Source: a virus. From it: a stretch of DNA of 47,248 bases. Each line of letters begins with the position of its first letter. The stretch's first letter is position 1. The notes under the pieces are model-generated. The model saw only the letters and a list, made by a program, of their open reading frames with translations, was not told the DNA's origin and ran no database searches. Positions 1 to 47,248 of the stretch are shown here, one piece after another. The stretch covers positions 1 through 47,248 of IMG/VR virus record IMGVR_UViG_3300008113_000326; one strand, given 5' to 3'. A program made the translations under genes and the position numbers.

Positions 1-1
1 C

Positions 2-64
2 GAATTTGCACACTGGACAAATGAATGGATGAAACGAGTAGACATGTACTACCAGTCACGCTAA
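2..64 (+). CDS. 3' end of an upstream gene (partial)
   Basis: The first 63 bases are open in one frame and encode about 20 residues ending in YYQSR before a TAA stop. Because the next gene begins only 30 bases later on the same strand, this is most simply the C-terminus of a gene cut by the window edge. It is too short to identify. By position it would belong to the tail or baseplate region. Confidence 0.5.
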   Translation, partial: EFAHWTNEWMKRVDMYYQSR

Positions 65-94
65 ATATGTGATACCCTGTAAGGATCACAAATC

Positions 95-1858
95 GTGGCA
101 ATTGTACAAATTTCAAGAATAACCCAACGTAAGGGTCTAACAACCGACTTACCACAACCCCTAGCTGGCGCCGAACTAGGCTGGGCTGTAGACGACCGCA
201 GATTGTTCATTGGCAATGGAACCATCGAAGACGGTGCACCTGTTGTGGGCAACACCGAAGTACTAACTGAATTTTCAGATATCCTTGGTTTTGCAACTTC
301 CTACACCTACGACGGCGCAGCGGCCGGATACACTGTGCAAACAGGTGCCACTGCTGGAAGTCCCGTTAGTCAAAGTTTGCAATCAAGGTTGGACAGTTAT
401 GCAATAGTCACAGACTTCGGGGCAACAGGTGATGGCACCACAGATGACACTGCTGCAATAAATCGTGCATTGAATCAGTTGTATTGCCGAGAAATCAATC
501 CACAAATTCGTCGCAGCTTGTTCTTTCCTGCTGGCACATACATTGTTACTGATACCATAAACGTACCTCCATATGCCAAGTTGTACGGCGAGGGCAGCAA
601 CAGCAGCATCATTAATTTTAATGTGCAAGCACACACTTCCTTGATTGCATATGCTGAAGGAGTGTTGGTTTCTAGTACAGGTAGTTTTTATCGCAGCTTG
701 GCCGATGTGCCAATTGGAATTGTGATTGGCAACGCCACTTACTGGGCAATTGAAAGTTTACCGGACTACGTTGGACGAACGGCTGACAGTCTTCAGCAGA
801 CTGGAGTAAACATTGCTACCAACAGTGCAATTGCTCCACGCAATATTGAAATTTCTGCCATGTCATTCACCACCAACCAGGTGAACAATGGTTTCTTGTG
901 GGAAGATGCTGAACAGTGTAGTATGGATTCAGTCACCATTGAAGGACCACTGACCACAGCCGAACTAGTGGATTCCGTTGAAGATACCCGAGCCATTGAT
1001 TGGTCCAGCACCGCCAGTTTGGTAACCAGTGGCGTGATTCTAAACAATTGCAAGTACAAAGGCTTTACCTACGCTTCGCAAACAGATCAACAGATTGAAG
1101 GTATTACTTTTAGCAACAGTCAATTTGACACACTGTATCAAGGTATAGTGTTGGGCGACACCGTGGTAGTCAACGGCGGTGCATCAGGCGTTAGAGTAGT
1201 TCAGAATATCTTTGACAACATATACATACAGGGAATTGTGTTTACCAATGTCAGCCGTAATGTCAGCGGCTACAACTCATTCTACGATGTTGGCAACCAC
1301 TTCAACGGAGCCACATTGCCAGCCAGTAGTATCATTGACATTGATGCTGAGAACAATGTCAGTGTTGGCGACATGTTTGAACGCAACAACAGTCAGAGTG
1401 CAACACACAGTCGTATTAACCTAAACAACACCAACTCAATGGCCATGAGCATGAACGTGCATGACATTGTGATGTATCAAAGCGGTGTTCAAAACGAAAG
1501 CCAGGGCAACGCCTTGGATCTGGGCACATACCAACGCACTGCTGGTATCCAAGACACCTTGCTTGACAACACCACAGGCGGCAACATTGTTTTTGTCACT
1601 GGTGCAGCCATCAGTTCAATTCAGATGGATTATTCAATTGCCAGAGCAGATTCTCGTCGACGAGGTACCATTATTGCTGTAAAAGGCACCAGTACAACCA
1701 CAACTGGTTTTGTGTTCACTGATGATTTTTCAGAAAATGCATCTACTGGAATTACTCTAAATGTGATTGGCACTGGAGGCAATATTCTGGTGCAATACGA
1801 CTCAACCTCAACTGGTAGCAATGCTACCATCAAGTACAGCATTACCAACCTTGGTTGA
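95..1858 (+). CDS. Tail spike / tail fibre with pectate-lyase-like beta-helix
   Basis: Likely receptor-binding tail spike, 587 residues. The N-terminal ~55 residues (RITQRKG...ELGWAVDDRRLFIGNG) resemble the virion-attachment module found at the start of many tail fibres. From about residue 105, DFGATGDGTTDDTAAINRAL followed by FFPAGTYIVTD is the classic start of a pectate-lyase/GH28-type right-handed beta-helix, and the rest is rich in N/S/T/G as in beta-helix spikes. An inserted segment near residues 200-220 (FYRSLADVPIGIVIGNATYW) resembles a small carbohydrate-binding module. Translation probably starts at GTG 95, with AAGGA nine bases upstream. A GCTAAATA box lies at 60-67. Whether it has enzymatic depolymerase activity cannot be read from the sequence. 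Confidence 0.8.
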   Translation: MAIVQISRITQRKGLTTDLPQPLAGAELGWAVDDRRLFIGNGTIEDGAPVVGNTEVLTEFSDILGFATSYTYDGAAAGYTVQTGATAGSPVSQSLQSRLDSYAIVTDFGATGDGTTDDTAAINRALNQLYCREINPQIRRSLFFPAGTYIVTDTINVPPYAKLYGEGSNSSIINFNVQAHTSLIAYAEGVLVSSTGSFYRSLADVPIGIVIGNATYWAIESLPDYVGRTADSLQQTGVNIATNSAIAPRNIEISAMSFTTNQVNNGFLWEDAEQCSMDSVTIEGPLTTAELVDSVEDTRAIDWSSTASLVTSGVILNNCKYKGFTYASQTDQQIEGITFSNSQFDTLYQGIVLGDTVVVNGGASGVRVVQNIFDNIYIQGIVFTNVSRNVSGYNSFYDVGNHFNGATLPASSIIDIDAENNVSVGDMFERNNSQSATHSRINLNNTNSMAMSMNVHDIVMYQSGVQNESQGNALDLGTYQRTAGIQDTLLDNTTGGNIVFVTGAAISSIQMDYSIARADSRRRGTIIAVKGTSTTTTGFVFTDDFSENASTGITLNVIGTGGNILVQYDSTSTGSNATIKYSITNLG

Positions 1859-2283
1859 TGTGGCCTAAAAATTTTGCCGATCGACTGGAGTCTTGGAACA
1901 ATCTTAGACTGCAGGCTGCCGCAGCCGATCTAGACTCTGCGGTGGCCATGATCAACGCATGGTGGTTCAAAATCCCTTGGAAAGCATATCACTTGCACTG
2001 GGATGATTGTGACAATTGGCCAGATCCTTGGCAGCTTTTGAGCGACAATATGTATTGTCCTCTTGCTCGCGGACTGGGAATACTGTATACTATTACTATA
2101 CTAGATCGTTCTGATCTTCAGGACTGTGAGCTAATCGAATGTGGCAGCGACAATTTAGTCCTTGTACCTCAAAAGAAATATATACTTAATTGGGACCAGG
2201 AACAAATCGTAAATATCAATCCAGCGCCGAGACATCCCCTACACAGCATCTGTCAGAGCAAATTAAAACAACAAATAAGGTAA
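1858..2283 (+). CDS. Conserved phage protein of unknown function
   Basis: 141-residue soluble protein starting at ATG 1858, which overlaps the tail spike stop (TGATG). A TTG three bases earlier is a less likely start. It is tryptophan-rich at the N-terminus (INAWWFKIPWKAYHLHW, NWPDPWQLL) and contains YCPLARGLGILYTI. I associate this W/P pattern with small proteins next to tail genes in large marine and freshwater myophages, but I cannot name the family. Its coupling to the spike gene suggests a role in tail fibre assembly or attachment; this is inference. Confidence 0.6.
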   Translation: MWPKNFADRLESWNNLRLQAAAADLDSAVAMINAWWFKIPWKAYHLHWDDCDNWPDPWQLLSDNMYCPLARGLGILYTITILDRSDLQDCELIECGSDNLVLVPQKKYILNWDQEQIVNINPAPRHPLHSICQSKLKQQIR

Positions 2284-2286
2284 AGA

Positions 2287-4605
2287 ATGAAAATTATAAC
2301 GGTACAAAAGCGCTCGGGGCAGCGTGAGCCACTGGCTATCGAAAAATGGCAAACCCAGGTAGCAAAAGTATGTCAAGGAATAGCAGATGTAAGTCAAAGC
2401 ATGGTAGAGATCAAGGCGCAATTGCACTTTTATGATGGCATTACCACCAAAGAAATTGACGGTATCACACTCAGAGCAATTGTAGACTTGATTGACGTGG
2501 AATCAAACCCGGATGTAGGTCATACCAATTACCAATACGTGGCAGGTAAACAGCGTCTTAGCATGTTGAGAAAAGATGTGTATGGCTGCTATGATGTGCC
2601 ATCACTGTACACGATTGTAAAAAAGAATGTGGCCACCGGCCTGTACACTCCTGAACTGCTGGAGTGGTACACCGAAGACGACTGGAATCGCATGGATTCT
2701 TTCATTGACCACAGCAAAGATGAATTGTACGGCTATGCTGCCATAGAACAACTGATTGAAAAATATCTAGTTAAAAACCGCTCATCAGGACAAATTTATG
2801 AAACTCCACAAATTAGATACATGGTCGCGGCCGCTACTGTATTTCACTCAGAAGAACCGAACACAGCGAGAATGCGCTACATCAAAGAATATTACAACGC
2901 AGCTTCAGACGGTCTCTTTACTCTTGCTACTCCTGTACTTGCTGGACTGGGCACTCCTACAAAGCAATTTTCAAGTTGTGTTCTTATACGCAGCGATGAT
3001 GACCTGGATAGCATATTTGCTTCGGGCGAGATGATGGCCAAGTATGCCAGCAAACGAGCTGGCATTGGGCTAGAGATTGGTAGATTGCGTCCACTAGGTT
3101 CGCCCATCCGGGGCGGTGAGATCATGCACACAGGTATGATTCCATTCTTAAAGAAGTGGTTTGGAGATTTGCGCTCATGCTCACAAGGAGGTATTCGTAA
3201 TGCAAGTGCTACTGTATTTTATCCTATTTGGCATCATCAGTTTGATGATCTTATTGTGCTTAAAAACAACCAAGGAACAGAAGAAACCCGAGTCCGTCAT
3301 ATGGATTATGGGGTTGTGCTTAGTGCTTTCTTCTGGAGACGATTCAAGAACAAACAAGACATAACTTTCTTTGATCCCAACCAAGTTCCAGATCTGTATC
3401 AAGCATTCTACAGCAATACTGAGTTGTTTGAAGAACTGTATGTGAAATACGAAAAGCAGTCTGATCTACGCAAAAAGACCATGAGCGCAGAAGAAGTGTT
3501 CAAATCAGGCATTCTCAAAGAGCGCACTGATACAGGACGTATCTATCTTGTGTTCATTGACAATGTGATGAAGCAGGGTCCTTTTGATCCCGAATACCAT
3601 ACCATTTACCAGAGTAACCTTTGCTGTGAAATACTTTTACCTACTAAGTCCTTTAAACGTCTGGATGACGATAGCGGTCGTATCGCACTTTGCACCTTGG
3701 GCTCAATCAATTGGGGTGCGTTCCGTAATCCAGAAGACATGCGCCGTGCTTGTCGTATACTGCATCGTAGCCTCAACAACATTCTTGACTATCAAGACTT
3801 TCTTTCCATCCAGTCTAAATTATCCAACGACGAAATCAGACCGCTTGGAATCGGTATCACCAACCTTGCCTACTGGCACGCCAAGCGAAGCCTCAGGTAC
3901 GGTGAGAAGGAGGCTCTAGCCGAAGTCAAAACCTGGATGGAGCACCAAACATATTATCTAACTGAAATGAGTGTTGAATTGGCAGAGGAACGAGGACGAT
4001 GTGAAGGCAGTGATCACACACGCTATGGACAAGGACAGTTTCCCTGGGAACTTCGTGCAGTAGGTGTAAACGAACTGACTGATTTTACTCCTGAACTTGA
4101 ATGGGAAACACTTCGTGCTAGAATGAAAGTCAGCGGAGTTCGTAATGCTACCAATGGAGCAATTGCTCCTGTTGAATCCAGTTCAGTGGCCATCAACTCA
4201 ACCAACGGCATCGAAATGCCCATGAGTCTGATCACTGTGAAAGAAAGTAAGGCTGGCAGTTTGATTCAAGTAGCACCCGAGTACAACCGTTTGAAAAACA
4301 AATATCAACTGATGTGGGCACAAAAAGATTGCGACGGCTACTTGAAAACTGCTGCTGTATTGGCAGCCTATGTGGACCAAAGCATTAGCACCAACACCTT
4401 TTACAATCCTGCACACTTTGCAGATCGTAAAGTGCCCACCACCCTGATTGCTCGTAACTTGATGCAGTCACACTACTGGGGTTTGAAAACTTTCTACTAC
4501 AGCCTGATCAACAAACAAGGTAGCAAAGGCCAAGACGAACCTGAAGCACCATTGGAAGTGATTGACTTTGATGATCAAGAAGATTGCGAAAGTTGTAAAC
4601 TATAA
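2287..4605 (+). CDS. nrdA: Ribonucleoside-diphosphate reductase, class Ia alpha subunit
   Basis: Reduces ribonucleoside diphosphates to deoxyribonucleotides for phage DNA synthesis; partner of NrdB at 5885. At 772 residues it matches the E. coli protein (761). An ATP-cone-like domain occupies about residues 1-90. Active-site residues are present: C231 and C469 (redox pair), the N-x-C-x-E motif N444/C446/E448, and the radical-transfer tyrosines Y737 and Y738. The C-terminal redox pair is CxxC (C767, C770, ...DCESCKL) instead of the CxxxxC spacing of E. coli NrdA. AAGG lies a few bases before ATG 2287. It leads a cluster with an aldolase-like gene, nrdB and a glutaredoxin. Confidence 0.97.
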   Translation: MKIITVQKRSGQREPLAIEKWQTQVAKVCQGIADVSQSMVEIKAQLHFYDGITTKEIDGITLRAIVDLIDVESNPDVGHTNYQYVAGKQRLSMLRKDVYGCYDVPSLYTIVKKNVATGLYTPELLEWYTEDDWNRMDSFIDHSKDELYGYAAIEQLIEKYLVKNRSSGQIYETPQIRYMVAAATVFHSEEPNTARMRYIKEYYNAASDGLFTLATPVLAGLGTPTKQFSSCVLIRSDDDLDSIFASGEMMAKYASKRAGIGLEIGRLRPLGSPIRGGEIMHTGMIPFLKKWFGDLRSCSQGGIRNASATVFYPIWHHQFDDLIVLKNNQGTEETRVRHMDYGVVLSAFFWRRFKNKQDITFFDPNQVPDLYQAFYSNTELFEELYVKYEKQSDLRKKTMSAEEVFKSGILKERTDTGRIYLVFIDNVMKQGPFDPEYHTIYQSNLCCEILLPTKSFKRLDDDSGRIALCTLGSINWGAFRNPEDMRRACRILHRSLNNILDYQDFLSIQSKLSNDEIRPLGIGITNLAYWHAKRSLRYGEKEALAEVKTWMEHQTYYLTEMSVELAEERGRCEGSDHTRYGQGQFPWELRAVGVNELTDFTPELEWETLRARMKVSGVRNATNGAIAPVESSSVAINSTNGIEMPMSLITVKESKAGSLIQVAPEYNRLKNKYQLMWAQKDCDGYLKTAAVLAAYVDQSISTNTFYNPAHFADRKVPTTLIARNLMQSHYWGLKTFYYSLINKQGSKGQDEPEAPLEVIDFDDQEDCESCKL

Positions 4606-5228
4606 TGTTAGAAACCATTTGTGATGTGATGTTGGATGCGTATAAACGCAATTGGATTACCAGTCGTGATGGCAATGTGAGTATTCGTCATCACGACCGT
4701 GACCATTTTTATATCACACCCAGCGGTGTGCGTAAACAAACACTACAACCAGACCAGTTCAAGAAGATTCGTATTGTTGGCAGTATGTTGTGGGAAGAGC
4801 AGCCATACACTGATATCAGTGCCAATCTTAAACCGTCGGGCGAACTACCCCTGCACCTTGGACTACAGCGAAAAATGGGTCAGCACCGTAATGAAGTGCG
4901 AGTAGTGGTTCACCTACATCCAACCTACTGTATAGCGGCCATGCATGCTGGCATCGATTTGAGCACAGTTAGTGCTGAGTTTCCGGAACTGAATCGCTAC
5001 ACTCGGGTAGCACCCAATGTGGGGGATGTGGCTCCCATCAGTCAAGAGCTTGCAGACCAGTGCCACACTATGTTACACTTAGACGATGAAGGCAATATTG
5101 CTTACGACATTGTAGGCATCAAAGGACATGGTGTAGTGGCCATTGACACAAGTCCGTGGCGTGCTTACGAGCACATAGAAAGACTAGAACACATTTGCAA
5201 GATAGTGCTTGCATCAGGAAAATATTAA
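4605..5228 (+). CDS. Class II aldolase/adducin family protein
   Basis: 207-residue protein of the class II aldolase/adducin fold, whose members are metal-dependent sugar-phosphate aldolases, epimerases or dehydratases. Visible features are the N-terminal NWITSRDGNVSIR and ITPSGVRKQ phosphate-site motifs, SGELPLHL with candidate acidic residue E80, and the metal ligands H103 and H105 (HLHP) and H175 (GIKGHGVV). All catalytic positions look intact, so it is probably active. The substrate is unknown. Its start overlaps the nrdA stop by one base (TAATG), so it is translationally coupled within the ribonucleotide reductase operon. That is unusual company and hints at sugar-phosphate or nucleotide salvage chemistry; this is inference. 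Confidence 0.85.
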   Translation: MLETICDVMLDAYKRNWITSRDGNVSIRHHDRDHFYITPSGVRKQTLQPDQFKKIRIVGSMLWEEQPYTDISANLKPSGELPLHLGLQRKMGQHRNEVRVVVHLHPTYCIAAMHAGIDLSTVSAEFPELNRYTRVAPNVGDVAPISQELADQCHTMLHLDDEGNIAYDIVGIKGHGVVAIDTSPWRAYEHIERLEHICKIVLASGKY

Positions 5229-5861
5229 ATGAGTTTTTTAGTAGCAAATTTGCCACCAGTGAAATGTTTTGTTCGTAGGGAATTTCTCTATGACTTTGAA
5301 AAGGGGCACGGAGAGCTGGAACCCTGTTGGTGGATATCGATAAAGTCTCAACGGAGTCAAGCATTTAGAATTGAATCATATTTAAATCAGTATGGTGCGC
5401 TATATGACAAACTTCCACTGCATGCATTTTGTTGGAAACCCATAGAGGGAGATCCATATCCTTTAGATTTCTTACAATTATGGAACAGCATGTCTTATGA
5501 CATCACTGTGATTAAAAAAGCAATGATAGCAAATATGAGATGTAAAATCAAGATGAAAGATGGATCTTGGTTAGAAGGAGAATATCTTTTTACAGTTGAT
5601 TCAGCACATCCAGATTTTAATGTGTTAGATTGTGGCCACAGTGAAGATGTTGAAGATCACAAAAGTTTTAACTTTATCAAATGTGACAACGGTCAATTTG
5701 CTGCCCAGCCAAACAATCGTGTTGTTATTTTAGAACCGGCAAGTAATCCCAAAGAAATGAAAATACCAGATTTTAATGTCGCTACCACCAGATGGAATGT
5801 TGAAATGGACCCAAAGTGGGACTATGGCCTGCCGGAAAACAAATGGCGTATGAACGAATAA
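5229..5861 (+). CDS. Conserved phage hypothetical protein in RNR operon
   Basis: 210 residues, starting immediately after the aldolase stop. The N-terminus MSFLVANLPPVKCFVRREFL and the middle PHPDFNVLDCGHSEDVEDHK-like section (residues ~125-145) look conserved, and I recall similar proteins in large aquatic myophages with no assigned function. There is no signal peptide or membrane segment. The DNA is visibly more AT-rich than nrdA or nrdB, which could mean a different origin. It sits between the aldolase and nrdB with no room for a separate promoter. Confidence 0.7.
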   Translation: MSFLVANLPPVKCFVRREFLYDFEKGHGELEPCWWISIKSQRSQAFRIESYLNQYGALYDKLPLHAFCWKPIEGDPYPLDFLQLWNSMSYDITVIKKAMIANMRCKIKMKDGSWLEGEYLFTVDSAHPDFNVLDCGHSEDVEDHKSFNFIKCDNGQFAAQPNNRVVILEPASNPKEMKIPDFNVATTRWNVEMDPKWDYGLPENKWRMNE

Positions 5862-5884
5862 AAACAAATAAAAGGAAAATACCA

Positions 5885-6985
5885 ATGAGCCAAGCGCAAT
5901 ACAATTTAAAAACAAAAACAGATTATCTCAATCGCAAGATGTTTCTGGACCCAGCTGGTCCTGTGACCATTCAACGCTTTGAAGAAGTCAAATACAACAA
6001 GATTGTAAAATTTGAACAAGAGGCTCGAGGCTTTTTCTGGGTGCCCGAAGAAGTCAGCTTGACCAAGGATGCCAACGACTTCAAGGAAGCCAGCAGCACA
6101 GTCAAACACATCTTTACCAGTAACCTGCTGCGTCAAACAGCACTAGACAGTTTACAAGGTCGTGGACCCACACAGGTGTTTACTCCTGTGGTATCAATTC
6201 CTGAATTAGAAGCCTTGATGTACAACTGGGGATTCTTTGAAACCAATATTCACAGTAGAAGTTACAGTCACATCATCCGTAACGTCTACAATGTGCCCAA
6301 GGATGTGTTCAGCACAATCCATGACACCCGAGAAATTGTTGAAATGGCCAGTACAATTGGCCTGTATTATGATCGCCTGCACATGATCAACTGCCGCAAA
6401 GAACTACAAGAAGATTTTGACGAACATGAACACATCAAAGCCATCTGGTTAGCACTGAATGCCAGCTACGGTCTGGAAGCGTTTCGCTTTATGGTCAGCT
6501 TTGCCACCAGCTTGGCCATGGTTGAGAACAGAATTTTCATTGGTAATGGCAATATCATCAGCTTGATTCTACAAGACGAAATCCTACACAAGGACTGGAC
6601 AGCTTGGATTATCAATCAGGTGGTCAAAGAAGATCCACGCTTTGCACGAGCCAAGCAAGAATGTGAAGCTGAAGTGTATCAAATGTACTTGGATGTTATC
6701 CGTGAAGAAAAATCCTGGGCCGATTACTTGTTCAACCAAGGACCAGTGATTGGTCTCAATGCCAACATTCTCAAAGACTTTGTGGACTACACTGCTGTGA
6801 GCGCACTAAAAGAAATTGGTATCAAATATCAAGAACCTGCACCTCGTTCAACTCCTATTCCTTGGTTCAACAAGCATGTGGACACACACAAGAAACAATC
6901 TGCCTTGCAGGAAACAGAATCAACCAATTATGTTATCGGAGTCATGAGTGATCAACTGGACTACGATGCACTACCGGAGCTATAA
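5885..6985 (+). CDS. nrdB: Ribonucleoside-diphosphate reductase, class Ia beta subunit
   Basis: Diiron/tyrosyl-radical subunit that powers NrdA; 366 residues from ATG 5885, which follows AAGGAAA. An upstream in-frame start at 5816 would lie inside the preceding gene and lacks a ribosome site. Metal ligands visible: D88 (LDSLQG), E119, H123, E198 (LEAFRF), E232 and H235 (DEILH). The radical tyrosine is Y127 in HSRSY. Oddity: the first helix reads E-T-N-I-H, i.e. ExxxH, where E. coli NrdB and relatives have ExxH. The C-terminal tail ends in a hydrophobic/acidic stretch of the kind that docks on NrdA. Confidence 0.96.
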   Translation: MSQAQYNLKTKTDYLNRKMFLDPAGPVTIQRFEEVKYNKIVKFEQEARGFFWVPEEVSLTKDANDFKEASSTVKHIFTSNLLRQTALDSLQGRGPTQVFTPVVSIPELEALMYNWGFFETNIHSRSYSHIIRNVYNVPKDVFSTIHDTREIVEMASTIGLYYDRLHMINCRKELQEDFDEHEHIKAIWLALNASYGLEAFRFMVSFATSLAMVENRIFIGNGNIISLILQDEILHKDWTAWIINQVVKEDPRFARAKQECEAEVYQMYLDVIREEKSWADYLFNQGPVIGLNANILKDFVDYTAVSALKEIGIKYQEPAPRSTPIPWFNKHVDTHKKQSALQETESTNYVIGVMSDQLDYDALPEL

Positions 6986-6987
6986 AA

Positions 6988-7440
6988 ATGAACAATGACA
7001 TTAGACAATCTATTGCAGCAACCGCACCACGAGTGGATGATGCTTGGTTTGATGCCGGCGGTTTCCAAACCTACAAACACCCAACCCCTATCAGTTATGA
7101 AACTGCCACTGACAACGGCACAGTTCAAACACTAGAAGGTCCTGTGGACTACACAGTGGGTCACAAGATCATTACTGGGCCCAAGGGCGAAAAATATCCT
7201 GTGAGTCCCATCAAGTTTGCTGCATACTACGACGACAATGGTGATGGCACAGCAACACCCAAAAAGATCATGAAGGTTGCTCGACTTGCTGACCACGATG
7301 GTGTTGTCAAAGCCAGCTGGGGCAATCTAGAATATACCAAGGACAATGATTACATTGTGAAACATGGCCCTGGTGACTACGGTGTTGTGAAAGCAGACAT
7401 CTTTGCCAAAACATACGACAAATCAAAAGAAGGAAAATAA
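6988..7440 (+). CDS. Unknown protein with two PGDY-type repeats, RNR operon
   Basis: 150 residues, unrecognised by name. It seems to contain two related modules: residues ~52-84 (DYTVGHKIITGPKGEKYPVS, then IKFAAYYD) and ~122-145 (DYIVKHGPGDYGVVKADIFA, then KTYD). Each has a D-Y-x-V start, a short turn, and an [IF]-F-A-x-x-Y-D end. The PGDYGVV...IF...TY pattern is shared by small phage and bacterial proteins of unknown function. There is no signal peptide. It is placed between nrdB and glutaredoxin, so a role in nucleotide metabolism is possible but not shown. Confidence 0.65.
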   Translation: MNNDIRQSIAATAPRVDDAWFDAGGFQTYKHPTPISYETATDNGTVQTLEGPVDYTVGHKIITGPKGEKYPVSPIKFAAYYDDNGDGTATPKKIMKVARLADHDGVVKASWGNLEYTKDNDYIVKHGPGDYGVVKADIFAKTYDKSKEGK

Positions 7441-7662
7441 ATGAAAGCAATTGTATGGTCAAAAGACCAGTGTCCCTACTGCGTTCAAGCCAAGAGTCTC
7501 TTAGAGAGTCGTGGCATTGAATACGAAGAACGCAATGTAAGCCAAGACTGGACCCGAGAACAACTACTAGAAGCTGTGCCAACAGCTCGCACATTGCCAC
7601 AGATCTTCTTGGGTGAAGAACACGTGGGCGGATTTACAGAACTCAGAAAGAAACTAGCATAA
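7441..7662 (+). CDS. Glutaredoxin
   Basis: 73-residue thioredoxin-fold protein with the CPYC active site (C11, C14), TLPQIFLG cis-proline loop (residues ~55-62) and GG substrate motif (HVGGFTEL). It probably reduces the C-terminal CxxC of the phage NrdA during each turnover, using glutathione or a host reductase. It directly follows the preceding stop with no gap, and its stop overlaps the next start, so it is the redox member of the ribonucleotide reductase operon. Confidence 0.93.
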   Translation: MKAIVWSKDQCPYCVQAKSLLESRGIEYEERNVSQDWTREQLLEAVPTARTLPQIFLGEEHVGGFTELRKKLA

Positions 7663-7967
7663 TGCAAATAGCTCTTGAATACAATCAAGTATACACGTTC
7701 AAATTGAACTCAGGCGAAGAAATGGTTGCCAAGGTCAAACAGTCCGGCGGAGATTGGATCACACTAGAAGAACCAGTGAGTATTGCTCCGGGCCCTCAAG
7801 GCATGGGACTTGTGCCCAGCATGTTCACAGCAGATCCCAAGGAAGAAATTCGGTTAAATACCAACAGCGTTTCTTTGGTATCCAAGACTGATGACTCAGT
7901 CAAAATGAAGTACATAGAAGCAACCACTGGTATCAAAGTACCAGACAAGAAACTTATACTAGGATAA
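7662..7967 (+). CDS. Small Sm-like beta-barrel phage protein
   Basis: 101 residues. The N-terminus (YNQVYTFKLNSGEEMVAKV, then WITLEEPVSI) has the pattern of an Sm/LSm-like fold, the RNA-binding barrel also seen in Hfq, in which a hydrophobic strand is followed by G-x-x-hydrophobic turns. Proteins of this type are common near the structural genes of T4-like aquatic phages, but their role is unknown. The start overlaps the glutaredoxin stop by one base (TAATG). The assignment rests on pattern only. Confidence 0.55.
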   Translation: MQIALEYNQVYTFKLNSGEEMVAKVKQSGGDWITLEEPVSIAPGPQGMGLVPSMFTADPKEEIRLNTNSVSLVSKTDDSVKMKYIEATTGIKVPDKKLILG

Positions 7968-7968
7968 C

Positions 7969-8235
7969 ATGCCAGCAGTTCAACGAGTGGGTGATGTGGA
8001 TTCAGGTGGTGGCGTAATCACCAGCGGGGTTGACTCTGTACGAATCAACGGAATTCCTGTGAGTGTCAATGGCTCTGGCGTGAGTCCTCATGCTCGTAGA
8101 AATAGTCATAGACCAGTAACAGCCGGTGGTGTTGATTCTGTCATGGCCGGTGGCTCACCAATCAATGTTGCAGGCAATGCTGACACCTGTGGTCATGCAC
8201 GAACTGGCGGCAGCTCTAACGTGAGTGCAGGATAA
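7969..8235 (+). CDS. PAAR-motif protein, tail spike tip
   Basis: 88-residue glycine-rich protein with the PAAR layout: VDSGGGVITSGVDSVRINGI, later GVDSVMAGGSPINVAG, with paired histidine/cysteine segments SPHARRNSHRP and DTCGHARTG that would bind one metal ion at the apex. PAAR proteins cap the central spike of contractile tails (the T4 gp5.4 position) and help pierce the outer membrane. It overlaps the next gene by one base, indicating co-translation with another structural protein. Confidence 0.85.
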   Translation: MPAVQRVGDVDSGGGVITSGVDSVRINGIPVSVNGSGVSPHARRNSHRPVTAGGVDSVMAGGSPINVAGNADTCGHARTGGSSNVSAG

Positions 8236-10283
8236 TGGCTGCTAGCATACTTACTCCCTTGCAGATCACTGCTAGTGCTGCACTGCTCAATAACCAGGGT
8301 CTCAAACCTTTGCCCAGTGCTCTTACCGCAGCACTGGCAGCATTCAATGCCACTCCATTGATCACTGCATACCAGGCCGCTGTGGCCTATTATCTTGCAC
8401 AAACATACAAAACAACCAGCACATTGACAGCGTTGTTGAGCATGGGCAGCACCACTTGTCCGGCTCTGGGCAACAGTATTCCTGCTGCTCCAATTGGTAC
8501 ATTTACAAATCTTGTTTACCCAACTGCTACCACTGGCAGTGTTGTGGTACAGGAACTACCAACATCACCGTATGGATTTTCTGGCCTGGCCGAACAAACA
8601 GGCAATGCTTACCTGGGCAATGGTGACGCAGGCCGCTTTGCTCAGGGATTTTTAACAGTACAAGGTTTTATCAGCATTACCAATGATTACATAAACTCAG
8701 CAGTAAACGCCAATACCTATCTTGGACCAACGTTTACCAACATGGATGCACTAGTCACTGCTGACATCAGCACAGTGAATACTGATATTGAAAATTTTGG
8801 TGTGGACTTGGAAAAACAAGGCCAGTTGGTCAATCTTGCAAATTTAAACTTGTATGGAACACCAGCTGGACTCATACAGCAAATCAGTGCTCAGGCTGGC
8901 ATAACTGATGCAGCAATTCCAGTGCTACAACAAGCGCTGACAAATGCTGGGTTGTCCAGAACAAACATTAGAGATCTAGTGCAAAACAATGTTCAGAGTT
9001 TGTTGAATCCCAGTGGCCTGTCTGCAAATCAATTTGATCGATTACAAAAAGTTGCCTGGTTGGCCATGACCGCAGTTGGTGCTGATGAGTTGACACAGAT
9101 TTTGAGCATACTGGAAGTAACAACTCCCAACATTGTTGCACTCAGTGATTTGCTGGATCCGGTCAAGGTATTTCCCCTTAGTTACGCTACCTTACAAACA
9201 CCCAGTCCCGATGGATCGGTTCCAATATTTAATTCTACCGGCGCTGTGAACTCCGACATACAGCCCATTGTCAACAGCTACTTGCCCAGCCAATCAGGTT
9301 GCGACGAACTGGGAAAAATCATACCACAGGCTGATGCAGTAGCCAACAAAGCAATTCAAGTTGCCTTGCAACAGATTCCAGGCATTGCCAATTCGTCTTT
9401 GCCAGCATTGGCAGAAACAGCAAGAGGTTACACTGATCAATCTTGGGATCCTGCACAGCCTTATCTTGTGAATGATCTGGTTGCTGATGGTGAAACAGTG
9501 CCTGAGTTTTATCGTGCTCAACAAGATGTGCCAGCTGGCATAGATATTGGCAATACCACTTACTGGTCACCTACCACACTGGATGGTCTCAGCACCATGG
9601 CGGGTCTGCCACTGGTACAAGACCTAGCAACTCCTGTTCCTGCTGCTGTCACTAGTTTTTTTGCCAACAACATTGCCACAGGCACAGGACCCGAAGGCAC
9701 CATTACCACTTGTGATGTACTGGGCACAGCAATTGACTACAACAACATTGCCACACCATTTGACACAGCCACTGCTACCATCACAGCACTTGACGGTGCT
9801 GGCACACTAAACGCACTCAAGGCCACATATGCTGGTATGTTGACTGCTGCCAACGATGCTGCAATGATAGCTTATATTGCCACTGCCAACGCAGACATCA
9901 GCACTGTGATTGCTGCGGCCCCAGCGTCTACTACCATATTGAACACTGCGTTTGTTGCAATTGCACAATCACTCAGTGACGAAAAGGCATTGCAGATTCG
10001 AGCTGGCATTAATTATTTTGATCTGCCGCCGGGCGAACAAACAAGTGTGATGGCATTCATACAAAATCTTGCTGGTTATGCACAACTGACTGCTGATTGT
10101 GAAGCTGCTGAGTTCCTGGAACAAATTGCTGACACGTCAATAGTGGGCGGTCAAGCCTTGATTGGTGCCATGCGCGAAGCTAGAAACAAACAGTATATAC
10201 AAGAATCCAACATGTTTATGTTCAACAACGTGCCTTTGGATCCGCCGTTGGTTCCAATTCCTGTTGTGGTTCCAGTGCAATGA
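8235..10283 (+). CDS. Large Ala/Thr-rich structural protein, probably tail or baseplate
   Basis: 682 residues, strongly enriched in A, T, L, N and I, without a signal peptide. Long amphipathic stretches with ALAAFNAT-type spacing suggest an extended helical protein. Around residues 395-435 it carries WDPAQPYLVNDLVADGE followed by FYRAQQDVPAGIDIGNTTYW, a CBM5/12-like sugar-binding module common in tail fibres and similar to a segment of the tail spike at 95. The C-terminus is proline/valine rich (VPLDPPLVPIPVVVPVQ). Its position after the PAAR tip supports a virion role. The exact family is not recognised. Confidence 0.65.
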   Translation: MAASILTPLQITASAALLNNQGLKPLPSALTAALAAFNATPLITAYQAAVAYYLAQTYKTTSTLTALLSMGSTTCPALGNSIPAAPIGTFTNLVYPTATTGSVVVQELPTSPYGFSGLAEQTGNAYLGNGDAGRFAQGFLTVQGFISITNDYINSAVNANTYLGPTFTNMDALVTADISTVNTDIENFGVDLEKQGQLVNLANLNLYGTPAGLIQQISAQAGITDAAIPVLQQALTNAGLSRTNIRDLVQNNVQSLLNPSGLSANQFDRLQKVAWLAMTAVGADELTQILSILEVTTPNIVALSDLLDPVKVFPLSYATLQTPSPDGSVPIFNSTGAVNSDIQPIVNSYLPSQSGCDELGKIIPQADAVANKAIQVALQQIPGIANSSLPALAETARGYTDQSWDPAQPYLVNDLVADGETVPEFYRAQQDVPAGIDIGNTTYWSPTTLDGLSTMAGLPLVQDLATPVPAAVTSFFANNIATGTGPEGTITTCDVLGTAIDYNNIATPFDTATATITALDGAGTLNALKATYAGMLTAANDAAMIAYIATANADISTVIAAAPASTTILNTAFVAIAQSLSDEKALQIRAGINYFDLPPGEQTSVMAFIQNLAGYAQLTADCEAAEFLEQIADTSIVGGQALIGAMREARNKQYIQESNMFMFNNVPLDPPLVPIPVVVPVQ

Positions 10284-10338
10284 TCCAGACAATTTACCCA
10301 TCCCAGTTACTATTACGATAAGTAATAGTCTGTAACAG

Positions 10339-10367
10339 TTGACTCTGGGTCATATTGCTGTTACAAT
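10339..10367 (+). promoter_or_regulatory. Sigma70-type promoter of the porin gene
   Basis: TTGACT at 10339-10344 and TACAAT at 10362-10367 with exactly 17 bases between them. It lies 34 bases before the porin start, in a 118-base gap that interrupts an otherwise tightly packed plus-strand operon. It differs from the promoter module repeated elsewhere because it lacks the ATAAACAGCAA leader. It should be readable by unmodified host RNA polymerase. Confidence 0.8.
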
Positions 10368-10401
10368 TAGTATCTTCACTACGAATCTATAAGGAGAATA
10401 T

Positions 10402-11289
10402 ATGAAGAAAATTGCTTTAGTTTTGGCCATGTTTTTGGCTACAGGTGCCGCACAAGCACAAGTTGCTGTGTACGGTAAAGTACGCCAGTATTTGAATACC
10501 GACGCTGTTGGCACTGCCAGCAGTGTTACTGCTTTGACAAATAATACCAGTCGTCTCGGATTCCGTGCTAGTGAAAAGTTAGCCAATGGTTTTGTTGCGT
10601 CTGCTGTTGTTGAGACCAGTGTGTTAGCTGATGCTCCAGGTGCCACCAGCCTAGGCGATCGCGAAAGCACTATTGGCTTGTCCAACAACATGATTGGCGT
10701 GCGTATGGGTCGTGCATCACATGCATATGATTCTGTAATCAGTGCATTTAGTCCTGTGAATGATTTTGGTGCCAGCACTGAAACCACTCACACTCAGCCG
10801 TCAAGCCGCATTCAGAATGCTGTGTTTGGTTCTATGAACGTGGGCCCTGCCGCTGTGCGTTACGATCGTGGACTGTCTGAAGTTGCTGGTACTAATGACG
10901 TGCAAGTTGGAAGTATTGCTGCCACTTTTGGTCGTGTTGCTGTTGGCGCTGCCCGTCACACTGGTTCTGCTAGTGACTATAGCTCTGTCGGTGCCAGCTA
11001 CAATGCAGGCATTGCCACTGTGTACGGCCTGTGGAGCGAGCAAAAAACTGCTGGTGCCACCGTCAACACTGGCAAGAGCGTAGGTGTTGCTGTTCCTGTA
11101 GCAGGAACTCCTGTAACAGTAAAAGGTTCTTATGGTATCAACACCGCTGACACCAAGAGCTACAACGTGCAGACCACTTATGCATTCAGCAAAACAACAT
11201 CTGCTCATGCTGTGTTCCGCAAAGACGAAGCAGTTCTTGCAACGAATAACCGCCAGCAATTTGGTGTTGGTCTAGAATACAATTTCTAA
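10402..11289 (+). CDS. Outer-membrane general porin (Porin_4-like)
   Basis: 295-residue precursor. A Sec signal peptide covers residues 1-19 (MKKIALVLAMFLATGAAQA), then the mature start QVAVYGKVRQYLN. SRLGFRASEKLANGFVASAV and STIGLSNNMIGVRMGRASHA (residues ~50-105) are the conserved first strands of the Gram-negative porin family typical of betaproteobacteria. Alternating hydrophobic/polar strands continue to the end, which is LEYNF: a terminal phenylalanine is the BAM insertion signal. It is shorter than typical bacterial members (about 350), suggesting trimmed loops. It has its own promoter, AAGGAG, and double terminators. Possible roles are receptor masking or altered permeability; the role is inference. 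Confidence 0.88.
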   Translation: MKKIALVLAMFLATGAAQAQVAVYGKVRQYLNTDAVGTASSVTALTNNTSRLGFRASEKLANGFVASAVVETSVLADAPGATSLGDRESTIGLSNNMIGVRMGRASHAYDSVISAFSPVNDFGASTETTHTQPSSRIQNAVFGSMNVGPAAVRYDRGLSEVAGTNDVQVGSIAATFGRVAVGAARHTGSASDYSSVGASYNAGIATVYGLWSEQKTAGATVNTGKSVGVAVPVAGTPVTVKGSYGINTADTKSYNVQTTYAFSKTTSAHAVFRKDEAVLATNNRQQFGVGLEYNF

Positions 11290-11293
11290 ACCC

Positions 11294-11323
11294 AAAGTAC
11301 TACTGTAAAAAGTAGTACTTTTT
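11294..11323 (+). terminator. Rho-independent terminator 1 after porin
   Basis: AAAGTACTACT (11294-11304), a six-base loop, AGTAGTACTTT (11311-11321) and a T run. The 11-bp stem begins four bases after the porin stop codon. Confidence 0.8.
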
Positions 11324-11329
11324 GCTAAC

Positions 11330-11355
11330 AAAACCCTGCCCTGTGCAGGGTTTTT
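11330..11355 (+). terminator. Rho-independent terminator 2 after porin
   Basis: AAAACCCTGC (11330-11339), loop CCTGT, GCAGGGTTTTT (11345-11355). It forms a tandem pair with the terminator at 11294, so porin transcription is strongly insulated from the next promoter, which starts eight bases later. Confidence 0.88.
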
Positions 11356-11362
11356 CTTTTGG

Positions 11363-11391
11363 TTGACCATTAATGCCCAATTTGCTATAAT
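11363..11391 (+). promoter_or_regulatory. Repeated sigma70 promoter module, copy 1
   Basis: TTGACC (11363-11368), 17-base spacer, TATAAT (11386-11391). It is followed by a conserved leader (ACACATAGACAGCAA) and AAGGAG, with 30 bases between the -10 box and the start codon at 11422. It belongs to a family of near-identical modules also found at 11610, 34540, 37758, 38322, 45550 and 45889. Confidence 0.88.
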
Positions 11392-11421
11392 ACACACATA
11401 GACAGCAAAAAGGAGCGTGAA

Positions 11422-11613
11422 ATGGAATACAAACAGCATTTGGAACTTATCACCAAATGGGGCCAGTACAACGGCGTCCAGGGTGGCTTGCTAGAAACCC
11501 TACAAGCCATGCAGGCATGTGGTTCGGACGAACTGCACCGCGACGAGCGCCTGGCATTGCGAACTGTAATGAATGGTTTTCAGCAGTTGTTTGCCCCTGC
11601 GCAAAACGGTTGA
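11422..11613 (+). CDS. Small early-type protein, unknown
   Basis: 63 residues, soluble, with alternating charged and hydrophobic residues suggesting helices (QHLELITKWGQYNG, RDERLALRTVMNGF). No family is recognised. The start has AAGGAG six bases upstream. It is expressed from its own copy of the repeated promoter, and its 3' end overlaps the -35 box of the next promoter copy at 11610. Confidence 0.65.
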   Translation: MEYKQHLELITKWGQYNGVQGGLLETLQAMQACGSDELHRDERLALRTVMNGFQQLFAPAQNG

Positions 11614-11638
11614 CCATTATTTCCCATTCTGCTATAAT
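11610..11638 (+). promoter_or_regulatory. Repeated sigma70 promoter module, copy 2
   Basis: TTGACC (11610-11615), 17-base spacer, TATAAT (11633-11638), leader with TTAAACAGCAACAAGGAG and 30 bases to ATG 11669. The -35 box begins inside the stop codon region of the preceding gene, so the module is packed with no spare bases. Confidence 0.88.
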
Positions 11639-11668
11639 TAACACTTAAACAGCAACAAGGAGTCTAGT

Positions 11669-11944
11669 ATGCAAGCAGTCGAAATCGCCCGTGCAATTAT
11701 TGCCAATGGCTATTCCAATGATGAGCTCAACAACATTGCAGATGCTATCAAGTTTGCCCGTACCCAGCTTACTCGCCGCAACACCGGCACCTTTGTGATT
11801 GGTAGCCGTGTGGCATTTGTCAACAGCAAGACTGGTGTAAGATTTACTGGCAAGGTCAACAAGGTCAAGCAGAAGTTTGTGCTGGTGGACACCGATGTTG
11901 GTGTGCGTTACAATGTGCCAGCATCCATGTTGGTGGCAGCATAA
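11669..11944 (+). CDS. Small protein with SH3-like C-terminal barrel
   Basis: 91 residues. An N-terminal helical part (VEIARAIIANGYSNDELNNI) precedes VIGSRVAFVNSKTGVRFTGK, VNKVKQKFVLVDT and YNVPASMLVAA. This is the G-x-x-V-x-F...TG-V-x-V...V-x-V...VP-x-x-L pattern of a small SH3-like nucleic-acid- or protein-binding barrel seen in many phage genes. The function is unknown. It has its own promoter, and its stop overlaps the next ATG (TAATG). Confidence 0.65.
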   Translation: MQAVEIARAIIANGYSNDELNNIADAIKFARTQLTRRNTGTFVIGSRVAFVNSKTGVRFTGKVNKVKQKFVLVDTDVGVRYNVPASMLVAA

Positions 11945-12357
11945 TGGGTCTCGACATGTATGCCTATGCGGCCGCTAAAGAAGGCGAGCAGGCCGCATTC
12001 GATCAAGGATCCAAATGGGATGCAGAAAAGAATGACATGGTAAATCCCATTGCGCCTGCACCACGTGAGATTGCATACTGGCGCAAGCATCCGAACCTGC
12101 ATGGCTGGATGGAACGACTTGCCAAATCAAAAAATGTCGAGTACGGCTCATTCAACGGTGTTGAACTGGAACTGACCTGGGCAGACATTGATGCACTGGA
12201 GCAGGCAGTAACGCACAAGAAATTACCGGCCACAACAGGATTCTTTTTTGGTAGCGATGCTGATGAATTATATTACGAAAGTGACCTAGCGTTCATCAAA
12301 GCTGCTCGCGCTGAACTGTTTCTGGGCTTGCGAGTGTTTTACAACAGCTCGTGGTAA
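11944..12357 (+). CDS. MGLDMYA-family phage protein
   Basis: 137 residues beginning MGLDMYAYAA, then REIAYWRKHPNLHGWMERL and a C-terminal FIKAARAELFLGLRVFYNSSW. This family is widespread in phages and often carries unreliable enzyme names; the function is unknown. Conserved W, H and R residues in YWRKHPNLHGWM suggest a binding site. The last 24 residues are repeated almost exactly in a gene remnant at 15014-15103. Confidence 0.75.
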   Translation: MGLDMYAYAAAKEGEQAAFDQGSKWDAEKNDMVNPIAPAPREIAYWRKHPNLHGWMERLAKSKNVEYGSFNGVELELTWADIDALEQAVTHKKLPATTGFFFGSDADELYYESDLAFIKAARAELFLGLRVFYNSSW

Positions 12358-12369
12358 GAGATTAAATAT

Positions 12370-13743
12370 ATGAATGCAATTGATTTTAGTGACACAAGGT
12401 TTGAAGGCGTAGTGGCTGCAGGATGGATTCGCGATCTTGAAAGCAGCGACAGTCGAATACACAAAGAAAAAGTGATCGAAAAAGCTCTAATGGCCTCTAA
12501 ACTGGGATCAACAGATGCTCAATGCTTTTTGTTCAACTGCTATCAGGCCTACAACCCCTTCCATGTGTTTGGGGTCAAGCAAGTGCCAGAGACCACTGGA
12601 CTTGAGTCTCGACCCAATAACTGGCCTGTGTTCTGGGGTCTGTGTGAAGCACTGCGTACTCGTAGCCTAACCGGGCACGAAGCTCGTGATCGTATCACGG
12701 CCATCAGCCAAGAGTTTGACAGCGATGAATGGAACATGGTGTGCCGACGAGTGCTGATCAAAGACCTGCGGTGTGGCGTTAGTGAAAAGACCATAAACAA
12801 GGTTGTGGGCCGAACAGAATGGAAAATCCCTGTGTTCAATGTACAATTGGCGCAGGACTCAACTGATCAGCCCAAGAAGATGAAGGGCATCAAACGTCTG
12901 GAAGTCAAGCTGGACGGTGTGCGTGTTATTGCAGTGGTGTCTGGTAATGGCTGTGTGTTATACAGCCGTAATGGCAAGGAGTTTGAAAACTTTCCGCAGA
13001 TTGCTGAGGCTATTCTGAACAACCGTCGGGCATTCCAATACGGTCGAGGCACAGGTGGTCACTTTGTGTTGGATGGTGAAATTGTGGGTGAGAATTTCCA
13101 AGCCTTGATGAAACAGGCACAACGCAAAAGCAATGCCAAAACAACTGACATGGTTTATCACATTTTTGATATCATCCCATTGGATGCACTCAAAGAAGGC
13201 CATTGCAACTTGCAACAGCACAAACGTATAGCATGGCTAGAAAGTGCAAAAACGGTGTTGGACGAAACCGATTGTTTGCGTATTATGCCAGGAATGGATG
13301 TGGATCTGGATACTGCTGAAGGGCATGATGTCATGCGCCGCTTTGCCGAAGCGTCAGTTGAGCAAGGTTATGAAGGCATCATGATCAAGAATCTTGACGC
13401 TCCCTACGAATGCAAGCGTAGTGATCACTGGATGAAATGGAAACCCACAATCACAGTGGACTTGACCATTGTGGGATTTGAAGAAGGAACTGGTCGCAAT
13501 GCAGGCCGGCTTGGTGCTATAATTTACGAAGGAGTTGACAATGAACGAAATATTCGGGTTAATGTTGGTACTGGCTATAGCGATAATGATCGTGATGAGT
13601 TTTGGGCTGCCAGGGATCAGTTACTTGGTGTCATTGGCGAAATCCAAGCTGATGCAGTTACTCAGAATCAAGACGGATCATACAGTCTGAGATTCCCTAG
13701 ACATGTTCGATTCCGCGGATTCGAAGCAGGTGAAAAACTGTAA
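12370..13743 (+). CDS. ATP-dependent DNA ligase
   Basis: 457 residues, similar in size to T4 gp30 (487). It seals nicks during replication and repair. Motif I is K180-L-D-G-V-R, where K180 carries the AMP. LDGEIVGENF gives D235/E237, EGIMIKN (E335) is motif IV, and WMKWKP (K356, K358) is motif V. The C-terminal part forms an OB-fold region (VDLTIVGFEEGTGRNAGRLG, residues ~363-382). The N-terminal ~170 residues resemble the helical DNA-binding domain of viral ligases. No strong Shine-Dalgarno sequence precedes ATG 12370, which lies 12 bases after the previous stop. Confidence 0.95.
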   Translation: MNAIDFSDTRFEGVVAAGWIRDLESSDSRIHKEKVIEKALMASKLGSTDAQCFLFNCYQAYNPFHVFGVKQVPETTGLESRPNNWPVFWGLCEALRTRSLTGHEARDRITAISQEFDSDEWNMVCRRVLIKDLRCGVSEKTINKVVGRTEWKIPVFNVQLAQDSTDQPKKMKGIKRLEVKLDGVRVIAVVSGNGCVLYSRNGKEFENFPQIAEAILNNRRAFQYGRGTGGHFVLDGEIVGENFQALMKQAQRKSNAKTTDMVYHIFDIIPLDALKEGHCNLQQHKRIAWLESAKTVLDETDCLRIMPGMDVDLDTAEGHDVMRRFAEASVEQGYEGIMIKNLDAPYECKRSDHWMKWKPTITVDLTIVGFEEGTGRNAGRLGAIIYEGVDNERNIRVNVGTGYSDNDRDEFWAARDQLLGVIGEIQADAVTQNQDGSYSLRFPRHVRFRGFEAGEKL

Positions 13744-13838
13744 TGCATTGGCTATTGGTATTGATCTTGGCATTCGTTAATCTGCCACTGGCCCTGGCAT
13801 TGTCAGCAATTTTTATATTTTTTGAAAGGCAAAAATGA
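13743..13838 (+). CDS. Tiny single-pass membrane protein
   Basis: 31 residues: MHWLLVLILAFVNLPLALAL followed by SAIFIFFERQK. Nearly the whole peptide is one hydrophobic segment with a short charged tail. The ATG overlaps the ligase stop (TAATG) and the stop overlaps the next start (ATGA), so it is translationally coupled on both sides, which supports it being real despite its size. The function is unknown. Confidence 0.6.
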   Translation: MHWLLVLILAFVNLPLALALSAIFIFFERQK

Positions 13839-14383
13839 TCTCAATGAAAGAATTCATGGAACTGGTGGACTACAAGATCACCGAAGGCGGCGACTATGGC
13901 TGGCAGTGCTTTGGACCCAACAGCTATCAGTTGAGCCACTGGAATGGTGTTCATGGCAAGGGTGGCTGGAGTGCCAATATTGTGTTCAGCACCAAGAGCC
14001 AAAAGGTCTATTGCGTAGAAGTATGCGACTACACCAACGATCGTGCTTACAGAATGATCAATCCTGACTATGTGAAAAAGCATGATAAGGAAGCCCAGAG
14101 TCGAGACGTGAATCTCAATCAAGCCTGGGACGATGTCGACTATGTTGATCTTGACGTAGATGATGACTTCATGCAAAAGTTTCTGGCCATCCGAGCCGGT
14201 GAGGATTATGACACACGAGTACAGATTACAGTTGACTTTTCAGATGAAGATCTTCTGAAGTACATGAAACTGGCGCACGAACGTGACATTACCTTCAACG
14301 AGTTTGTGGTACAAGCCCTAACTGAAGCTATTCGAGTACGCCAAACTGATCCAGAAAAATTTGATCAATTGTACAAGGAATAA
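13835..14383 (+). CDS. Unknown protein with ribbon-helix-helix-like C-terminus
   Basis: 182 residues. The N-terminal ~90 residues are rich in W, G and Y (EGGDYGWQCFGPNSYQLSHW) and then comes an acidic linker (DDVDYVDLDVDDDF). The C-terminal ~45 residues, RVQITVDFSDEDLLKYMKLA, HERDITFNEFVVQALTEAI, follow the strand-helix-turn-helix layout of small DNA-binding or RHH-like domains. It may bind DNA; the N-terminal module is unrecognised. It is followed by AAGGAA serving the next gene. Confidence 0.6.
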   Translation: MISMKEFMELVDYKITEGGDYGWQCFGPNSYQLSHWNGVHGKGGWSANIVFSTKSQKVYCVEVCDYTNDRAYRMINPDYVKKHDKEAQSRDVNLNQAWDDVDYVDLDVDDDFMQKFLAIRAGEDYDTRVQITVDFSDEDLLKYMKLAHERDITFNEFVVQALTEAIRVRQTDPEKFDQLYKE

Positions 14384-14387
14384 AAAT

Positions 14388-14582
14388 ATGAGCAAGAAAC
14401 TTGAAATCGACTTTGAAACAGCAGACCGCATTGCAGTACTGACTATGAAAGAACAACGCAAGTATCTCAAGAAAGAACTAGCTGATTTCAAAAAAGGTGA
14501 GTACTTGCATCCTGAAGATGTAAGTGGAAACACAATCATGATTCATCACTTGGATGCTGTTATCAAGCATTTTGGTGGCTAA
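14388..14582 (+). CDS. Small unknown protein
   Basis: 64 residues from ATG 14388, preceded by AAGGAA. An upstream in-frame start at 14361 would lie inside the previous gene. It is highly charged with a Lys-rich middle (KEQRKYLKKELADFKKGEYL) and a C-terminal MIHHLDAVIKHFGG. It is probably helical, with no recognised family. Confidence 0.6.
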   Translation: MSKKLEIDFETADRIAVLTMKEQRKYLKKELADFKKGEYLHPEDVSGNTIMIHHLDAVIKHFGG

Positions 14583-15008
14583 ATGAAAATTGGACTCAGT
14601 TATAGTCGATGTGTTCGAGACATTGTGGAAGGTCGAGTAGACATCGACGATGTGCTGGTGATCATATCTCGTACAGATTTTGATCCGCAAGACGATGATC
14701 AATGGCAAGGAATTTGGTCATCGTACTGTTTAGGTGGGAGAAGTAATCCTGAGTGGAGCAATTACGATTTTAACAGCAAAGAGGATGAAGACAAGTTCCG
14801 CAGTGTAAGTGTGGGCTTATGGAAGTTGGGCAAGTTTCACCAGCCACGCAAGTTTGGCGCACATCCTAGTCGTCGCTCAGAATTTTGGTTGGAAGCAGTA
14901 CTGCCTGATTCTGAATTACAAACTCGTCCAGCAGTAAAGGAAGCATGGGATCAGTTTCAGATGTTGGCTGGCCTGACCAATACAAAGTTGGATCGAGATT
15001 ATCAATAA
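14583..15008 (+). CDS. Conserved phage protein MKIGLSYSRCVRDIVEG type
   Basis: 141 residues. The N-terminus MKIGLSYSRCVRDIVEGRVD is a pattern I recall from small conserved proteins of T4-like phages, with DVLVIISRTDFD and FWLEAVLPDSELQTRPAVKEAW further on. The function is unknown; it is soluble. It starts directly after the previous stop. Just downstream the DNA switches to a remnant of another gene (15014-15103). Confidence 0.65.
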   Translation: MKIGLSYSRCVRDIVEGRVDIDDVLVIISRTDFDPQDDDQWQGIWSSYCLGGRSNPEWSNYDFNSKEDEDKFRSVSVGLWKLGKFHQPRKFGAHPSRRSEFWLEAVLPDSELQTRPAVKEAWDQFQMLAGLTNTKLDRDYQ

Positions 15009-15013
15009 AAAAG

Positions 15014-15103
15014 GTGTATTATGAGAAGGATCTTGAGTTTATCAAGGCTGCTCGAGCAGAATTGTTTCTGGGCTTGCGAGTATTTTACAATTCAAGTTGG
15101 TAA
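15014..15103 (+). pseudogene. 3' remnant of an MGLDMYA-family gene
   Basis: An open stretch without its own start encodes VYYEKDLEFIKAARAELF followed by LGLRVFYNSSW and a stop. Over the last 24 residues it differs at one position from the C-terminus of the gene at 11944 (E for A), yet about 16 of the 75 bases differ, mostly silently. So it is the tail end of a diverged but functional relative, truncated recently, not a fresh copy. Its left edge carries AAAAAGGTGTATTATGA, nearly identical to AAAAAGGTGTACTATGA at 15457-15473, a plausible recombination point. Confidence 0.8.
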
Positions 15104-15109
15104 CTGATC

Positions 15110-15457
15110 ATGGCAGGCTGGAACACAATTCAAACAATTCGCAGGTTAGAAGAACGTGCAGAACTTCTTGGCATGCGGTTTACTGCTTATAAACATGAGG
15201 ATGTTTACGGTGAGAATGTGGCCCTGGTGCCCCTGGACCTGGCGGCATTGCCAATCTACAGCCGTGATGCTGTATTGTTTGCTGGTTCGTTGGAATCTGC
15301 TGACAAGTTTATGCAAGGTGTATTGTGGGCACGAGATTATGATAGAATGCTCAAGATCAGCGATGTTGCCAAGCGTGAACGCAAAGAACAAGATGAACGC
15401 AACAGGCAAATGGTCAAGCTCTTGAAGAGCGAAAAGCTCACACTGGTAAACAAATGA
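15110..15457 (+). CDS. Unknown soluble phage protein
   Basis: 115 residues. An N-terminal helix (TIQTIRRLEERAELLGMRF) is followed by a beta-type middle and a strongly charged C-terminal helix (DVAKRERKEQDERNRQMVKL). No family is recognised. It may be a small adaptor or DNA-binding protein, but nothing proves this. It overlaps the next gene by four bases (ATGA). Confidence 0.6.
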   Translation: MAGWNTIQTIRRLEERAELLGMRFTAYKHEDVYGENVALVPLDLAALPIYSRDAVLFAGSLESADKFMQGVLWARDYDRMLKISDVAKRERKEQDERNRQMVKLLKSEKLTLVNK

Positions 15458-15918
15458 AAAAGGTGTACTATGAAAAAATTGGACGGCGGTATCGGCCTGT
15501 GGCTGAGTATGATAATGATCTTTTGGATAGTTTCCATAAAGGTAGTCACCTTGTCTGCGTATACCCCGGGGGTCAATCCCGTAGGTATAACGTGGAACCT
15601 AACTATGCGGCCATGATTGCTGCTGGCCGACTGGCTGAAGATGCCATCTGTCAGGCCCTGCACAAGGCCAGTGAAATGCGGCCACAAAAAACTCCCATCA
15701 CTCCGGGTCAACTAAAGGCCTGGCAAAAATTAGCCATGGAATTTGGTGATGAATTGTGTCCACTGATGCACTCCAGTGCTAGAGATTTAGCCGAAGCAGG
15801 TGTCAAGGCCATGCAGGCCGAAGCTGACAAACTTATGAGTCATCCCGCAGTGGTTGACGCATGGGAGAAATTTATGTTAACATGTGAACTTACCAAGGAG
15901 AGAAAAAATGGCAACTAA
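15454..15918 (+). CDS. Unknown phage protein MKKVYYEKIGRRY type
   Basis: 154 residues. The N-terminus (VYYEKIGRRYRPVAEYD, later VCVYPGGQSRRYNVEPNYAA) looks like a small RNA- or nucleotide-binding surface rich in Y and R; I recall similar N-termini in other phages with no assigned role. The C-terminal half is helical (LKAWQKLAMEFGDELCPLMH). It is coupled to both neighbours by overlaps; the next start at 15908 lies inside its 3' end. Confidence 0.6.
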   Translation: MKKVYYEKIGRRYRPVAEYDNDLLDSFHKGSHLVCVYPGGQSRRYNVEPNYAAMIAAGRLAEDAICQALHKASEMRPQKTPITPGQLKAWQKLAMEFGDELCPLMHSSARDLAEAGVKAMQAEADKLMSHPAVVDAWEKFMLTCELTKERKNGN

Positions 15919-16120
15919 AACAACAGTATCTAAAATCAGCGACAAGCTGATCAAGATAAATGAGTCATACACTGTGTATCGTTACGACAACGGGTTCATG
16001 GTAGAAGCAGGTGGACGCAACAAAAAAGGCGACTATGTCACTGCCAAGATCTTGTGCAACACACTGGATGAAGTGCTGATTCTTGCAAAAGAAGCCGGCG
16101 AAATGGATCTGGACAGTTAA
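15908..16120 (+). CDS. Small unknown protein
   Basis: 70 residues from ATG 15908, which follows AAGGAG at 15895-15900; the longer frame from 15884 is less likely. YTVYRYDNGFMVEAGGRNKK and TAKILCNTLDEVLILAKEAG suggest an alpha/beta fold like small phage regulators. No family is recognised. It overlaps the preceding gene by 11 bases. Confidence 0.6.
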   Translation: MATKTTVSKISDKLIKINESYTVYRYDNGFMVEAGGRNKKGDYVTAKILCNTLDEVLILAKEAGEMDLDS

Positions 16121-16130
16121 GGACAACAAC

Positions 16131-16799
16131 ATGGCCACCTGGAAACTATCACCACAACACAAAAAATCAGCAGTAGAAAAAATGTTTTTCTACAATGGCA
16201 GCAAAGCCATTGTTGTTGAACAAGGCTGGCGCTGGGGCACGTTCACAGTGGAATCAGATGAACGTCCGCTTACTGATCTAGAACTGGTAAATGAAGACGG
16301 TTATGAACTTGGTTGCATTGACAACGACGAGTCGTGGGAATTGTGCGAAATGACTGACGGTTGTTGGCTAGATATTGACGCCTTGCGCGACGCCACCGAA
16401 GAAGATGTGACAGCATTTGAACAGGCCTGGGAAGAAGACAGCTATGATGGTGTTGAAGCTCTGGGCTGGAGCAACGATGACACTGAATACTACTATTACG
16501 GGCCGCTAGAGTTGACCAACGAAGACACTGGTCAAGTATTCCTGGGTGATGCGGTTGAGCCTCAAGCGCAAACCGAACAACAGTTGTTGGCAGAGTTAGA
16601 CGAGCTGATTGCCGCCATGCCAGAACCTGCTGTTACAGATTGGTTCTCAGCAGATGTCAAGCCTGTGCATAAAGGCAATTATCAAGCAATTACTGAGGCA
16701 GCACCTATGTGGCCGTTTCCTACCATGGTAGAGTGGGATGGCAAGCAGTGGGGCGAGCCTGTCAAAGAGTGGCGCGGCCTGTCGAACAAGCCCGAATAA
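16131..16799 (+). CDS. Acidic protein with DUF551-like C-terminus
   Basis: 222 residues from ATG 16131, preceded by AAGGA. The product is very acidic, with long runs of D and E. The last ~55 residues (DWFSADVKPVHKGNYQAITE, then WPFPTMVEWDGKQW and WRGLSNKPE) match the W...P...G-x-Y...W-x-x-x-W...W-x-x-L-x-x-P layout of DUF551-type phage proteins. Biochemical role unknown. It is immediately followed by a consensus promoter at 16801. Confidence 0.65.
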   Translation: MATWKLSPQHKKSAVEKMFFYNGSKAIVVEQGWRWGTFTVESDERPLTDLELVNEDGYELGCIDNDESWELCEMTDGCWLDIDALRDATEEDVTAFEQAWEEDSYDGVEALGWSNDDTEYYYYGPLELTNEDTGQVFLGDAVEPQAQTEQQLLAELDELIAAMPEPAVTDWFSADVKPVHKGNYQAITEAAPMWPFPTMVEWDGKQWGEPVKEWRGLSNKPE

Positions 16800-16800
16800 A

Positions 16801-16829
16801 TTGACAAGCAGCCGCGTGATTTGTATAAT
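16801..16829 (+). promoter_or_regulatory. Full-consensus sigma70 promoter ahead of a non-coding stretch
   Basis: TTGACA (16801-16806) and TATAAT (16824-16829) with 17 bases between: the perfect textbook promoter. Unlike the repeated module, the start codon of the next gene is 186 bases away, so it drives either a structured leader or a separate small RNA. Confidence 0.88.
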
Positions 16830-16835
16830 TACTAC

Positions 16836-17005
16836 GCATGGTCAAAGAGGTTGAGCAGTTCAATGGTGTGGCAGGGTAGCTTACCCAGGGCCTGTTGCGC
16901 CGTGGCATGTGAACGTTAGTCTTGTAGGATGCGACAAGGACCTCGATTGGTAAAACAATCAAAACCTGGTTGGTAGCCGGGGGTATGCCGAGTGGAATTA
17001 TCTGG
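16836..17005 (+). ncRNA. Candidate structured small RNA or long mRNA leader
   Basis: About 170 bases downstream of a consensus promoter contain no credible gene (the longest ATG frame is 13 codons). Several local hairpins are visible: GGGTA-GCT-TACCC (16874-16886), CTTGT-8-ACAAG (16921-16938), GATTG-6-CAATC (16945-16960) and CTGGTT-3-AGCCGG (about 16966-16980). No T run follows, so it may be a leader of the gene at 17016 and not a separate RNA. No known RNA family was recognised. Confidence 0.45.
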
Positions 17006-17015
17006 AAAGGACTTT

Positions 17016-17327
17016 ATGTCTGTCAAAATTGAGGCCTCTACGTTGAGTATGCCTGAGTCACTTGACTCGCTTGAAAAAACGCCTTTGGCCATGCACCGTA
17101 TTTGGTTCACAGTGTCCGACAGTGTCACTTGGTACAAAATTATTCACGAAGCCAATCAGCATTACGGCAAGAATTGGCGCTGCCAACCACACGTGAAGCG
17201 CCGTCTTGATCGGAATCGCTGGCAGCCAAAAGACATACCTGTTTGGTTTGAAGTGCCAGATCCGGGCTTTGCAACCTGGGTAGCAGTCAAGCATGCAGTT
17301 GTGGCCAAACTAGGCCCCAATAAATAA
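17016..17327 (+). CDS. Small unknown protein
   Basis: 103 residues from ATG 17016, which follows AAAGGA at 17006-17011; a GTG at 16992 is a weaker start. Features are HRIWFTVSDSVTWYKIIHEA and a basic Trp-containing stretch HVKRRLDRNRWQPKDIPVWF. It is probably a small nucleic-acid-binding protein, but the family is unknown. It has an unusually long promoter-to-start distance (see the hairpins upstream). Confidence 0.6.
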   Translation: MSVKIEASTLSMPESLDSLEKTPLAMHRIWFTVSDSVTWYKIIHEANQHYGKNWRCQPHVKRRLDRNRWQPKDIPVWFEVPDPGFATWVAVKHAVVAKLGPNK

Positions 17328-17332
17328 GTGTT

Positions 17333-18826
17333 ATGATATTTGGATACTTCACCCTTTTTGTTGCACTGATACTCAGTGCAGTGGCAGCATACTACAGCAT
17401 TGTTGGTCTCACAGCAATTTTCAGTGCGGCTATTATTCCCATTGTTATCATGGGTGCAAGTTTGGAAATTGGCAAAGTCACAGCCGCAGTTTGGTTGAAG
17501 CTGAATTGGCATCGTGCCAGTCTAACTTATAAACTGTATCTGGTGCCGGCACTGGTATTCCTCATGCTGTTGACCAGCATGGGTATCTTTGGCTTCTTGA
17601 GCAAGGCACACAGCGACCAAAGTCTAGTGTCGGGCGATGTTACCAGTAAGATTGCAATATACGATGAAAAGATCAAAACCGAAAAAGAGAATATTGAGGC
17701 AAACCGTAAGGCACTTAAACAGATGGATGAAGGAGTGGACCAAGTATTGGGCCGCTCAGCAGATGAAAAAGGTGCCGACAAAGCAGTGGCTCTGCGTAGG
17801 TCCCAGCAGAAAGAACGTGCTCGCCTTCAAGCTGAAATATCGCAGTCGCAAAAGTCTATTGCGGAACTTGGTGATGCCCGTGCGCCTATTGCCGCTGAGG
17901 TCCGTAAAGTTGAAGCCGAGGTTGGACCAATAAAATACATTGCGGCATTTATCTATGGTGACAACCCAGATGCCAATTTGTTGGAAAAAGCAGTGACATG
18001 GGTGATTATTATTATTGTTGCAGTGTTTGACCCTCTGGCACTGGTGCTGATCCTTGCTGCTCAACAAAGTTTAAAGTGGGAACGGCAGGCTCGAGAGGAT
18101 CGAGCAGCCATGGGCATTGTGCCTCCTGATGTGGTCACACGACCGTTTACCCCAGAAGAAATTGCAGCGTTGGATCAGACTGAACCTGACCCCAAGTATG
18201 ATCCTGATGACGGACCGTTGACCACTGACCAAGTGCAACAGATCAAAAAAACAACAGCAGAACAACACCCTTATCTTGCTCAGCCTTTTGTGCATTTTAA
18301 AAATCTTAAACCTATAGTACATAAAGTAGAAGATGAATATGTTAAATGGCCGGGCGGTGTAGGAGAACAACCTGTACTGGATTCCGAAGATGATCTATCA
18401 GACGAAGATGATCATCCCAAAGTAAAGGAAGCCATAAAGATCTGGAAAATGGCCAACCCCAATGAAACCATCAAGGAACAAAGACATCGTCTGGCCCGCG
18501 GGATAATTTCTGAATTACCCTGGATGAAGCTGATAGAGGATACGGTGCCGCAAGGCGTAAATCAAGGATTTGGTGCAGCGTTTCCTGTTACTGCAAACAA
18601 AGGTGACACATTTATTCGTGTTGACCGACTGCCCAATCAGGTATACAAGTTCAATGGTATTGACTGGATACAGATTGACAAACAGCTTAGTGACAGTTAC
18701 ACTTACGATGAAGCCTACATTGATTATCTTATTGAAAAAATCAGTGTGGGCGAATATGACGCAGAGCTACTGAGTGACAGTGAGCGTGATCAAGTGGCAG
18801 TTAGATTACAACAAACCAAGCAATGA
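17333..18826 (+). CDS. Membrane-anchored coiled-coil protein
   Basis: 497 residues. Transmembrane segments lie at about 4-24, 29-47 and 66-88, then a coiled coil (~110-195: [35 protein letters not shown]), then another strong membrane segment (~221-245: [20 protein letters not shown]). A long acidic, probably flexible C-terminal half follows. I recall related proteins in large T4-like aquatic phages, sometimes called structural, without proof. It could sit in the host inner membrane. It overlaps clpX by four bases (ATGA), so the two are co-translated. Confidence 0.7.
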
Positions 18827-20025
18827 AAAATAACGAAACAATCGATTCATGCAGTTTTTGTGGCAAACACAAAGACGTAGTAACCAAGCTCATTGTGGGT
18901 GAGAATGTTGCTATTTGCAATGAGTGTGTGGACCTGTGTGAAAATTTACTCAAAGACGAGGTAACAGTTGATGTTGTTGCAGAGGCAACTCTAGACCCTC
19001 AAAAGATCAAACAACATCTTGATCAATATGTGATTGGACAAGACCGTGCCAAACAGGTTCTGAGCGTGGCAGTAGTAAATCACTACAAACGTATTTCAAA
19101 CACTGATCCTGATATTGAAATTGAAAAAACCAACATACTCATGCTTGGCCCCACGGGATCTGGCAAAACACTGCTGGCTCGCAGTGTGGCTCGTTATTTG
19201 GATGTGCCATTTGTGATTGCAGATGCCACCAGTCTTACTGAAGCTGGATATGTTGGCGACGACGTGGAAAGCATGATCTCTCGATTGTTTGCTGCCAGCG
19301 GCAACGATGTTGAAAAGACCCAGCGAGGCATTGTGTTTATTGACGAGATTGATAAAATTTCTCGTAAAAGCGAGAGTGCTAGTATCACCCGTGACGTGTC
19401 AGGAGAAGGGGTGCAACAGGCCCTGCTCAAACTGGTTGAAGGCACCAAGTGTAGAATCACTCCACAGGGTGGTCGCAAGCATCCGTCGGGTGACACTGTG
19501 GAAATTGACACCCGTAATATTTTGTTTATTGCAGGTGGTGCATTTGTTGGCCTGGAGAACGTGGTCAAAAGTCGTGTGAAAGGCACCAGCATTGGATTTG
19601 GTGCCGAAGTCAACAACAAGAATGCCGGAGGACTTGATCAAGTGACTCCAGATGATCTTGTGAGATTTGGCATGATCCCTGAGTTTGTGGGACGTTTTCA
19701 AAGCTGGGTAGCACTGAAAGAGCTGTCCAAAGATGACCTGATCATGATCCTTACTGATATACGTCACAGCTACATCAGTCAGTACAACTGGTTGTTTGGT
19801 CGAGATCAAGTTGATCTTAAATTTAGCAAAGAAAGTCTTGAACTGATTGCAGAACGCACACTCAAGAACAAAACAGGTGCTAGAGGTCTGCATTCAGAAC
19901 TGGAACGAGTGTTGCTGCCACATATGTTTTATTTGAGCAGCTACAAAACCCAAGGCATCAAGTGCGTGGACATTGGTGTAGATCAAGTAAACTCACCAAC
20001 AGAATTGAAACAAGTCAATGAGTAA
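18823..20025 (+). CDS. clpX: ATP-dependent unfoldase ClpX
   Basis: AAA+ unfoldase that feeds substrates to ClpP. It has 400 residues against about 424 in E. coli. The N-terminal zinc domain is intact (C10, C13, C32, C35). Walker A is GPTGSGKT (109-116), Walker B ends in D174-E175, the pore loop GYVG is at 142-145, the ClpP-docking IGF loop at 257-259, and the sensor-2 arginine is R354 in GARGL. Every element needed for unfolding and ClpP docking is therefore present. Two ClpP-type proteases are encoded 22-24 kb away and ClpS two genes downstream. Confidence 0.97.
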
Positions 20026-20285
20026 TGTATATTGAATTTACTCTGCCACAGGGTGCTGTCGGATTAACGGCAGCACATGCGTTGGGCACAGTTTCTAGTA
20101 GACTAGCCACCTGGGCAAACAAGTACAACGTCAATTACAAAGCAAAAACAATCAAATACAAGATGCGAGTAACGTTTGATTCGGACGAGTATTACACATT
20201 GTTTGGGCTGACCTGGGCACTGGACTCAGAACATCCAAGCTGGACAAATTACCGCATGATATCTGATCTAAATAACAAAACATAA
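20025..20285 (+). CDS. Conserved phage hypothetical protein
   Basis: 86 residues; its start overlaps the clpX stop (TAATG). Sequence: [20 protein letters not shown], a central basic strand YKAKTIKYKMRVTFD and a C-terminal LDSEHPSWTNYRMISDL. Similar short proteins with an E-F-x-L-P-x-G-A start occur in T4-like aquatic phages, function unknown. No membrane segment. Confidence 0.65.
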   Translation: MYIEFTLPQGAVGLTAAHALGTVSSRLATWANKYNVNYKAKTIKYKMRVTFDSDEYYTLFGLTWALDSEHPSWTNYRMISDLNNKT

Positions 20286-20295
20286 TTGGTTTTTG

Positions 20296-20304
20296 TGTTA
20301 TACT
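20296..20304 (+). promoter_or_regulatory. Extended -10 promoter of hsp20
   Basis: TGT-TATACT forms an extended -10 element (TGn plus TATACT at 20299-20304). No good -35 is found 17 bases upstream, which fits the extended -10 class. It would give a leader of about 60 bases containing the hairpins described next. ACTAAATA overlaps it at 20302-20309, so late transcription is also possible. Confidence 0.5.
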
Positions 20305-20313
20305 AAATAACAA

Positions 20314-20337
20314 TGTAGTGCCCATAGTGGGGCTACA
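20314..20337 (+). promoter_or_regulatory. Upstream hairpin in hsp20 leader
   Basis: TGTAG (20314-20318) pairs with CTACA (20333-20337) and CCC (20321-20323) pairs with GGG (20330-20332) around an ATAGTG loop, leaving a two-base bulge. Such stable upstream hairpins accompany the heat-sensing hairpin in ROSE-type leaders. Confidence 0.5.
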
Positions 20338-20344
20338 CTTCAAA

Positions 20345-20378
20345 GTCATCTTGCTTAATAAAGGAGAAAACAAATGAC
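20345..20378 (+). promoter_or_regulatory. ROSE-like RNA thermometer over the hsp20 start
   Basis: TTGCTT (20351-20356) faces the ribosome site AAGGAG (20361-20366) across a four-base loop AATA, giving U-G, U-A, G-G, C-G, U-A, U-A. The TTGCT signature and the G-G mismatch against the Shine-Dalgarno are the hallmarks of ROSE heat sensors. Below it, GTCAT (20345-20349) pairs perfectly with ATGAC (20374-20378), which includes the start codon. Both ribosome-binding elements are thus hidden in one imperfect hairpin that should melt on warming. Folding was done by eye only. Confidence 0.6.
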
Positions 20379-20835
20379 AAAAACTCTCACCCTTCGTAGT
20401 TTCGACATTCCCGCAATTCACAAATTTGGTATTGGTTTCGATAACATGTTTGATGATCTCATGCGAGTAACAGCTCAACAATCCAGCACAAACTATCCAC
20501 CTTACGACATTGTACAAATCAATGAAGATGAGTACATGATCAACCTAGCTGTGGCTGGCTTTGGGCATGACAACCTTTCAGTGACCAAGGACAAACAGTT
20601 CTTGATAGTGGAAGGTACGCACAGTGTAACAAAGCTGGCAGATGAAGATGATGCCAACTACACATATCTACACAAAGGCATTAGCGAAAGACATTTCCGC
20701 AGAGAATTTAAACTGGCGGATCATGTGGAAATCAGCAATGCACATCTTGAACTTGGTATCTTGAGCATACGTTTAAAACGTGAAGTTCCTGAAAGCGCCA
20801 AGCCAAAGACCATTGCTATCACACACGTTTCTTAA
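20374..20835 (+). CDS. Small heat shock protein Hsp20 (IbpA-like)
   Basis: 153-residue holdase chaperone that binds unfolding proteins and prevents aggregation. An N-terminal arm (FDNMFDDLM) leads to the alpha-crystallin domain at about residues 45-140 (YPPYDIVQINEDEYMINLAV, YLHKGISERHFRREFKLADH, LELGILSIRLKREVPE), closest in pattern to IbpA. Hsp20 genes are frequent in T4-like cyanophages and may aid capsid or host protein folding. It lies between clpX and clpS, and its leader carries a ROSE-like thermometer. Confidence 0.95.
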   Translation: MTKTLTLRSFDIPAIHKFGIGFDNMFDDLMRVTAQQSSTNYPPYDIVQINEDEYMINLAVAGFGHDNLSVTKDKQFLIVEGTHSVTKLADEDDANYTYLHKGISERHFRREFKLADHVEISNAHLELGILSIRLKREVPESAKPKTIAITHVS

Positions 20836-20851
20836 TATAATAGTGTAAATA

Positions 20852-20877
20852 CAGTGGCAGCAATTTCGCTGCCACTG
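20852..20877 (+). promoter_or_regulatory. Strong hairpin between hsp20 and clpS
   Basis: CAGTGGCAGC (20852-20861), six-base loop AATTTC, GCTGCCACTG (20868-20877): a perfect 10-bp stem 16 bases after the hsp20 stop. No T run follows, so it is more likely an RNA-processing or stability element than a terminator. TATAAT at 20836-20841 just upstream might be a -10 box. Confidence 0.6.
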
Positions 20878-20895
20878 CTATCAAGGAAAGTAACA

Positions 20896-21207
20896 ATGCC
20901 TCAATCAGAAATCCGCACACGCATCAAACCACTAGAAGCTGCAAAAGAGCCCCCAATGTACCGCGTGGTTTATATCAATGACAGTCACACCACCATGGAG
21001 TTTGTGATCGAAAGTTTAATTGATTATTTTGATTACACCGCCGAAACTGCCACACAAATCACCGTGGACATTCACGACGAAGGTTCTGCTTGTGTTGCTG
21101 TGTTGCCCTACGAAATCGCAGAACAAAAAGGTGTTGAAGTCACGTTGCTGGCCCGTGCTCAGAGTTATCCACTGCTGATCAAGCTCGAACCCGAAACAAC
21201 AGTTTAA
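20896..21207 (+). CDS. clpS: ClpS-like N-degron adaptor
   Basis: 103 residues from ATG 20896, which follows AAGGAAAG; the earlier in-frame GTG falls inside the preceding hairpin. ClpS recognises N-terminal Phe/Leu/Trp/Tyr and delivers substrates to ClpA(P). The core PPMYRVVYINDSHTTMEFVI is unmistakable. Ligand-pocket residues N28, D29, M34 and H60 match E. coli N34, D35, M40 and H66, but the next acidic residue (E. coli D36) is S30. No ClpA gene is seen in the window, so it may act on host ClpAP. The 3' end overlaps the convergent metallophosphoesterase by four bases. Confidence 0.93.
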   Translation: MPQSEIRTRIKPLEAAKEPPMYRVVYINDSHTTMEFVIESLIDYFDYTAETATQITVDIHDEGSACVAVLPYEIAEQKGVEVTLLARAQSYPLLIKLEPETTV

Positions 21208-21995
21208 AACTCAATCACAATGCGTTTGGGATGATAAACGTGTTGTGAATATTGTGTGTCGGCCCGCCCACGACAGTTGTTGACAAATCGTATGCCACTG
21301 CGAGTTTGATCCACTGATCCGTGAAAATGTCCAAAGCACCATGTGTCAATCTTGTGTTCTGTGTCTAATGCCAGTGCCTGCATCATGTATCTGTTGCCCA
21401 TGGTATTTTTGCGCAAGTGGCCTTCTAGACCAATGTCGTGATCAACCAGTGCAGGATCAGGCACAGTATGTGTGACCACAACAATCTTTTTAACATCTTT
21501 GTGAGTTTGCAAGCGTTTTATGCTGCTACTCATGTACACACTGTCAGTGTTGGCCAACCTTGCAACATTTCGAACTGCTGAGTCAGAAAGTTTAAATTTT
21601 TCTTGATACCATTCTGAAGATCCTGATATATCAATGCCAAGATCAAAATCGAATCCCCACCAGCCGTTTGTGCCCAAGATTGCAACTCCTTCGACCACTA
21701 CCACATTGTCTTGAAGATAAACCACATTTGGTATTCGATTGATCTTTTTTATTAAATCGTTGTAGCTTTCACCTAGATCTTCAAGATAATCAGTATGCTC
21801 ATCGTTGCCGTCAATGTAGAAAACAGCTTGGTAACACTGGCCCAGGTGCTTGAGTGCTTTGATCACAAGAGCTCTGTCTCGAGCAATATCGCCCGCAACC
21901 ACACACACAGTACTGGTAGCTCGATTGGTCCAGTCAAATTGACCACCCCAGGTTTCTATGTGTAAATCAGAAATTAAATCAAATGCAAATGTCAT
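21204..21995 (-). CDS. Calcineurin-like metallophosphoesterase
   Basis: 263-residue dimetal phosphoesterase. Motifs in order: D10-L-H12 (ISDLHIE), GD (VVAGDIARDR, D36), a GNxE variant (DGNDEH), VVTHTVP and GHFHG near residue 225. The GNH[DE] motif reads GND-E-H, a variant worth noting. The substrate is unknown; phage members act on nucleic acid ends, cyclic nucleotides or protein phosphates. It lies on the minus strand between two plus-strand genes; no obvious promoter was identified (TTTAAATA at 22002-22009 is too close). Confidence 0.88.
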   Translation of the reverse strand: MTFAFDLISDLHIETWGGQFDWTNRATSTVCVVAGDIARDRALVIKALKHLGQCYQAVFYIDGNDEHTDYLEDLGESYNDLIKKINRIPNVVYLQDNVVVVEGVAILGTNGWWGFDFDLGIDISGSSEWYQEKFKLSDSAVRNVARLANTDSVYMSSSIKRLQTHKDVKKIVVVTHTVPDPALVDHDIGLEGHLRKNTMGNRYMMQALALDTEHKIDTWCFGHFHGSVDQTRSGIRFVNNCRGRADTQYSQHVYHPKRIVIEF

Positions 21996-22019
21996 GATAC
22001 ATATTTAAAAGGAAACAAC

Positions 22020-22373
22020 ATGAACATAATTTTTGGAGACCCCATTGAGTCCATTCCCAACAGCTTTACCATACTGCCACTTGACTCATTTCGCGTACAA
22101 GACAGTGCTAGTCCAGTCACTGCCTGGGCGGTAATTGAGAAAATTCCTTTAACTGAATTTGCCACCGCAGCAGACAACACCAAGATACACAAGGAATTAC
22201 TGGAGTTTTATCGACAACGGCAATGGAACTATTGTGAGCATGCAATTGACTACCTTATGGGCAAGTGGAATGGCGAGCTAGACACATTTTACACAGATCT
22301 GCTGCAACGAGTAATTGCATTCAAGCAAACGCCGCCTGCTGAAGACTGGGACGGATTACGTGTTAAGATTTAA
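22020..22373 (+). CDS. Conserved T4-like phage protein of unknown function
   Basis: 117 residues. MNIIFGDPIESIPNSFTILP, then LLEFYRQRQWNYCEHAIDYL and GKWNGELDTFYTDLLQRV. The NYCE.AI..L.GKW.GELD.FY pattern is one I associate with conserved small proteins of T4-like cyano- and pelagiphages. There is no known role. AAAGGAAA precedes the start. It converges with the minus-strand gene at 22370 with a four-base overlap. Confidence 0.7.
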   Translation: MNIIFGDPIESIPNSFTILPLDSFRVQDSASPVTAWAVIEKIPLTEFATAADNTKIHKELLEFYRQRQWNYCEHAIDYLMGKWNGELDTFYTDLLQRVIAFKQTPPAEDWDGLRVKI

Positions 22374-23659
22374 TTTCGAGCTGCCAACCAGTGTTCTAGT
22401 GCTTGCAGTTCTTCCGTAGACCGAGACGCAGCACTTGAACTTAGTGGCATGGTTTTTGATTTTGCCCAATACTTTCCAGTGCAATTTTGTTCCATTACAT
22501 TTATTGCACTATCAAGATTACGATAAAATTCGTCTTCAATACTTGTTTGCCATTCTTGACTAAAAAATCTATCCTTGTTTCTGCTGGCAATCACACGTAG
22601 ATTTTTCCAGAGTTGGCGTTTTTCCAATTCAGGTAGTGCTGCAATTCGTTCCATCTCGTTGACTATTGCTTTTAGTCTTTGTTTTGAATCAGCAATGCTG
22701 TCATATTCTTCATTTATTAAACCGTCAAATGTTTCAAATCCGTAGTTTCTAAGATATTGTAAACTGCCAGCGGTAGAAGTCAGTATAAATGGCATACCGC
22801 ATGCAATGGGGCGCAATGTTTTTTCTGTCAGGTGCCAACGGCTATCATCAAACAATGTTTCTAACACCACTTCTATTCCAGAACGTTTATAGTCAAGATT
22901 ATTATAGTCGGCACTGGCCGAGCTCAAATGTTGATTTGGTACAAAAATTTCGTGTAATCTAGTAGAGCTGATGGACAACGATGTATTTTTAAATTGATGA
23001 TTGGTATAATTTATTCCGTTGTCTATTGCAGAAAAACTAGTGAGACAGTGGATATCTATTTTGGCTGCTGCCACTAATTCAAAAAAGGTCAATCTATATT
23101 CTCGAGAGCCAGACCATGCACGATTGTAAATTAAAAAATCTTTGTCAATAGCATTGATATCAATATTGGTAATCCATGGATCGTGTGCTGCATATCTAAA
23201 CCAATCCGCAGCAATCAATGCATGACTCCAAAAATACACTGGCAAAAATCCATGTTCCTGATACACTGCAACTTGGCTGCTGTTTTGTTCACTATGGGTA
23301 ATAATCATATGATCATAAAGATTGGTTGAAGGATTGGCTACGCCACGAAGATGTAGGCTAATTTGATACATCAATTTTTCGGGATCTCGATTGTGTTGGT
23401 TGTAATTATTCCGTATTATTTCTTGATCCCACCAGGCTAAAAAATCATTGTCGGACCATAGATCAAATTGCAACGGTTCTTGGTCGTGCATGATCATTAT
23501 TGGTGTTGTCATATCATGTATCCAACTGTGGTACAGCGGCAGCATCCTATTAAGGTTTTCTAGTTTTTTTGAACCATGAGGAATCCAGCCATAAATTATT
23601 ATATCGTGGTTGCTTTTGTGGTACAAGTGATCGTATAATCTATCTAAAGGGATACTCAT
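22370..23659 (-). CDS. Glycosyltransferase-like protein
   Basis: 429 residues. The C-terminal third contains HLTEKTLRPIACGMPFILTS, TAGSLQYLRNYGFETFDGLI and NEEYDSIADSKQRLKAIVNE, the TEKT-x-(K/R)-P-I...PF...G...YLR..GF.TF...DE.YD layout of a group of phage glycosyltransferase-like proteins. The N-terminal part is divergent. The gene is clearly more AT-rich than its neighbours, suggesting later acquisition. It may decorate virion, DNA or host surface; the acceptor is unknown. Its start codon lies two bases from the start of the divergent sugar-dehydrogenase gene. Confidence 0.65.
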   Translation of the reverse strand: MSIPLDRLYDHLYHKSNHDIIIYGWIPHGSKKLENLNRMLPLYHSWIHDMTTPIMIMHDQEPLQFDLWSDNDFLAWWDQEIIRNNYNQHNRDPEKLMYQISLHLRGVANPSTNLYDHMIITHSEQNSSQVAVYQEHGFLPVYFWSHALIAADWFRYAAHDPWITNIDINAIDKDFLIYNRAWSGSREYRLTFFELVAAAKIDIHCLTSFSAIDNGINYTNHQFKNTSLSISSTRLHEIFVPNQHLSSASADYNNLDYKRSGIEVVLETLFDDSRWHLTEKTLRPIACGMPFILTSTAGSLQYLRNYGFETFDGLINEEYDSIADSKQRLKAIVNEMERIAALPELEKRQLWKNLRVIASRNKDRFFSQEWQTSIEDEFYRNLDSAINVMEQNCTGKYWAKSKTMPLSSSAASRSTEELQALEHWLAARN

Positions 23660-23661
23660 CT

Positions 23662-24915
23662 ATGAAAAATATTGGTTTTATTGGTCTAGGAAAACTAGGC
23701 ATGGACTGTGCAGAAGTATTTGCAGAAAAACACACAGTGCGGGGTTATGATATTTACCCACGCTCAAGTGACTCAGTCAAAGTTTGCAGCATTGAAGATA
23801 CCATTGAGCAAAGCGAATGGATTTTTATTGCAGTACCAACTCCACACACAGAAGGATATGATGGTTCTGTTCCGAGCAGTCATATGGAGCCCAAGGACTT
23901 TGGTCACGAAGCAGTGATTGATGCCATTCACAACGTGAACCGATATGCAACCAGTCCCAAGAAGATTGTGCTGATCAGCACTGTGTTGCCCGGAACCACA
24001 CGCCGTAAATTTTACTCGCTGCTGGACTCACAACATCAGTTCTTGTACAATCCGTATTTGATTGCCATGGGCAGTGTGAAATGGGACATGGTCAATCCTG
24101 AAATGATCATGATTGGCACTGAAGACGGTAACCCTAATACTCTAGCAGGCGAACTGATTGATATTTACAAAACAATCATGCAAAACAATCCACGCTACGA
24201 AATTGGCACCTGGGACGAGTGCGAAGCCATCAAGATCTTCTACAACACATTTATTTCAGCCAAGGTTGGCTTGGTCAACATGATTCAGGACTTTGCGCTA
24301 AAAATTGGTCACATCAATGTTGACGTTGTAACCGATGCGCTTGCACGTAGCACCATGCGTATCATGGGGCCCAAGTACATGACAGCAGGCATGGGTGACG
24401 CAGGTGCTTGCCATCCAAGAGACAACATTGCTCTGCGTTGGTTGGCCAAAGAATACGACATTGGCTACGACTTGTTCGATACTGTGATGCATGCTAGAGA
24501 AATACAAGCAAAAAATCTAGCTCAGTTCTTGTTTGACACAGCACTCCAGGATGGAAAGGCTTTTGGTCTCTTGCCTATTGTGATTCACGGCAAGGCCTAC
24601 AAACCTGATGTACCCTATTGCATTGGCAGCTACAGCACCCTGGTTGGACACTACTTGAAAGAGCTGGGAGTTCTAGTCAAGTATGTTGACCCACTGGCCG
24701 ACGACCCGGCTGATGTAGTGGCTAGTGTTGATCATCCTGCAGTATTTTTGTGGGCACACAATCGCAAGATTACCTATGAATACACTGGTGATCAATTGGA
24801 TACCTTGCCCTATTGCGAAATTCCAAAAGGCAGCATTATTGTTGATCCCTGGCGAAAACTATCCAGTACTCCTGATGTCAAGGTAGTACACTATGGCAAC
24901 ACAAGACCTGTTTAA
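23662..24915 (+). CDS. UDP-glucose/GDP-mannose 6-dehydrogenase family protein
   Basis: 417 residues from ATG 23662 (AAGGG upstream). It oxidises a nucleotide sugar to the uronic acid with two NAD+. The N-terminal Rossmann motif is GFIGLGKLG, ISTVLPGTT follows, a central helical dimerisation domain spans ~190-290, and the catalytic cysteine is C250 in GDAGACHPRDN. A C-terminal nucleotide-sugar-binding domain contains HGKAYKPDVPYC. Active-site spacing looks complete. Together with the adjacent glycosyltransferase-like gene it could build a modified sugar; the exact substrate is open. Confidence 0.9.
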   Translation: MKNIGFIGLGKLGMDCAEVFAEKHTVRGYDIYPRSSDSVKVCSIEDTIEQSEWIFIAVPTPHTEGYDGSVPSSHMEPKDFGHEAVIDAIHNVNRYATSPKKIVLISTVLPGTTRRKFYSLLDSQHQFLYNPYLIAMGSVKWDMVNPEMIMIGTEDGNPNTLAGELIDIYKTIMQNNPRYEIGTWDECEAIKIFYNTFISAKVGLVNMIQDFALKIGHINVDVVTDALARSTMRIMGPKYMTAGMGDAGACHPRDNIALRWLAKEYDIGYDLFDTVMHAREIQAKNLAQFLFDTALQDGKAFGLLPIVIHGKAYKPDVPYCIGSYSTLVGHYLKELGVLVKYVDPLADDPADVVASVDHPAVFLWAHNRKITYEYTGDQLDTLPYCEIPKGSIIVDPWRKLSSTPDVKVVHYGNTRPV

Positions 24916-25411
24916 ATATCATCTCCCAGTGTTCTGGGATGATGAGTTCAAAGGTCTAGACTATGTCAACGAAGAATTCAATGACATTGCAAACCTTGAA
25001 CGATGGACCAAATTAGGATATGCCAACAAGTTCACTGGAGACATGTGTGACATGCGCAGGCCACAGCCCAGTTGGAATTATCAATTCATAAAGATTTTCC
25101 AGGAAATGGGCTGGAAAGATATTGGTACCAGCTATTACAGAATGGGTACTGGCACCATCTTGCCCACACACAGTGATTTGTATCTGCGTTACATAGACGT
25201 TTTCAAGCTGCAAGGACAAGAGCACAAGATACGCCGAGCTATTGTGTTTTTAGAAGATTGGAAACCAGGTCACTATTTTGAAGGCAATGGCCACCCAACT
25301 GTGAACTGGCGTGCTGGAGATGTAGTAGAGTGGGCTTACGATGCTGCGCACCTGGCTGCCAACCTTGGCCTAGACCCTAGATACACACTGCAAATCACAG
25401 GACACGTATGA
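24893..25411 (+). CDS. 2OG-Fe(II) oxygenase-like hydroxylase
   Basis: 172 residues. It has the aspartyl/prolyl-hydroxylase-like jelly roll seen in many aquatic phages: HSD motif (H93, D95) in ILPTHSDLYLRY, a distal iron ligand H153 in AYDAAHLAANLG and a 2-oxoglutarate arginine near R163 (DPRYTLQITGH). All ligands are present. It overlaps the sugar dehydrogenase by 23 bases and the next gene by four. The substrate is unknown; hydroxylation of a virion protein or small molecule in the same cluster is possible. Confidence 0.85.
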   Translation: MATQDLFKYHLPVFWDDEFKGLDYVNEEFNDIANLERWTKLGYANKFTGDMCDMRRPQPSWNYQFIKIFQEMGWKDIGTSYYRMGTGTILPTHSDLYLRYIDVFKLQGQEHKIRRAIVFLEDWKPGHYFEGNGHPTVNWRAGDVVEWAYDAAHLAANLGLDPRYTLQITGHV

Positions 25412-26216
25412 TCAATTCCTACAACGAATGGGACCGTCTAAGAAGAATTGTTGTTGGCGATGCAAGCCATGCCAACTGGCCCAGGCACGATCCTGTGTTC
25501 AGTGCTGAAGCCAAAAACACCCTGTGGAAAGAAACTCGGATACACTGAACTTTCAAGTCCACGATGGCTTGTACAACTATTGCCCACGTGATAGACTAAT
25601 TGTACATGGATCAACTATAATTGATCCTGCCATGATGTATCCCTGCAGAGACATGGAACTACAGTGCTATCATGACATTGTGGATCAAGCTGAGCACTAT
25701 CACTTTATGCCTCGCAACAAAGGCATGATACTAGACGCTGCCAATGTGTTGCGCTTGGGCCCAGACCAAATGTTGTTTTTGGAATCAGCCAGCGGAAATA
25801 GAGCAGCCTATGACTGGTTGTGCCACACCTTGCCTGATGTGAAAATTGAACTGTGCAACTTCTATGCTGGCGTGCATATTGATTCAACCATTGTGGCCTT
25901 GAACAAGGACACATTTGTTGTCAACGGTAGTCGTGTGACTGCTGATACCATGCCCCGGATGTTGCAGGGCAAAACGATCATCATGATCAATGACGTAGTA
26001 GCACAAGGATTCCATGAATACCCATATGCCTCAAAATGGATTGCACTCAACATGTTGAGCATTGATCCCCAAACAGTTATTGTTGATGCGGCACAAGAGT
26101 CAATGATTAACGTGTTAGAGGCCTTGAATTTTACCGTTGTTCCACTGACACTACGGCACAGCAGAACCCTGGGCGGCGGATTCCACTGTGTGACTCTGGA
26201 TTTGGTTAGAAGTTAA
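25408..26216 (+). pseudogene. Interrupted amidinotransferase (AGAT-like)
   Basis: Two frames together encode one amidinotransferase. The N-terminus (MINSYNEWDRLRRIVVGDAS, then ANWPRHDPVF and WKETR) is in one frame and stops at 25551. The rest (FQVHDGLYNYCPRDRLIVHG, IDPAMMYPCRDMEL) continues in a second frame, open from GTG 25524 to 26216. Against the family as I remember it, about 40 codons are missing at the junction, so this is a deletion plus frameshift. Catalytic residues of the second part survive: D (MILDAANVLRLG), H (AGVHIDST) and C (GGGFHCVTLD). The enzyme would transfer an amidino group from arginine. It is probably inactive unless the break is a sequence error. Confidence 0.8.
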
Positions 26217-26509
26217 ACTTGTTCTTCTAGTGTGGCAGTTATGCCACTAAATGCAGCAAAATGATCAACAAAGGCCTGTGCAGAACTTTCAAGATTCCAT
26301 GAGCGTTTGACAATCTTTGTATTGTCGCCACTTGACAGAGTTTCATTTGGATCAATAGGGGCTTCATAACCTATTGTTGATAACCCGGCTCCATCAATGG
26401 CTTTGAGTTCGTCTTTTTTTTGTATTGAACTAGTTATCATCTGAGTTCTTTCAGCTTCATCCATCGCTCTCATTGCCACTAGATCATAAGTTACAGTTGT
26501 AATCCACAT
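26213..26509 (-). CDS. Small unknown protein, minus strand
   Basis: 98 residues: MWITTVTYDLVAMRAMDEAE, then a mixed acidic sequence and a helical C-terminus SSAQAFVDHFAAFSGITATL. AAGGAG precedes the start, and a CATAAATA box (26527-26534) lies 17 bases upstream. No family is recognised. It is divergent from the UvdE gene and convergent with the amidinotransferase remnant. Confidence 0.6.
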   Translation of the reverse strand: MWITTVTYDLVAMRAMDEAERTQMITSSIQKKDELKAIDGAGLSTIGYEAPIDPNETLSSGDNTKIVKRSWNLESSAQAFVDHFAAFSGITATLEEQV

Positions 26510-26526
26510 AAAAATCTCCTTTTGAA

Positions 26527-26534
26527 TATTTATG
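26527..26534 (-). promoter_or_regulatory. Late-type promoter box (CATAAATA)
   Basis: On the minus strand the sequence reads CATAAATA, one base from the T4 late consensus TATAAATA and a fit to the NATAAATA form of T4-like cyanophages. It is 17 bases upstream of the ATG of the gene at 26213-26509, leaving just enough leader for AAGGAG. Confidence 0.45.
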
Positions 26535-26544
26535 CCAATTGCGC

Positions 26545-26573
26545 TTGACCAATAATCAATATTACGTTATAAT
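26545..26573 (+). promoter_or_regulatory. Sigma70 promoter for uvdE, leaderless layout
   Basis: TTGACC (26545-26550), 17-base spacer, TATAAT (26568-26573). The start codon at 26580 is only six bases past the -10 box, exactly where transcription is expected to begin. The mRNA is therefore predicted to have no leader. It lacks the ACAGCAA leader of the repeated module. Confidence 0.82.
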
Positions 26574-26579
26574 AAAGGC

Positions 26580-27608
26580 ATGATTACACCTAAAATTGGC
26601 TTCTGCTGCAAATGGCTCAATGATCCGTCCGAATGTGGCGGCATGAAAGTCAATGCTGTGGATCGTGAACTAAACGGTCGATCAACCACCATGCGTTGGC
26701 TTCGAGAGCATGCAGATGAGGCCGAACAGCGGCAATGGGACATAATGAATCACAATGCCGCAGCAGCAGTTCGTCTGATTGAAAGAGTGGCCACATTGCC
26801 ACCTGAACGTAGAATGGTTCGACTGGGCAGTGAAATGCTGCAAGGCTACACTGAAGCCAGCTGGATTGACTGGTGGCAGCAAGCAGAGATACAAGATCAT
26901 TGTGCCCGAATCTTTGCTCCTGTGGGCGAAACTGCCCGCAGACTGGGAGTACGAATCAGTTTCCATCCCGGGCAGTTCTGTGTGCTGGCCAGCGAAAGTG
27001 ATGAAATTGTAGAGCGCAGCATCCTGGAATTTGAATATCATGCAGACATGGCTCGCTGGATGGGCTATGGCAAAACCTGGCACGATCACGATTTTAAAAT
27101 TAACGTACATTTGTCGGGTAAAGGTGGTCCCGACAAGTTTTTGCGCACACTGGGTCGATTGACTCCCGAAGCGCGAAATCTAATTACCATCGAGAATGAC
27201 GAGATGACAAATGGGATTGATACTACTTTGCTTGTGGCTAAGCATGTTGCTCTTGTGCTGGATGTACACCACCACTGGATCAACTCGGGGGAATACATCA
27301 CCCCCACTGACTCTCGTACAATGCGGGTTATTGAGTCTTGGCGTGGTCAGCGTCCTGCTCTTCACTACAGTGTTAGTCGTGAAGATATTTTGGTCGGGCA
27401 TGATCGAAGCGTTCGACCAGACCTTGCTGAACTTCTTGATCGAGGTTATAAGAAACAGAAACTCCGGGCACATAGTGACTTCATGTGGAATGATGCCTGC
27501 AATGAATGGATCATAGGGTTTGCTGAAAATTTTGACATTCAGTGCGAGGCCAAGGGCAAGAACCTAGCATCCATACAGGTGTACGAAACCTACAAACAAT
27601 TCACATGA
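26580..27608 (+). CDS. uvsE: UV damage endonuclease UvdE/UvsE
   Basis: 342-residue TIM-barrel endonuclease that nicks 5' of UV photoproducts and some abasic sites, starting alternative excision repair. Motifs: IGFCCKWLND near the N-terminus, SFHPGQF (H129), NVHLSGKGG (H177), TIENDE (E205), LVLDVHHHW and HYSVSRED, ending in EAKGKNLA. These metal-site residues are intact and the length is typical. Not homologous to T4 DenV, it is the analogous repair enzyme. Transcription probably starts at its own ATG. Confidence 0.93.
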   Translation: MITPKIGFCCKWLNDPSECGGMKVNAVDRELNGRSTTMRWLREHADEAEQRQWDIMNHNAAAAVRLIERVATLPPERRMVRLGSEMLQGYTEASWIDWWQQAEIQDHCARIFAPVGETARRLGVRISFHPGQFCVLASESDEIVERSILEFEYHADMARWMGYGKTWHDHDFKINVHLSGKGGPDKFLRTLGRLTPEARNLITIENDEMTNGIDTTLLVAKHVALVLDVHHHWINSGEYITPTDSRTMRVIESWRGQRPALHYSVSREDILVGHDRSVRPDLAELLDRGYKKQKLRAHSDFMWNDACNEWIIGFAENFDIQCEAKGKNLASIQVYETYKQFT

Positions 27609-27895
27609 ACATAATTCTCAAAGATATTTTTACCTGGATACATGATGATTACAAAACTAACAGATTTCGTTTTGTCGTGGAAGTACTTGCTTGGGCTATC
27701 AGTATTGGCTGTAGCATTACGATGGCTGCCACTGTCCCCAATCCCCCTTTACTTGCTATGTATCCTGTTTGGATCCTTGGTTGTGCTATGTACGCTTGGG
27801 CTAGTTGGACTCGCAAATCGTTTGGTATGTTGGCTAACTACATCTTGTTGGTGACCATTGACAGTGTTGGCCTGGTCAGGATGCTGACACAATAA
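27605..27895 (+). CDS. Small multi-pass membrane protein
   Basis: 96 residues from ATG 27605, overlapping the uvsE stop (ATGA). After a charged N-terminus (WIHDDYKTNRFRFVVEV) there are about three hydrophobic segments (AWAISIGCSITMAATV, LLAMYPVWILGCAMYAWASW, GMLANYILLVTIDSVGLV). The pattern is reminiscent of small PnuC-like or SemiSWEET-like membrane proteins in T4-like aquatic phages, but no transporter signature is certain. Confidence 0.65.
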   Translation: MNIILKDIFTWIHDDYKTNRFRFVVEVLAWAISIGCSITMAATVPNPPLLAMYPVWILGCAMYAWASWTRKSFGMLANYILLVTIDSVGLVRMLTQ

Positions 27896-27915
27896 TTTTA
27901 TCATAATCATCACCT

Positions 27916-28542
27916 CTATTTGGATCCCTTGGCATAATCATCTCTTTCTTTCTGTTCTTTGGCAACACGTTCTTTTTGTTGCTGTCGTATAACTACAATT
28001 CGTGCTGCTACCTTTTGTTCATAAATTCTTCGTTCTTCCATTTGCCCATAGATGCCAATGCCAACCATACCAAACGTAGCAACAACAACAGACCCTGCTA
28101 GAAAATACATGGCAAGCATGAATGTGTCTGCCATCTTTTTCTTGTGTTCTAATTGACGTTTTTCTTCTTCACGCTCTGCTGCTGCACGTTCCTTGACCAG
28201 TCTAGTGCGTTCCTTGATCATGTCCTCCCAGATCTGCGGCTTGTTCAACTGCCACAGAATCATGTCTTTTAATTCACGCTCGGCCTGTCTAAGAGCATCG
28301 CTATGCATGGCCAACTGAAGAGCCTGCGATCCTAGTTCTGCGTCAGTTTTTCCTAGAAGTTGAGCTTTTGCTTTTGCTTTTGAGCGAGCTCTATGAATAG
28401 AATCAGAAGAATCAAAAAATTTACTGAATTGACCGTACAGGCTGTTGATATCTTTGCCCAGGGCTATGGCTTGTTTGATATGTCCAACTGCTGACTGTGC
28501 TGCGGCAAAGGCCAATCCAATTGTGATGGGATCCACAATCAC
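27916..28542 (-). CDS. Coiled-coil protein with one membrane segment
   Basis: 208 residues. N-terminal MIVDPITIGLAFAAAQSAVG is followed by a charged helical body with a long coiled coil (~105-140: KERTRLVKERAAAEREEEKR), a membrane segment (~141-165: LAMYFLAGSVVVATFGMVGI) and a basic C-terminal tail (QQQKERVAKEQKERDDY). Similar proteins occur in large aquatic myophages; the function is unknown. It overlaps the upstream small exported protein gene by four bases. Confidence 0.65.
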   Translation of the reverse strand: MIVDPITIGLAFAAAQSAVGHIKQAIALGKDINSLYGQFSKFFDSSDSIHRARSKAKAKAQLLGKTDAELGSQALQLAMHSDALRQAERELKDMILWQLNKPQIWEDMIKERTRLVKERAAAEREEEKRQLEHKKKMADTFMLAMYFLAGSVVVATFGMVGIGIYGQMEERRIYEQKVAARIVVIRQQQKERVAKEQKERDDYAKGSK

Positions 28543-28760
28543 CCGCCTCTTTTACATATTTCTGGATACAGTCTGTTGGCGCAATCTTTCTTTTGCCATT
28601 CTACACAAACTACTTGACGATTATACACATCGCCCGTCCAGGTCCATCTAACACATGACTGCGTTTGATCCGCAGGTTTTCCAGCGTCCTTTTTGGTCTG
28701 AGCGTCTGAACTCAGCATACCCAAACACACAACAACAATAAACACTATAGTTTTGATCAC
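28539..28760 (-). CDS. Small exported protein, two disulfides possible
   Basis: 73 residues. A signal peptide covers about residues 1-20 (MIKTIVFIVVVCLGMLSSDA). The mature part has four cysteines and a WTWTGDVYNRQVVCVEWQKK section I recall from small secreted proteins of T4-like aquatic phages. It is probably periplasmic. A terminator lies directly upstream, so it needs its own promoter or readthrough. Confidence 0.65.
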   Translation of the reverse strand: MIKTIVFIVVVCLGMLSSDAQTKKDAGKPADQTQSCVRWTWTGDVYNRQVVCVEWQKKDCANRLYPEICKRGG

Positions 28761-28762
28761 AA

Positions 28763-28795
28763 AAAAGCCCCATACCGTATTTACGTGGGGCTTTT
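28763..28795 (-). terminator. Terminator after the desaturase gene
   Basis: AAAAGCCCCA (28763-28772) and TGGGGCTTTT (28786-28795) form a 10-bp stem with a 13-base loop. On the minus strand the stem is followed by six T bases, so it should stop transcription leaving the desaturase gene (28814-29530). The A/T flanks are symmetrical, so it may work in both directions. Confidence 0.82.
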
Positions 28796-28813
28796 GAATT
28801 TATAACCGTGCAG

Positions 28814-29530
28814 TTATTGCGGCTGTCTTGTGGTCACAGTTGCGAGGCCCAGGGATTTAAGCACAGTGATATACATCCAGCCTATGTCAAACTCAAACCA
28901 ACGACGGCTCAGTCGAGGGTTAGCAGGATCCAGATGATGGTTATTATGCAGGCATTCCCCACCAACAATAATATCCCAAGGACTAATGTTTCTACTGTGA
29001 TCTTTGGTTTTGCCATTTCGATATCCTATCCAGTGTCCTACACCGTTGACCACACCTGCGGCCCAGAACGGTATCCAAATCATTTGTATGCCCCAGATCA
29101 AGGGCCCCCACCAGCCAAACACTGCTAGGTTGAACACAAAGAGAATGCCAATGCCAAGTCTACTGTGAGCAGTGTATACGTTGCGCTCCACCCAATCAGC
29201 AGGAGTACCACGACCGTATGAATCAACCATGACTTTATCTTTGCTTGCTGCATGATATAACATTGCTCCTCGAAATAATACACGCCAAATGCCATAAACA
29301 TGTGGACTGTGTGGATCACCGGCTTGATCAGTCTTTTGATGATGCTTGCGGTGTATGGCAACCCATTGTTTGGTAACCATGCCAGTGGTCAACCATAACC
29401 AAAATCTCATGGCATGAGCAATCACAGGGTGAAAAGTCACTCCACGATGTGCTTGGCCACGGTGCAAAAACAAAGTCACGCACACTATGGTAATGTGCGT
29501 GACTACAAGAGTGTAAATTAAATATGTCAT
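28814..29530 (-). CDS. Membrane fatty acid desaturase
   Basis: 238 residues from the ATG at 29530, which overlaps the upstream stop (TAATG); the longer frame from 29611 would start inside that gene. It introduces a double bond into acyl chains with a diiron centre. All three histidine boxes are present: HRGQAH (H23, H28), HRKHHQ (H60, H63, H64) and HNNHH near residue 200. Hydrophobic stretches at about 5-22, 42-58 and ~130-165 fit the usual membrane topology. The closest pattern is the acyl-lipid/acyl-CoA delta-9 group. It would alter host membrane fluidity during infection; this is inference. Confidence 0.93.
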   Translation of the reverse strand: MTYLIYTLVVTHITIVCVTLFLHRGQAHRGVTFHPVIAHAMRFWLWLTTGMVTKQWVAIHRKHHQKTDQAGDPHSPHVYGIWRVLFRGAMLYHAASKDKVMVDSYGRGTPADWVERNVYTAHSRLGIGILFVFNLAVFGWWGPLIWGIQMIWIPFWAAGVVNGVGHWIGYRNGKTKDHSRNISPWDIIVGGECLHNNHHLDPANPRLSRRWFEFDIGWMYITVLKSLGLATVTTRQPQ

Positions 29531-30051
29531 TACATACTTAGTGGTATCCACATCCACAAGGCTTGACTTGCTAGGCCTGCTCCCACAGACCCTACCACAA
29601 TACTGATCCAAAACATGGGCATGCTCACAGCCAGGATACTGGCAGTCAACAACACAATGCCAATTTGCAACACACTACCAGCCCAGGTAAACCAAGGAGA
29701 GCGTTGGCGTGCCTCATCACGTTCTTGTTCTAGAGCACGTGCCCGGGTCATGATTTCTTCTTTGTCAGCTTTCATTCTGGCAGCTTCAGCATTGAATTTT
29801 TGTTGATTTGCAGGAATCTTGCTTTCCACCGCAGCAGTTTCGTATAACACCTGACGCATGTTCTTGGCTTGATACCAGGCCCACTGATTGTTGGCTGCTA
29901 TGGTGTTGTTCATGATCTTGCTGCTGTTTTGTCCACCAATCATGGTGCTGATGGCCAGCATTGCTGCCAGCACTACAATAACAAAACCTGCACGGTCCTT
30001 GATTTGTGCTTCACGTTCTGAGCGTGACAGGGGTTTCTTTTCTTCAGTCAT
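29530..30051 (-). CDS. DUF4337-like membrane protein
   Basis: 173 residues. Membrane segments lie near 22-40 (AGFVIVVLAAMLAISTMIGG) and two at ~125-165. Between them is a helical loop with NNTIAANNQWAWYQAKNMRQ, the NNQWAWYQAK motif characteristic of DUF4337 proteins, and a coiled coil (ARALEQERDEARQRSPW). The function is unknown. It is transcribed between a coiled-coil protein and the desaturase. Confidence 0.75.
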   Translation of the reverse strand: MTEEKKPLSRSEREAQIKDRAGFVIVVLAAMLAISTMIGGQNSSKIMNNTIAANNQWAWYQAKNMRQVLYETAAVESKIPANQQKFNAEAARMKADKEEIMTRARALEQERDEARQRSPWFTWAGSVLQIGIVLLTASILAVSMPMFWISIVVGSVGAGLASQALWMWIPLSM

Positions 30052-30066
30052 GATAGCTCCTTTAAA

Positions 30067-30687
30067 TTATTTGCCAGCCAAGGGATTGTCAATAGCCCGC
30101 TGAATCTTGTTGTCGACTTCACGTTTCAAAGTCTCAACTTCACGATTGATTTCTCTACGGGCTGTGGTAAATTCACTGTTGATTTCTTTTCGAGTCTGTT
30201 CCATGTCTCGACGTATAGCAGCAGCTTCAGTTCTGGCTCGTTCTAGGTCTTCGCGCACTGCCTTGCGCATGTCACGCATTTCTGTTTCAGTTTCACGCTG
30301 AGCATTTTTTACACTGCGTTCCACTTGTTCTGTCACAGTTTCATTACGACGAATATCGTTCTTTAGATCATTCTTGATATCACGAGTGTAGTCGCTGGTC
30401 TTGCCTGAATTTTCTTCAATCACTGCCAGACGCTTGTCAAAGCCTGACAAGTCTGGTGCTGAGTATTCAGCAATCTTTTTCTTCATGCTCTGATAATCCT
30501 TGTACACTTCAAACGCACCGTACAAGCCGCCTAGTGTTGAACTCACAATGGTGGCTGCTATCATGAGCTTGGCTGGTGTGAATTCATACCCGCCAATGCT
30601 GATCACAGTGTCTTTGCTGGCATACTTCTTTACAGCTTTTTCGGCTTGGTCAATTTTGGCATTGACATCTTTGATTTCTTCTGACAT
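30067..30687 (-). CDS. Membrane-anchored long coiled-coil protein
   Basis: 206 residues. One hydrophobic segment at about 37-60 (KLMIAATIVSSTLGGLYGAF) is followed by an almost uninterrupted coiled coil to the end (MRDMRKAVREDLERARTEAA, RREINREVETLKREVDNKIQ). It is rich in R, E and K. It resembles coiled-coil proteins found beside repeat-rich exported proteins in large aquatic phages; function unknown. It could scaffold a membrane-associated assembly. Confidence 0.7.
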   Translation of the reverse strand: MSEEIKDVNAKIDQAEKAVKKYASKDTVISIGGYEFTPAKLMIAATIVSSTLGGLYGAFEVYKDYQSMKKKIAEYSAPDLSGFDKRLAVIEENSGKTSDYTRDIKNDLKNDIRRNETVTEQVERSVKNAQRETETEMRDMRKAVREDLERARTEAAAIRRDMEQTRKEINSEFTTARREINREVETLKREVDNKIQRAIDNPLAGK

Positions 30688-30698
30688 TTTGGTCTCCT

Positions 30699-33008
30699 TT
30701 ATTTTTTGTATTGACTGTCCACCATGTCTTGGTGGATTCTATCACTGCGTACCAACAGCAATCTTGCTGCAGGTGAGTCTATGTTGCGCTGCCCAGGATA
30801 GATATCAAATGGCTTGTATCCCACAGCGTCGGGTATGGTGCTGCGGCTGTATGTATCAAATCCTGCTACAAATCCCATTGCACCTAGCACTACAGATTGC
30901 AGTTCAACCTGTTGTTCCATGCTGCCTGCTGTGTCCATTTGTGCTGCCATTGCGGCAGGATTTTGTTTGGCCGCGGTTGCTGCCTTTTCACGTGCTGCTT
31001 CCATTCTGCGCTCAGCCAAGGCCTGTCGAGTGGTCTTGGGCTGCTCTTTTGACCCACCGCCGCTGGCTGTGCTGCTGGATGTGCTGCCGGTTGCATCAGC
31101 CGTCTTGGTTTCTTTCTTGCTTTCTGCAGGTGCTGCTGCGGCCACGGGTGCGGGTGGTGGCACAAGTTGTACAGGGGCAGTGGCAGAATCTGCAGGTGAT
31201 GCTGTGGCCACGGGTGCAGGTGCTGCTGGCGGAGGAGGTTCGGCTACTGGAGGAGGTGTAGCAGCCGCAGCCACTGCTACGGTTTCTGTTGCCTTGGGTT
31301 TTTCAATCACAATGTATTTCAAAGCATAAGCTTCTCGATAGCCGGTACACTGCGAATTGTAGAGTGGATCCAGGCTGCACTGTTGGTCAAAGTAGGCTTG
31401 AGCATAGCCTGTACAACCTGAATCATACAGTGGACTGACGGTGCATTGTTGTACATAATAGGCATCAGCATAACCTGGACACTGCGAATTGTACAGTGTG
31501 TTCAAGCTGCACTGTTGGTCAAAGTAGGCAGTGGCATAACCAGGGCATTGCGAATTGTAAAGTGAATTCAAACTGCACTGCTGGTCAAAGTAGGCAGTGG
31601 CATAGCCTGGGCATCCAGTGTGATACAAAGCACTGGCGGTACACTGGGAATTATAGTAGGCAGTGGCATAGCCTGGACACTGCGTATCGTACAGCGTGTT
31701 TTGACTGCACTGTTGGTTAAAATATGCCTGCTGGTATCCTGAACACTGTGAGTTGTATAGCGCATTGCTTGAGCACTGCTGGTTGAAGTATGCCTGCTGG
31801 TATCCTGGACAGTTGGGGGATGACAGTGGATTTGCTGGGCACTGATCAACCACCTCTGTGCCAGTGAATGTGTACTGTGTATTGGGTGTGAACGCACCAG
31901 CCCAGCCATGATAGATTTGGCTGTACTCACCCTTGCTGATGTCGCCTGCAACGCCTGCTGTGACATTGGCCTGCGAGTTTATTGATTGATAATTGATGCC
32001 AATATAGCCCGAATCTTTGATCTGTATATTGAAGGTGCTGGCATTGTTGGTGCCAAGATCATACACGCGATCCCAACCATATTTCATGCTGGTGCCACCG
32101 TCGCCTACTTGACTCCAGAATCTGCTGTCAGCACCGGGTCCTAGATCAGCTTGCAATCCGTAGATGGCATAGTTCCAGGTTGGCCCAGGATTGCTGTTCA
32201 AGTTAACACCTGAGCAGCAGAAGTTGTTGTTGTTGGGATTCAAAAATCCCACCACGCCATTGGTAAACATGTAACTGGTGGTGAAGTTTTGTCCATAGAA
32301 AGGAAACACAAATGGCAGATTAACTTGCTGATATGAATCGTCTGTCATGTTGTTGTAGTAGGTTTTGTATCCGGCACATGTGGGGCTGCTTTGTGGATTG
32401 GCCACACATGGATCAACAGGTGCTGAAGTGTAGTTCACAGTCATCTCAACATCACGCACCTGCGGACCGTAATAGCCGCCCCAGTGGCCGCTGTCTTTGG
32501 CCACAAACTGTATGCCCAAGGAACCAGCATCGGACAGGCTCACGCTGGTGGGCAACCCTACTGTGCCGGAAAATCTAGTCCAGTCGAACTGTGTGTTGTA
32601 GTGTCGGTCATCCTGCACCAGGAACTGATTGAATCGATTGGTCATGAATGTGGTGGCCACAATAGAGTCAGTTCCGCTTTGTAGACCACGCACACCGTTC
32701 ATGTTTCTCAAATCGTAACCCCAGTTGTATCCATTGATTTGTACACCAGAGCCAGACAGTGCTTGATTGATGGCTATGACTCTATGCACAGCAGTCAGAG
32801 TGTAGGAGAAATGTATGGTATTGGTTGCAGGATCATACAGGGGTTGTGGACCGCCCCAGCAACACTCATTGGCACCGGGATGAGTGCCAGTCACTACATT
32901 GTTCCAGTTGCCTGTGAGTGGAGCACTGGTTCCTGTGGTCTGTGCTGACACAGTCAACCCTGAGATTGACACAGCCAGTGCCACAAGCAGTTGACTGATC
33001 AGTTTCAT
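30699..33008 (-). CDS. Large exported multidomain protein with Cys-repeat array
   Basis: 769 residues. A signal peptide covers ~1-22 (MKLISQLLVALAVSISGLTV). Residues ~23-390 form beta-rich domains, including LPFVFPFYGQNFTTSYMFTN (nidogen-like look) and a second module with GYIGINYQ. Residues ~390-561 hold eight 22-residue Cys repeats. A Pro/Ala-rich linker (~570-640) and a helical C-terminus (QALAERRMEAAREKA, then GFDTYSRSTIPDAV) follow. It is probably secreted or outer-membrane linked during infection, or a virion decoration. It overlaps the upstream exported-protein gene by four bases. I recall similar architectures in large aquatic phages, without a known role. Confidence 0.8.
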   Translation of the reverse strand: MKLISQLLVALAVSISGLTVSAQTTGTSAPLTGNWNNVVTGTHPGANECCWGGPQPLYDPATNTIHFSYTLTAVHRVIAINQALSGSGVQINGYNWGYDLRNMNGVRGLQSGTDSIVATTFMTNRFNQFLVQDDRHYNTQFDWTRFSGTVGLPTSVSLSDAGSLGIQFVAKDSGHWGGYYGPQVRDVEMTVNYTSAPVDPCVANPQSSPTCAGYKTYYNNMTDDSYQQVNLPFVFPFYGQNFTTSYMFTNGVVGFLNPNNNNFCCSGVNLNSNPGPTWNYAIYGLQADLGPGADSRFWSQVGDGGTSMKYGWDRVYDLGTNNASTFNIQIKDSGYIGINYQSINSQANVTAGVAGDISKGEYSQIYHGWAGAFTPNTQYTFTGTEVVDQCPANPLSSPNCPGYQQAYFNQQCSSNALYNSQCSGYQQAYFNQQCSQNTLYDTQCPGYATAYYNSQCTASALYHTGCPGYATAYFDQQCSLNSLYNSQCPGYATAYFDQQCSLNTLYNSQCPGYADAYYVQQCTVSPLYDSGCTGYAQAYFDQQCSLDPLYNSQCTGYREAYALKYIVIEKPKATETVAVAAAATPPPVAEPPPPAAPAPVATASPADSATAPVQLVPPPAPVAAAAPAESKKETKTADATGSTSSSTASGGGSKEQPKTTRQALAERRMEAAREKAATAAKQNPAAMAAQMDTAGSMEQQVELQSVVLGAMGFVAGFDTYSRSTIPDAVGYKPFDIYPGQRNIDSPAARLLLVRSDRIHQDMVDSQYKK
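31326..31841 (-). repeat. Eight tandem 22-codon repeats inside an exported protein gene
   Basis: 516 bases encode eight in-phase units of 22 codons (the last lacks four). The consensus is C-S-x-N-x-L-Y-x-S-x-C-x-G-Y-x-x-A-Y-[FY]-x-x-Q. Each unit has two cysteines ten residues apart plus invariant GY and AY. Base-level divergence between units is moderate with most changes silent, so the array is selected at protein level. Unit number probably varies among relatives. Confidence 0.9.
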
Positions 33009-33580
33009 TTGACCTCGGGAGTCTCAGACACAACAGCAGCAGGTGCTTTTTTGGCCGGTACGCCGTAGAAGCCAATGGCTTTTTTGTCATCTGCTAGCAC
33101 ACCGCGACTGTCCCATTCGGCCTTGGCCTGTGTGCCAATTTTGCCGTCTATGGGGCAAGGTGTTCCTGCTGCAATCATGGCAGCAAACACACGCTCGTCT
33201 TGACACAAGGTAGCCACGGCTGCTACTTTCATGCCCATGTCAAACAAGTTCTTGCTGAGTTTGATGCGTTCGCAGTTCATGTCCCGCATGGTACCGCCCA
33301 TGCTGAATCCAAAAATCTGTGTTTGCACAGCACCTGACGCTACCACCGCACACACATCATTGTTGATGGTTGTGACTGCTGGTGCCACGGCTGTGGGTGG
33401 TGGCGACTTTAGAGTCTGAGTGCTGTCACTCACACTACGACTGTCACTGATGTTGGTATTGGTATTGTTGCTGGTGCTAGTACTACGACTGGTACTGTCA
33501 GTCACAATAGGATCGCTTTGTGCAAAAGACGAAATCACAGTCATGCTCAACACAACTGCTAACAATTTTACTTTTTTCAT
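33005..33580 (-). CDS. Exported protein paired with the repeat protein
   Basis: 191 residues. Signal peptide ~1-20 (MKKVKLLAVVLSMTVISSFA), a Ser/Thr/Asn-rich linker (~27-55), then a conserved core VCAVVASGAVQTQIFGFSMG, GTMRDMNCERIKLSKNLFDM and KVAAVATLCQDERVFAAMIA with four cysteines. I remember similar cores in large aquatic T4-like phages, often beside a repeat protein, but without function. It is periplasmic by prediction. A TATAAATA box lies upstream at 33626-33633. It overlaps the repeat gene (ATGA), suggesting the two products act together. Confidence 0.75.
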   Translation of the reverse strand: MKKVKLLAVVLSMTVISSFAQSDPIVTDSTSRSTSTSNNTNTNISDSRSVSDSTQTLKSPPPTAVAPAVTTINNDVCAVVASGAVQTQIFGFSMGGTMRDMNCERIKLSKNLFDMGMKVAAVATLCQDERVFAAMIAAGTPCPIDGKIGTQAKAEWDSRGVLADDKKAIGFYGVPAKKAPAAVVSETPEVK

Positions 33581-33625
33581 GGCTCCAGCCCCTTATTCAA
33601 TAGCTGCTCTAGGGCAGCTTACTGA

Positions 33626-33633
33626 TATTTATA
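33626..33633 (-). promoter_or_regulatory. Perfect T4-type late promoter box (TATAAATA)
   Basis: The minus strand reads TATAAATA, the exact T4 late consensus, 45 bases upstream of the exported-protein gene at 33005-33580. Just downstream an AGCTGC/GCAGCT hairpin (33602-33619) would fall in the leader. This places the minus-strand exported-protein operon under late control. Confidence 0.6.
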
Positions 33634-33660
33634 GGGCCAGATCTGAAAAGATAACCAGGG

Positions 33661-34038
33661 TTATTGCGGCTTCTTGGCTGCAGGCTTTCGAGCTGCTGGC
33701 TTTTTGGCCGATGCTGGTTTTTTCACAGCAGGTTTTTTGGCAGCGGCTACCGGAGCACCAGGCTCTGCTGGTGTGTCGCAAGAATTATTGACCTTTTGGC
33801 AGCTGCCACGAGCCTGTTCAGCTGCCCATTGTTCTGGTGTAAGTTTGTGTAATCCAACACACAGTCCAGTTGGACTTCGGCCGCAACCGCACTTGGCCGG
33901 AGTTGATACTGCGGCTGGCTCCATTGTGGGTGCAACAACAGGTGCTTCGACCTTGTATGGTGCTGCTTCGGGCTGCACTGCGGGTGCAAAGGCTTTGGGG
34001 CTGGGTGATCTAAACCAATCAAAAACTGCTTTTAACAT
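33661..34038 (-). CDS. CDGSH-like Cys-motif protein with Lys/Ala/Pro tail
   Basis: 125 residues. The centre holds CGCGRSPTGLCVGLHKLT, i.e. C-x-C-x2-S-x4-C-V-G-L-H, very close to the CDGSH iron-sulfur ligand set (three Cys, one His). It is flanked by a Pro/Ala/Val-rich N-terminus and a tail of repeated KKPA units (KKPAVKKPASAKKPAARKPA) like histone-H1-type DNA-binding tails. It may bind 2Fe-2S or zinc and DNA; neither is demonstrated. AGTAAATA at 34056-34063 is a possible late promoter. Confidence 0.65.
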   Translation of the reverse strand: MLKAVFDWFRSPSPKAFAPAVQPEAAPYKVEAPVVAPTMEPAAVSTPAKCGCGRSPTGLCVGLHKLTPEQWAAEQARGSCQKVNNSCDTPAEPGAPVAAAKKPAVKKPASAKKPAARKPAAKKPQ

Positions 34039-34055
34039 AAAATTCTCCTATGAAG

Positions 34056-34063
34056 TATTTACT
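34056..34063 (-). promoter_or_regulatory. Late-type promoter box (AGTAAATA)
   Basis: The minus strand reads AGTAAATA 17 bases before the start at 34038, with AGGAGA between. The same box-to-start spacing occurs at 26527 and 45455, which argues for function although two bases differ from TATAAATA. Confidence 0.35.
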
Positions 34064-34122
34064 ATCACAACCAAAAACTGGTTTAAAAATTAGTGTCAAA
34101 TAACTAGAAAAAATACCAAATG

Positions 34123-34139
34123 ATGTTGCATTGCAACAT
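34123..34139. promoter_or_regulatory. Perfect 8-bp palindrome over a -35 box (operator candidate)
   Basis: ATGTTGCA-T-TGCAACAT, a perfect 17-base dyad, covers the -35 box of the promoter at 34126. A dimeric repressor bound here would block RNA polymerase. Confidence 0.6.
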
Positions 34140-34154
34140 AAATAATGCTACAAT
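34126..34154 (+). promoter_or_regulatory. Sigma70-type promoter of the phasin-like gene
   Basis: TTGCAT (34126-34131), 17-base spacer, TACAAT (34149-34154). The spacer also contains CATAAATA (34137-34144), a possible late box. The leader of 64 bases includes a GC-rich stretch (GGGGCGGGTCCGG) and a weak AAAGGA site. Confidence 0.65.
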
Positions 34155-34218
34155 AGAAACATGCTAGGATGCTGCACGGGGCGGGTCCGGCTAGTAAATT
34201 TTGTCTAAAGGAAAAATT

Positions 34219-34491
34219 ATGTTTACAGCAGACGCAATCATCGACACCGTTCAAACCGGTAAAAAGACTTGGGTTAACACTTTTGTCACAAACGAAACAG
34301 TTAAAGAATCAATGATCAAGTTCATCGACTCACAGGCTGAGTACACCAAAAAGGCCGCCAAAGTTGGTATGGACACATTTACCACTCTGACCTCAGAAGC
34401 AGTCAAAGTTGGTCAAGAAGCCATGAAATTTGACTACAGCAAATTTGGTGAAGGCATCATGAAGGCCTACACTGCACAAGGCAAAAAGTAA
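34219..34491 (+). CDS. Phasin-like protein
   Basis: 90 residues from ATG 34219, preceded by AAAGGA; the in-frame TTG at 34201 is less likely. The entire protein is amphipathic helix: ESMIKFIDSQAEYTKKAAKV, FTTLTSEAVKVGQEAMKFDY, KFGEGIMKAYTA. The pattern matches small phasins, which coat polyhydroxyalkanoate granules in betaproteobacteria, and short phasin-like proteins I recall from aquatic phages. It might redirect host storage granules or serve as an unrelated helical protein. It is a monocistronic unit: own promoter with operator-like dyad, own terminator. Confidence 0.5.
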   Translation: MFTADAIIDTVQTGKKTWVNTFVTNETVKESMIKFIDSQAEYTKKAAKVGMDTFTTLTSEAVKVGQEAMKFDYSKFGEGIMKAYTAQGKK

Positions 34492-34506
34492 TACTTTTTT
34501 ACTAGT

Positions 34507-34532
34507 AAAAACCCGTCATTTTGGCGGGTTTT
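34507..34532 (+). terminator. Rho-independent terminator after phasin-like gene
   Basis: AAAACCCG (34508-34515) and CGGGTTTT (34525-34532) with a nine-base loop, ending in T bases. It separates the phasin-like unit from the promoter that starts eight bases later. Confidence 0.85.
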
Positions 34533-34539
34533 CTTTTGG

Positions 34540-34568
34540 TTGACCAATATTCGCTCTAGTGCTATAAT
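34540..34568 (+). promoter_or_regulatory. Repeated sigma70 promoter module, copy 3
   Basis: TTGACC (34540-34545), 17-base spacer, TATAAT (34563-34568), leader ATAAACAGCAACAAGGAG, 30 bases to ATG 34599. It probably drives the whole run of small overlapping genes to 37748, since no terminator is seen inside. Confidence 0.9.
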
Positions 34569-34598
34569 TAACGTATAAACAGCAACAAGGAGTTGGTC

Positions 34599-34919
34599 AT
34601 GAACATGAGCTATTGTATGTTTCAAAACACCGCAACTGATCTGCGTCAGTGTCTGGAGGCCATGGATGCGGCCGAGACCATGGCTGAACTGGAACTGAGT
34701 CGTGACGAAAAGCGCAGTTACGATCTCATGCGAGAATACTGCGAAAACTTCCTGAACATTGCTGAACGACTGGATGATGCTGACGCTTTTGGAGTTGCAA
34801 AACCACAGTCAGACTGGGATCAAGAAGCAGCTGAATTTATTGCGGCAGAGGATAAAAAGGTTGCCAGCAGATACGGATATGTCCCAAAACTTCATCCCTC
34901 AGAATGGCAAGACAAATGA
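34599..34919 (+). CDS. Small acidic protein, unknown
   Basis: 106 residues from ATG 34599, six bases after AAGGAG. Mostly helical and acidic (DLRQCLEAMDAAETMAELEL, YDLMREYCENFLNIAERLDD). No family is recognised. It is the first gene of the small-gene operon; the stop overlaps the next start (ATGA). Confidence 0.6.
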   Translation: MNMSYCMFQNTATDLRQCLEAMDAAETMAELELSRDEKRSYDLMREYCENFLNIAERLDDADAFGVAKPQSDWDQEAAEFIAAEDKKVASRYGYVPKLHPSEWQDK

Positions 34920-35164
34920 ACTACCCTTTCTACATCACTTATGATCTAGTTGAAGAGTTCCTACAGAAGCACGATTTTCATTGTGTCTTTGAACTGGATG
35001 CGCCCATGAAGATTTTTACCAGGCTGATGACAGCTGAATTCTACACCACAGCTGATATCCCAGGTCGTGGGGCTGAGTTCAAACAGTGCTGGGCACTGAG
35101 CGAGATCTACTGCCCACATGAAGGCATCGACCGTCGTAGCGAATACGGAATGGAGACTGTATGA
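34916..35164 (+). CDS. Small unknown protein
   Basis: 82 residues from ATG 34916 (MNYPFYITYDLVEEFLQKHD). It contains FYTTADIPGRGAEFKQCWAL and IYCPHEGIDRRSEYG. Two cysteines and several histidines could bind metal, but no family is recognised. It is coupled to both neighbours by ATGA overlaps. Confidence 0.55.
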   Translation: MNYPFYITYDLVEEFLQKHDFHCVFELDAPMKIFTRLMTAEFYTTADIPGRGAEFKQCWALSEIYCPHEGIDRRSEYGMETV

Positions 35165-35376
35165 ACACACGAATTCGAGAGTTGGCTGAACAATGCTGGG
35201 ACAAGCGTCCAGAAGACCAACTACATTTTGACAATGAAAAGTTCGCCGAGTTGATTGTCAAGGAATGTTTGGATGCAGTGGGTGATGGACCAATGCAAAG
35301 ACCAGAAATTCAACGGATCAAAGCCAGGTTTGGGGTTGAGTATTACGAGCCAATTGAAAAAGCATTTGGGAGTTGA
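35161..35376 (+). CDS. Small FAELIV-family protein, copy A
   Basis: 71 residues. The motif HFDNEKFAELIVKECLDAVG followed by IKARFGVEYYEP is shared with the gene at 36407 (KFAELIVRECA ... IREHFGVEEL), so the two are paralogues. The module is common in short phage ORFs; function unknown. The next gene uses the terminal GGGAGTTGAACC as its ribosome site. Confidence 0.65.
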   Translation: MNTRIRELAEQCWDKRPEDQLHFDNEKFAELIVKECLDAVGDGPMQRPEIQRIKARFGVEYYEPIEKAFGS

Positions 35377-35379
35377 ACC

Positions 35380-35775
35380 GTGAACATAACTGTATACAGC
35401 TGGAATCTACTGAAAGAATCCTGCGAGCGTTGGGCAGTGCCCAGAGACTTTGCCTACCCCATGCTGAACTATCTGGTGCATGGATATAGTCCGGGTAGTT
35501 GTTTCTATGCGGTGCTGGCCAATGACTGGCGTGGGGCAATAGGATCCAGCCATTCCATGAACAGTGTGGAAGCATTCAAGGCCTTGACCGGCTGGATACA
35601 TGACGTCTTTCCTGCCGAAGCACGTGGCAGTTACCAAGCTGTCGACCAGTGGTGTCAGCTTGATGCTGTGGCCCGACGAGCAATCCTTGAACGACAGGGA
35701 CTGATCTATACCCAGCACGAAGAAGTGTTTAAAATTCTACGGAATGAGCACACCGTGGAACCTGTGTTGTATTAA
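35380..35775 (+). CDS. Unknown phage protein
   Basis: 131 residues starting at GTG 35380 (MNITVYSWNLLKESCERWAV), directly after GGGAGTTGAACC. It has FAYPMLNYLVHGYSPGSCFY, AVLANDWRGAI and a C-terminal helix. Histidine and aspartate residues are present, but no catalytic motif is recognised. Confidence 0.6.
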   Translation: MNITVYSWNLLKESCERWAVPRDFAYPMLNYLVHGYSPGSCFYAVLANDWRGAIGSSHSMNSVEAFKALTGWIHDVFPAEARGSYQAVDQWCQLDAVARRAILERQGLIYTQHEEVFKILRNEHTVEPVLY

Positions 35776-35791
35776 GCATGAGAGTTGAACC

Positions 35792-36175
35792 ATGACTAAT
35801 GAAATCACAACAGAAATGCTGGACCGCAAGATTGCATGGTGTAAACAAAACGCATTTTGGGGTACACCTTCTGCTGTGCCCAAGGTGCTGGATTTCTACT
35901 TTGAAAAGACTAGAACCAGTGTGGATGAAGATTGGCCAGAAAGTTTTAGTCTACAAGACCTTGCTGACACTTTGGGTGAGGATCCAGTTCGATATAGGAT
36001 TTACTACAGTCAAGACAATCTCACATTAAGACTGTTTGTGTTCCGTCCTCAATGCACTTGGGACGAACAAAAAATCATGTTGGGCTTGGGCTTTGTGGTG
36101 GCACAGCCTGGTGATGCAGACAACATTCCCAACCAAGCCGTAGAGGAAGATGAAGTTGAAGGAGTCGACCCATGA
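35792..36175 (+). CDS. Unknown soluble protein
   Basis: 127 residues, acidic C-terminus (AVEEDEVEGVDP). It contains LQDLADTLGEDPVRYRIYYS and LRLFVFRPQCTWDEQKIMLG. No family is recognised. The start follows GAGAGTTGAACC, the recurring ribosome-site sequence of this operon. Confidence 0.6.
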   Translation: MTNEITTEMLDRKIAWCKQNAFWGTPSAVPKVLDFYFEKTRTSVDEDWPESFSLQDLADTLGEDPVRYRIYYSQDNLTLRLFVFRPQCTWDEQKIMLGLGFVVAQPGDADNIPNQAVEEDEVEGVDP

Positions 36176-36294
36176 AAGTCTACAAGCACAGCAACGGTAA
36201 AACAAGTTTATTTCCCGAACACATTCCCCAGGGTTGGGTAGTTTTTCTAAATCCCAACACATTTGACATTGTATGGCGTAGGAGTGGATCATGA
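36172..36294 (+). CDS. Very small unknown protein
   Basis: 40 residues: MKVYKHSNGKTSLFPEHIPQ then GWVVFLNPNTFDIVWRRSGS. The start overlaps the preceding stop (ATGA), GGAG lies just upstream, and the stop overlaps the next start. This tight coupling supports it as a real gene. Function unknown. Confidence 0.55.
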   Translation: MKVYKHSNGKTSLFPEHIPQGWVVFLNPNTFDIVWRRSGS

Positions 36295-36410
36295 CCGAAG
36301 GGGAACGAGCAGGGCGCTGGGCTATGGTATATATCTATACGGCATTGTTTGCTTTATGGTTTAATATTATCGCTATTGCGGCCTGGCACATCCGGGAGTG
36401 GTTTTTATGA
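36291..36410 (+). CDS. Tiny single-pass membrane protein
   Basis: 39 residues with one transmembrane segment (AMVYIYTALFALWFNIIAIA) between a charged N-terminus (MTEGERAGRW) and HIREWFL. It overlaps both neighbours by four bases (ATGA). Function unknown; its size and layout are like other one-helix phage proteins in this window at 13743, 37086 and 37641. Confidence 0.55.
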   Translation: MTEGERAGRWAMVYIYTALFALWFNIIAIAAWHIREWFL

Positions 36411-36628
36411 ACAAAGAACTGATACAAAAATTTCTCAACAAAGCCTGTTATGATGGACAATCCCAGTATGAACTCGAAGATTGGTGTGATGTTGAAAAGT
36501 TTGCCGAATTGATTGTGAGAGAATGTGCTGGCCGAGTTGATTGGATACTTGCCGAAGGTGGTGGGACACAGGGTGATTTGATTCGAGAACATTTTGGAGT
36601 TGAAGAATTAAAAAAAATGAGGAGTTGA
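36407..36628 (+). CDS. Small FAELIV-family protein, copy B
   Basis: 73 residues from ATG 36407. It contains DVEKFAELIVRECAGRVDWI and IREHFGVEELKKM, the same module as the gene at 35161. Function unknown. The 3' end encodes GVE with the bases GGAGTTGAA, a sequence that doubles as a ribosome site elsewhere in this operon. Confidence 0.65.
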   Translation: MNKELIQKFLNKACYDGQSQYELEDWCDVEKFAELIVRECAGRVDWILAEGGGTQGDLIREHFGVEELKKMRS

Positions 36629-36631
36629 ACT

Positions 36632-36865
36632 ATGTCGACTGATTGTAACTCACACGAATTTCTATGGAAGGCAGATCACGCCATTCCTATGTGGAGTGGA
36701 GAATGGACTCCGCCAGAAGGTTCAAGTATGGCTAGAGGATATGCTCATGAGATAACCAATGAATGGAGACAGTATTGGATTGCTCAGAATGCTAAAGATG
36801 GTTGGAAACAGGTAGCAAGACAGATACAAGATAGCGTTAATAGATATTTTGGAGTTGAATCATGA
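36632..36865 (+). CDS. Small unknown protein ending in FGVES
   Basis: 77 residues: MSTDCNSHEFLWKADHAIPM, WSGEWTPPEGSSMARGYAHE, then QVARQIQDSVNRYFGVES. The C-terminal I-x-x-x-x-x-FGVE resembles the end of the FAELIV module, but the rest differs. The codons for GVE form the ribosome site of the next gene (GGAGTTGAATC-ATG). Confidence 0.6.
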   Translation: MSTDCNSHEFLWKADHAIPMWSGEWTPPEGSSMARGYAHEITNEWRQYWIAQNAKDGWKQVARQIQDSVNRYFGVES

Positions 36866-37089
36866 CTGATTCCATCATGCCCGTAACTCAATTTGCCAAC
36901 AGCTTTACTGGCGTGTTACCCATTGCCACTGTGGGCAAAGGTGTTGTGCAAAAGGAAAGCTGGCAACAGACCACTTATCCCAATGGTGCCACGGTCACCA
37001 GGGTCTATCACAACAGCATTGAAGTTTATGATAACCGTGCAGTTGTGACCCGGCACAATGTTCGTCCCAATTTGGATGTGATGGCATGA
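36862..37089 (+). CDS. Small unknown protein
   Basis: 75 residues: VTQFANSFTGVLPIATVGKG, WQQTTYPNGATVTRVYHNSI, EVYDNRAVVTRHNVRPNLDV. Beta-rich, no cysteine, no membrane segment. Unrecognised. It overlaps both neighbours by four bases (ATGA). Confidence 0.55.
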   Translation: MTDSIMPVTQFANSFTGVLPIATVGKGVVQKESWQQTTYPNGATVTRVYHNSIEVYDNRAVVTRHNVRPNLDVMA

Positions 37090-37181
37090 ACTTCTTTTGG
37101 GGATTCCTATTAGGTGTTATAGTAGGTGTGTTATACATGGCATACCGTTCCAATCAGGATGACAGGACAACCATAGAATGA
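37086..37181 (+). CDS. Tiny single-pass membrane protein
   Basis: 31 residues: MNFFWGFLLGVIVGVLYMAY followed by RSNQDDRTTIE, i.e. one membrane helix and a short polar tail. The start overlaps the previous stop. No function is recognised. Confidence 0.5.
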   Translation: MNFFWGFLLGVIVGVLYMAYRSNQDDRTTIE

Positions 37182-37203
37182 ATCAACGAATTAAAGGACT
37201 ATT

Positions 37204-37644
37204 ATGTTTAGCGTATTAAAATTTATCTATATCCTGTTCAAGGCCGGCAGAAATTTGATCAACCCCAATGTGAATCCGTTACGGCATGCCCCGGCCCACA
37301 TCAAGTATTTTGCCAGTATTTTATTGGGCTGTTTTTGGAGTCTGGCCTTTGGTCTGTACATTGGAGAACTCATGACCATTGGCCACAACATGCTGGGTCA
37401 TGTGGCCATTGTCAGCATGGTGTTTGCCACCTGGGCGGTGTTTAGATCTTTTGATCGAACATACAATCCTGCTCACCTGTCGGGTCGAGGAGTAAATTTT
37501 CTCCGCCAACCAGACTACAGCAGCCGTTGTGATGAACTCACTGAACAACAACGCCTGGCCAAAATCCAAGAATGGAATCAGCGCAATGTTTGGAACGATC
37601 CCAAACTGTCTGAAAAAGACAAAGAAACCTATTACGGAGCATGA
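37204..37644 (+). CDS. Membrane protein, unknown
   Basis: 146 residues preceded by AAAGGA. Hydrophobic segments lie near 1-14, 36-55 (YFASILLGCFWSLAFGLYIG) and 64-80 (GHVAIVSMVFATWAVF); a soluble C-terminal part (DELTEQQRLAKIQEWNQRNV) follows. It is probably inner-membrane with a cytoplasmic tail. Unknown family. Confidence 0.65.
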   Translation: MFSVLKFIYILFKAGRNLINPNVNPLRHAPAHIKYFASILLGCFWSLAFGLYIGELMTIGHNMLGHVAIVSMVFATWAVFRSFDRTYNPAHLSGRGVNFLRQPDYSSRCDELTEQQRLAKIQEWNQRNVWNDPKLSEKDKETYYGA

Positions 37645-37748
37645 ACATGACCACTGACGCAATTATTGCTATCATAGTCATAGTGACCGTGGTACTACTA
37701 GTGCTGTGGGACATGCGCAACAACAAAGAAAATGAACCCGGAGAATAA
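37641..37748 (+). CDS. Tiny single-pass membrane protein
   Basis: 35 residues: MNMTTDAIIAIIVIVTVVLL, VLWDMRNNKENEPGE. One strong transmembrane helix with a polar tail. It overlaps the preceding gene (ATGA) and ends the small-gene operon, ten bases before the next promoter. Confidence 0.55.
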   Translation: MNMTTDAIIAIIVIVTVVLLVLWDMRNNKENEPGE

Positions 37749-37757
37749 ACAACCTGG

Positions 37758-37786
37758 TTGACCATTAATCGCCGTTCTGCTATAAT
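37758..37786 (+). promoter_or_regulatory. Repeated sigma70 promoter module, copy 4
   Basis: TTGACC (37758-37763), 17-base spacer, TATAAT (37781-37786), leader ACACATAAACAGCAA, 30 bases to ATG 37817. The whole promoter, including the spacer ATTAATCGCCGTTCTGC, is identical to copy 5 at 38322, so these two are recent duplicates. Confidence 0.9.
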
Positions 37787-37816
37787 ATACACATAAACAG
37801 CAAATGGGAGCGAGCA

Positions 37817-38296
37817 ATGAGCAAACAACTTACTTTGATGCGAGATGTAATTTGCGTTTACCATCCGAGATTCCGTAACAGTCCCGACATTCAACGCTTT
37901 GGGCTTGAGTGCCCGGAGCATTTTAATATTGAGCGCCTTATAGAAGAAAGCCTTGCGGCTGTTGGTCCTTACCGTTTTGTAGACCAAGAGGGCTACGATT
38001 TTTCTGATTTCAGCGACAGCAAGACCACTACAATAAATGCTAACACACGAACAGGCACGATCAGTAGTGTAGAAACAAAAATTGGGGCCTTGCGTATCAC
38101 AGCATACAATCCATTCAAAGAGTCAGCAGACTACTTCTACGTCAGCAAGAGAGACATGAAGTATGTTAAAAGTCCTTGCTATGGTGTCAATGATCACAAA
38201 GAACGAATCTTGTTCAAATACAGCACAAAGAGCGATGCCTACGGTATGTTTGAGGACTATAGAGTAAACAGTTTTGAAGATTTGGCACGAGCATAA
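37817..38296 (+). CDS. Unknown protein, possible nuclease-like fold
   Basis: 159 residues. MSKQLTLMRDVICVYHPRFR, FGLECPEHFNIERLIEESLA, then YDFSDFSDSKTTTI and VETKIGALRITAYNPF, ending in YSTKSDAYGMFEDYR. The D...D-S-K...E-T-K arrangement vaguely resembles PD-(D/E)xK nucleases, but this is weak. It is expressed alone from a promoter-module copy, as expected of an early host-interaction gene. Confidence 0.55.
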   Translation: MSKQLTLMRDVICVYHPRFRNSPDIQRFGLECPEHFNIERLIEESLAAVGPYRFVDQEGYDFSDFSDSKTTTINANTRTGTISSVETKIGALRITAYNPFKESADYFYVSKRDMKYVKSPCYGVNDHKERILFKYSTKSDAYGMFEDYRVNSFEDLARA

Positions 38297-38321
38297 GTGT
38301 TGTAAAAATACAACCAATTGA

Positions 38322-38350
38322 TTGACCATTAATCGCCGTTCTGCTATAAT
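38322..38350 (+). promoter_or_regulatory. Repeated sigma70 promoter module, copy 5
   Basis: TTGACC (38322-38327), 17-base spacer, TATAAT (38345-38350), leader ACACATAAACAGCAA, 29 bases to ATG 38380. The ribosome site is the weaker AAAGGGG. It matches copy 4 base for base across promoter and leader start. Confidence 0.9.
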
Positions 38351-38379
38351 ATACACATAAACAGCAAAAGGGGTTCCAA

Positions 38380-38595
38380 ATGAGCAAGTTTGAAGTTCGT
38401 TTTTTTCGTAGTGAAGATGCAGCATCCTCCAGCTGGCTGGTGACCGAAGTGCTGTCAGACGACGGCGAAGGTAATCGCACAAGCGATATCTATGCTGAAT
38501 TTGACCCCACCACCGATGGCCAGGAACAGGCTCGCAATCTGGCCGAAGTGCTGAACCGCGAAGTGGAACAAGAAATCTACGCAGAATTTGGTTGA
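38380..38595 (+). CDS. Small acidic protein
   Basis: 71 residues, acidic: MSKFEVRFFRSEDAASSSWL, VTEVLSDDGEGNR and a helical C-terminus ARNLAEVLNREVEQEIYAEF. Unknown family. It is first in a unit that continues with a basic peptide and exported proteins. Confidence 0.6.
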   Translation: MSKFEVRFFRSEDAASSSWLVTEVLSDDGEGNRTSDIYAEFDPTTDGQEQARNLAEVLNREVEQEIYAEFG

Positions 38596-38602
38596 GGCAA
38601 TT

Positions 38603-38752
38603 ATGAAACCCGTGTCTTTTGTTATACAACTACCTCGTCAGCGTCGTCGTGCGGTGGAATTATACAGCCGCGACACACCGTTCAAACCGCGAGTTGAAAA
38701 GTCTCGACGAGTTTACACTCGTCGAGTCAAACATGTACAACAGGAAATCTAA
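38603..38752 (+). CDS. Very basic 49-residue peptide
   Basis: 49 residues with 12 arginines and 4 lysines (LPRQRRRAVELYSRD, KPRVEKSRRVYTRRVKHVQ). It probably binds nucleic acid or another acidic partner; the preceding gene product is acidic. The stop is directly followed by the next ATG. Function unknown. Confidence 0.5.
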   Translation: MKPVSFVIQLPRQRRRAVELYSRDTPFKPRVEKSRRVYTRRVKHVQQEI

Positions 38753-38995
38753 ATGAAACGTTGTGCTATACTGCTGGCCCTGGTGCTGACTGGCTGTGCA
38801 ATACATCAGGTGCCACCACCCAGTGTGCAGGTCATGCCCACAGATTGTGCAAATCGTACCAGTATTATAAATTGGCTTGAAAGCCAAGCTCGCCATCCCC
38901 GTCAATCATTTGAAAGCCAACAGCACTATGAACAAAATCGCGCCGAGATCCGCAGTCGTATTTGGCATCTGCGTTATCGCTGTCAGCCTGTTTAG
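38753..38995 (+). CDS. Small lipoprotein, overlapping the next lipoprotein gene
   Basis: 80 residues with a lipoprotein signal peptide: MKRCAILLALVLTGC, lipobox LTGC with lipidated C15. The mature part starts AIHQVPPPSVQVMP and is basic with two further cysteines (DCANR..., RYRCQPV). Its last 68 bases overlap, in another frame, the start of the next lipoprotein gene at 38928. A role in lysis (outer-membrane spanin-like) or superinfection exclusion is possible. Confidence 0.65.
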   Translation: MKRCAILLALVLTGCAIHQVPPPSVQVMPTDCANRTSIINWLESQARHPRQSFESQQHYEQNRAEIRSRIWHLRYRCQPV

Positions 38996-39278
38996 TGGTT
39001 GTGCCGCCACAGGTCGCGCTGATCGTATTCCCATGCGAGAAGTAGACTTGAAAAATTGGCATCATGATTGCAAACACAAGACTGAGCAAGTGGCCATGTT
39101 GCAACAAATGCGACAAACTCCAGACGAACGTGCCATGGCCAAATTGTCCAATGCTGTCACCCCTTGGACCAAGTATACCAATCCTGATCAGCATCGTGAA
39201 AATCGCATGCAGGGCATGGGACAAAACAACTGGTATATTGATTATCATCTTTTACTTCTTGCAAGGGACTGCCCATGA
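38928..39278 (+). CDS. Lipoprotein, unknown
   Basis: 116 residues from ATG 38928, inside the 3' part of the previous gene. The membrane-targeting segment SAVVFGICVIAVSLFSGC has a lipobox (FSGC). The mature part includes VDLKNWHHDCKHKTEQVAML and ENRMQGMGQNNWYIDYHLLL. An upstream in-frame start at 38877 lacks a signal-like N-terminus. It overlaps the next exported-protein gene by four bases. Confidence 0.65.
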   Translation: MNKIAPRSAVVFGICVIAVSLFSGCAATGRADRIPMREVDLKNWHHDCKHKTEQVAMLQQMRQTPDERAMAKLSNAVTPWTKYTNPDQHRENRMQGMGQNNWYIDYHLLLLARDCP

Positions 39279-39835
39279 AACGTCTGGCTTTGATTGCGGC
39301 CTTGATTCCTGCGCTGGCCACAGCAGAATGTGTGCTACAAGATCGAACAGTGACTTCTCACTCAATTGTGATACAAGAACGTTCGGGTCTTAGACAAACA
39401 GTGGTTGTTCCTCCCGAAGGCGGCAAACGATGCATTGTGAACTTTCGTGCCAGAGTGGGATCAGCCTGGTACACTGCCACAGGACAGTATGACTGGGCTG
39501 GAGATCGGCCTGCCAATGAAGCATGTGCTGTGGCTGCTGCTCGAGCTGACGACAGTGTGCATGGTCAAGCCATCAGTCAGCATGTGCGCAGTGAAAAAGT
39601 CATGGTCTGTAACGATCAAGAAAGTATGAGCAACGCCAAAACAGCCACTCCGGGCACCAAAGGACAACTGCATCAGTTTCGCCCACACCCAGATTACCCC
39701 AACCGTTTTTGGCACAACGGAGCACAGTGCAGAATGATTCTGGATTCGGCCTGGACTGGTCGAGATATCCATACCTACCAAGGAGTCATTTGCCAATTGC
39801 AAGATTCCACCTGGGTAGTGGTTGACAAATTTTAA
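39275..39835 (+). CDS. Exported protein, unknown
   Basis: 186 residues. Signal peptide MKRLALIAALIPALATA, then a mature domain with six cysteines (ECVLQ, GKRCIVNF, NEACAVAA, MVCNDQ, AQCRMIL, VICQLQ), suggesting disulfides and a periplasmic location. Unrecognised. Its 3' end contains the -35 and most of the spacer of the next promoter. Confidence 0.65.
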   Translation: MKRLALIAALIPALATAECVLQDRTVTSHSIVIQERSGLRQTVVVPPEGGKRCIVNFRARVGSAWYTATGQYDWAGDRPANEACAVAAARADDSVHGQAISQHVRSEKVMVCNDQESMSNAKTATPGTKGQLHQFRPHPDYPNRFWHNGAQCRMILDSAWTGRDIHTYQGVICQLQDSTWVVVDKF

Positions 39836-39850
39836 CAACCCTGCTATACT
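39822..39850 (+). promoter_or_regulatory. Sigma70 promoter of the entericidin-like gene
   Basis: TTGACA (39822-39827), 17-base spacer, TATACT (39845-39850); 29 bases to ATG 39880 with GGAG between. It shares GGTTGAC and TGCTATA with the repeated module but has a different leader (CATTAACTCAACGGAG). The -35 box lies inside the previous gene. Confidence 0.82.
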
Positions 39851-39879
39851 ACAAGCACATTAACTCAACGGAGAAATCC

Positions 39880-40002
39880 ATGAAACTTTTTTTAACTTTG
39901 ATCCTAGCCATGTTTTTGACTGCATGTGGCACAGTAGGCGGAGCAGTCAGTGGTGCCGGAACAGACCTGAGTCGAGCCGGCGAATGGATTAGATCTCGTT
40001 AA
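39880..40002 (+). CDS. Entericidin-like small lipoprotein
   Basis: 40 residues. Signal peptide and lipobox MKLFLTLILAMFLTAC (lipidated C16), then GTVGGAVSGAGTDLSRAGEW ending in IRSR. The order lipidated Cys - T-V-x-G - G-x-G-x-D-[IL]-x-x-A-G-x-x-I is that of the entericidin A/B family, whose bacterial members form a lipoprotein toxin/antidote pair linked to stationary-phase lysis. Only one member is present. It is transcribed from its own promoter and probably continues into the next lipoprotein gene. Confidence 0.75.
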   Translation: MKLFLTLILAMFLTACGTVGGAVSGAGTDLSRAGEWIRSR

Positions 40003-40010
40003 GGAATATG

Positions 40011-40586
40011 ATGAAAAACTTTTTAGCTCTGGCTCTGGTGGCATCGTTGGCTGCATGTAGTTCTGCTCCCAAAGACACCTACGAAAAACGTGTGTACGAA
40101 GAACGCATTCAGCAAGAAAAGTCAGTTGAGCGATCAATTGACAAGGCTCCAAAATGGATGACTGAATTGCCCGAAAGCAAAAATGCAGTGTTTGCCAATG
40201 GATCCAGTGTGAGCCGTGACATGAGTATGGCAGACTGGAAAGCCAAGATGGTGGCCATGGGCAAGATCTGTGTGGCAGCTGGTGGCCAAATCAGTCAGCA
40301 AGGCAAGATCTTCATGCAAGACAGTGAAAGCACTTCCATTGAGATCAGTGAAATGGCCATCAAAACATTCTGTCCAAGTGTGGATGTAACCGGGGTCGAA
40401 GTTCGTGAAATCAAACGCATTGCTGAAGGCAGTCGGTATCGAACCTTTGTGCTGGTAGCACTGCCTACTGGGGATGCCAATCTGTTGCAAAAGCGCAAGG
40501 ACATCTTGGCCCAGCAAAATCGAGCAAAAAACCGTAGCACAGAAGCGTTTCGAGAGCTAGACGCAGTAAAAACCCCGGCTCAATAA
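40011..40586 (+). CDS. LPP20-like lipoprotein
   Basis: 191 residues from ATG 40011, five bases after AAGGA (ATG 40008 is an alternative). Signal and lipobox: MKNFLALALVASLAAC. A charged linker (KRVYEERIQQEKSVERSIDK) leads to a domain with APKWMTELPESKNAVFANGS, then GKICVAAGGQISQ and IAEGSRYRTFVLVALPTG. The P-x-W...A.G.s.s...A...A......V.V.L layout matches LPP20-type lipoproteins. It is probably anchored in the outer membrane; function unknown. Confidence 0.7.
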   Translation: MKNFLALALVASLAACSSAPKDTYEKRVYEERIQQEKSVERSIDKAPKWMTELPESKNAVFANGSSVSRDMSMADWKAKMVAMGKICVAAGGQISQQGKIFMQDSESTSIEISEMAIKTFCPSVDVTGVEVREIKRIAEGSRYRTFVLVALPTGDANLLQKRKDILAQQNRAKNRSTEAFRELDAVKTPAQ

Positions 40587-40596
40587 GCCAATAAAT

Positions 40597-40620
40597 AAAA
40601 GCAGCCTTCGGGCTGCTTTT
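40597..40620 (+). terminator. Rho-independent terminator with UUCG loop
   Basis: AAAAGCAGCC, TTCG tetraloop, GGCTGCTTTT: a ten-pair stem, 11 bases after the lipoprotein stop. It ends the envelope-protein unit. AATAAATA overlaps its left edge (40590-40597) and might be a late promoter for the next gene. Confidence 0.93.
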
Positions 40621-40627
40621 CTCACTT

Positions 40628-41209
40628 ATGAACATGCCCACAGACAACACACAACAATTTGAACAAACACACACGCAAGCCTTGGCTGACAACGGCATGC
40701 ATGTGTTCATGGGTGAGGTAGACAATGAACACATACAACCCATTGTGGAATGGATCTTGCATGAAAACTTTGTGGTCAAAAAACGCAAAAAAGAACTATT
40801 GCTGATGATCTGCTCCGAAGGTGGTGACATGAGCTCGGCCTTTGCCTTGATTGATGTCATGCGCAGTAGCCTGATTCCTATCAAGACTGTGGGTCTGGGA
40901 CAAATTGGATCAGCTGGCCTGTTGATATTTCTAGCAGGATCTCCTGGTCGACGATTGTTAACCCCCAACACCAGCATACTAAGTCATCAGTTCAGTTGGG
41001 GCAGTGACGGCAAGGTGCATGAATTGTTTGCCACCATGAAAGAATTTGAGCTCACACAAAAACGCATGGTCGAACACTACAAAACATGCACAGGCCTAGA
41101 CGAAGCTGAAATTCGCACTGCTTTGTTGCCACCACATGATGTTTGGCTCAGCGCTCAGGAAGCTCTGGCCTTGAACATCTGCGATGCTATTTCTGAACTG
41201 GCTCGCTGA
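40628..41209 (+). CDS. ClpP-family serine protease, divergent paralogue
   Basis: 193-residue S14-family protease. Catalytic residues are S95 (GQIGSAG), H120 (LSHQFSWG) and D171 (PHDVWLSA), all in the usual order and spacing. ICSEGGDMSSAFALIDVMRS replaces the canonical NSPGG substrate strand, so it is clearly distinct from the second phage ClpP at 42871. It could form mixed rings with it or act as a separate peptidase, such as a capsid maturation protease. The surroundings are not head genes, which weakens the latter. Confidence 0.88.
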   Translation: MNMPTDNTQQFEQTHTQALADNGMHVFMGEVDNEHIQPIVEWILHENFVVKKRKKELLLMICSEGGDMSSAFALIDVMRSSLIPIKTVGLGQIGSAGLLIFLAGSPGRRLLTPNTSILSHQFSWGSDGKVHELFATMKEFELTQKRMVEHYKTCTGLDEAEIRTALLPPHDVWLSAQEALALNICDAISELAR

Positions 41210-41211
41210 GT

Positions 41212-42816
41212 TTAGCGTTTGGCTCGGCCAGTGACTTTGGTATCAAAGTTGGGCTCTTGAGTTTGTTTTGATGCTCGGGCACCTGGCCCAGTTAATCTTG
41301 GTGTATTAGCAACAGCATCTAATTTCTTGTTGCTGGCATCAGTAGAGACAGTGGTACCAAGATCAGCAGAAGAGTCAACGTCAGTGTCTTTGTTGCCCCC
41401 ACCGTTGTAACTGAAACTCACACGACCAATTATGCCCGTGGCAGAGTATACCTTGGTAGCATCCAGTCCCACAGTACCTTTAAAGTCAGGGGGATACTTG
41501 CTGGTAAATCCTGTGACCTTGTAGCTGTCGCTTTTTTCTGAACCGTTCAAGTGCAGTTGTATAATAGGACTTGAATTCAAAAACTTCAAACAGGCTTCGC
41601 CAAACTTGGGATCAGCGTTTATATTTTTTGCCACACGGCGAGCCAGTGCAGCCAAAGCGTGATATCCCACATTGTAGCGTGGATTGTCAGTTTTGGCCTT
41701 GATGTCGTTCATGAGATCTTGTATTGCAGGATCTGTACTAGTGCCATTGGTCTTGATCAATTTTTTAATTTCTTGCCCTGTGGCAGCATCAATAATTTCT
41801 TGTTGTATACCATACACAATAGGAAAATCCACAGCACTTAGCTTGCCAATTGTTTCAATGATCTTCACTTGCGGAGCATACTGATCCAGCAACTGATTCA
41901 TGTTTTTTTGACGTGCAGTGGTCACACCATCACTGATATTCTTTACAGAAGCACTGGCGCCTTTTTCTCCCTTGCTACTGATACCTATCTCAATGCCGGT
42001 TGAATGCATCAAATAACTATCAACCAGGCCGTTGTTCTTGTCTGCCGGGAAGTATATTGCACTGCCATTGAAACTACCATTGTCTCCCAGTATGTCTTTA
42101 CGTGCAGCTTCGGCACCAGCACCCATGTTCATACCTTGAACCAAAGCAATAGGACCAATGGTTTCGCCTAGATCATCTCGTACAGCAGTGGCCATGTCGC
42201 CCACATTGTCAAACACTGGAAGAGCACCGGTCAACAACTGATCCATGCCTGGTCTTATTTTGTCAATGGTGGCCAACTGATCAGGTGTGGTTCCGGGCCG
42301 CGTACCAATAGCAGCCACAACATCTGCAGGCGTAGCAAATTCTGAATCTGGCGGAAACAGGTCAGCAGGCTTGAGTTTGTAATATGCGCCTTTTAAACTC
42401 ACTGCCTTGTTGAGTTGCCACCCACCGGGCAATTCAGAGTTCTTCCAAAAGCCAGCCATGTCAGGTTTGATTTCATTGAAAAATCTACCAAAATATGTCT
42501 TTTCACCTTGTGCTGGACCATTGAACGTTAAAATTGCAAAGGCCTTGCTGGCCTGTGAGGGCTTGTTGCTCCAGGTGATGCTGGGATATTGCTGGAACAA
42601 ATCTTGTCCTACCTGGGCCATTTCGTCGTAGTTGGCATAGGCTCCGGGCATGCTGGGAAAATATTCAGCTTTGTCAAAGGAAATTTCTGCTGTGGGATTG
42701 TCTTTGGATCCTTGAAAAAAAGAATCTCCGGCAGCACGGTATAGCAGTCCGCGACTTTTTTCAGCTAGCAGTATATTCTCGAGTAAATTGAGTAGGTCTC
42801 TCATTGTGTTTTCCAT
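41212..42816 (-). CDS. Large unknown protein with SSKGEKGA motif
   Basis: 534 residues (or 530 from a second ATG at 42804, giving MRDLLNLLENILLAE). No signal peptide. AGFWKNSELPGGWQLNKAVS, IYFPADKNNGLVDSYLMHST and GIEIGISSKGEKGASASVKN (residues ~270-290) are notable. The last resembles a conserved lysine/glycine loop in some restriction-endonuclease-like and phage proteins; I cannot assign it further. The C-terminal ~60 residues are low-complexity and basic. It is located on the minus strand between the two clpP genes. Confidence 0.6.
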   Translation of the reverse strand: MENTMRDLLNLLENILLAEKSRGLLYRAAGDSFFQGSKDNPTAEISFDKAEYFPSMPGAYANYDEMAQVGQDLFQQYPSITWSNKPSQASKAFAILTFNGPAQGEKTYFGRFFNEIKPDMAGFWKNSELPGGWQLNKAVSLKGAYYKLKPADLFPPDSEFATPADVVAAIGTRPGTTPDQLATIDKIRPGMDQLLTGALPVFDNVGDMATAVRDDLGETIGPIALVQGMNMGAGAEAARKDILGDNGSFNGSAIYFPADKNNGLVDSYLMHSTGIEIGISSKGEKGASASVKNISDGVTTARQKNMNQLLDQYAPQVKIIETIGKLSAVDFPIVYGIQQEIIDAATGQEIKKLIKTNGTSTDPAIQDLMNDIKAKTDNPRYNVGYHALAALARRVAKNINADPKFGEACLKFLNSSPIIQLHLNGSEKSDSYKVTGFTSKYPPDFKGTVGLDATKVYSATGIIGRVSFSYNGGGNKDTDVDSSADLGTTVSTDASNKKLDAVANTPRLTGPGARASKQTQEPNFDTKVTGRAKR

Positions 42817-42870
42817 TGAAATATAGTATACTTATGTTGTTGACATACCTTTATCTTTAAGAAAGCATCT

Positions 42871-43461
42871 ATGAATCTAGTACCAATGGTTATTGAGCAA
42901 ACCTCCAAGGGCGAGCGCAGTTTTGATATTTTCTCCCGCATGTTGAAAGACCGAGTGATTTTTATCAATGGCGAAATCAGCACCGAAATGAGTCACGTTA
43001 TTGTGGCACAGTTGTTGTTTTTGGAAAGTGAAAACACCGACAAAGACATCAGCTTGTACATCAACAGCCCAGGTGGCGAAGTCACAGCAGGCATGGCCAT
43101 CTATGATACCATGCAGTTTATCAAGCCTGATGTACAGACCATTGTGATGGGACAGGCCTGTAGCATGGGCAGTTTGCTGGCACAGGCCGGAGCCCGAGGC
43201 AAACGCATGATCCTGCCCATGGCACGACACATGATTCACCAGCCGTCAGGCGGCGCTCGCGGACAGGCCACAGACATGCTGATTCAAGTGGAAGAAATTC
43301 TTGCCATGAAAAAGAACCTGACCAAGATCTATGTTGACCACAACACAGCAGGCAAGACGTTTGATCAACTGAGTGCTGACATGGAACGGGATAACTACAT
43401 GAGTGCTGACCAAGCAGTTGCTTATGGGCTGGCAGACAAAGTTATTTCCAAACGTGGCTAA
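42871..43461 (+). CDS. clpP: ATP-dependent Clp protease proteolytic subunit
   Basis: 196-residue ClpP, close to bacterial ClpP throughout. Catalytic triad S98 (GQACSMGS), H123 (MIHQPSGG) and D174 (ERDNYMSA). The substrate strand [20 protein letters not shown] and the handle region are canonical. The N-terminus [20 protein letters not shown] resembles the mature bacterial axial loop after propeptide removal, so no propeptide is needed. It is expected to assemble a 14-mer that docks phage or host ClpX through the IGF loop. TTGACA at 42840 lacks a good -10. Confidence 0.96.
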
Positions 43462-44764
43462 TTCTAACATTTTTTGCAATACACCGTGGTATGAATTTCA
43501 CATATACTGGGACGGAAGTTTTGGTATATGCTGCGCCGAAGCACACAAGCCATACGCCAAGGGAGATAGTCGCTACAACGTGGCTCGAATGGGTGTGATG
43601 GAATGGTTCAACAGTCAGCCAGCTAAACAGTTCAGACAAGATATTCTGGGCGATACTGCCTTGACAGCATGTGCAAGATGCACCAGAGACGAACAATACG
43701 GCAACGACAGCCGCAGATTCAAAAGCAATCAGAAAAGTGTTATCTTTACCAAGACTGCATTTGATCCAAGCTGGCAGCAAAGCCCGGGTCGCACCCACTT
43801 TGAACACAGTATCAACCACAACGGTGCTACTACCAGTTACCCCATTGACCTTCATATTGATCTAGGCAATTATTGCAATCTTGCTTGCAAAATGTGCAAT
43901 GCATCTGCCAGCTCAACCATTGCCGGCCAAGAAGTTAAATGGGGCATTGAGACCAGTAGACCTTTCCTGGGACAAGACTGGACTCGCAATCAAGCAGTAT
44001 GGGACGATTTTAAACAACAGCTACTGGACATTCCTGGACTACATCAAATACACCTCATGGGTGGCGAAACATTGTTGACGCCTCGCTTTGAAAATCTAGT
44101 GGATTTTATGACTGAACACAAAAAGTTTGACCAGTGTTTTAGCTTTGTGTCAAATGGCACAGTGTACCGGCCTGAACTGATGGCCAAACTCAGCCGGTTC
44201 AAACGAGTGGGAATTGAAATCAGCATTGAGTCTCTGGGCCCGCAAAATGCCTACGTTCGTCAAGGCACTGACACAGCGCAGGTACTGAGAAATATAGAAC
44301 TTTACAAATCCTGGTGCAACGACTCAACTATTACCGTAGCCATACGTACCGCACCCAGCTTGTTGAGCATTGGTACATATACAGATCTTCTTCGTTACTC
44401 GTTGAAGAACAAATTTGTTGTCAAAAGCCTCATGGTTGCTGGTCCGCGATATCTGGATATTGTTGTTTTGCCAGATCACATCAAGGCCTTGTATTTGCCT
44501 GCATTTGACCAACTGCTGGATGAATTGGCCACAGTCAACACCACAGCAGACTACAATGCCAGTGATCCCAACAATGTATTACAGGTAATAAAAGATCAAG
44601 TCACACAGTGTCGAGTTGCATTGTTGACTCCGCAACCCAGTGATGCTGATCAACAGCTGGATCAACTAGTACAGCAATGTAAAAAATGGGATCAAGTGTA
44701 CAAACTAAATGCCAGGGAGATTTATCCTGAGCTGACAGAAATATGGGACCGTCATGGCTACTGA
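43454..44764 (+). CDS. Twitch-type radical SAM protein
   Basis: 436 residues starting at GTG 43454 ([20 protein letters not shown]), overlapping clpP by eight bases. The radical SAM cluster motif CxxxCxxC is C141-NLA-C145-KM-C148 in [13 protein letters not shown]. The N-terminal segment has cysteines ([25 protein letters not shown]) of the SPASM/Twitch kind that bind an auxiliary Fe-S cluster. [20 protein letters not shown] is the usual GGE region. These proteins modify peptides or small metabolites; the target is unknown. The next gene overlaps and is a probable partner. Confidence 0.9.
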
Positions 44765-45188
44765 GCATCTGGTGCAACTGTGCGTGACACTACGACCAAT
44801 TGGAAAACCCTGGGTCAAAGTAAGTGCAAATGGCATGACCGAGACTCAACAGTTGACCGCTGTAAAAGATTTTGTGTTTGAATTCACAGCCAGTGACAAC
44901 TCAAACCTGGTAGTTGAACACTACAACAAAGATGCTGATGATTCAGTTACTGCTGTAGAAATTGTAAATGTCAGTTTTTTTGGTATACAAGATCCCAAAT
45001 TTGCCTGGGCAGGAACCTATACACCTATCTATCCTGAGCCCTGGGCCAGTGAGCAGCCAACTCCATTGCCGTGTACCATTGCCCCGCACACATATCTGGG
45101 CTGGAACGGTGCCTGGCGATTGGACTTTTCAGTTCCGGTGTTTACCTGGATTCACCAGATTCAAAATCTGGGTTGGTTATATCAGTAG
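44754..45188 (+). CDS. Partner of the radical SAM protein, beta-sandwich-like
   Basis: 144 residues, starting 11 bases before the radical SAM stop. LVQLCVTLRPIGKPWVKVSA, VEIVNVSFFGIQDPKFAWAG, IYPEPWASEQPTPLP, YLGWNGAWRLDFSVPVFTWI. A beta-rich protein with a conserved YPEPWA and YLGWNG...W-I pattern that I recall beside such radical SAM genes in aquatic phages. It may be the substrate or a carrier; this is inference. Confidence 0.7.
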   Translation: MATEHLVQLCVTLRPIGKPWVKVSANGMTETQQLTAVKDFVFEFTASDNSNLVVEHYNKDADDSVTAVEIVNVSFFGIQDPKFAWAGTYTPIYPEPWASEQPTPLPCTIAPHTYLGWNGAWRLDFSVPVFTWIHQIQNLGWLYQ

Positions 45189-45280
45189 TAATGACGACGG
45201 TCTAGTCGGCGATATTCATAAAGAACATCACCAATTGCGCACAAGTAATCAAATACCGAGTTAAATAGTTTTTTCATCAT
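45182..45280 (-). CDS. Tiny basic peptide, minus strand
   Basis: 32 residues: MMKKLFNSVFDYLCAIGDVL then YEYRRLDRRHYY. Its start overlaps the stop of the upstream minus-strand gene (ATGATGA). An amphipathic N-terminal part and a basic aromatic tail suggest a membrane-peripheral or nucleic-acid-binding peptide. Moderately supported by the coupling only. Confidence 0.4.
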   Translation of the reverse strand: MMKKLFNSVFDYLCAIGDVLYEYRRLDRRHYY

Positions 45281-45438
45281 AGCCATCTTTTGTGTTGACG
45301 TATTTCAAACTGGCGTTGCCAGTAATCTGCTTCGCCAGCAGTTTGTATATTCTTGCTGATCAGGTACTGCTCCATACAAGAATGGGCATCAGTTCCGGGG
45401 AATATCTTTTTTAGTAGATTCACTAGAGTTTTTAACAT
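45277..45438 (-). CDS. Small unknown protein, minus strand
   Basis: 53 residues: MLKTLVNLLKKIFPGTDAHS, CMEQYLISKNIQTAGEADYW, QRQFEIRQHKRWL. AAGGA lies eight bases before the start, and a TAAATA box and a perfect palindrome are just upstream. The D-x-x-Y-W-x-R-Q-F end is a pattern seen in short proteins of other large phages. Function unknown. Confidence 0.6.
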   Translation of the reverse strand: MLKTLVNLLKKIFPGTDAHSCMEQYLISKNIQTAGEADYWQRQFEIRQHKRWL

Positions 45439-45454
45439 TGCTGTTCCTTCTCAG

Positions 45455-45462
45455 TATTTACC
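45455..45462 (-). promoter_or_regulatory. Late-type promoter box (GGTAAATA)
   Basis: The minus strand reads GGTAAATA 16 bases before the start at 45438. It resembles the boxes at 26527 and 34056 in position, and touches the palindrome at 45460-45478. Confidence 0.35.
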
Positions 45463-45478
45463 ATGAGACTCTCATGGT
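45460..45478. promoter_or_regulatory. Perfect 9-bp palindrome (operator candidate)
   Basis: ACCATGAGA-C-TCTCATGGT, a perfect dyad with one central base, directly upstream of the late-type box for the two minus-strand mini-genes. There is no T run, so a terminator is unlikely. The remaining stretch to the promoter at 45550 is AT-rich with GTTG/CAAC repeats and no gene. Confidence 0.5.
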
Positions 45479-45549
45479 TTCTACTAATACACTAAAATTC
45501 CTGGGTAAAATCGTTGATTTTTTGTTGTTTTTTAGCAACATTATTTCGG

Positions 45550-45578
45550 TTGACCCCAAATGCCCGAAATGCTATAAT
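45550..45578 (+). promoter_or_regulatory. Repeated sigma70 promoter module, copy 6
   Basis: TTGACC (45550-45555), 17-base spacer, TATAAT (45573-45578), leader ACACATAAACAGCAAACAGG and 29 bases to ATG 45608. Confidence 0.9.
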
Positions 45579-45607
45579 ATACACATAAACAGCAAACAGG
45601 AGTCAGA

Positions 45608-45883
45608 ATGTTTTACATCGTTGCTAAAGGTACTGGTTTAATCGTAACAGACGGTCCCAACAAGACTCGTGCATACAAAACTTTTCCTGCGGCTCACGCC
45701 ACCCGCACTCGTCTTTGCCGCAAAGCAGGCTGGACTGTGGACCAACTGAACATTGTGAGCCGTGACACTTACCGGGCTCCCAAGATGACAGTGACGAATT
45801 TGATGAGCGGCGCACCAGTGGAAATTGATGCAGACACTCCTTGGTCGTGCAACCCTGCCAGCGAAACTTATTGGTCAATGTAA
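45608..45883 (+). CDS. Small basic protein, unknown
   Basis: 91 residues: MFYIVAKGTGLIVTDGPNKT, then a basic helix HATRTRLCRKAGWTVDQL and VSRDTYRAPKMTVTNLMSGA. Possibly DNA-binding; the family is unknown. It has its own promoter-module copy, and a second copy begins six bases after its stop. Confidence 0.6.
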   Translation: MFYIVAKGTGLIVTDGPNKTRAYKTFPAAHATRTRLCRKAGWTVDQLNIVSRDTYRAPKMTVTNLMSGAPVEIDADTPWSCNPASETYWSM

Positions 45884-45888
45884 AACGG

Positions 45889-45917
45889 TTGACAACAATC
45901 GCCAAAACTGTTATAAT
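45889..45917 (+). promoter_or_regulatory. Repeated sigma70 promoter module, copy 7
   Basis: TTGACA (45889-45894), 17-base spacer, TATAAT (45912-45917), shortened leader ACACATCGCAACAAGGAG, 25 bases to ATG 45943. It has the best -35 of the family but lacks part of the ATAAACA leader. Confidence 0.9.
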
Positions 45918-45942
45918 TAACACATCGCAACAAGGAGTCTAC

Positions 45943-46200
45943 ATGTCAGCACTGAACACTTATCTGGATCGTAAAAATGCTTTTGCCAAAATGTTTGGCC
46001 AGAAGGCTCTAAGCCTGCAGAACGCCACAGATCGTCAGCGTATTGCAGACAGCATTGATGCTGACCTAAGCCCAGAGAATTTGACCTGCGATGGTGAACT
46101 GCCACGCAGTCAAGTGCAAGCTCGTTACCGGGCATTGACTGCCGCGGCCAAAGAGCTCCAGAAGCTGGACCCTTCGGTTAAATTTTACGAATTTGTTTAA
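45943..46200 (+). CDS. Small helical protein, unknown
   Basis: 85 residues from ATG 45943: LNTYLDRKNAFAKMFGQKAL, then DRQRIADSIDADLSPENLTC and ARYRALTAAAKELQKLDPSV. It has a helical pattern. No family is recognised. It is the first gene after the last promoter copy and probably leads the unit to the window end. Confidence 0.6.
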   Translation: MSALNTYLDRKNAFAKMFGQKALSLQNATDRQRIADSIDADLSPENLTCDGELPRSQVQARYRALTAAAKELQKLDPSVKFYEFV

Positions 46201-46210
46201 GAGTTCAAAA

Positions 46211-46429
46211 ATGAACATGCCAATTGTACCGGACAATGTGATCAAGTTCTGGGCTGATCCTAGGTTTGAAATCCTGGCAGAAATGGACAAACTATTGAAC
46301 GGCAGCAAGATCTGGGGCGGCCAGGAATGGGTCTACCATCCCATCCATCCTGTGAAATATCAGCCTGTTGCTGAAAAAGTTCGTGTAGCAATGGATGCGC
46401 TAAAAGCAGAATACGGAGTTGAAGAATGA
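46211..46429 (+). CDS. Small unknown protein ending in YGVEE
   Basis: 72 residues from ATG 46211: MNMPIVPDNVIKFWADPRFE, LNGSKIWGGQEWVYHP, VAMDALKAEYGVEE. The GGAGTTGAAGA coding for GVEE is the ribosome site of the next gene, as in the operon at 35-37 kb. Unknown function. Confidence 0.6.
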   Translation: MNMPIVPDNVIKFWADPRFEILAEMDKLLNGSKIWGGQEWVYHPIHPVKYQPVAEKVRVAMDALKAEYGVEE

Positions 46430-46548
46430 CATTGTATACCATACGCTGGACTCAGTCCTACCCAGACTGGATTCCCTTGGAGTTGCCCATAACTGACCTG
46501 AGCCTGGCCCGTGAAGTGCTGGCCGGCATCATGCAAAAAAGGACCTGA
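46426..46548 (+). CDS. Very small unknown protein
   Basis: 40 residues: MTLYTIRWTQSYPDWIPLEL, PITDLSLAREVLAGIMQKRT. The start overlaps the previous stop (ATGA) and uses its GGAG. Soluble, unknown. Confidence 0.5.
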   Translation: MTLYTIRWTQSYPDWIPLELPITDLSLAREVLAGIMQKRT

Positions 46549-46550
46549 CC

Positions 46551-46751
46551 ATGTGGACTGTGATTTTGATTTTGGCCACTGGCACACAAAATGTAGGACA
46601 GTATTCCACTGTTCAGGCCTGTGAGGCTGCGGCCTTGAAGTTTCAGCAACAAAAGGTTGTGGCTGCCTGTGTGCCACAAGAAACACCTGAACAAGGTCTA
46701 GTTCGCATGCAGGCCATTATGAAAACTCTGATAGAAAGCATGCCCAAATGA
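46551..46751 (+). CDS. Small protein, possibly exported
   Basis: 66 residues: MWTVILILATGTQNVGQYST, VQACEAAALKFQQQKVVAAC and a helical C-terminus. A short hydrophobic start and two cysteines about 20 residues apart would fit a small periplasmic protein with one disulfide, but the signal is weak. The stop overlaps the next start (ATGA). Confidence 0.55.
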   Translation: MWTVILILATGTQNVGQYSTVQACEAAALKFQQQKVVAACVPQETPEQGLVRMQAIMKTLIESMPK

Positions 46752-47098
46752 AATGGTTTGCTGAAACAACTGTTTGGAGTGACGCTACCATTCCCAATGG
46801 TGTGTACTTGCTGGACGATGGCAAAAGCAAGATGTATGCATTTCGGCCTCAGGGCACCGGCGATATCAAGGTGTTTCGGAATCCAATCCGCATTGACACT
46901 CGTGGACGCAAGTTCATGATCAATCCTGTGCAGTTCAAGACCCAGTTACAAGAACCAGAACCTGAAGGTCGTGTCTGGATGGTGAAAGGCTCAAAGGGCA
47001 ACGAGTACAAAGTCACAGAAAGTGGCGGCAACTTCTCATGCACCTGTTCTGGATTTCGATTCCGCGGAGACTGCAAGCACGTTAAAGGTGTGGCATGA
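46748..47098 (+). CDS. SWIM zinc-finger protein
   Basis: 116 residues. The C-terminal CTCSGFRFRGDCKHVKGV is a SWIM finger (C-x-C-xn-C-x-H), a zinc module for DNA or protein binding. The N-terminal ~75 residues (YLLDDGKSKMYAFRPQGTGD, RGRKFMINPVQF) are a beta-rich domain, with VWMVKGSKGNEYKVTESGG leading into the finger. Related short SWIM proteins are common in large phages; the target is unknown. Confidence 0.8.
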   Translation: MKWFAETTVWSDATIPNGVYLLDDGKSKMYAFRPQGTGDIKVFRNPIRIDTRGRKFMINPVQFKTQLQEPEPEGRVWMVKGSKGNEYKVTESGGNFSCTCSGFRFRGDCKHVKGVA

Positions 47099-47248
47099 AA
47101 TTGTTGTTGTCCATAGCCGTGTTGTTGTCAAGTAGCGCGGTCACTGCTCAAAGTTATAACATACAATTTGAAGCTCAACCCGACTTGCCAGAAAAAAGCA
47201 TACGCTGGGTTGTGGTAGAAGATGTCAGTGAATTTTGCCAGGCCAAAA
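47095..47248 (+). CDS. Exported protein, partial at window end
   Basis: 51 residues visible, cut by the window edge. Signal peptide MKLLLSIAVLLSSSAVTA, then QSYNIQFEAQPDLPEKSIRW and VVVEDVSEFCQA. The start overlaps the preceding stop (ATGA). The family cannot be judged from the fragment. Confidence 0.6.
   Translation, partial: MKLLLSIAVLLSSSAVTAQSYNIQFEAQPDLPEKSIRWVVVEDVSEFCQAK

Follow-up and report, generated by a model that had tools for sequence, protein, structure and literature searches.

A phage-borne Porin_4 gene at a candidate cargo site for outer-membrane barrels in uncultured jumbo phages

The presence of an outer-membrane porin gene in a virus raises the question of whether the gene belongs to the phage at all and, if it does, what the infection may gain from it. 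The gene lies in IMG/VR record IMGVR_UViG_3300008113_000326, of which positions 1-47,248 were analysed (the window, a 47-kb fragment and not a whole genome). The original prediction had taken it for a porin carried as an insulated single-gene unit (moron) by a T4-type phage and serving to hide the receptor from competing phages or to alter the uptake of nutrients or antibiotics. The features referred to below are as follows.

2287..6985, + strand: nrdA to nrdB block, upstream, syntenic in relatives
8235..10283, + strand: gene for a 682-aa protein, function not assigned, 5′ border of the slot
10339..10367, + strand: sigma70-type promoter TTGACT-17-TACAAT with an extended -10 (TG)
10391..10396, + strand: ribosome-binding site AAGGAG, from sequence
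10402..11289, + strand: porin gene, 295 aa, Porin_4 family, predicted 16-strand barrel
10402..10458, + strand: signal peptide, residues 1-19, cleavage between MKKIALVLAMFLATGAAQA and QV
11260..11286, + strand: C-terminal beta-signal FGVGLEYNF, also the 3′ edge of the allele swap
11294..11321, + strand: terminator hairpin 1, in tandem with hairpin 2
11330..11354, + strand: terminator hairpin 2, CCCTGCCCTGTGCAGGG followed by a T run
11363..11391, + strand: next promoter TTGACC-17-TATAAT, directly after the terminators
12370..13743, + strand: ATP-dependent DNA ligase, syntenic downstream marker of the slot

The porin and its predicted barrel

The reading frame at 10402-11289 is intact and carries the signal peptide, the SRLGFRASEKL strand and the LEYNF end from which a porin had been recognised. 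Porin_4 (PF13609) is the sole Pfam family that it matches (E=8.4e-24, 85.4 bits against a curated cut-off of 27), which confirms the assignment by the database check that had been proposed; in PHROGs no family of this type was found for the 295-aa protein. The signal peptide and the C-terminal aromatic beta-signal are kept across the porin family, and this anatomy strongly implies that the protein is exported and folded into a barrel.

An AlphaFold2 model built with 23 family sequences has 16 strands, a mean pLDDT of 80 and a pTM of 0.73 (the five models vary, 35-80), with strands 5 and 6 joined by the constriction loop L3, a low-confidence part of the model that has a helix at residues 108-115. 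When loops are assigned by strand alternation from a periplasmic N-terminus, the extracellular loops L4-L8 have 7, 4, 2, 5 and 7 residues. The best PDB match, by sequence as well as by fold, is the anion-selective Omp32 of Delftia (Comamonas) acidovorans (1e54; TM 0.77, E 4e-16), other best matches being BpsOmp38, OmpT/OmpU and PorB. With Omp32 and other betaproteobacterial Porin_4 proteins the phage porin shares the 16-strand barrel, constriction loop, signal peptide and C-terminal F, but it is phage-encoded, only about 21% identical to Omp32 in the fold alignment, and shorter (mature 276 against 332 residues), with L4-L8 cut to 2-7 residues. The expected 16-strand barrel and the expected short loops are thus both predicted by the model. 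Net charge varies from -3 to +5 among the homologues, which speaks against anion selectivity as a constant property. Judging by the Porin_4 relatives and by the match to Omp32, the host may be a betaproteobacterium.

A phage gene with its own transcription signals

As Porin_4 is a bacterial family, the gene could be host DNA that was captured by chance or joined by an assembly error, with no role for the phage. A profile search of IMG/VR returned 37 viral porin loci, and the scans gave 10 close relatives with identities from 37% to 100%. Many contigs keep the succession nrdA - nrdB - small genes - 682-aa gene - porin - DNA ligase; in 31 of 34 loci the porin is preceded, at a distance of 75-122 bp, by a member of the 682 family, and 32 of 33 have a TTGAC-TA.AAT promoter within 250 bp on the downstream side. 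Wrongly joined host DNA is excluded because this synteny is conserved in more than 30 contigs, the regulatory flanks being conserved along with the position. The same conclusion is reached from L002, a separate contig from another record whose porin protein is identical to that of the window, and from dN/dS between porin alleles (0.12-0.25, with dS near saturation for the most distant pairs), by which the gene is under purifying selection. No close bacterial relative of the 295-aa porin was found in the GTDB scan, and the porins of Burkholderiales plasmids are only about 30-38% identical to it. Chance capture or a chimera is therefore hardly credible, and the porin is, on the comparison of these contigs, phage cargo. 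Two further matches were rejected, namely a Bacteroidia hit in GTDB (L047), which is a chance match of the C-terminal GVGLEYNF only, and the porins of Acinetobacter 'phage MD-2021a', a record of bacterial DNA within the phage collection. A wider phylogeny including cellular porins gave long branches and is not interpretable.

Among 50,697 GenBank phage records only HTVC008M matched the 295-aa porin, at about 30% identity. This Pelagibacter phage (NC_020484) is also a large myophage with a Porin_4 gene (gp042) near tail/baseplate genes, but gp042 is 29.5% identical over only one third of the protein and has a net charge of about -20, and HTVC008M is a Gp23-bearing T4-type phage without such a slot. 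Gp23 (PF07068) was not found in 15 IMG/VR records including the window, the records being fragments, though it was found in HTVC008M as a positive control; likewise Phage_sheath_1 was not found in ten records and was found in HTVC008M. The T4-type portal (PF07230) was found in two relatives (E 1e-106 and 6e-115), namely G019, in which the nrd-ligase block is also present, and G021, one of the carriers of the 180-aa barrel described below, and not in the porin-bearing records, which are fragments. Another relative, G014, has 261,673 bp, above the 200 kb taken for jumbo phages, and a DNA polymerase nearest those of the jumbo phages Phosso, Atu_ph07 and XaC1, being 42-50% identical to those of 350-490-kb phages. 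It encodes 29 tRNAs and a tmRNA with the tag ANDSQYLVAANA (L052-L053, 60-100 kb). We read the porin-bearing phages as a jumbo group with a T4-like portal; the T4-type label holds only in part, through the portal of the two relatives, and an ordinary T4-type phage is not what the records point to. Nor was the upstream structural operon demonstrated, the neighbours being nrdA/nrdB and the 682-aa gene.

Several other genes of the window may be noted. A ClpX-like ATPase (18823-20025) and a ClpP-family protease (40628-41206) may form a phage-borne ClpXP. On the minus strand, a fatty acid desaturase (28814-29611, PF00487, E 3.8e-12) adjoins a DUF4337 protein (29530-30051), a possible pair of membrane-lipid remodelling genes. 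Also on the minus strand, two exported proteins with no assigned family (769 aa and 191 aa) occupy 30699-33580, where G+C is 0.49-0.52 against about 0.45 around it; the larger has Cys-containing repeats (Y-F/Y-x-Q-Q-C) and a Pro/Ala-rich stretch. Three consecutive exported proteins are encoded at 38928-40586 on the plus strand, two with lipoprotein-type signal peptides and one with a weak match to a 17-kDa outer-membrane antigen.

The transcription signals agree with an insulated unit. The porin promoter pattern taken alone is within chance (5 matches in a 3-kb region, 4.0 expected); a TTGAC-17 promoter stands at the equivalent position in L003-L007, L018 and L019, as also in related loci whose leaders are otherwise about 51% identical, and relatives have (A)AGGAG or AAGGAAA at the place of the ribosome-binding site. 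The tandem hairpins fold with -27.8 kcal/mol (z = -6.2), and 0 of 200 shuffles were as good; the hairpin 2 motif or a variant of it follows most slot cargo genes of the phage group. The pattern TTGAC(17-19)TATAAT occurs at 9 sites in the window against 0.04 expected, which implies that host-type promoters are used at many genes of this phage. The promoter, the two back-to-back terminators and the insulated single-gene arrangement were all anticipated correctly, the last also because the porin is absent or replaced at this site in relatives. An inverted repeat TAACAG-N19-CTGTTA (10329-10359) brackets the -35 and overlaps the extended -10; it is also found in the leaders of L003 and L018 and so is kept in two otherwise diverged leaders, and it could possibly be an operator, or merely an extended promoter.

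Exchange of alleles and of whole barrels

Comparison of the window with the related locus L006 shows a mosaic. Promoter and signal peptide are 97-100% identical and the other conserved ends and flanks about 90-100%, but from about 10450, a break inside the signal peptide that marks the 5′ edge of the swap, identity falls to 60-87% up to about 11260; over the last nine codons and on through the terminators it is back at 93-100%. The jump is seen at synonymous sites as well (dS 0.98 in the barrel against 0.25 in nrdB, 0.20 in the 682 gene, 0.34 in the ligase and 0.15 in clpX), so that the barrel has been replaced and residue selection alone does not explain the pattern. Against L003 the pattern is reversed, with dS of 0.41 in the porin, 0.99 in nrdA and 2.4 in the 682 gene, while L018 and L003 share 87% of the leader and 93% of the signal peptide but only 47% of the mature barrel. 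From these identity profiles, porin alleles are swapped as cassettes between conserved ends.

The same site also carries other proteins. A 365-aa distant Porin_4 protein (E down to 1.5e-32) was found in 12 loci, and in 10 of 11 the gene immediately before it belongs to the 682 family. A protein of about 180 aa was found in about 79 loci, the weakest matches covering the signal peptide only; of 53 loci that could be assessed, 24 have it in the slot, next to a 682-family gene on the upstream side. It has a conserved signal peptide and a C-terminal F, and its model (pLDDT 88) has 10 strands, the nearest folds being the KdgM/NanC porins and a designed 10-strand barrel (TM 0.5-0.6); on this model it may not be an open pore. 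Although the 365-aa and 180-aa proteins have no sequence relationship, they stand behind leaders that are 90-93% identical, and for neither was a relative found in the 50,697 GenBank phage records. Among the nearest NrdB-bearing contigs, 37 extend at least 5.5 kb downstream, and 36 of these had no match to the 295-aa porin profile; two of the 36 carry the 365-aa porin and others the 180-aa barrel. Some relatives' contigs have the slot without any barrel, and other cargo includes an FG-GAP lipoprotein and small secreted proteins; in L109 (10538-11899) the slot holds a 454-aa lipoprotein with FG-GAP repeats and no barrel.

Judged from the aligned loci, the frame of the slot is a 682-family gene, a host-type promoter, an exported outer-membrane barrel, tandem terminators and an early promoter. 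With odds that we place slightly above even, this is a jumbo-phage lineage with a dedicated outer-membrane cargo slot, into which barrels of unrelated fold (the 16-strand short-loop porin, the full-size porin and the 10-strand barrel) are placed, alleles of each being swapped within the stretch from signal peptide to beta-signal; the surface or permeability of the infected cell could thereby be rapidly re-equipped.

It may be noted that phage porins are already known, both from the annotation of HTVC008M and from the viral OmpL porin that adjoins glnK-amtB in uncultured marine viruses (PMC8115048). The latter likewise stands with nutrient-acquisition genes between a promoter and a terminator, but it is of Bacteroidetes type and has another gene neighbourhood. 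Two proteins of uncultured Caudovirales in BFVD (A0A6J5L4P1 and A0A6J5LP82), from phage metagenomes and compared by protein only, also have 16-strand-porin-like models, with 14-18% identity. In the openly accessible literature that was searched, no report of such a slot was found, and the huge-phage and freshwater-phage papers examined do not mention porins. Against these papers, what is new is that jumbo phages have one fixed slot at which unrelated outer-membrane barrels recombine.

Nutrient inflow, receptor hiding or envelope load

Our preferred reading, to which we give a probability of about 0.45, is that the gene is maintained jumbo-phage cargo for a loop-trimmed porin of the Omp32/Porin_4 kind, with nutrient inflow as its main benefit and less loop exposure as a side benefit. 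Host sigma70 RNA polymerase would transcribe it as a single-gene unit from the promoter found upstream, and, as the signal peptide and beta-signal suggest, Sec would export the protein and the host BAM complex would fold it. A pore with minimal surface loops would thereby be added to the outer membrane of the infected cell, this pore or surface replacement probably being installed early in infection. In what is the weakest step, the pore would maintain or alter the entry of small nutrients, probably anions such as phosphate, during a long, DNA-hungry infection, and fewer porin loops would be exposed for rival phages to bind. Alleles and whole barrel types would be exchanged by homologous recombination in the promoter/signal-peptide and beta-signal/terminator ends, where the sequence pattern of exchange is seen.

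For nutrient inflow speak the model's nearest fold, that of an anion-selective porin, and the locus L039, where a PstS gene (PF12849, phrog_5385) lies 84 bp after a porin homologue and behind a Pho-box-like site with 2 mismatches (0 of 100 shuffles); this points at least as much to uptake as to receptor hiding. The region (L039 7564-9991) encodes cytochrome c, the porin homologue and PstS in this order and is next to genes for a metallophosphoesterase and a GtrB-like glycosyltransferase. Of 70 records searched, 22 have PstS-family genes, in most cases 17-22 kb further downstream than the slot, and their co-occurrence with the porin was strong in the first 35 records but weaker in the next 35, where several porin-less relatives had PstS. 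As PstS is also missing from the window and from G007, a porin record of 157 kb, the link is unspecific. A candidate Pho box upstream of the window porin was rejected, its 5 mismatches being within chance (10 of 100 shuffles).

Receptor hiding, as first proposed, would have a phage porin without receptor loops dilute or replace the host porins that competitors use. The temperate phage PA-2 reportedly does this with its Lc porin, which replaces host porins and blocks superinfection. Lc is likewise a phage-encoded general porin added as a single gene, but it is of the enterobacterial OmpC/OmpF type and belongs to a lysogenic phage, whereas the window porin belongs to a jumbo phage with no evidence of lysogeny. 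The L4-L8 loops of only 2-7 residues in the model, the host-type early promoter, the allele swapping and the short-looped barrel without an obvious pore that serves as the slot alternative, and would fit a surface role, are all compatible with such exclusion. Yet the extracellular loops differ less among alleles (pairwise 0.14) than the strands (0.18) and the constriction loop L3 (0.27), and we rejected antigenic loop variation as the driver of allele swapping on this ground. Between the window and L006 the differences concentrate in L3 (14 of 29 against 62 of 246 positions, Fisher p = 0.014, for this one pair), which we count in favour of uptake. The 365-aa alternative porin is full-sized, PstS adjoins the porin in L039, and replacement would be slow because existing outer-membrane proteins are barely removed within one lytic cycle. 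Although receptor hiding is the rival that we take most seriously, we consider it rather unlikely as the main role; on the sequence evidence we lean slightly, as a weak preference, to uptake over exclusion.

A less probable alternative still, and one that we regard as quite doubtful, is envelope remodelling unrelated to solute flow, whereby the barrel would load BAM or the outer membrane, alter envelope stability or vesicle release, or help lysis timing. That the slot accepts unrelated exported proteins (porins, 10-strand barrel, FG-GAP lipoprotein, small secreted proteins) and that lipoproteins, a fatty-acid desaturase and a protein like the 17-kDa outer-membrane antigen are among the other products of the window would agree with it. 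However, L3 and the pore architecture are kept in the porin model, which a pure membrane load would not need.

Natural porins with minimal loops may serve as nanopore scaffolds. For the phages themselves, phage-borne porins had so far been scattered cases, and here they recur under selection and are exchanged within a widespread group of uncultured jumbo phages. What is gained by adding outer-membrane proteins to a doomed cell is a long-standing question, which can be put to the test by comparing similar phages that differ in cargo type. A fixed slot with varying outer-membrane proteins, or none, suggests that remodelling of the host cell surface is routine for these viruses.
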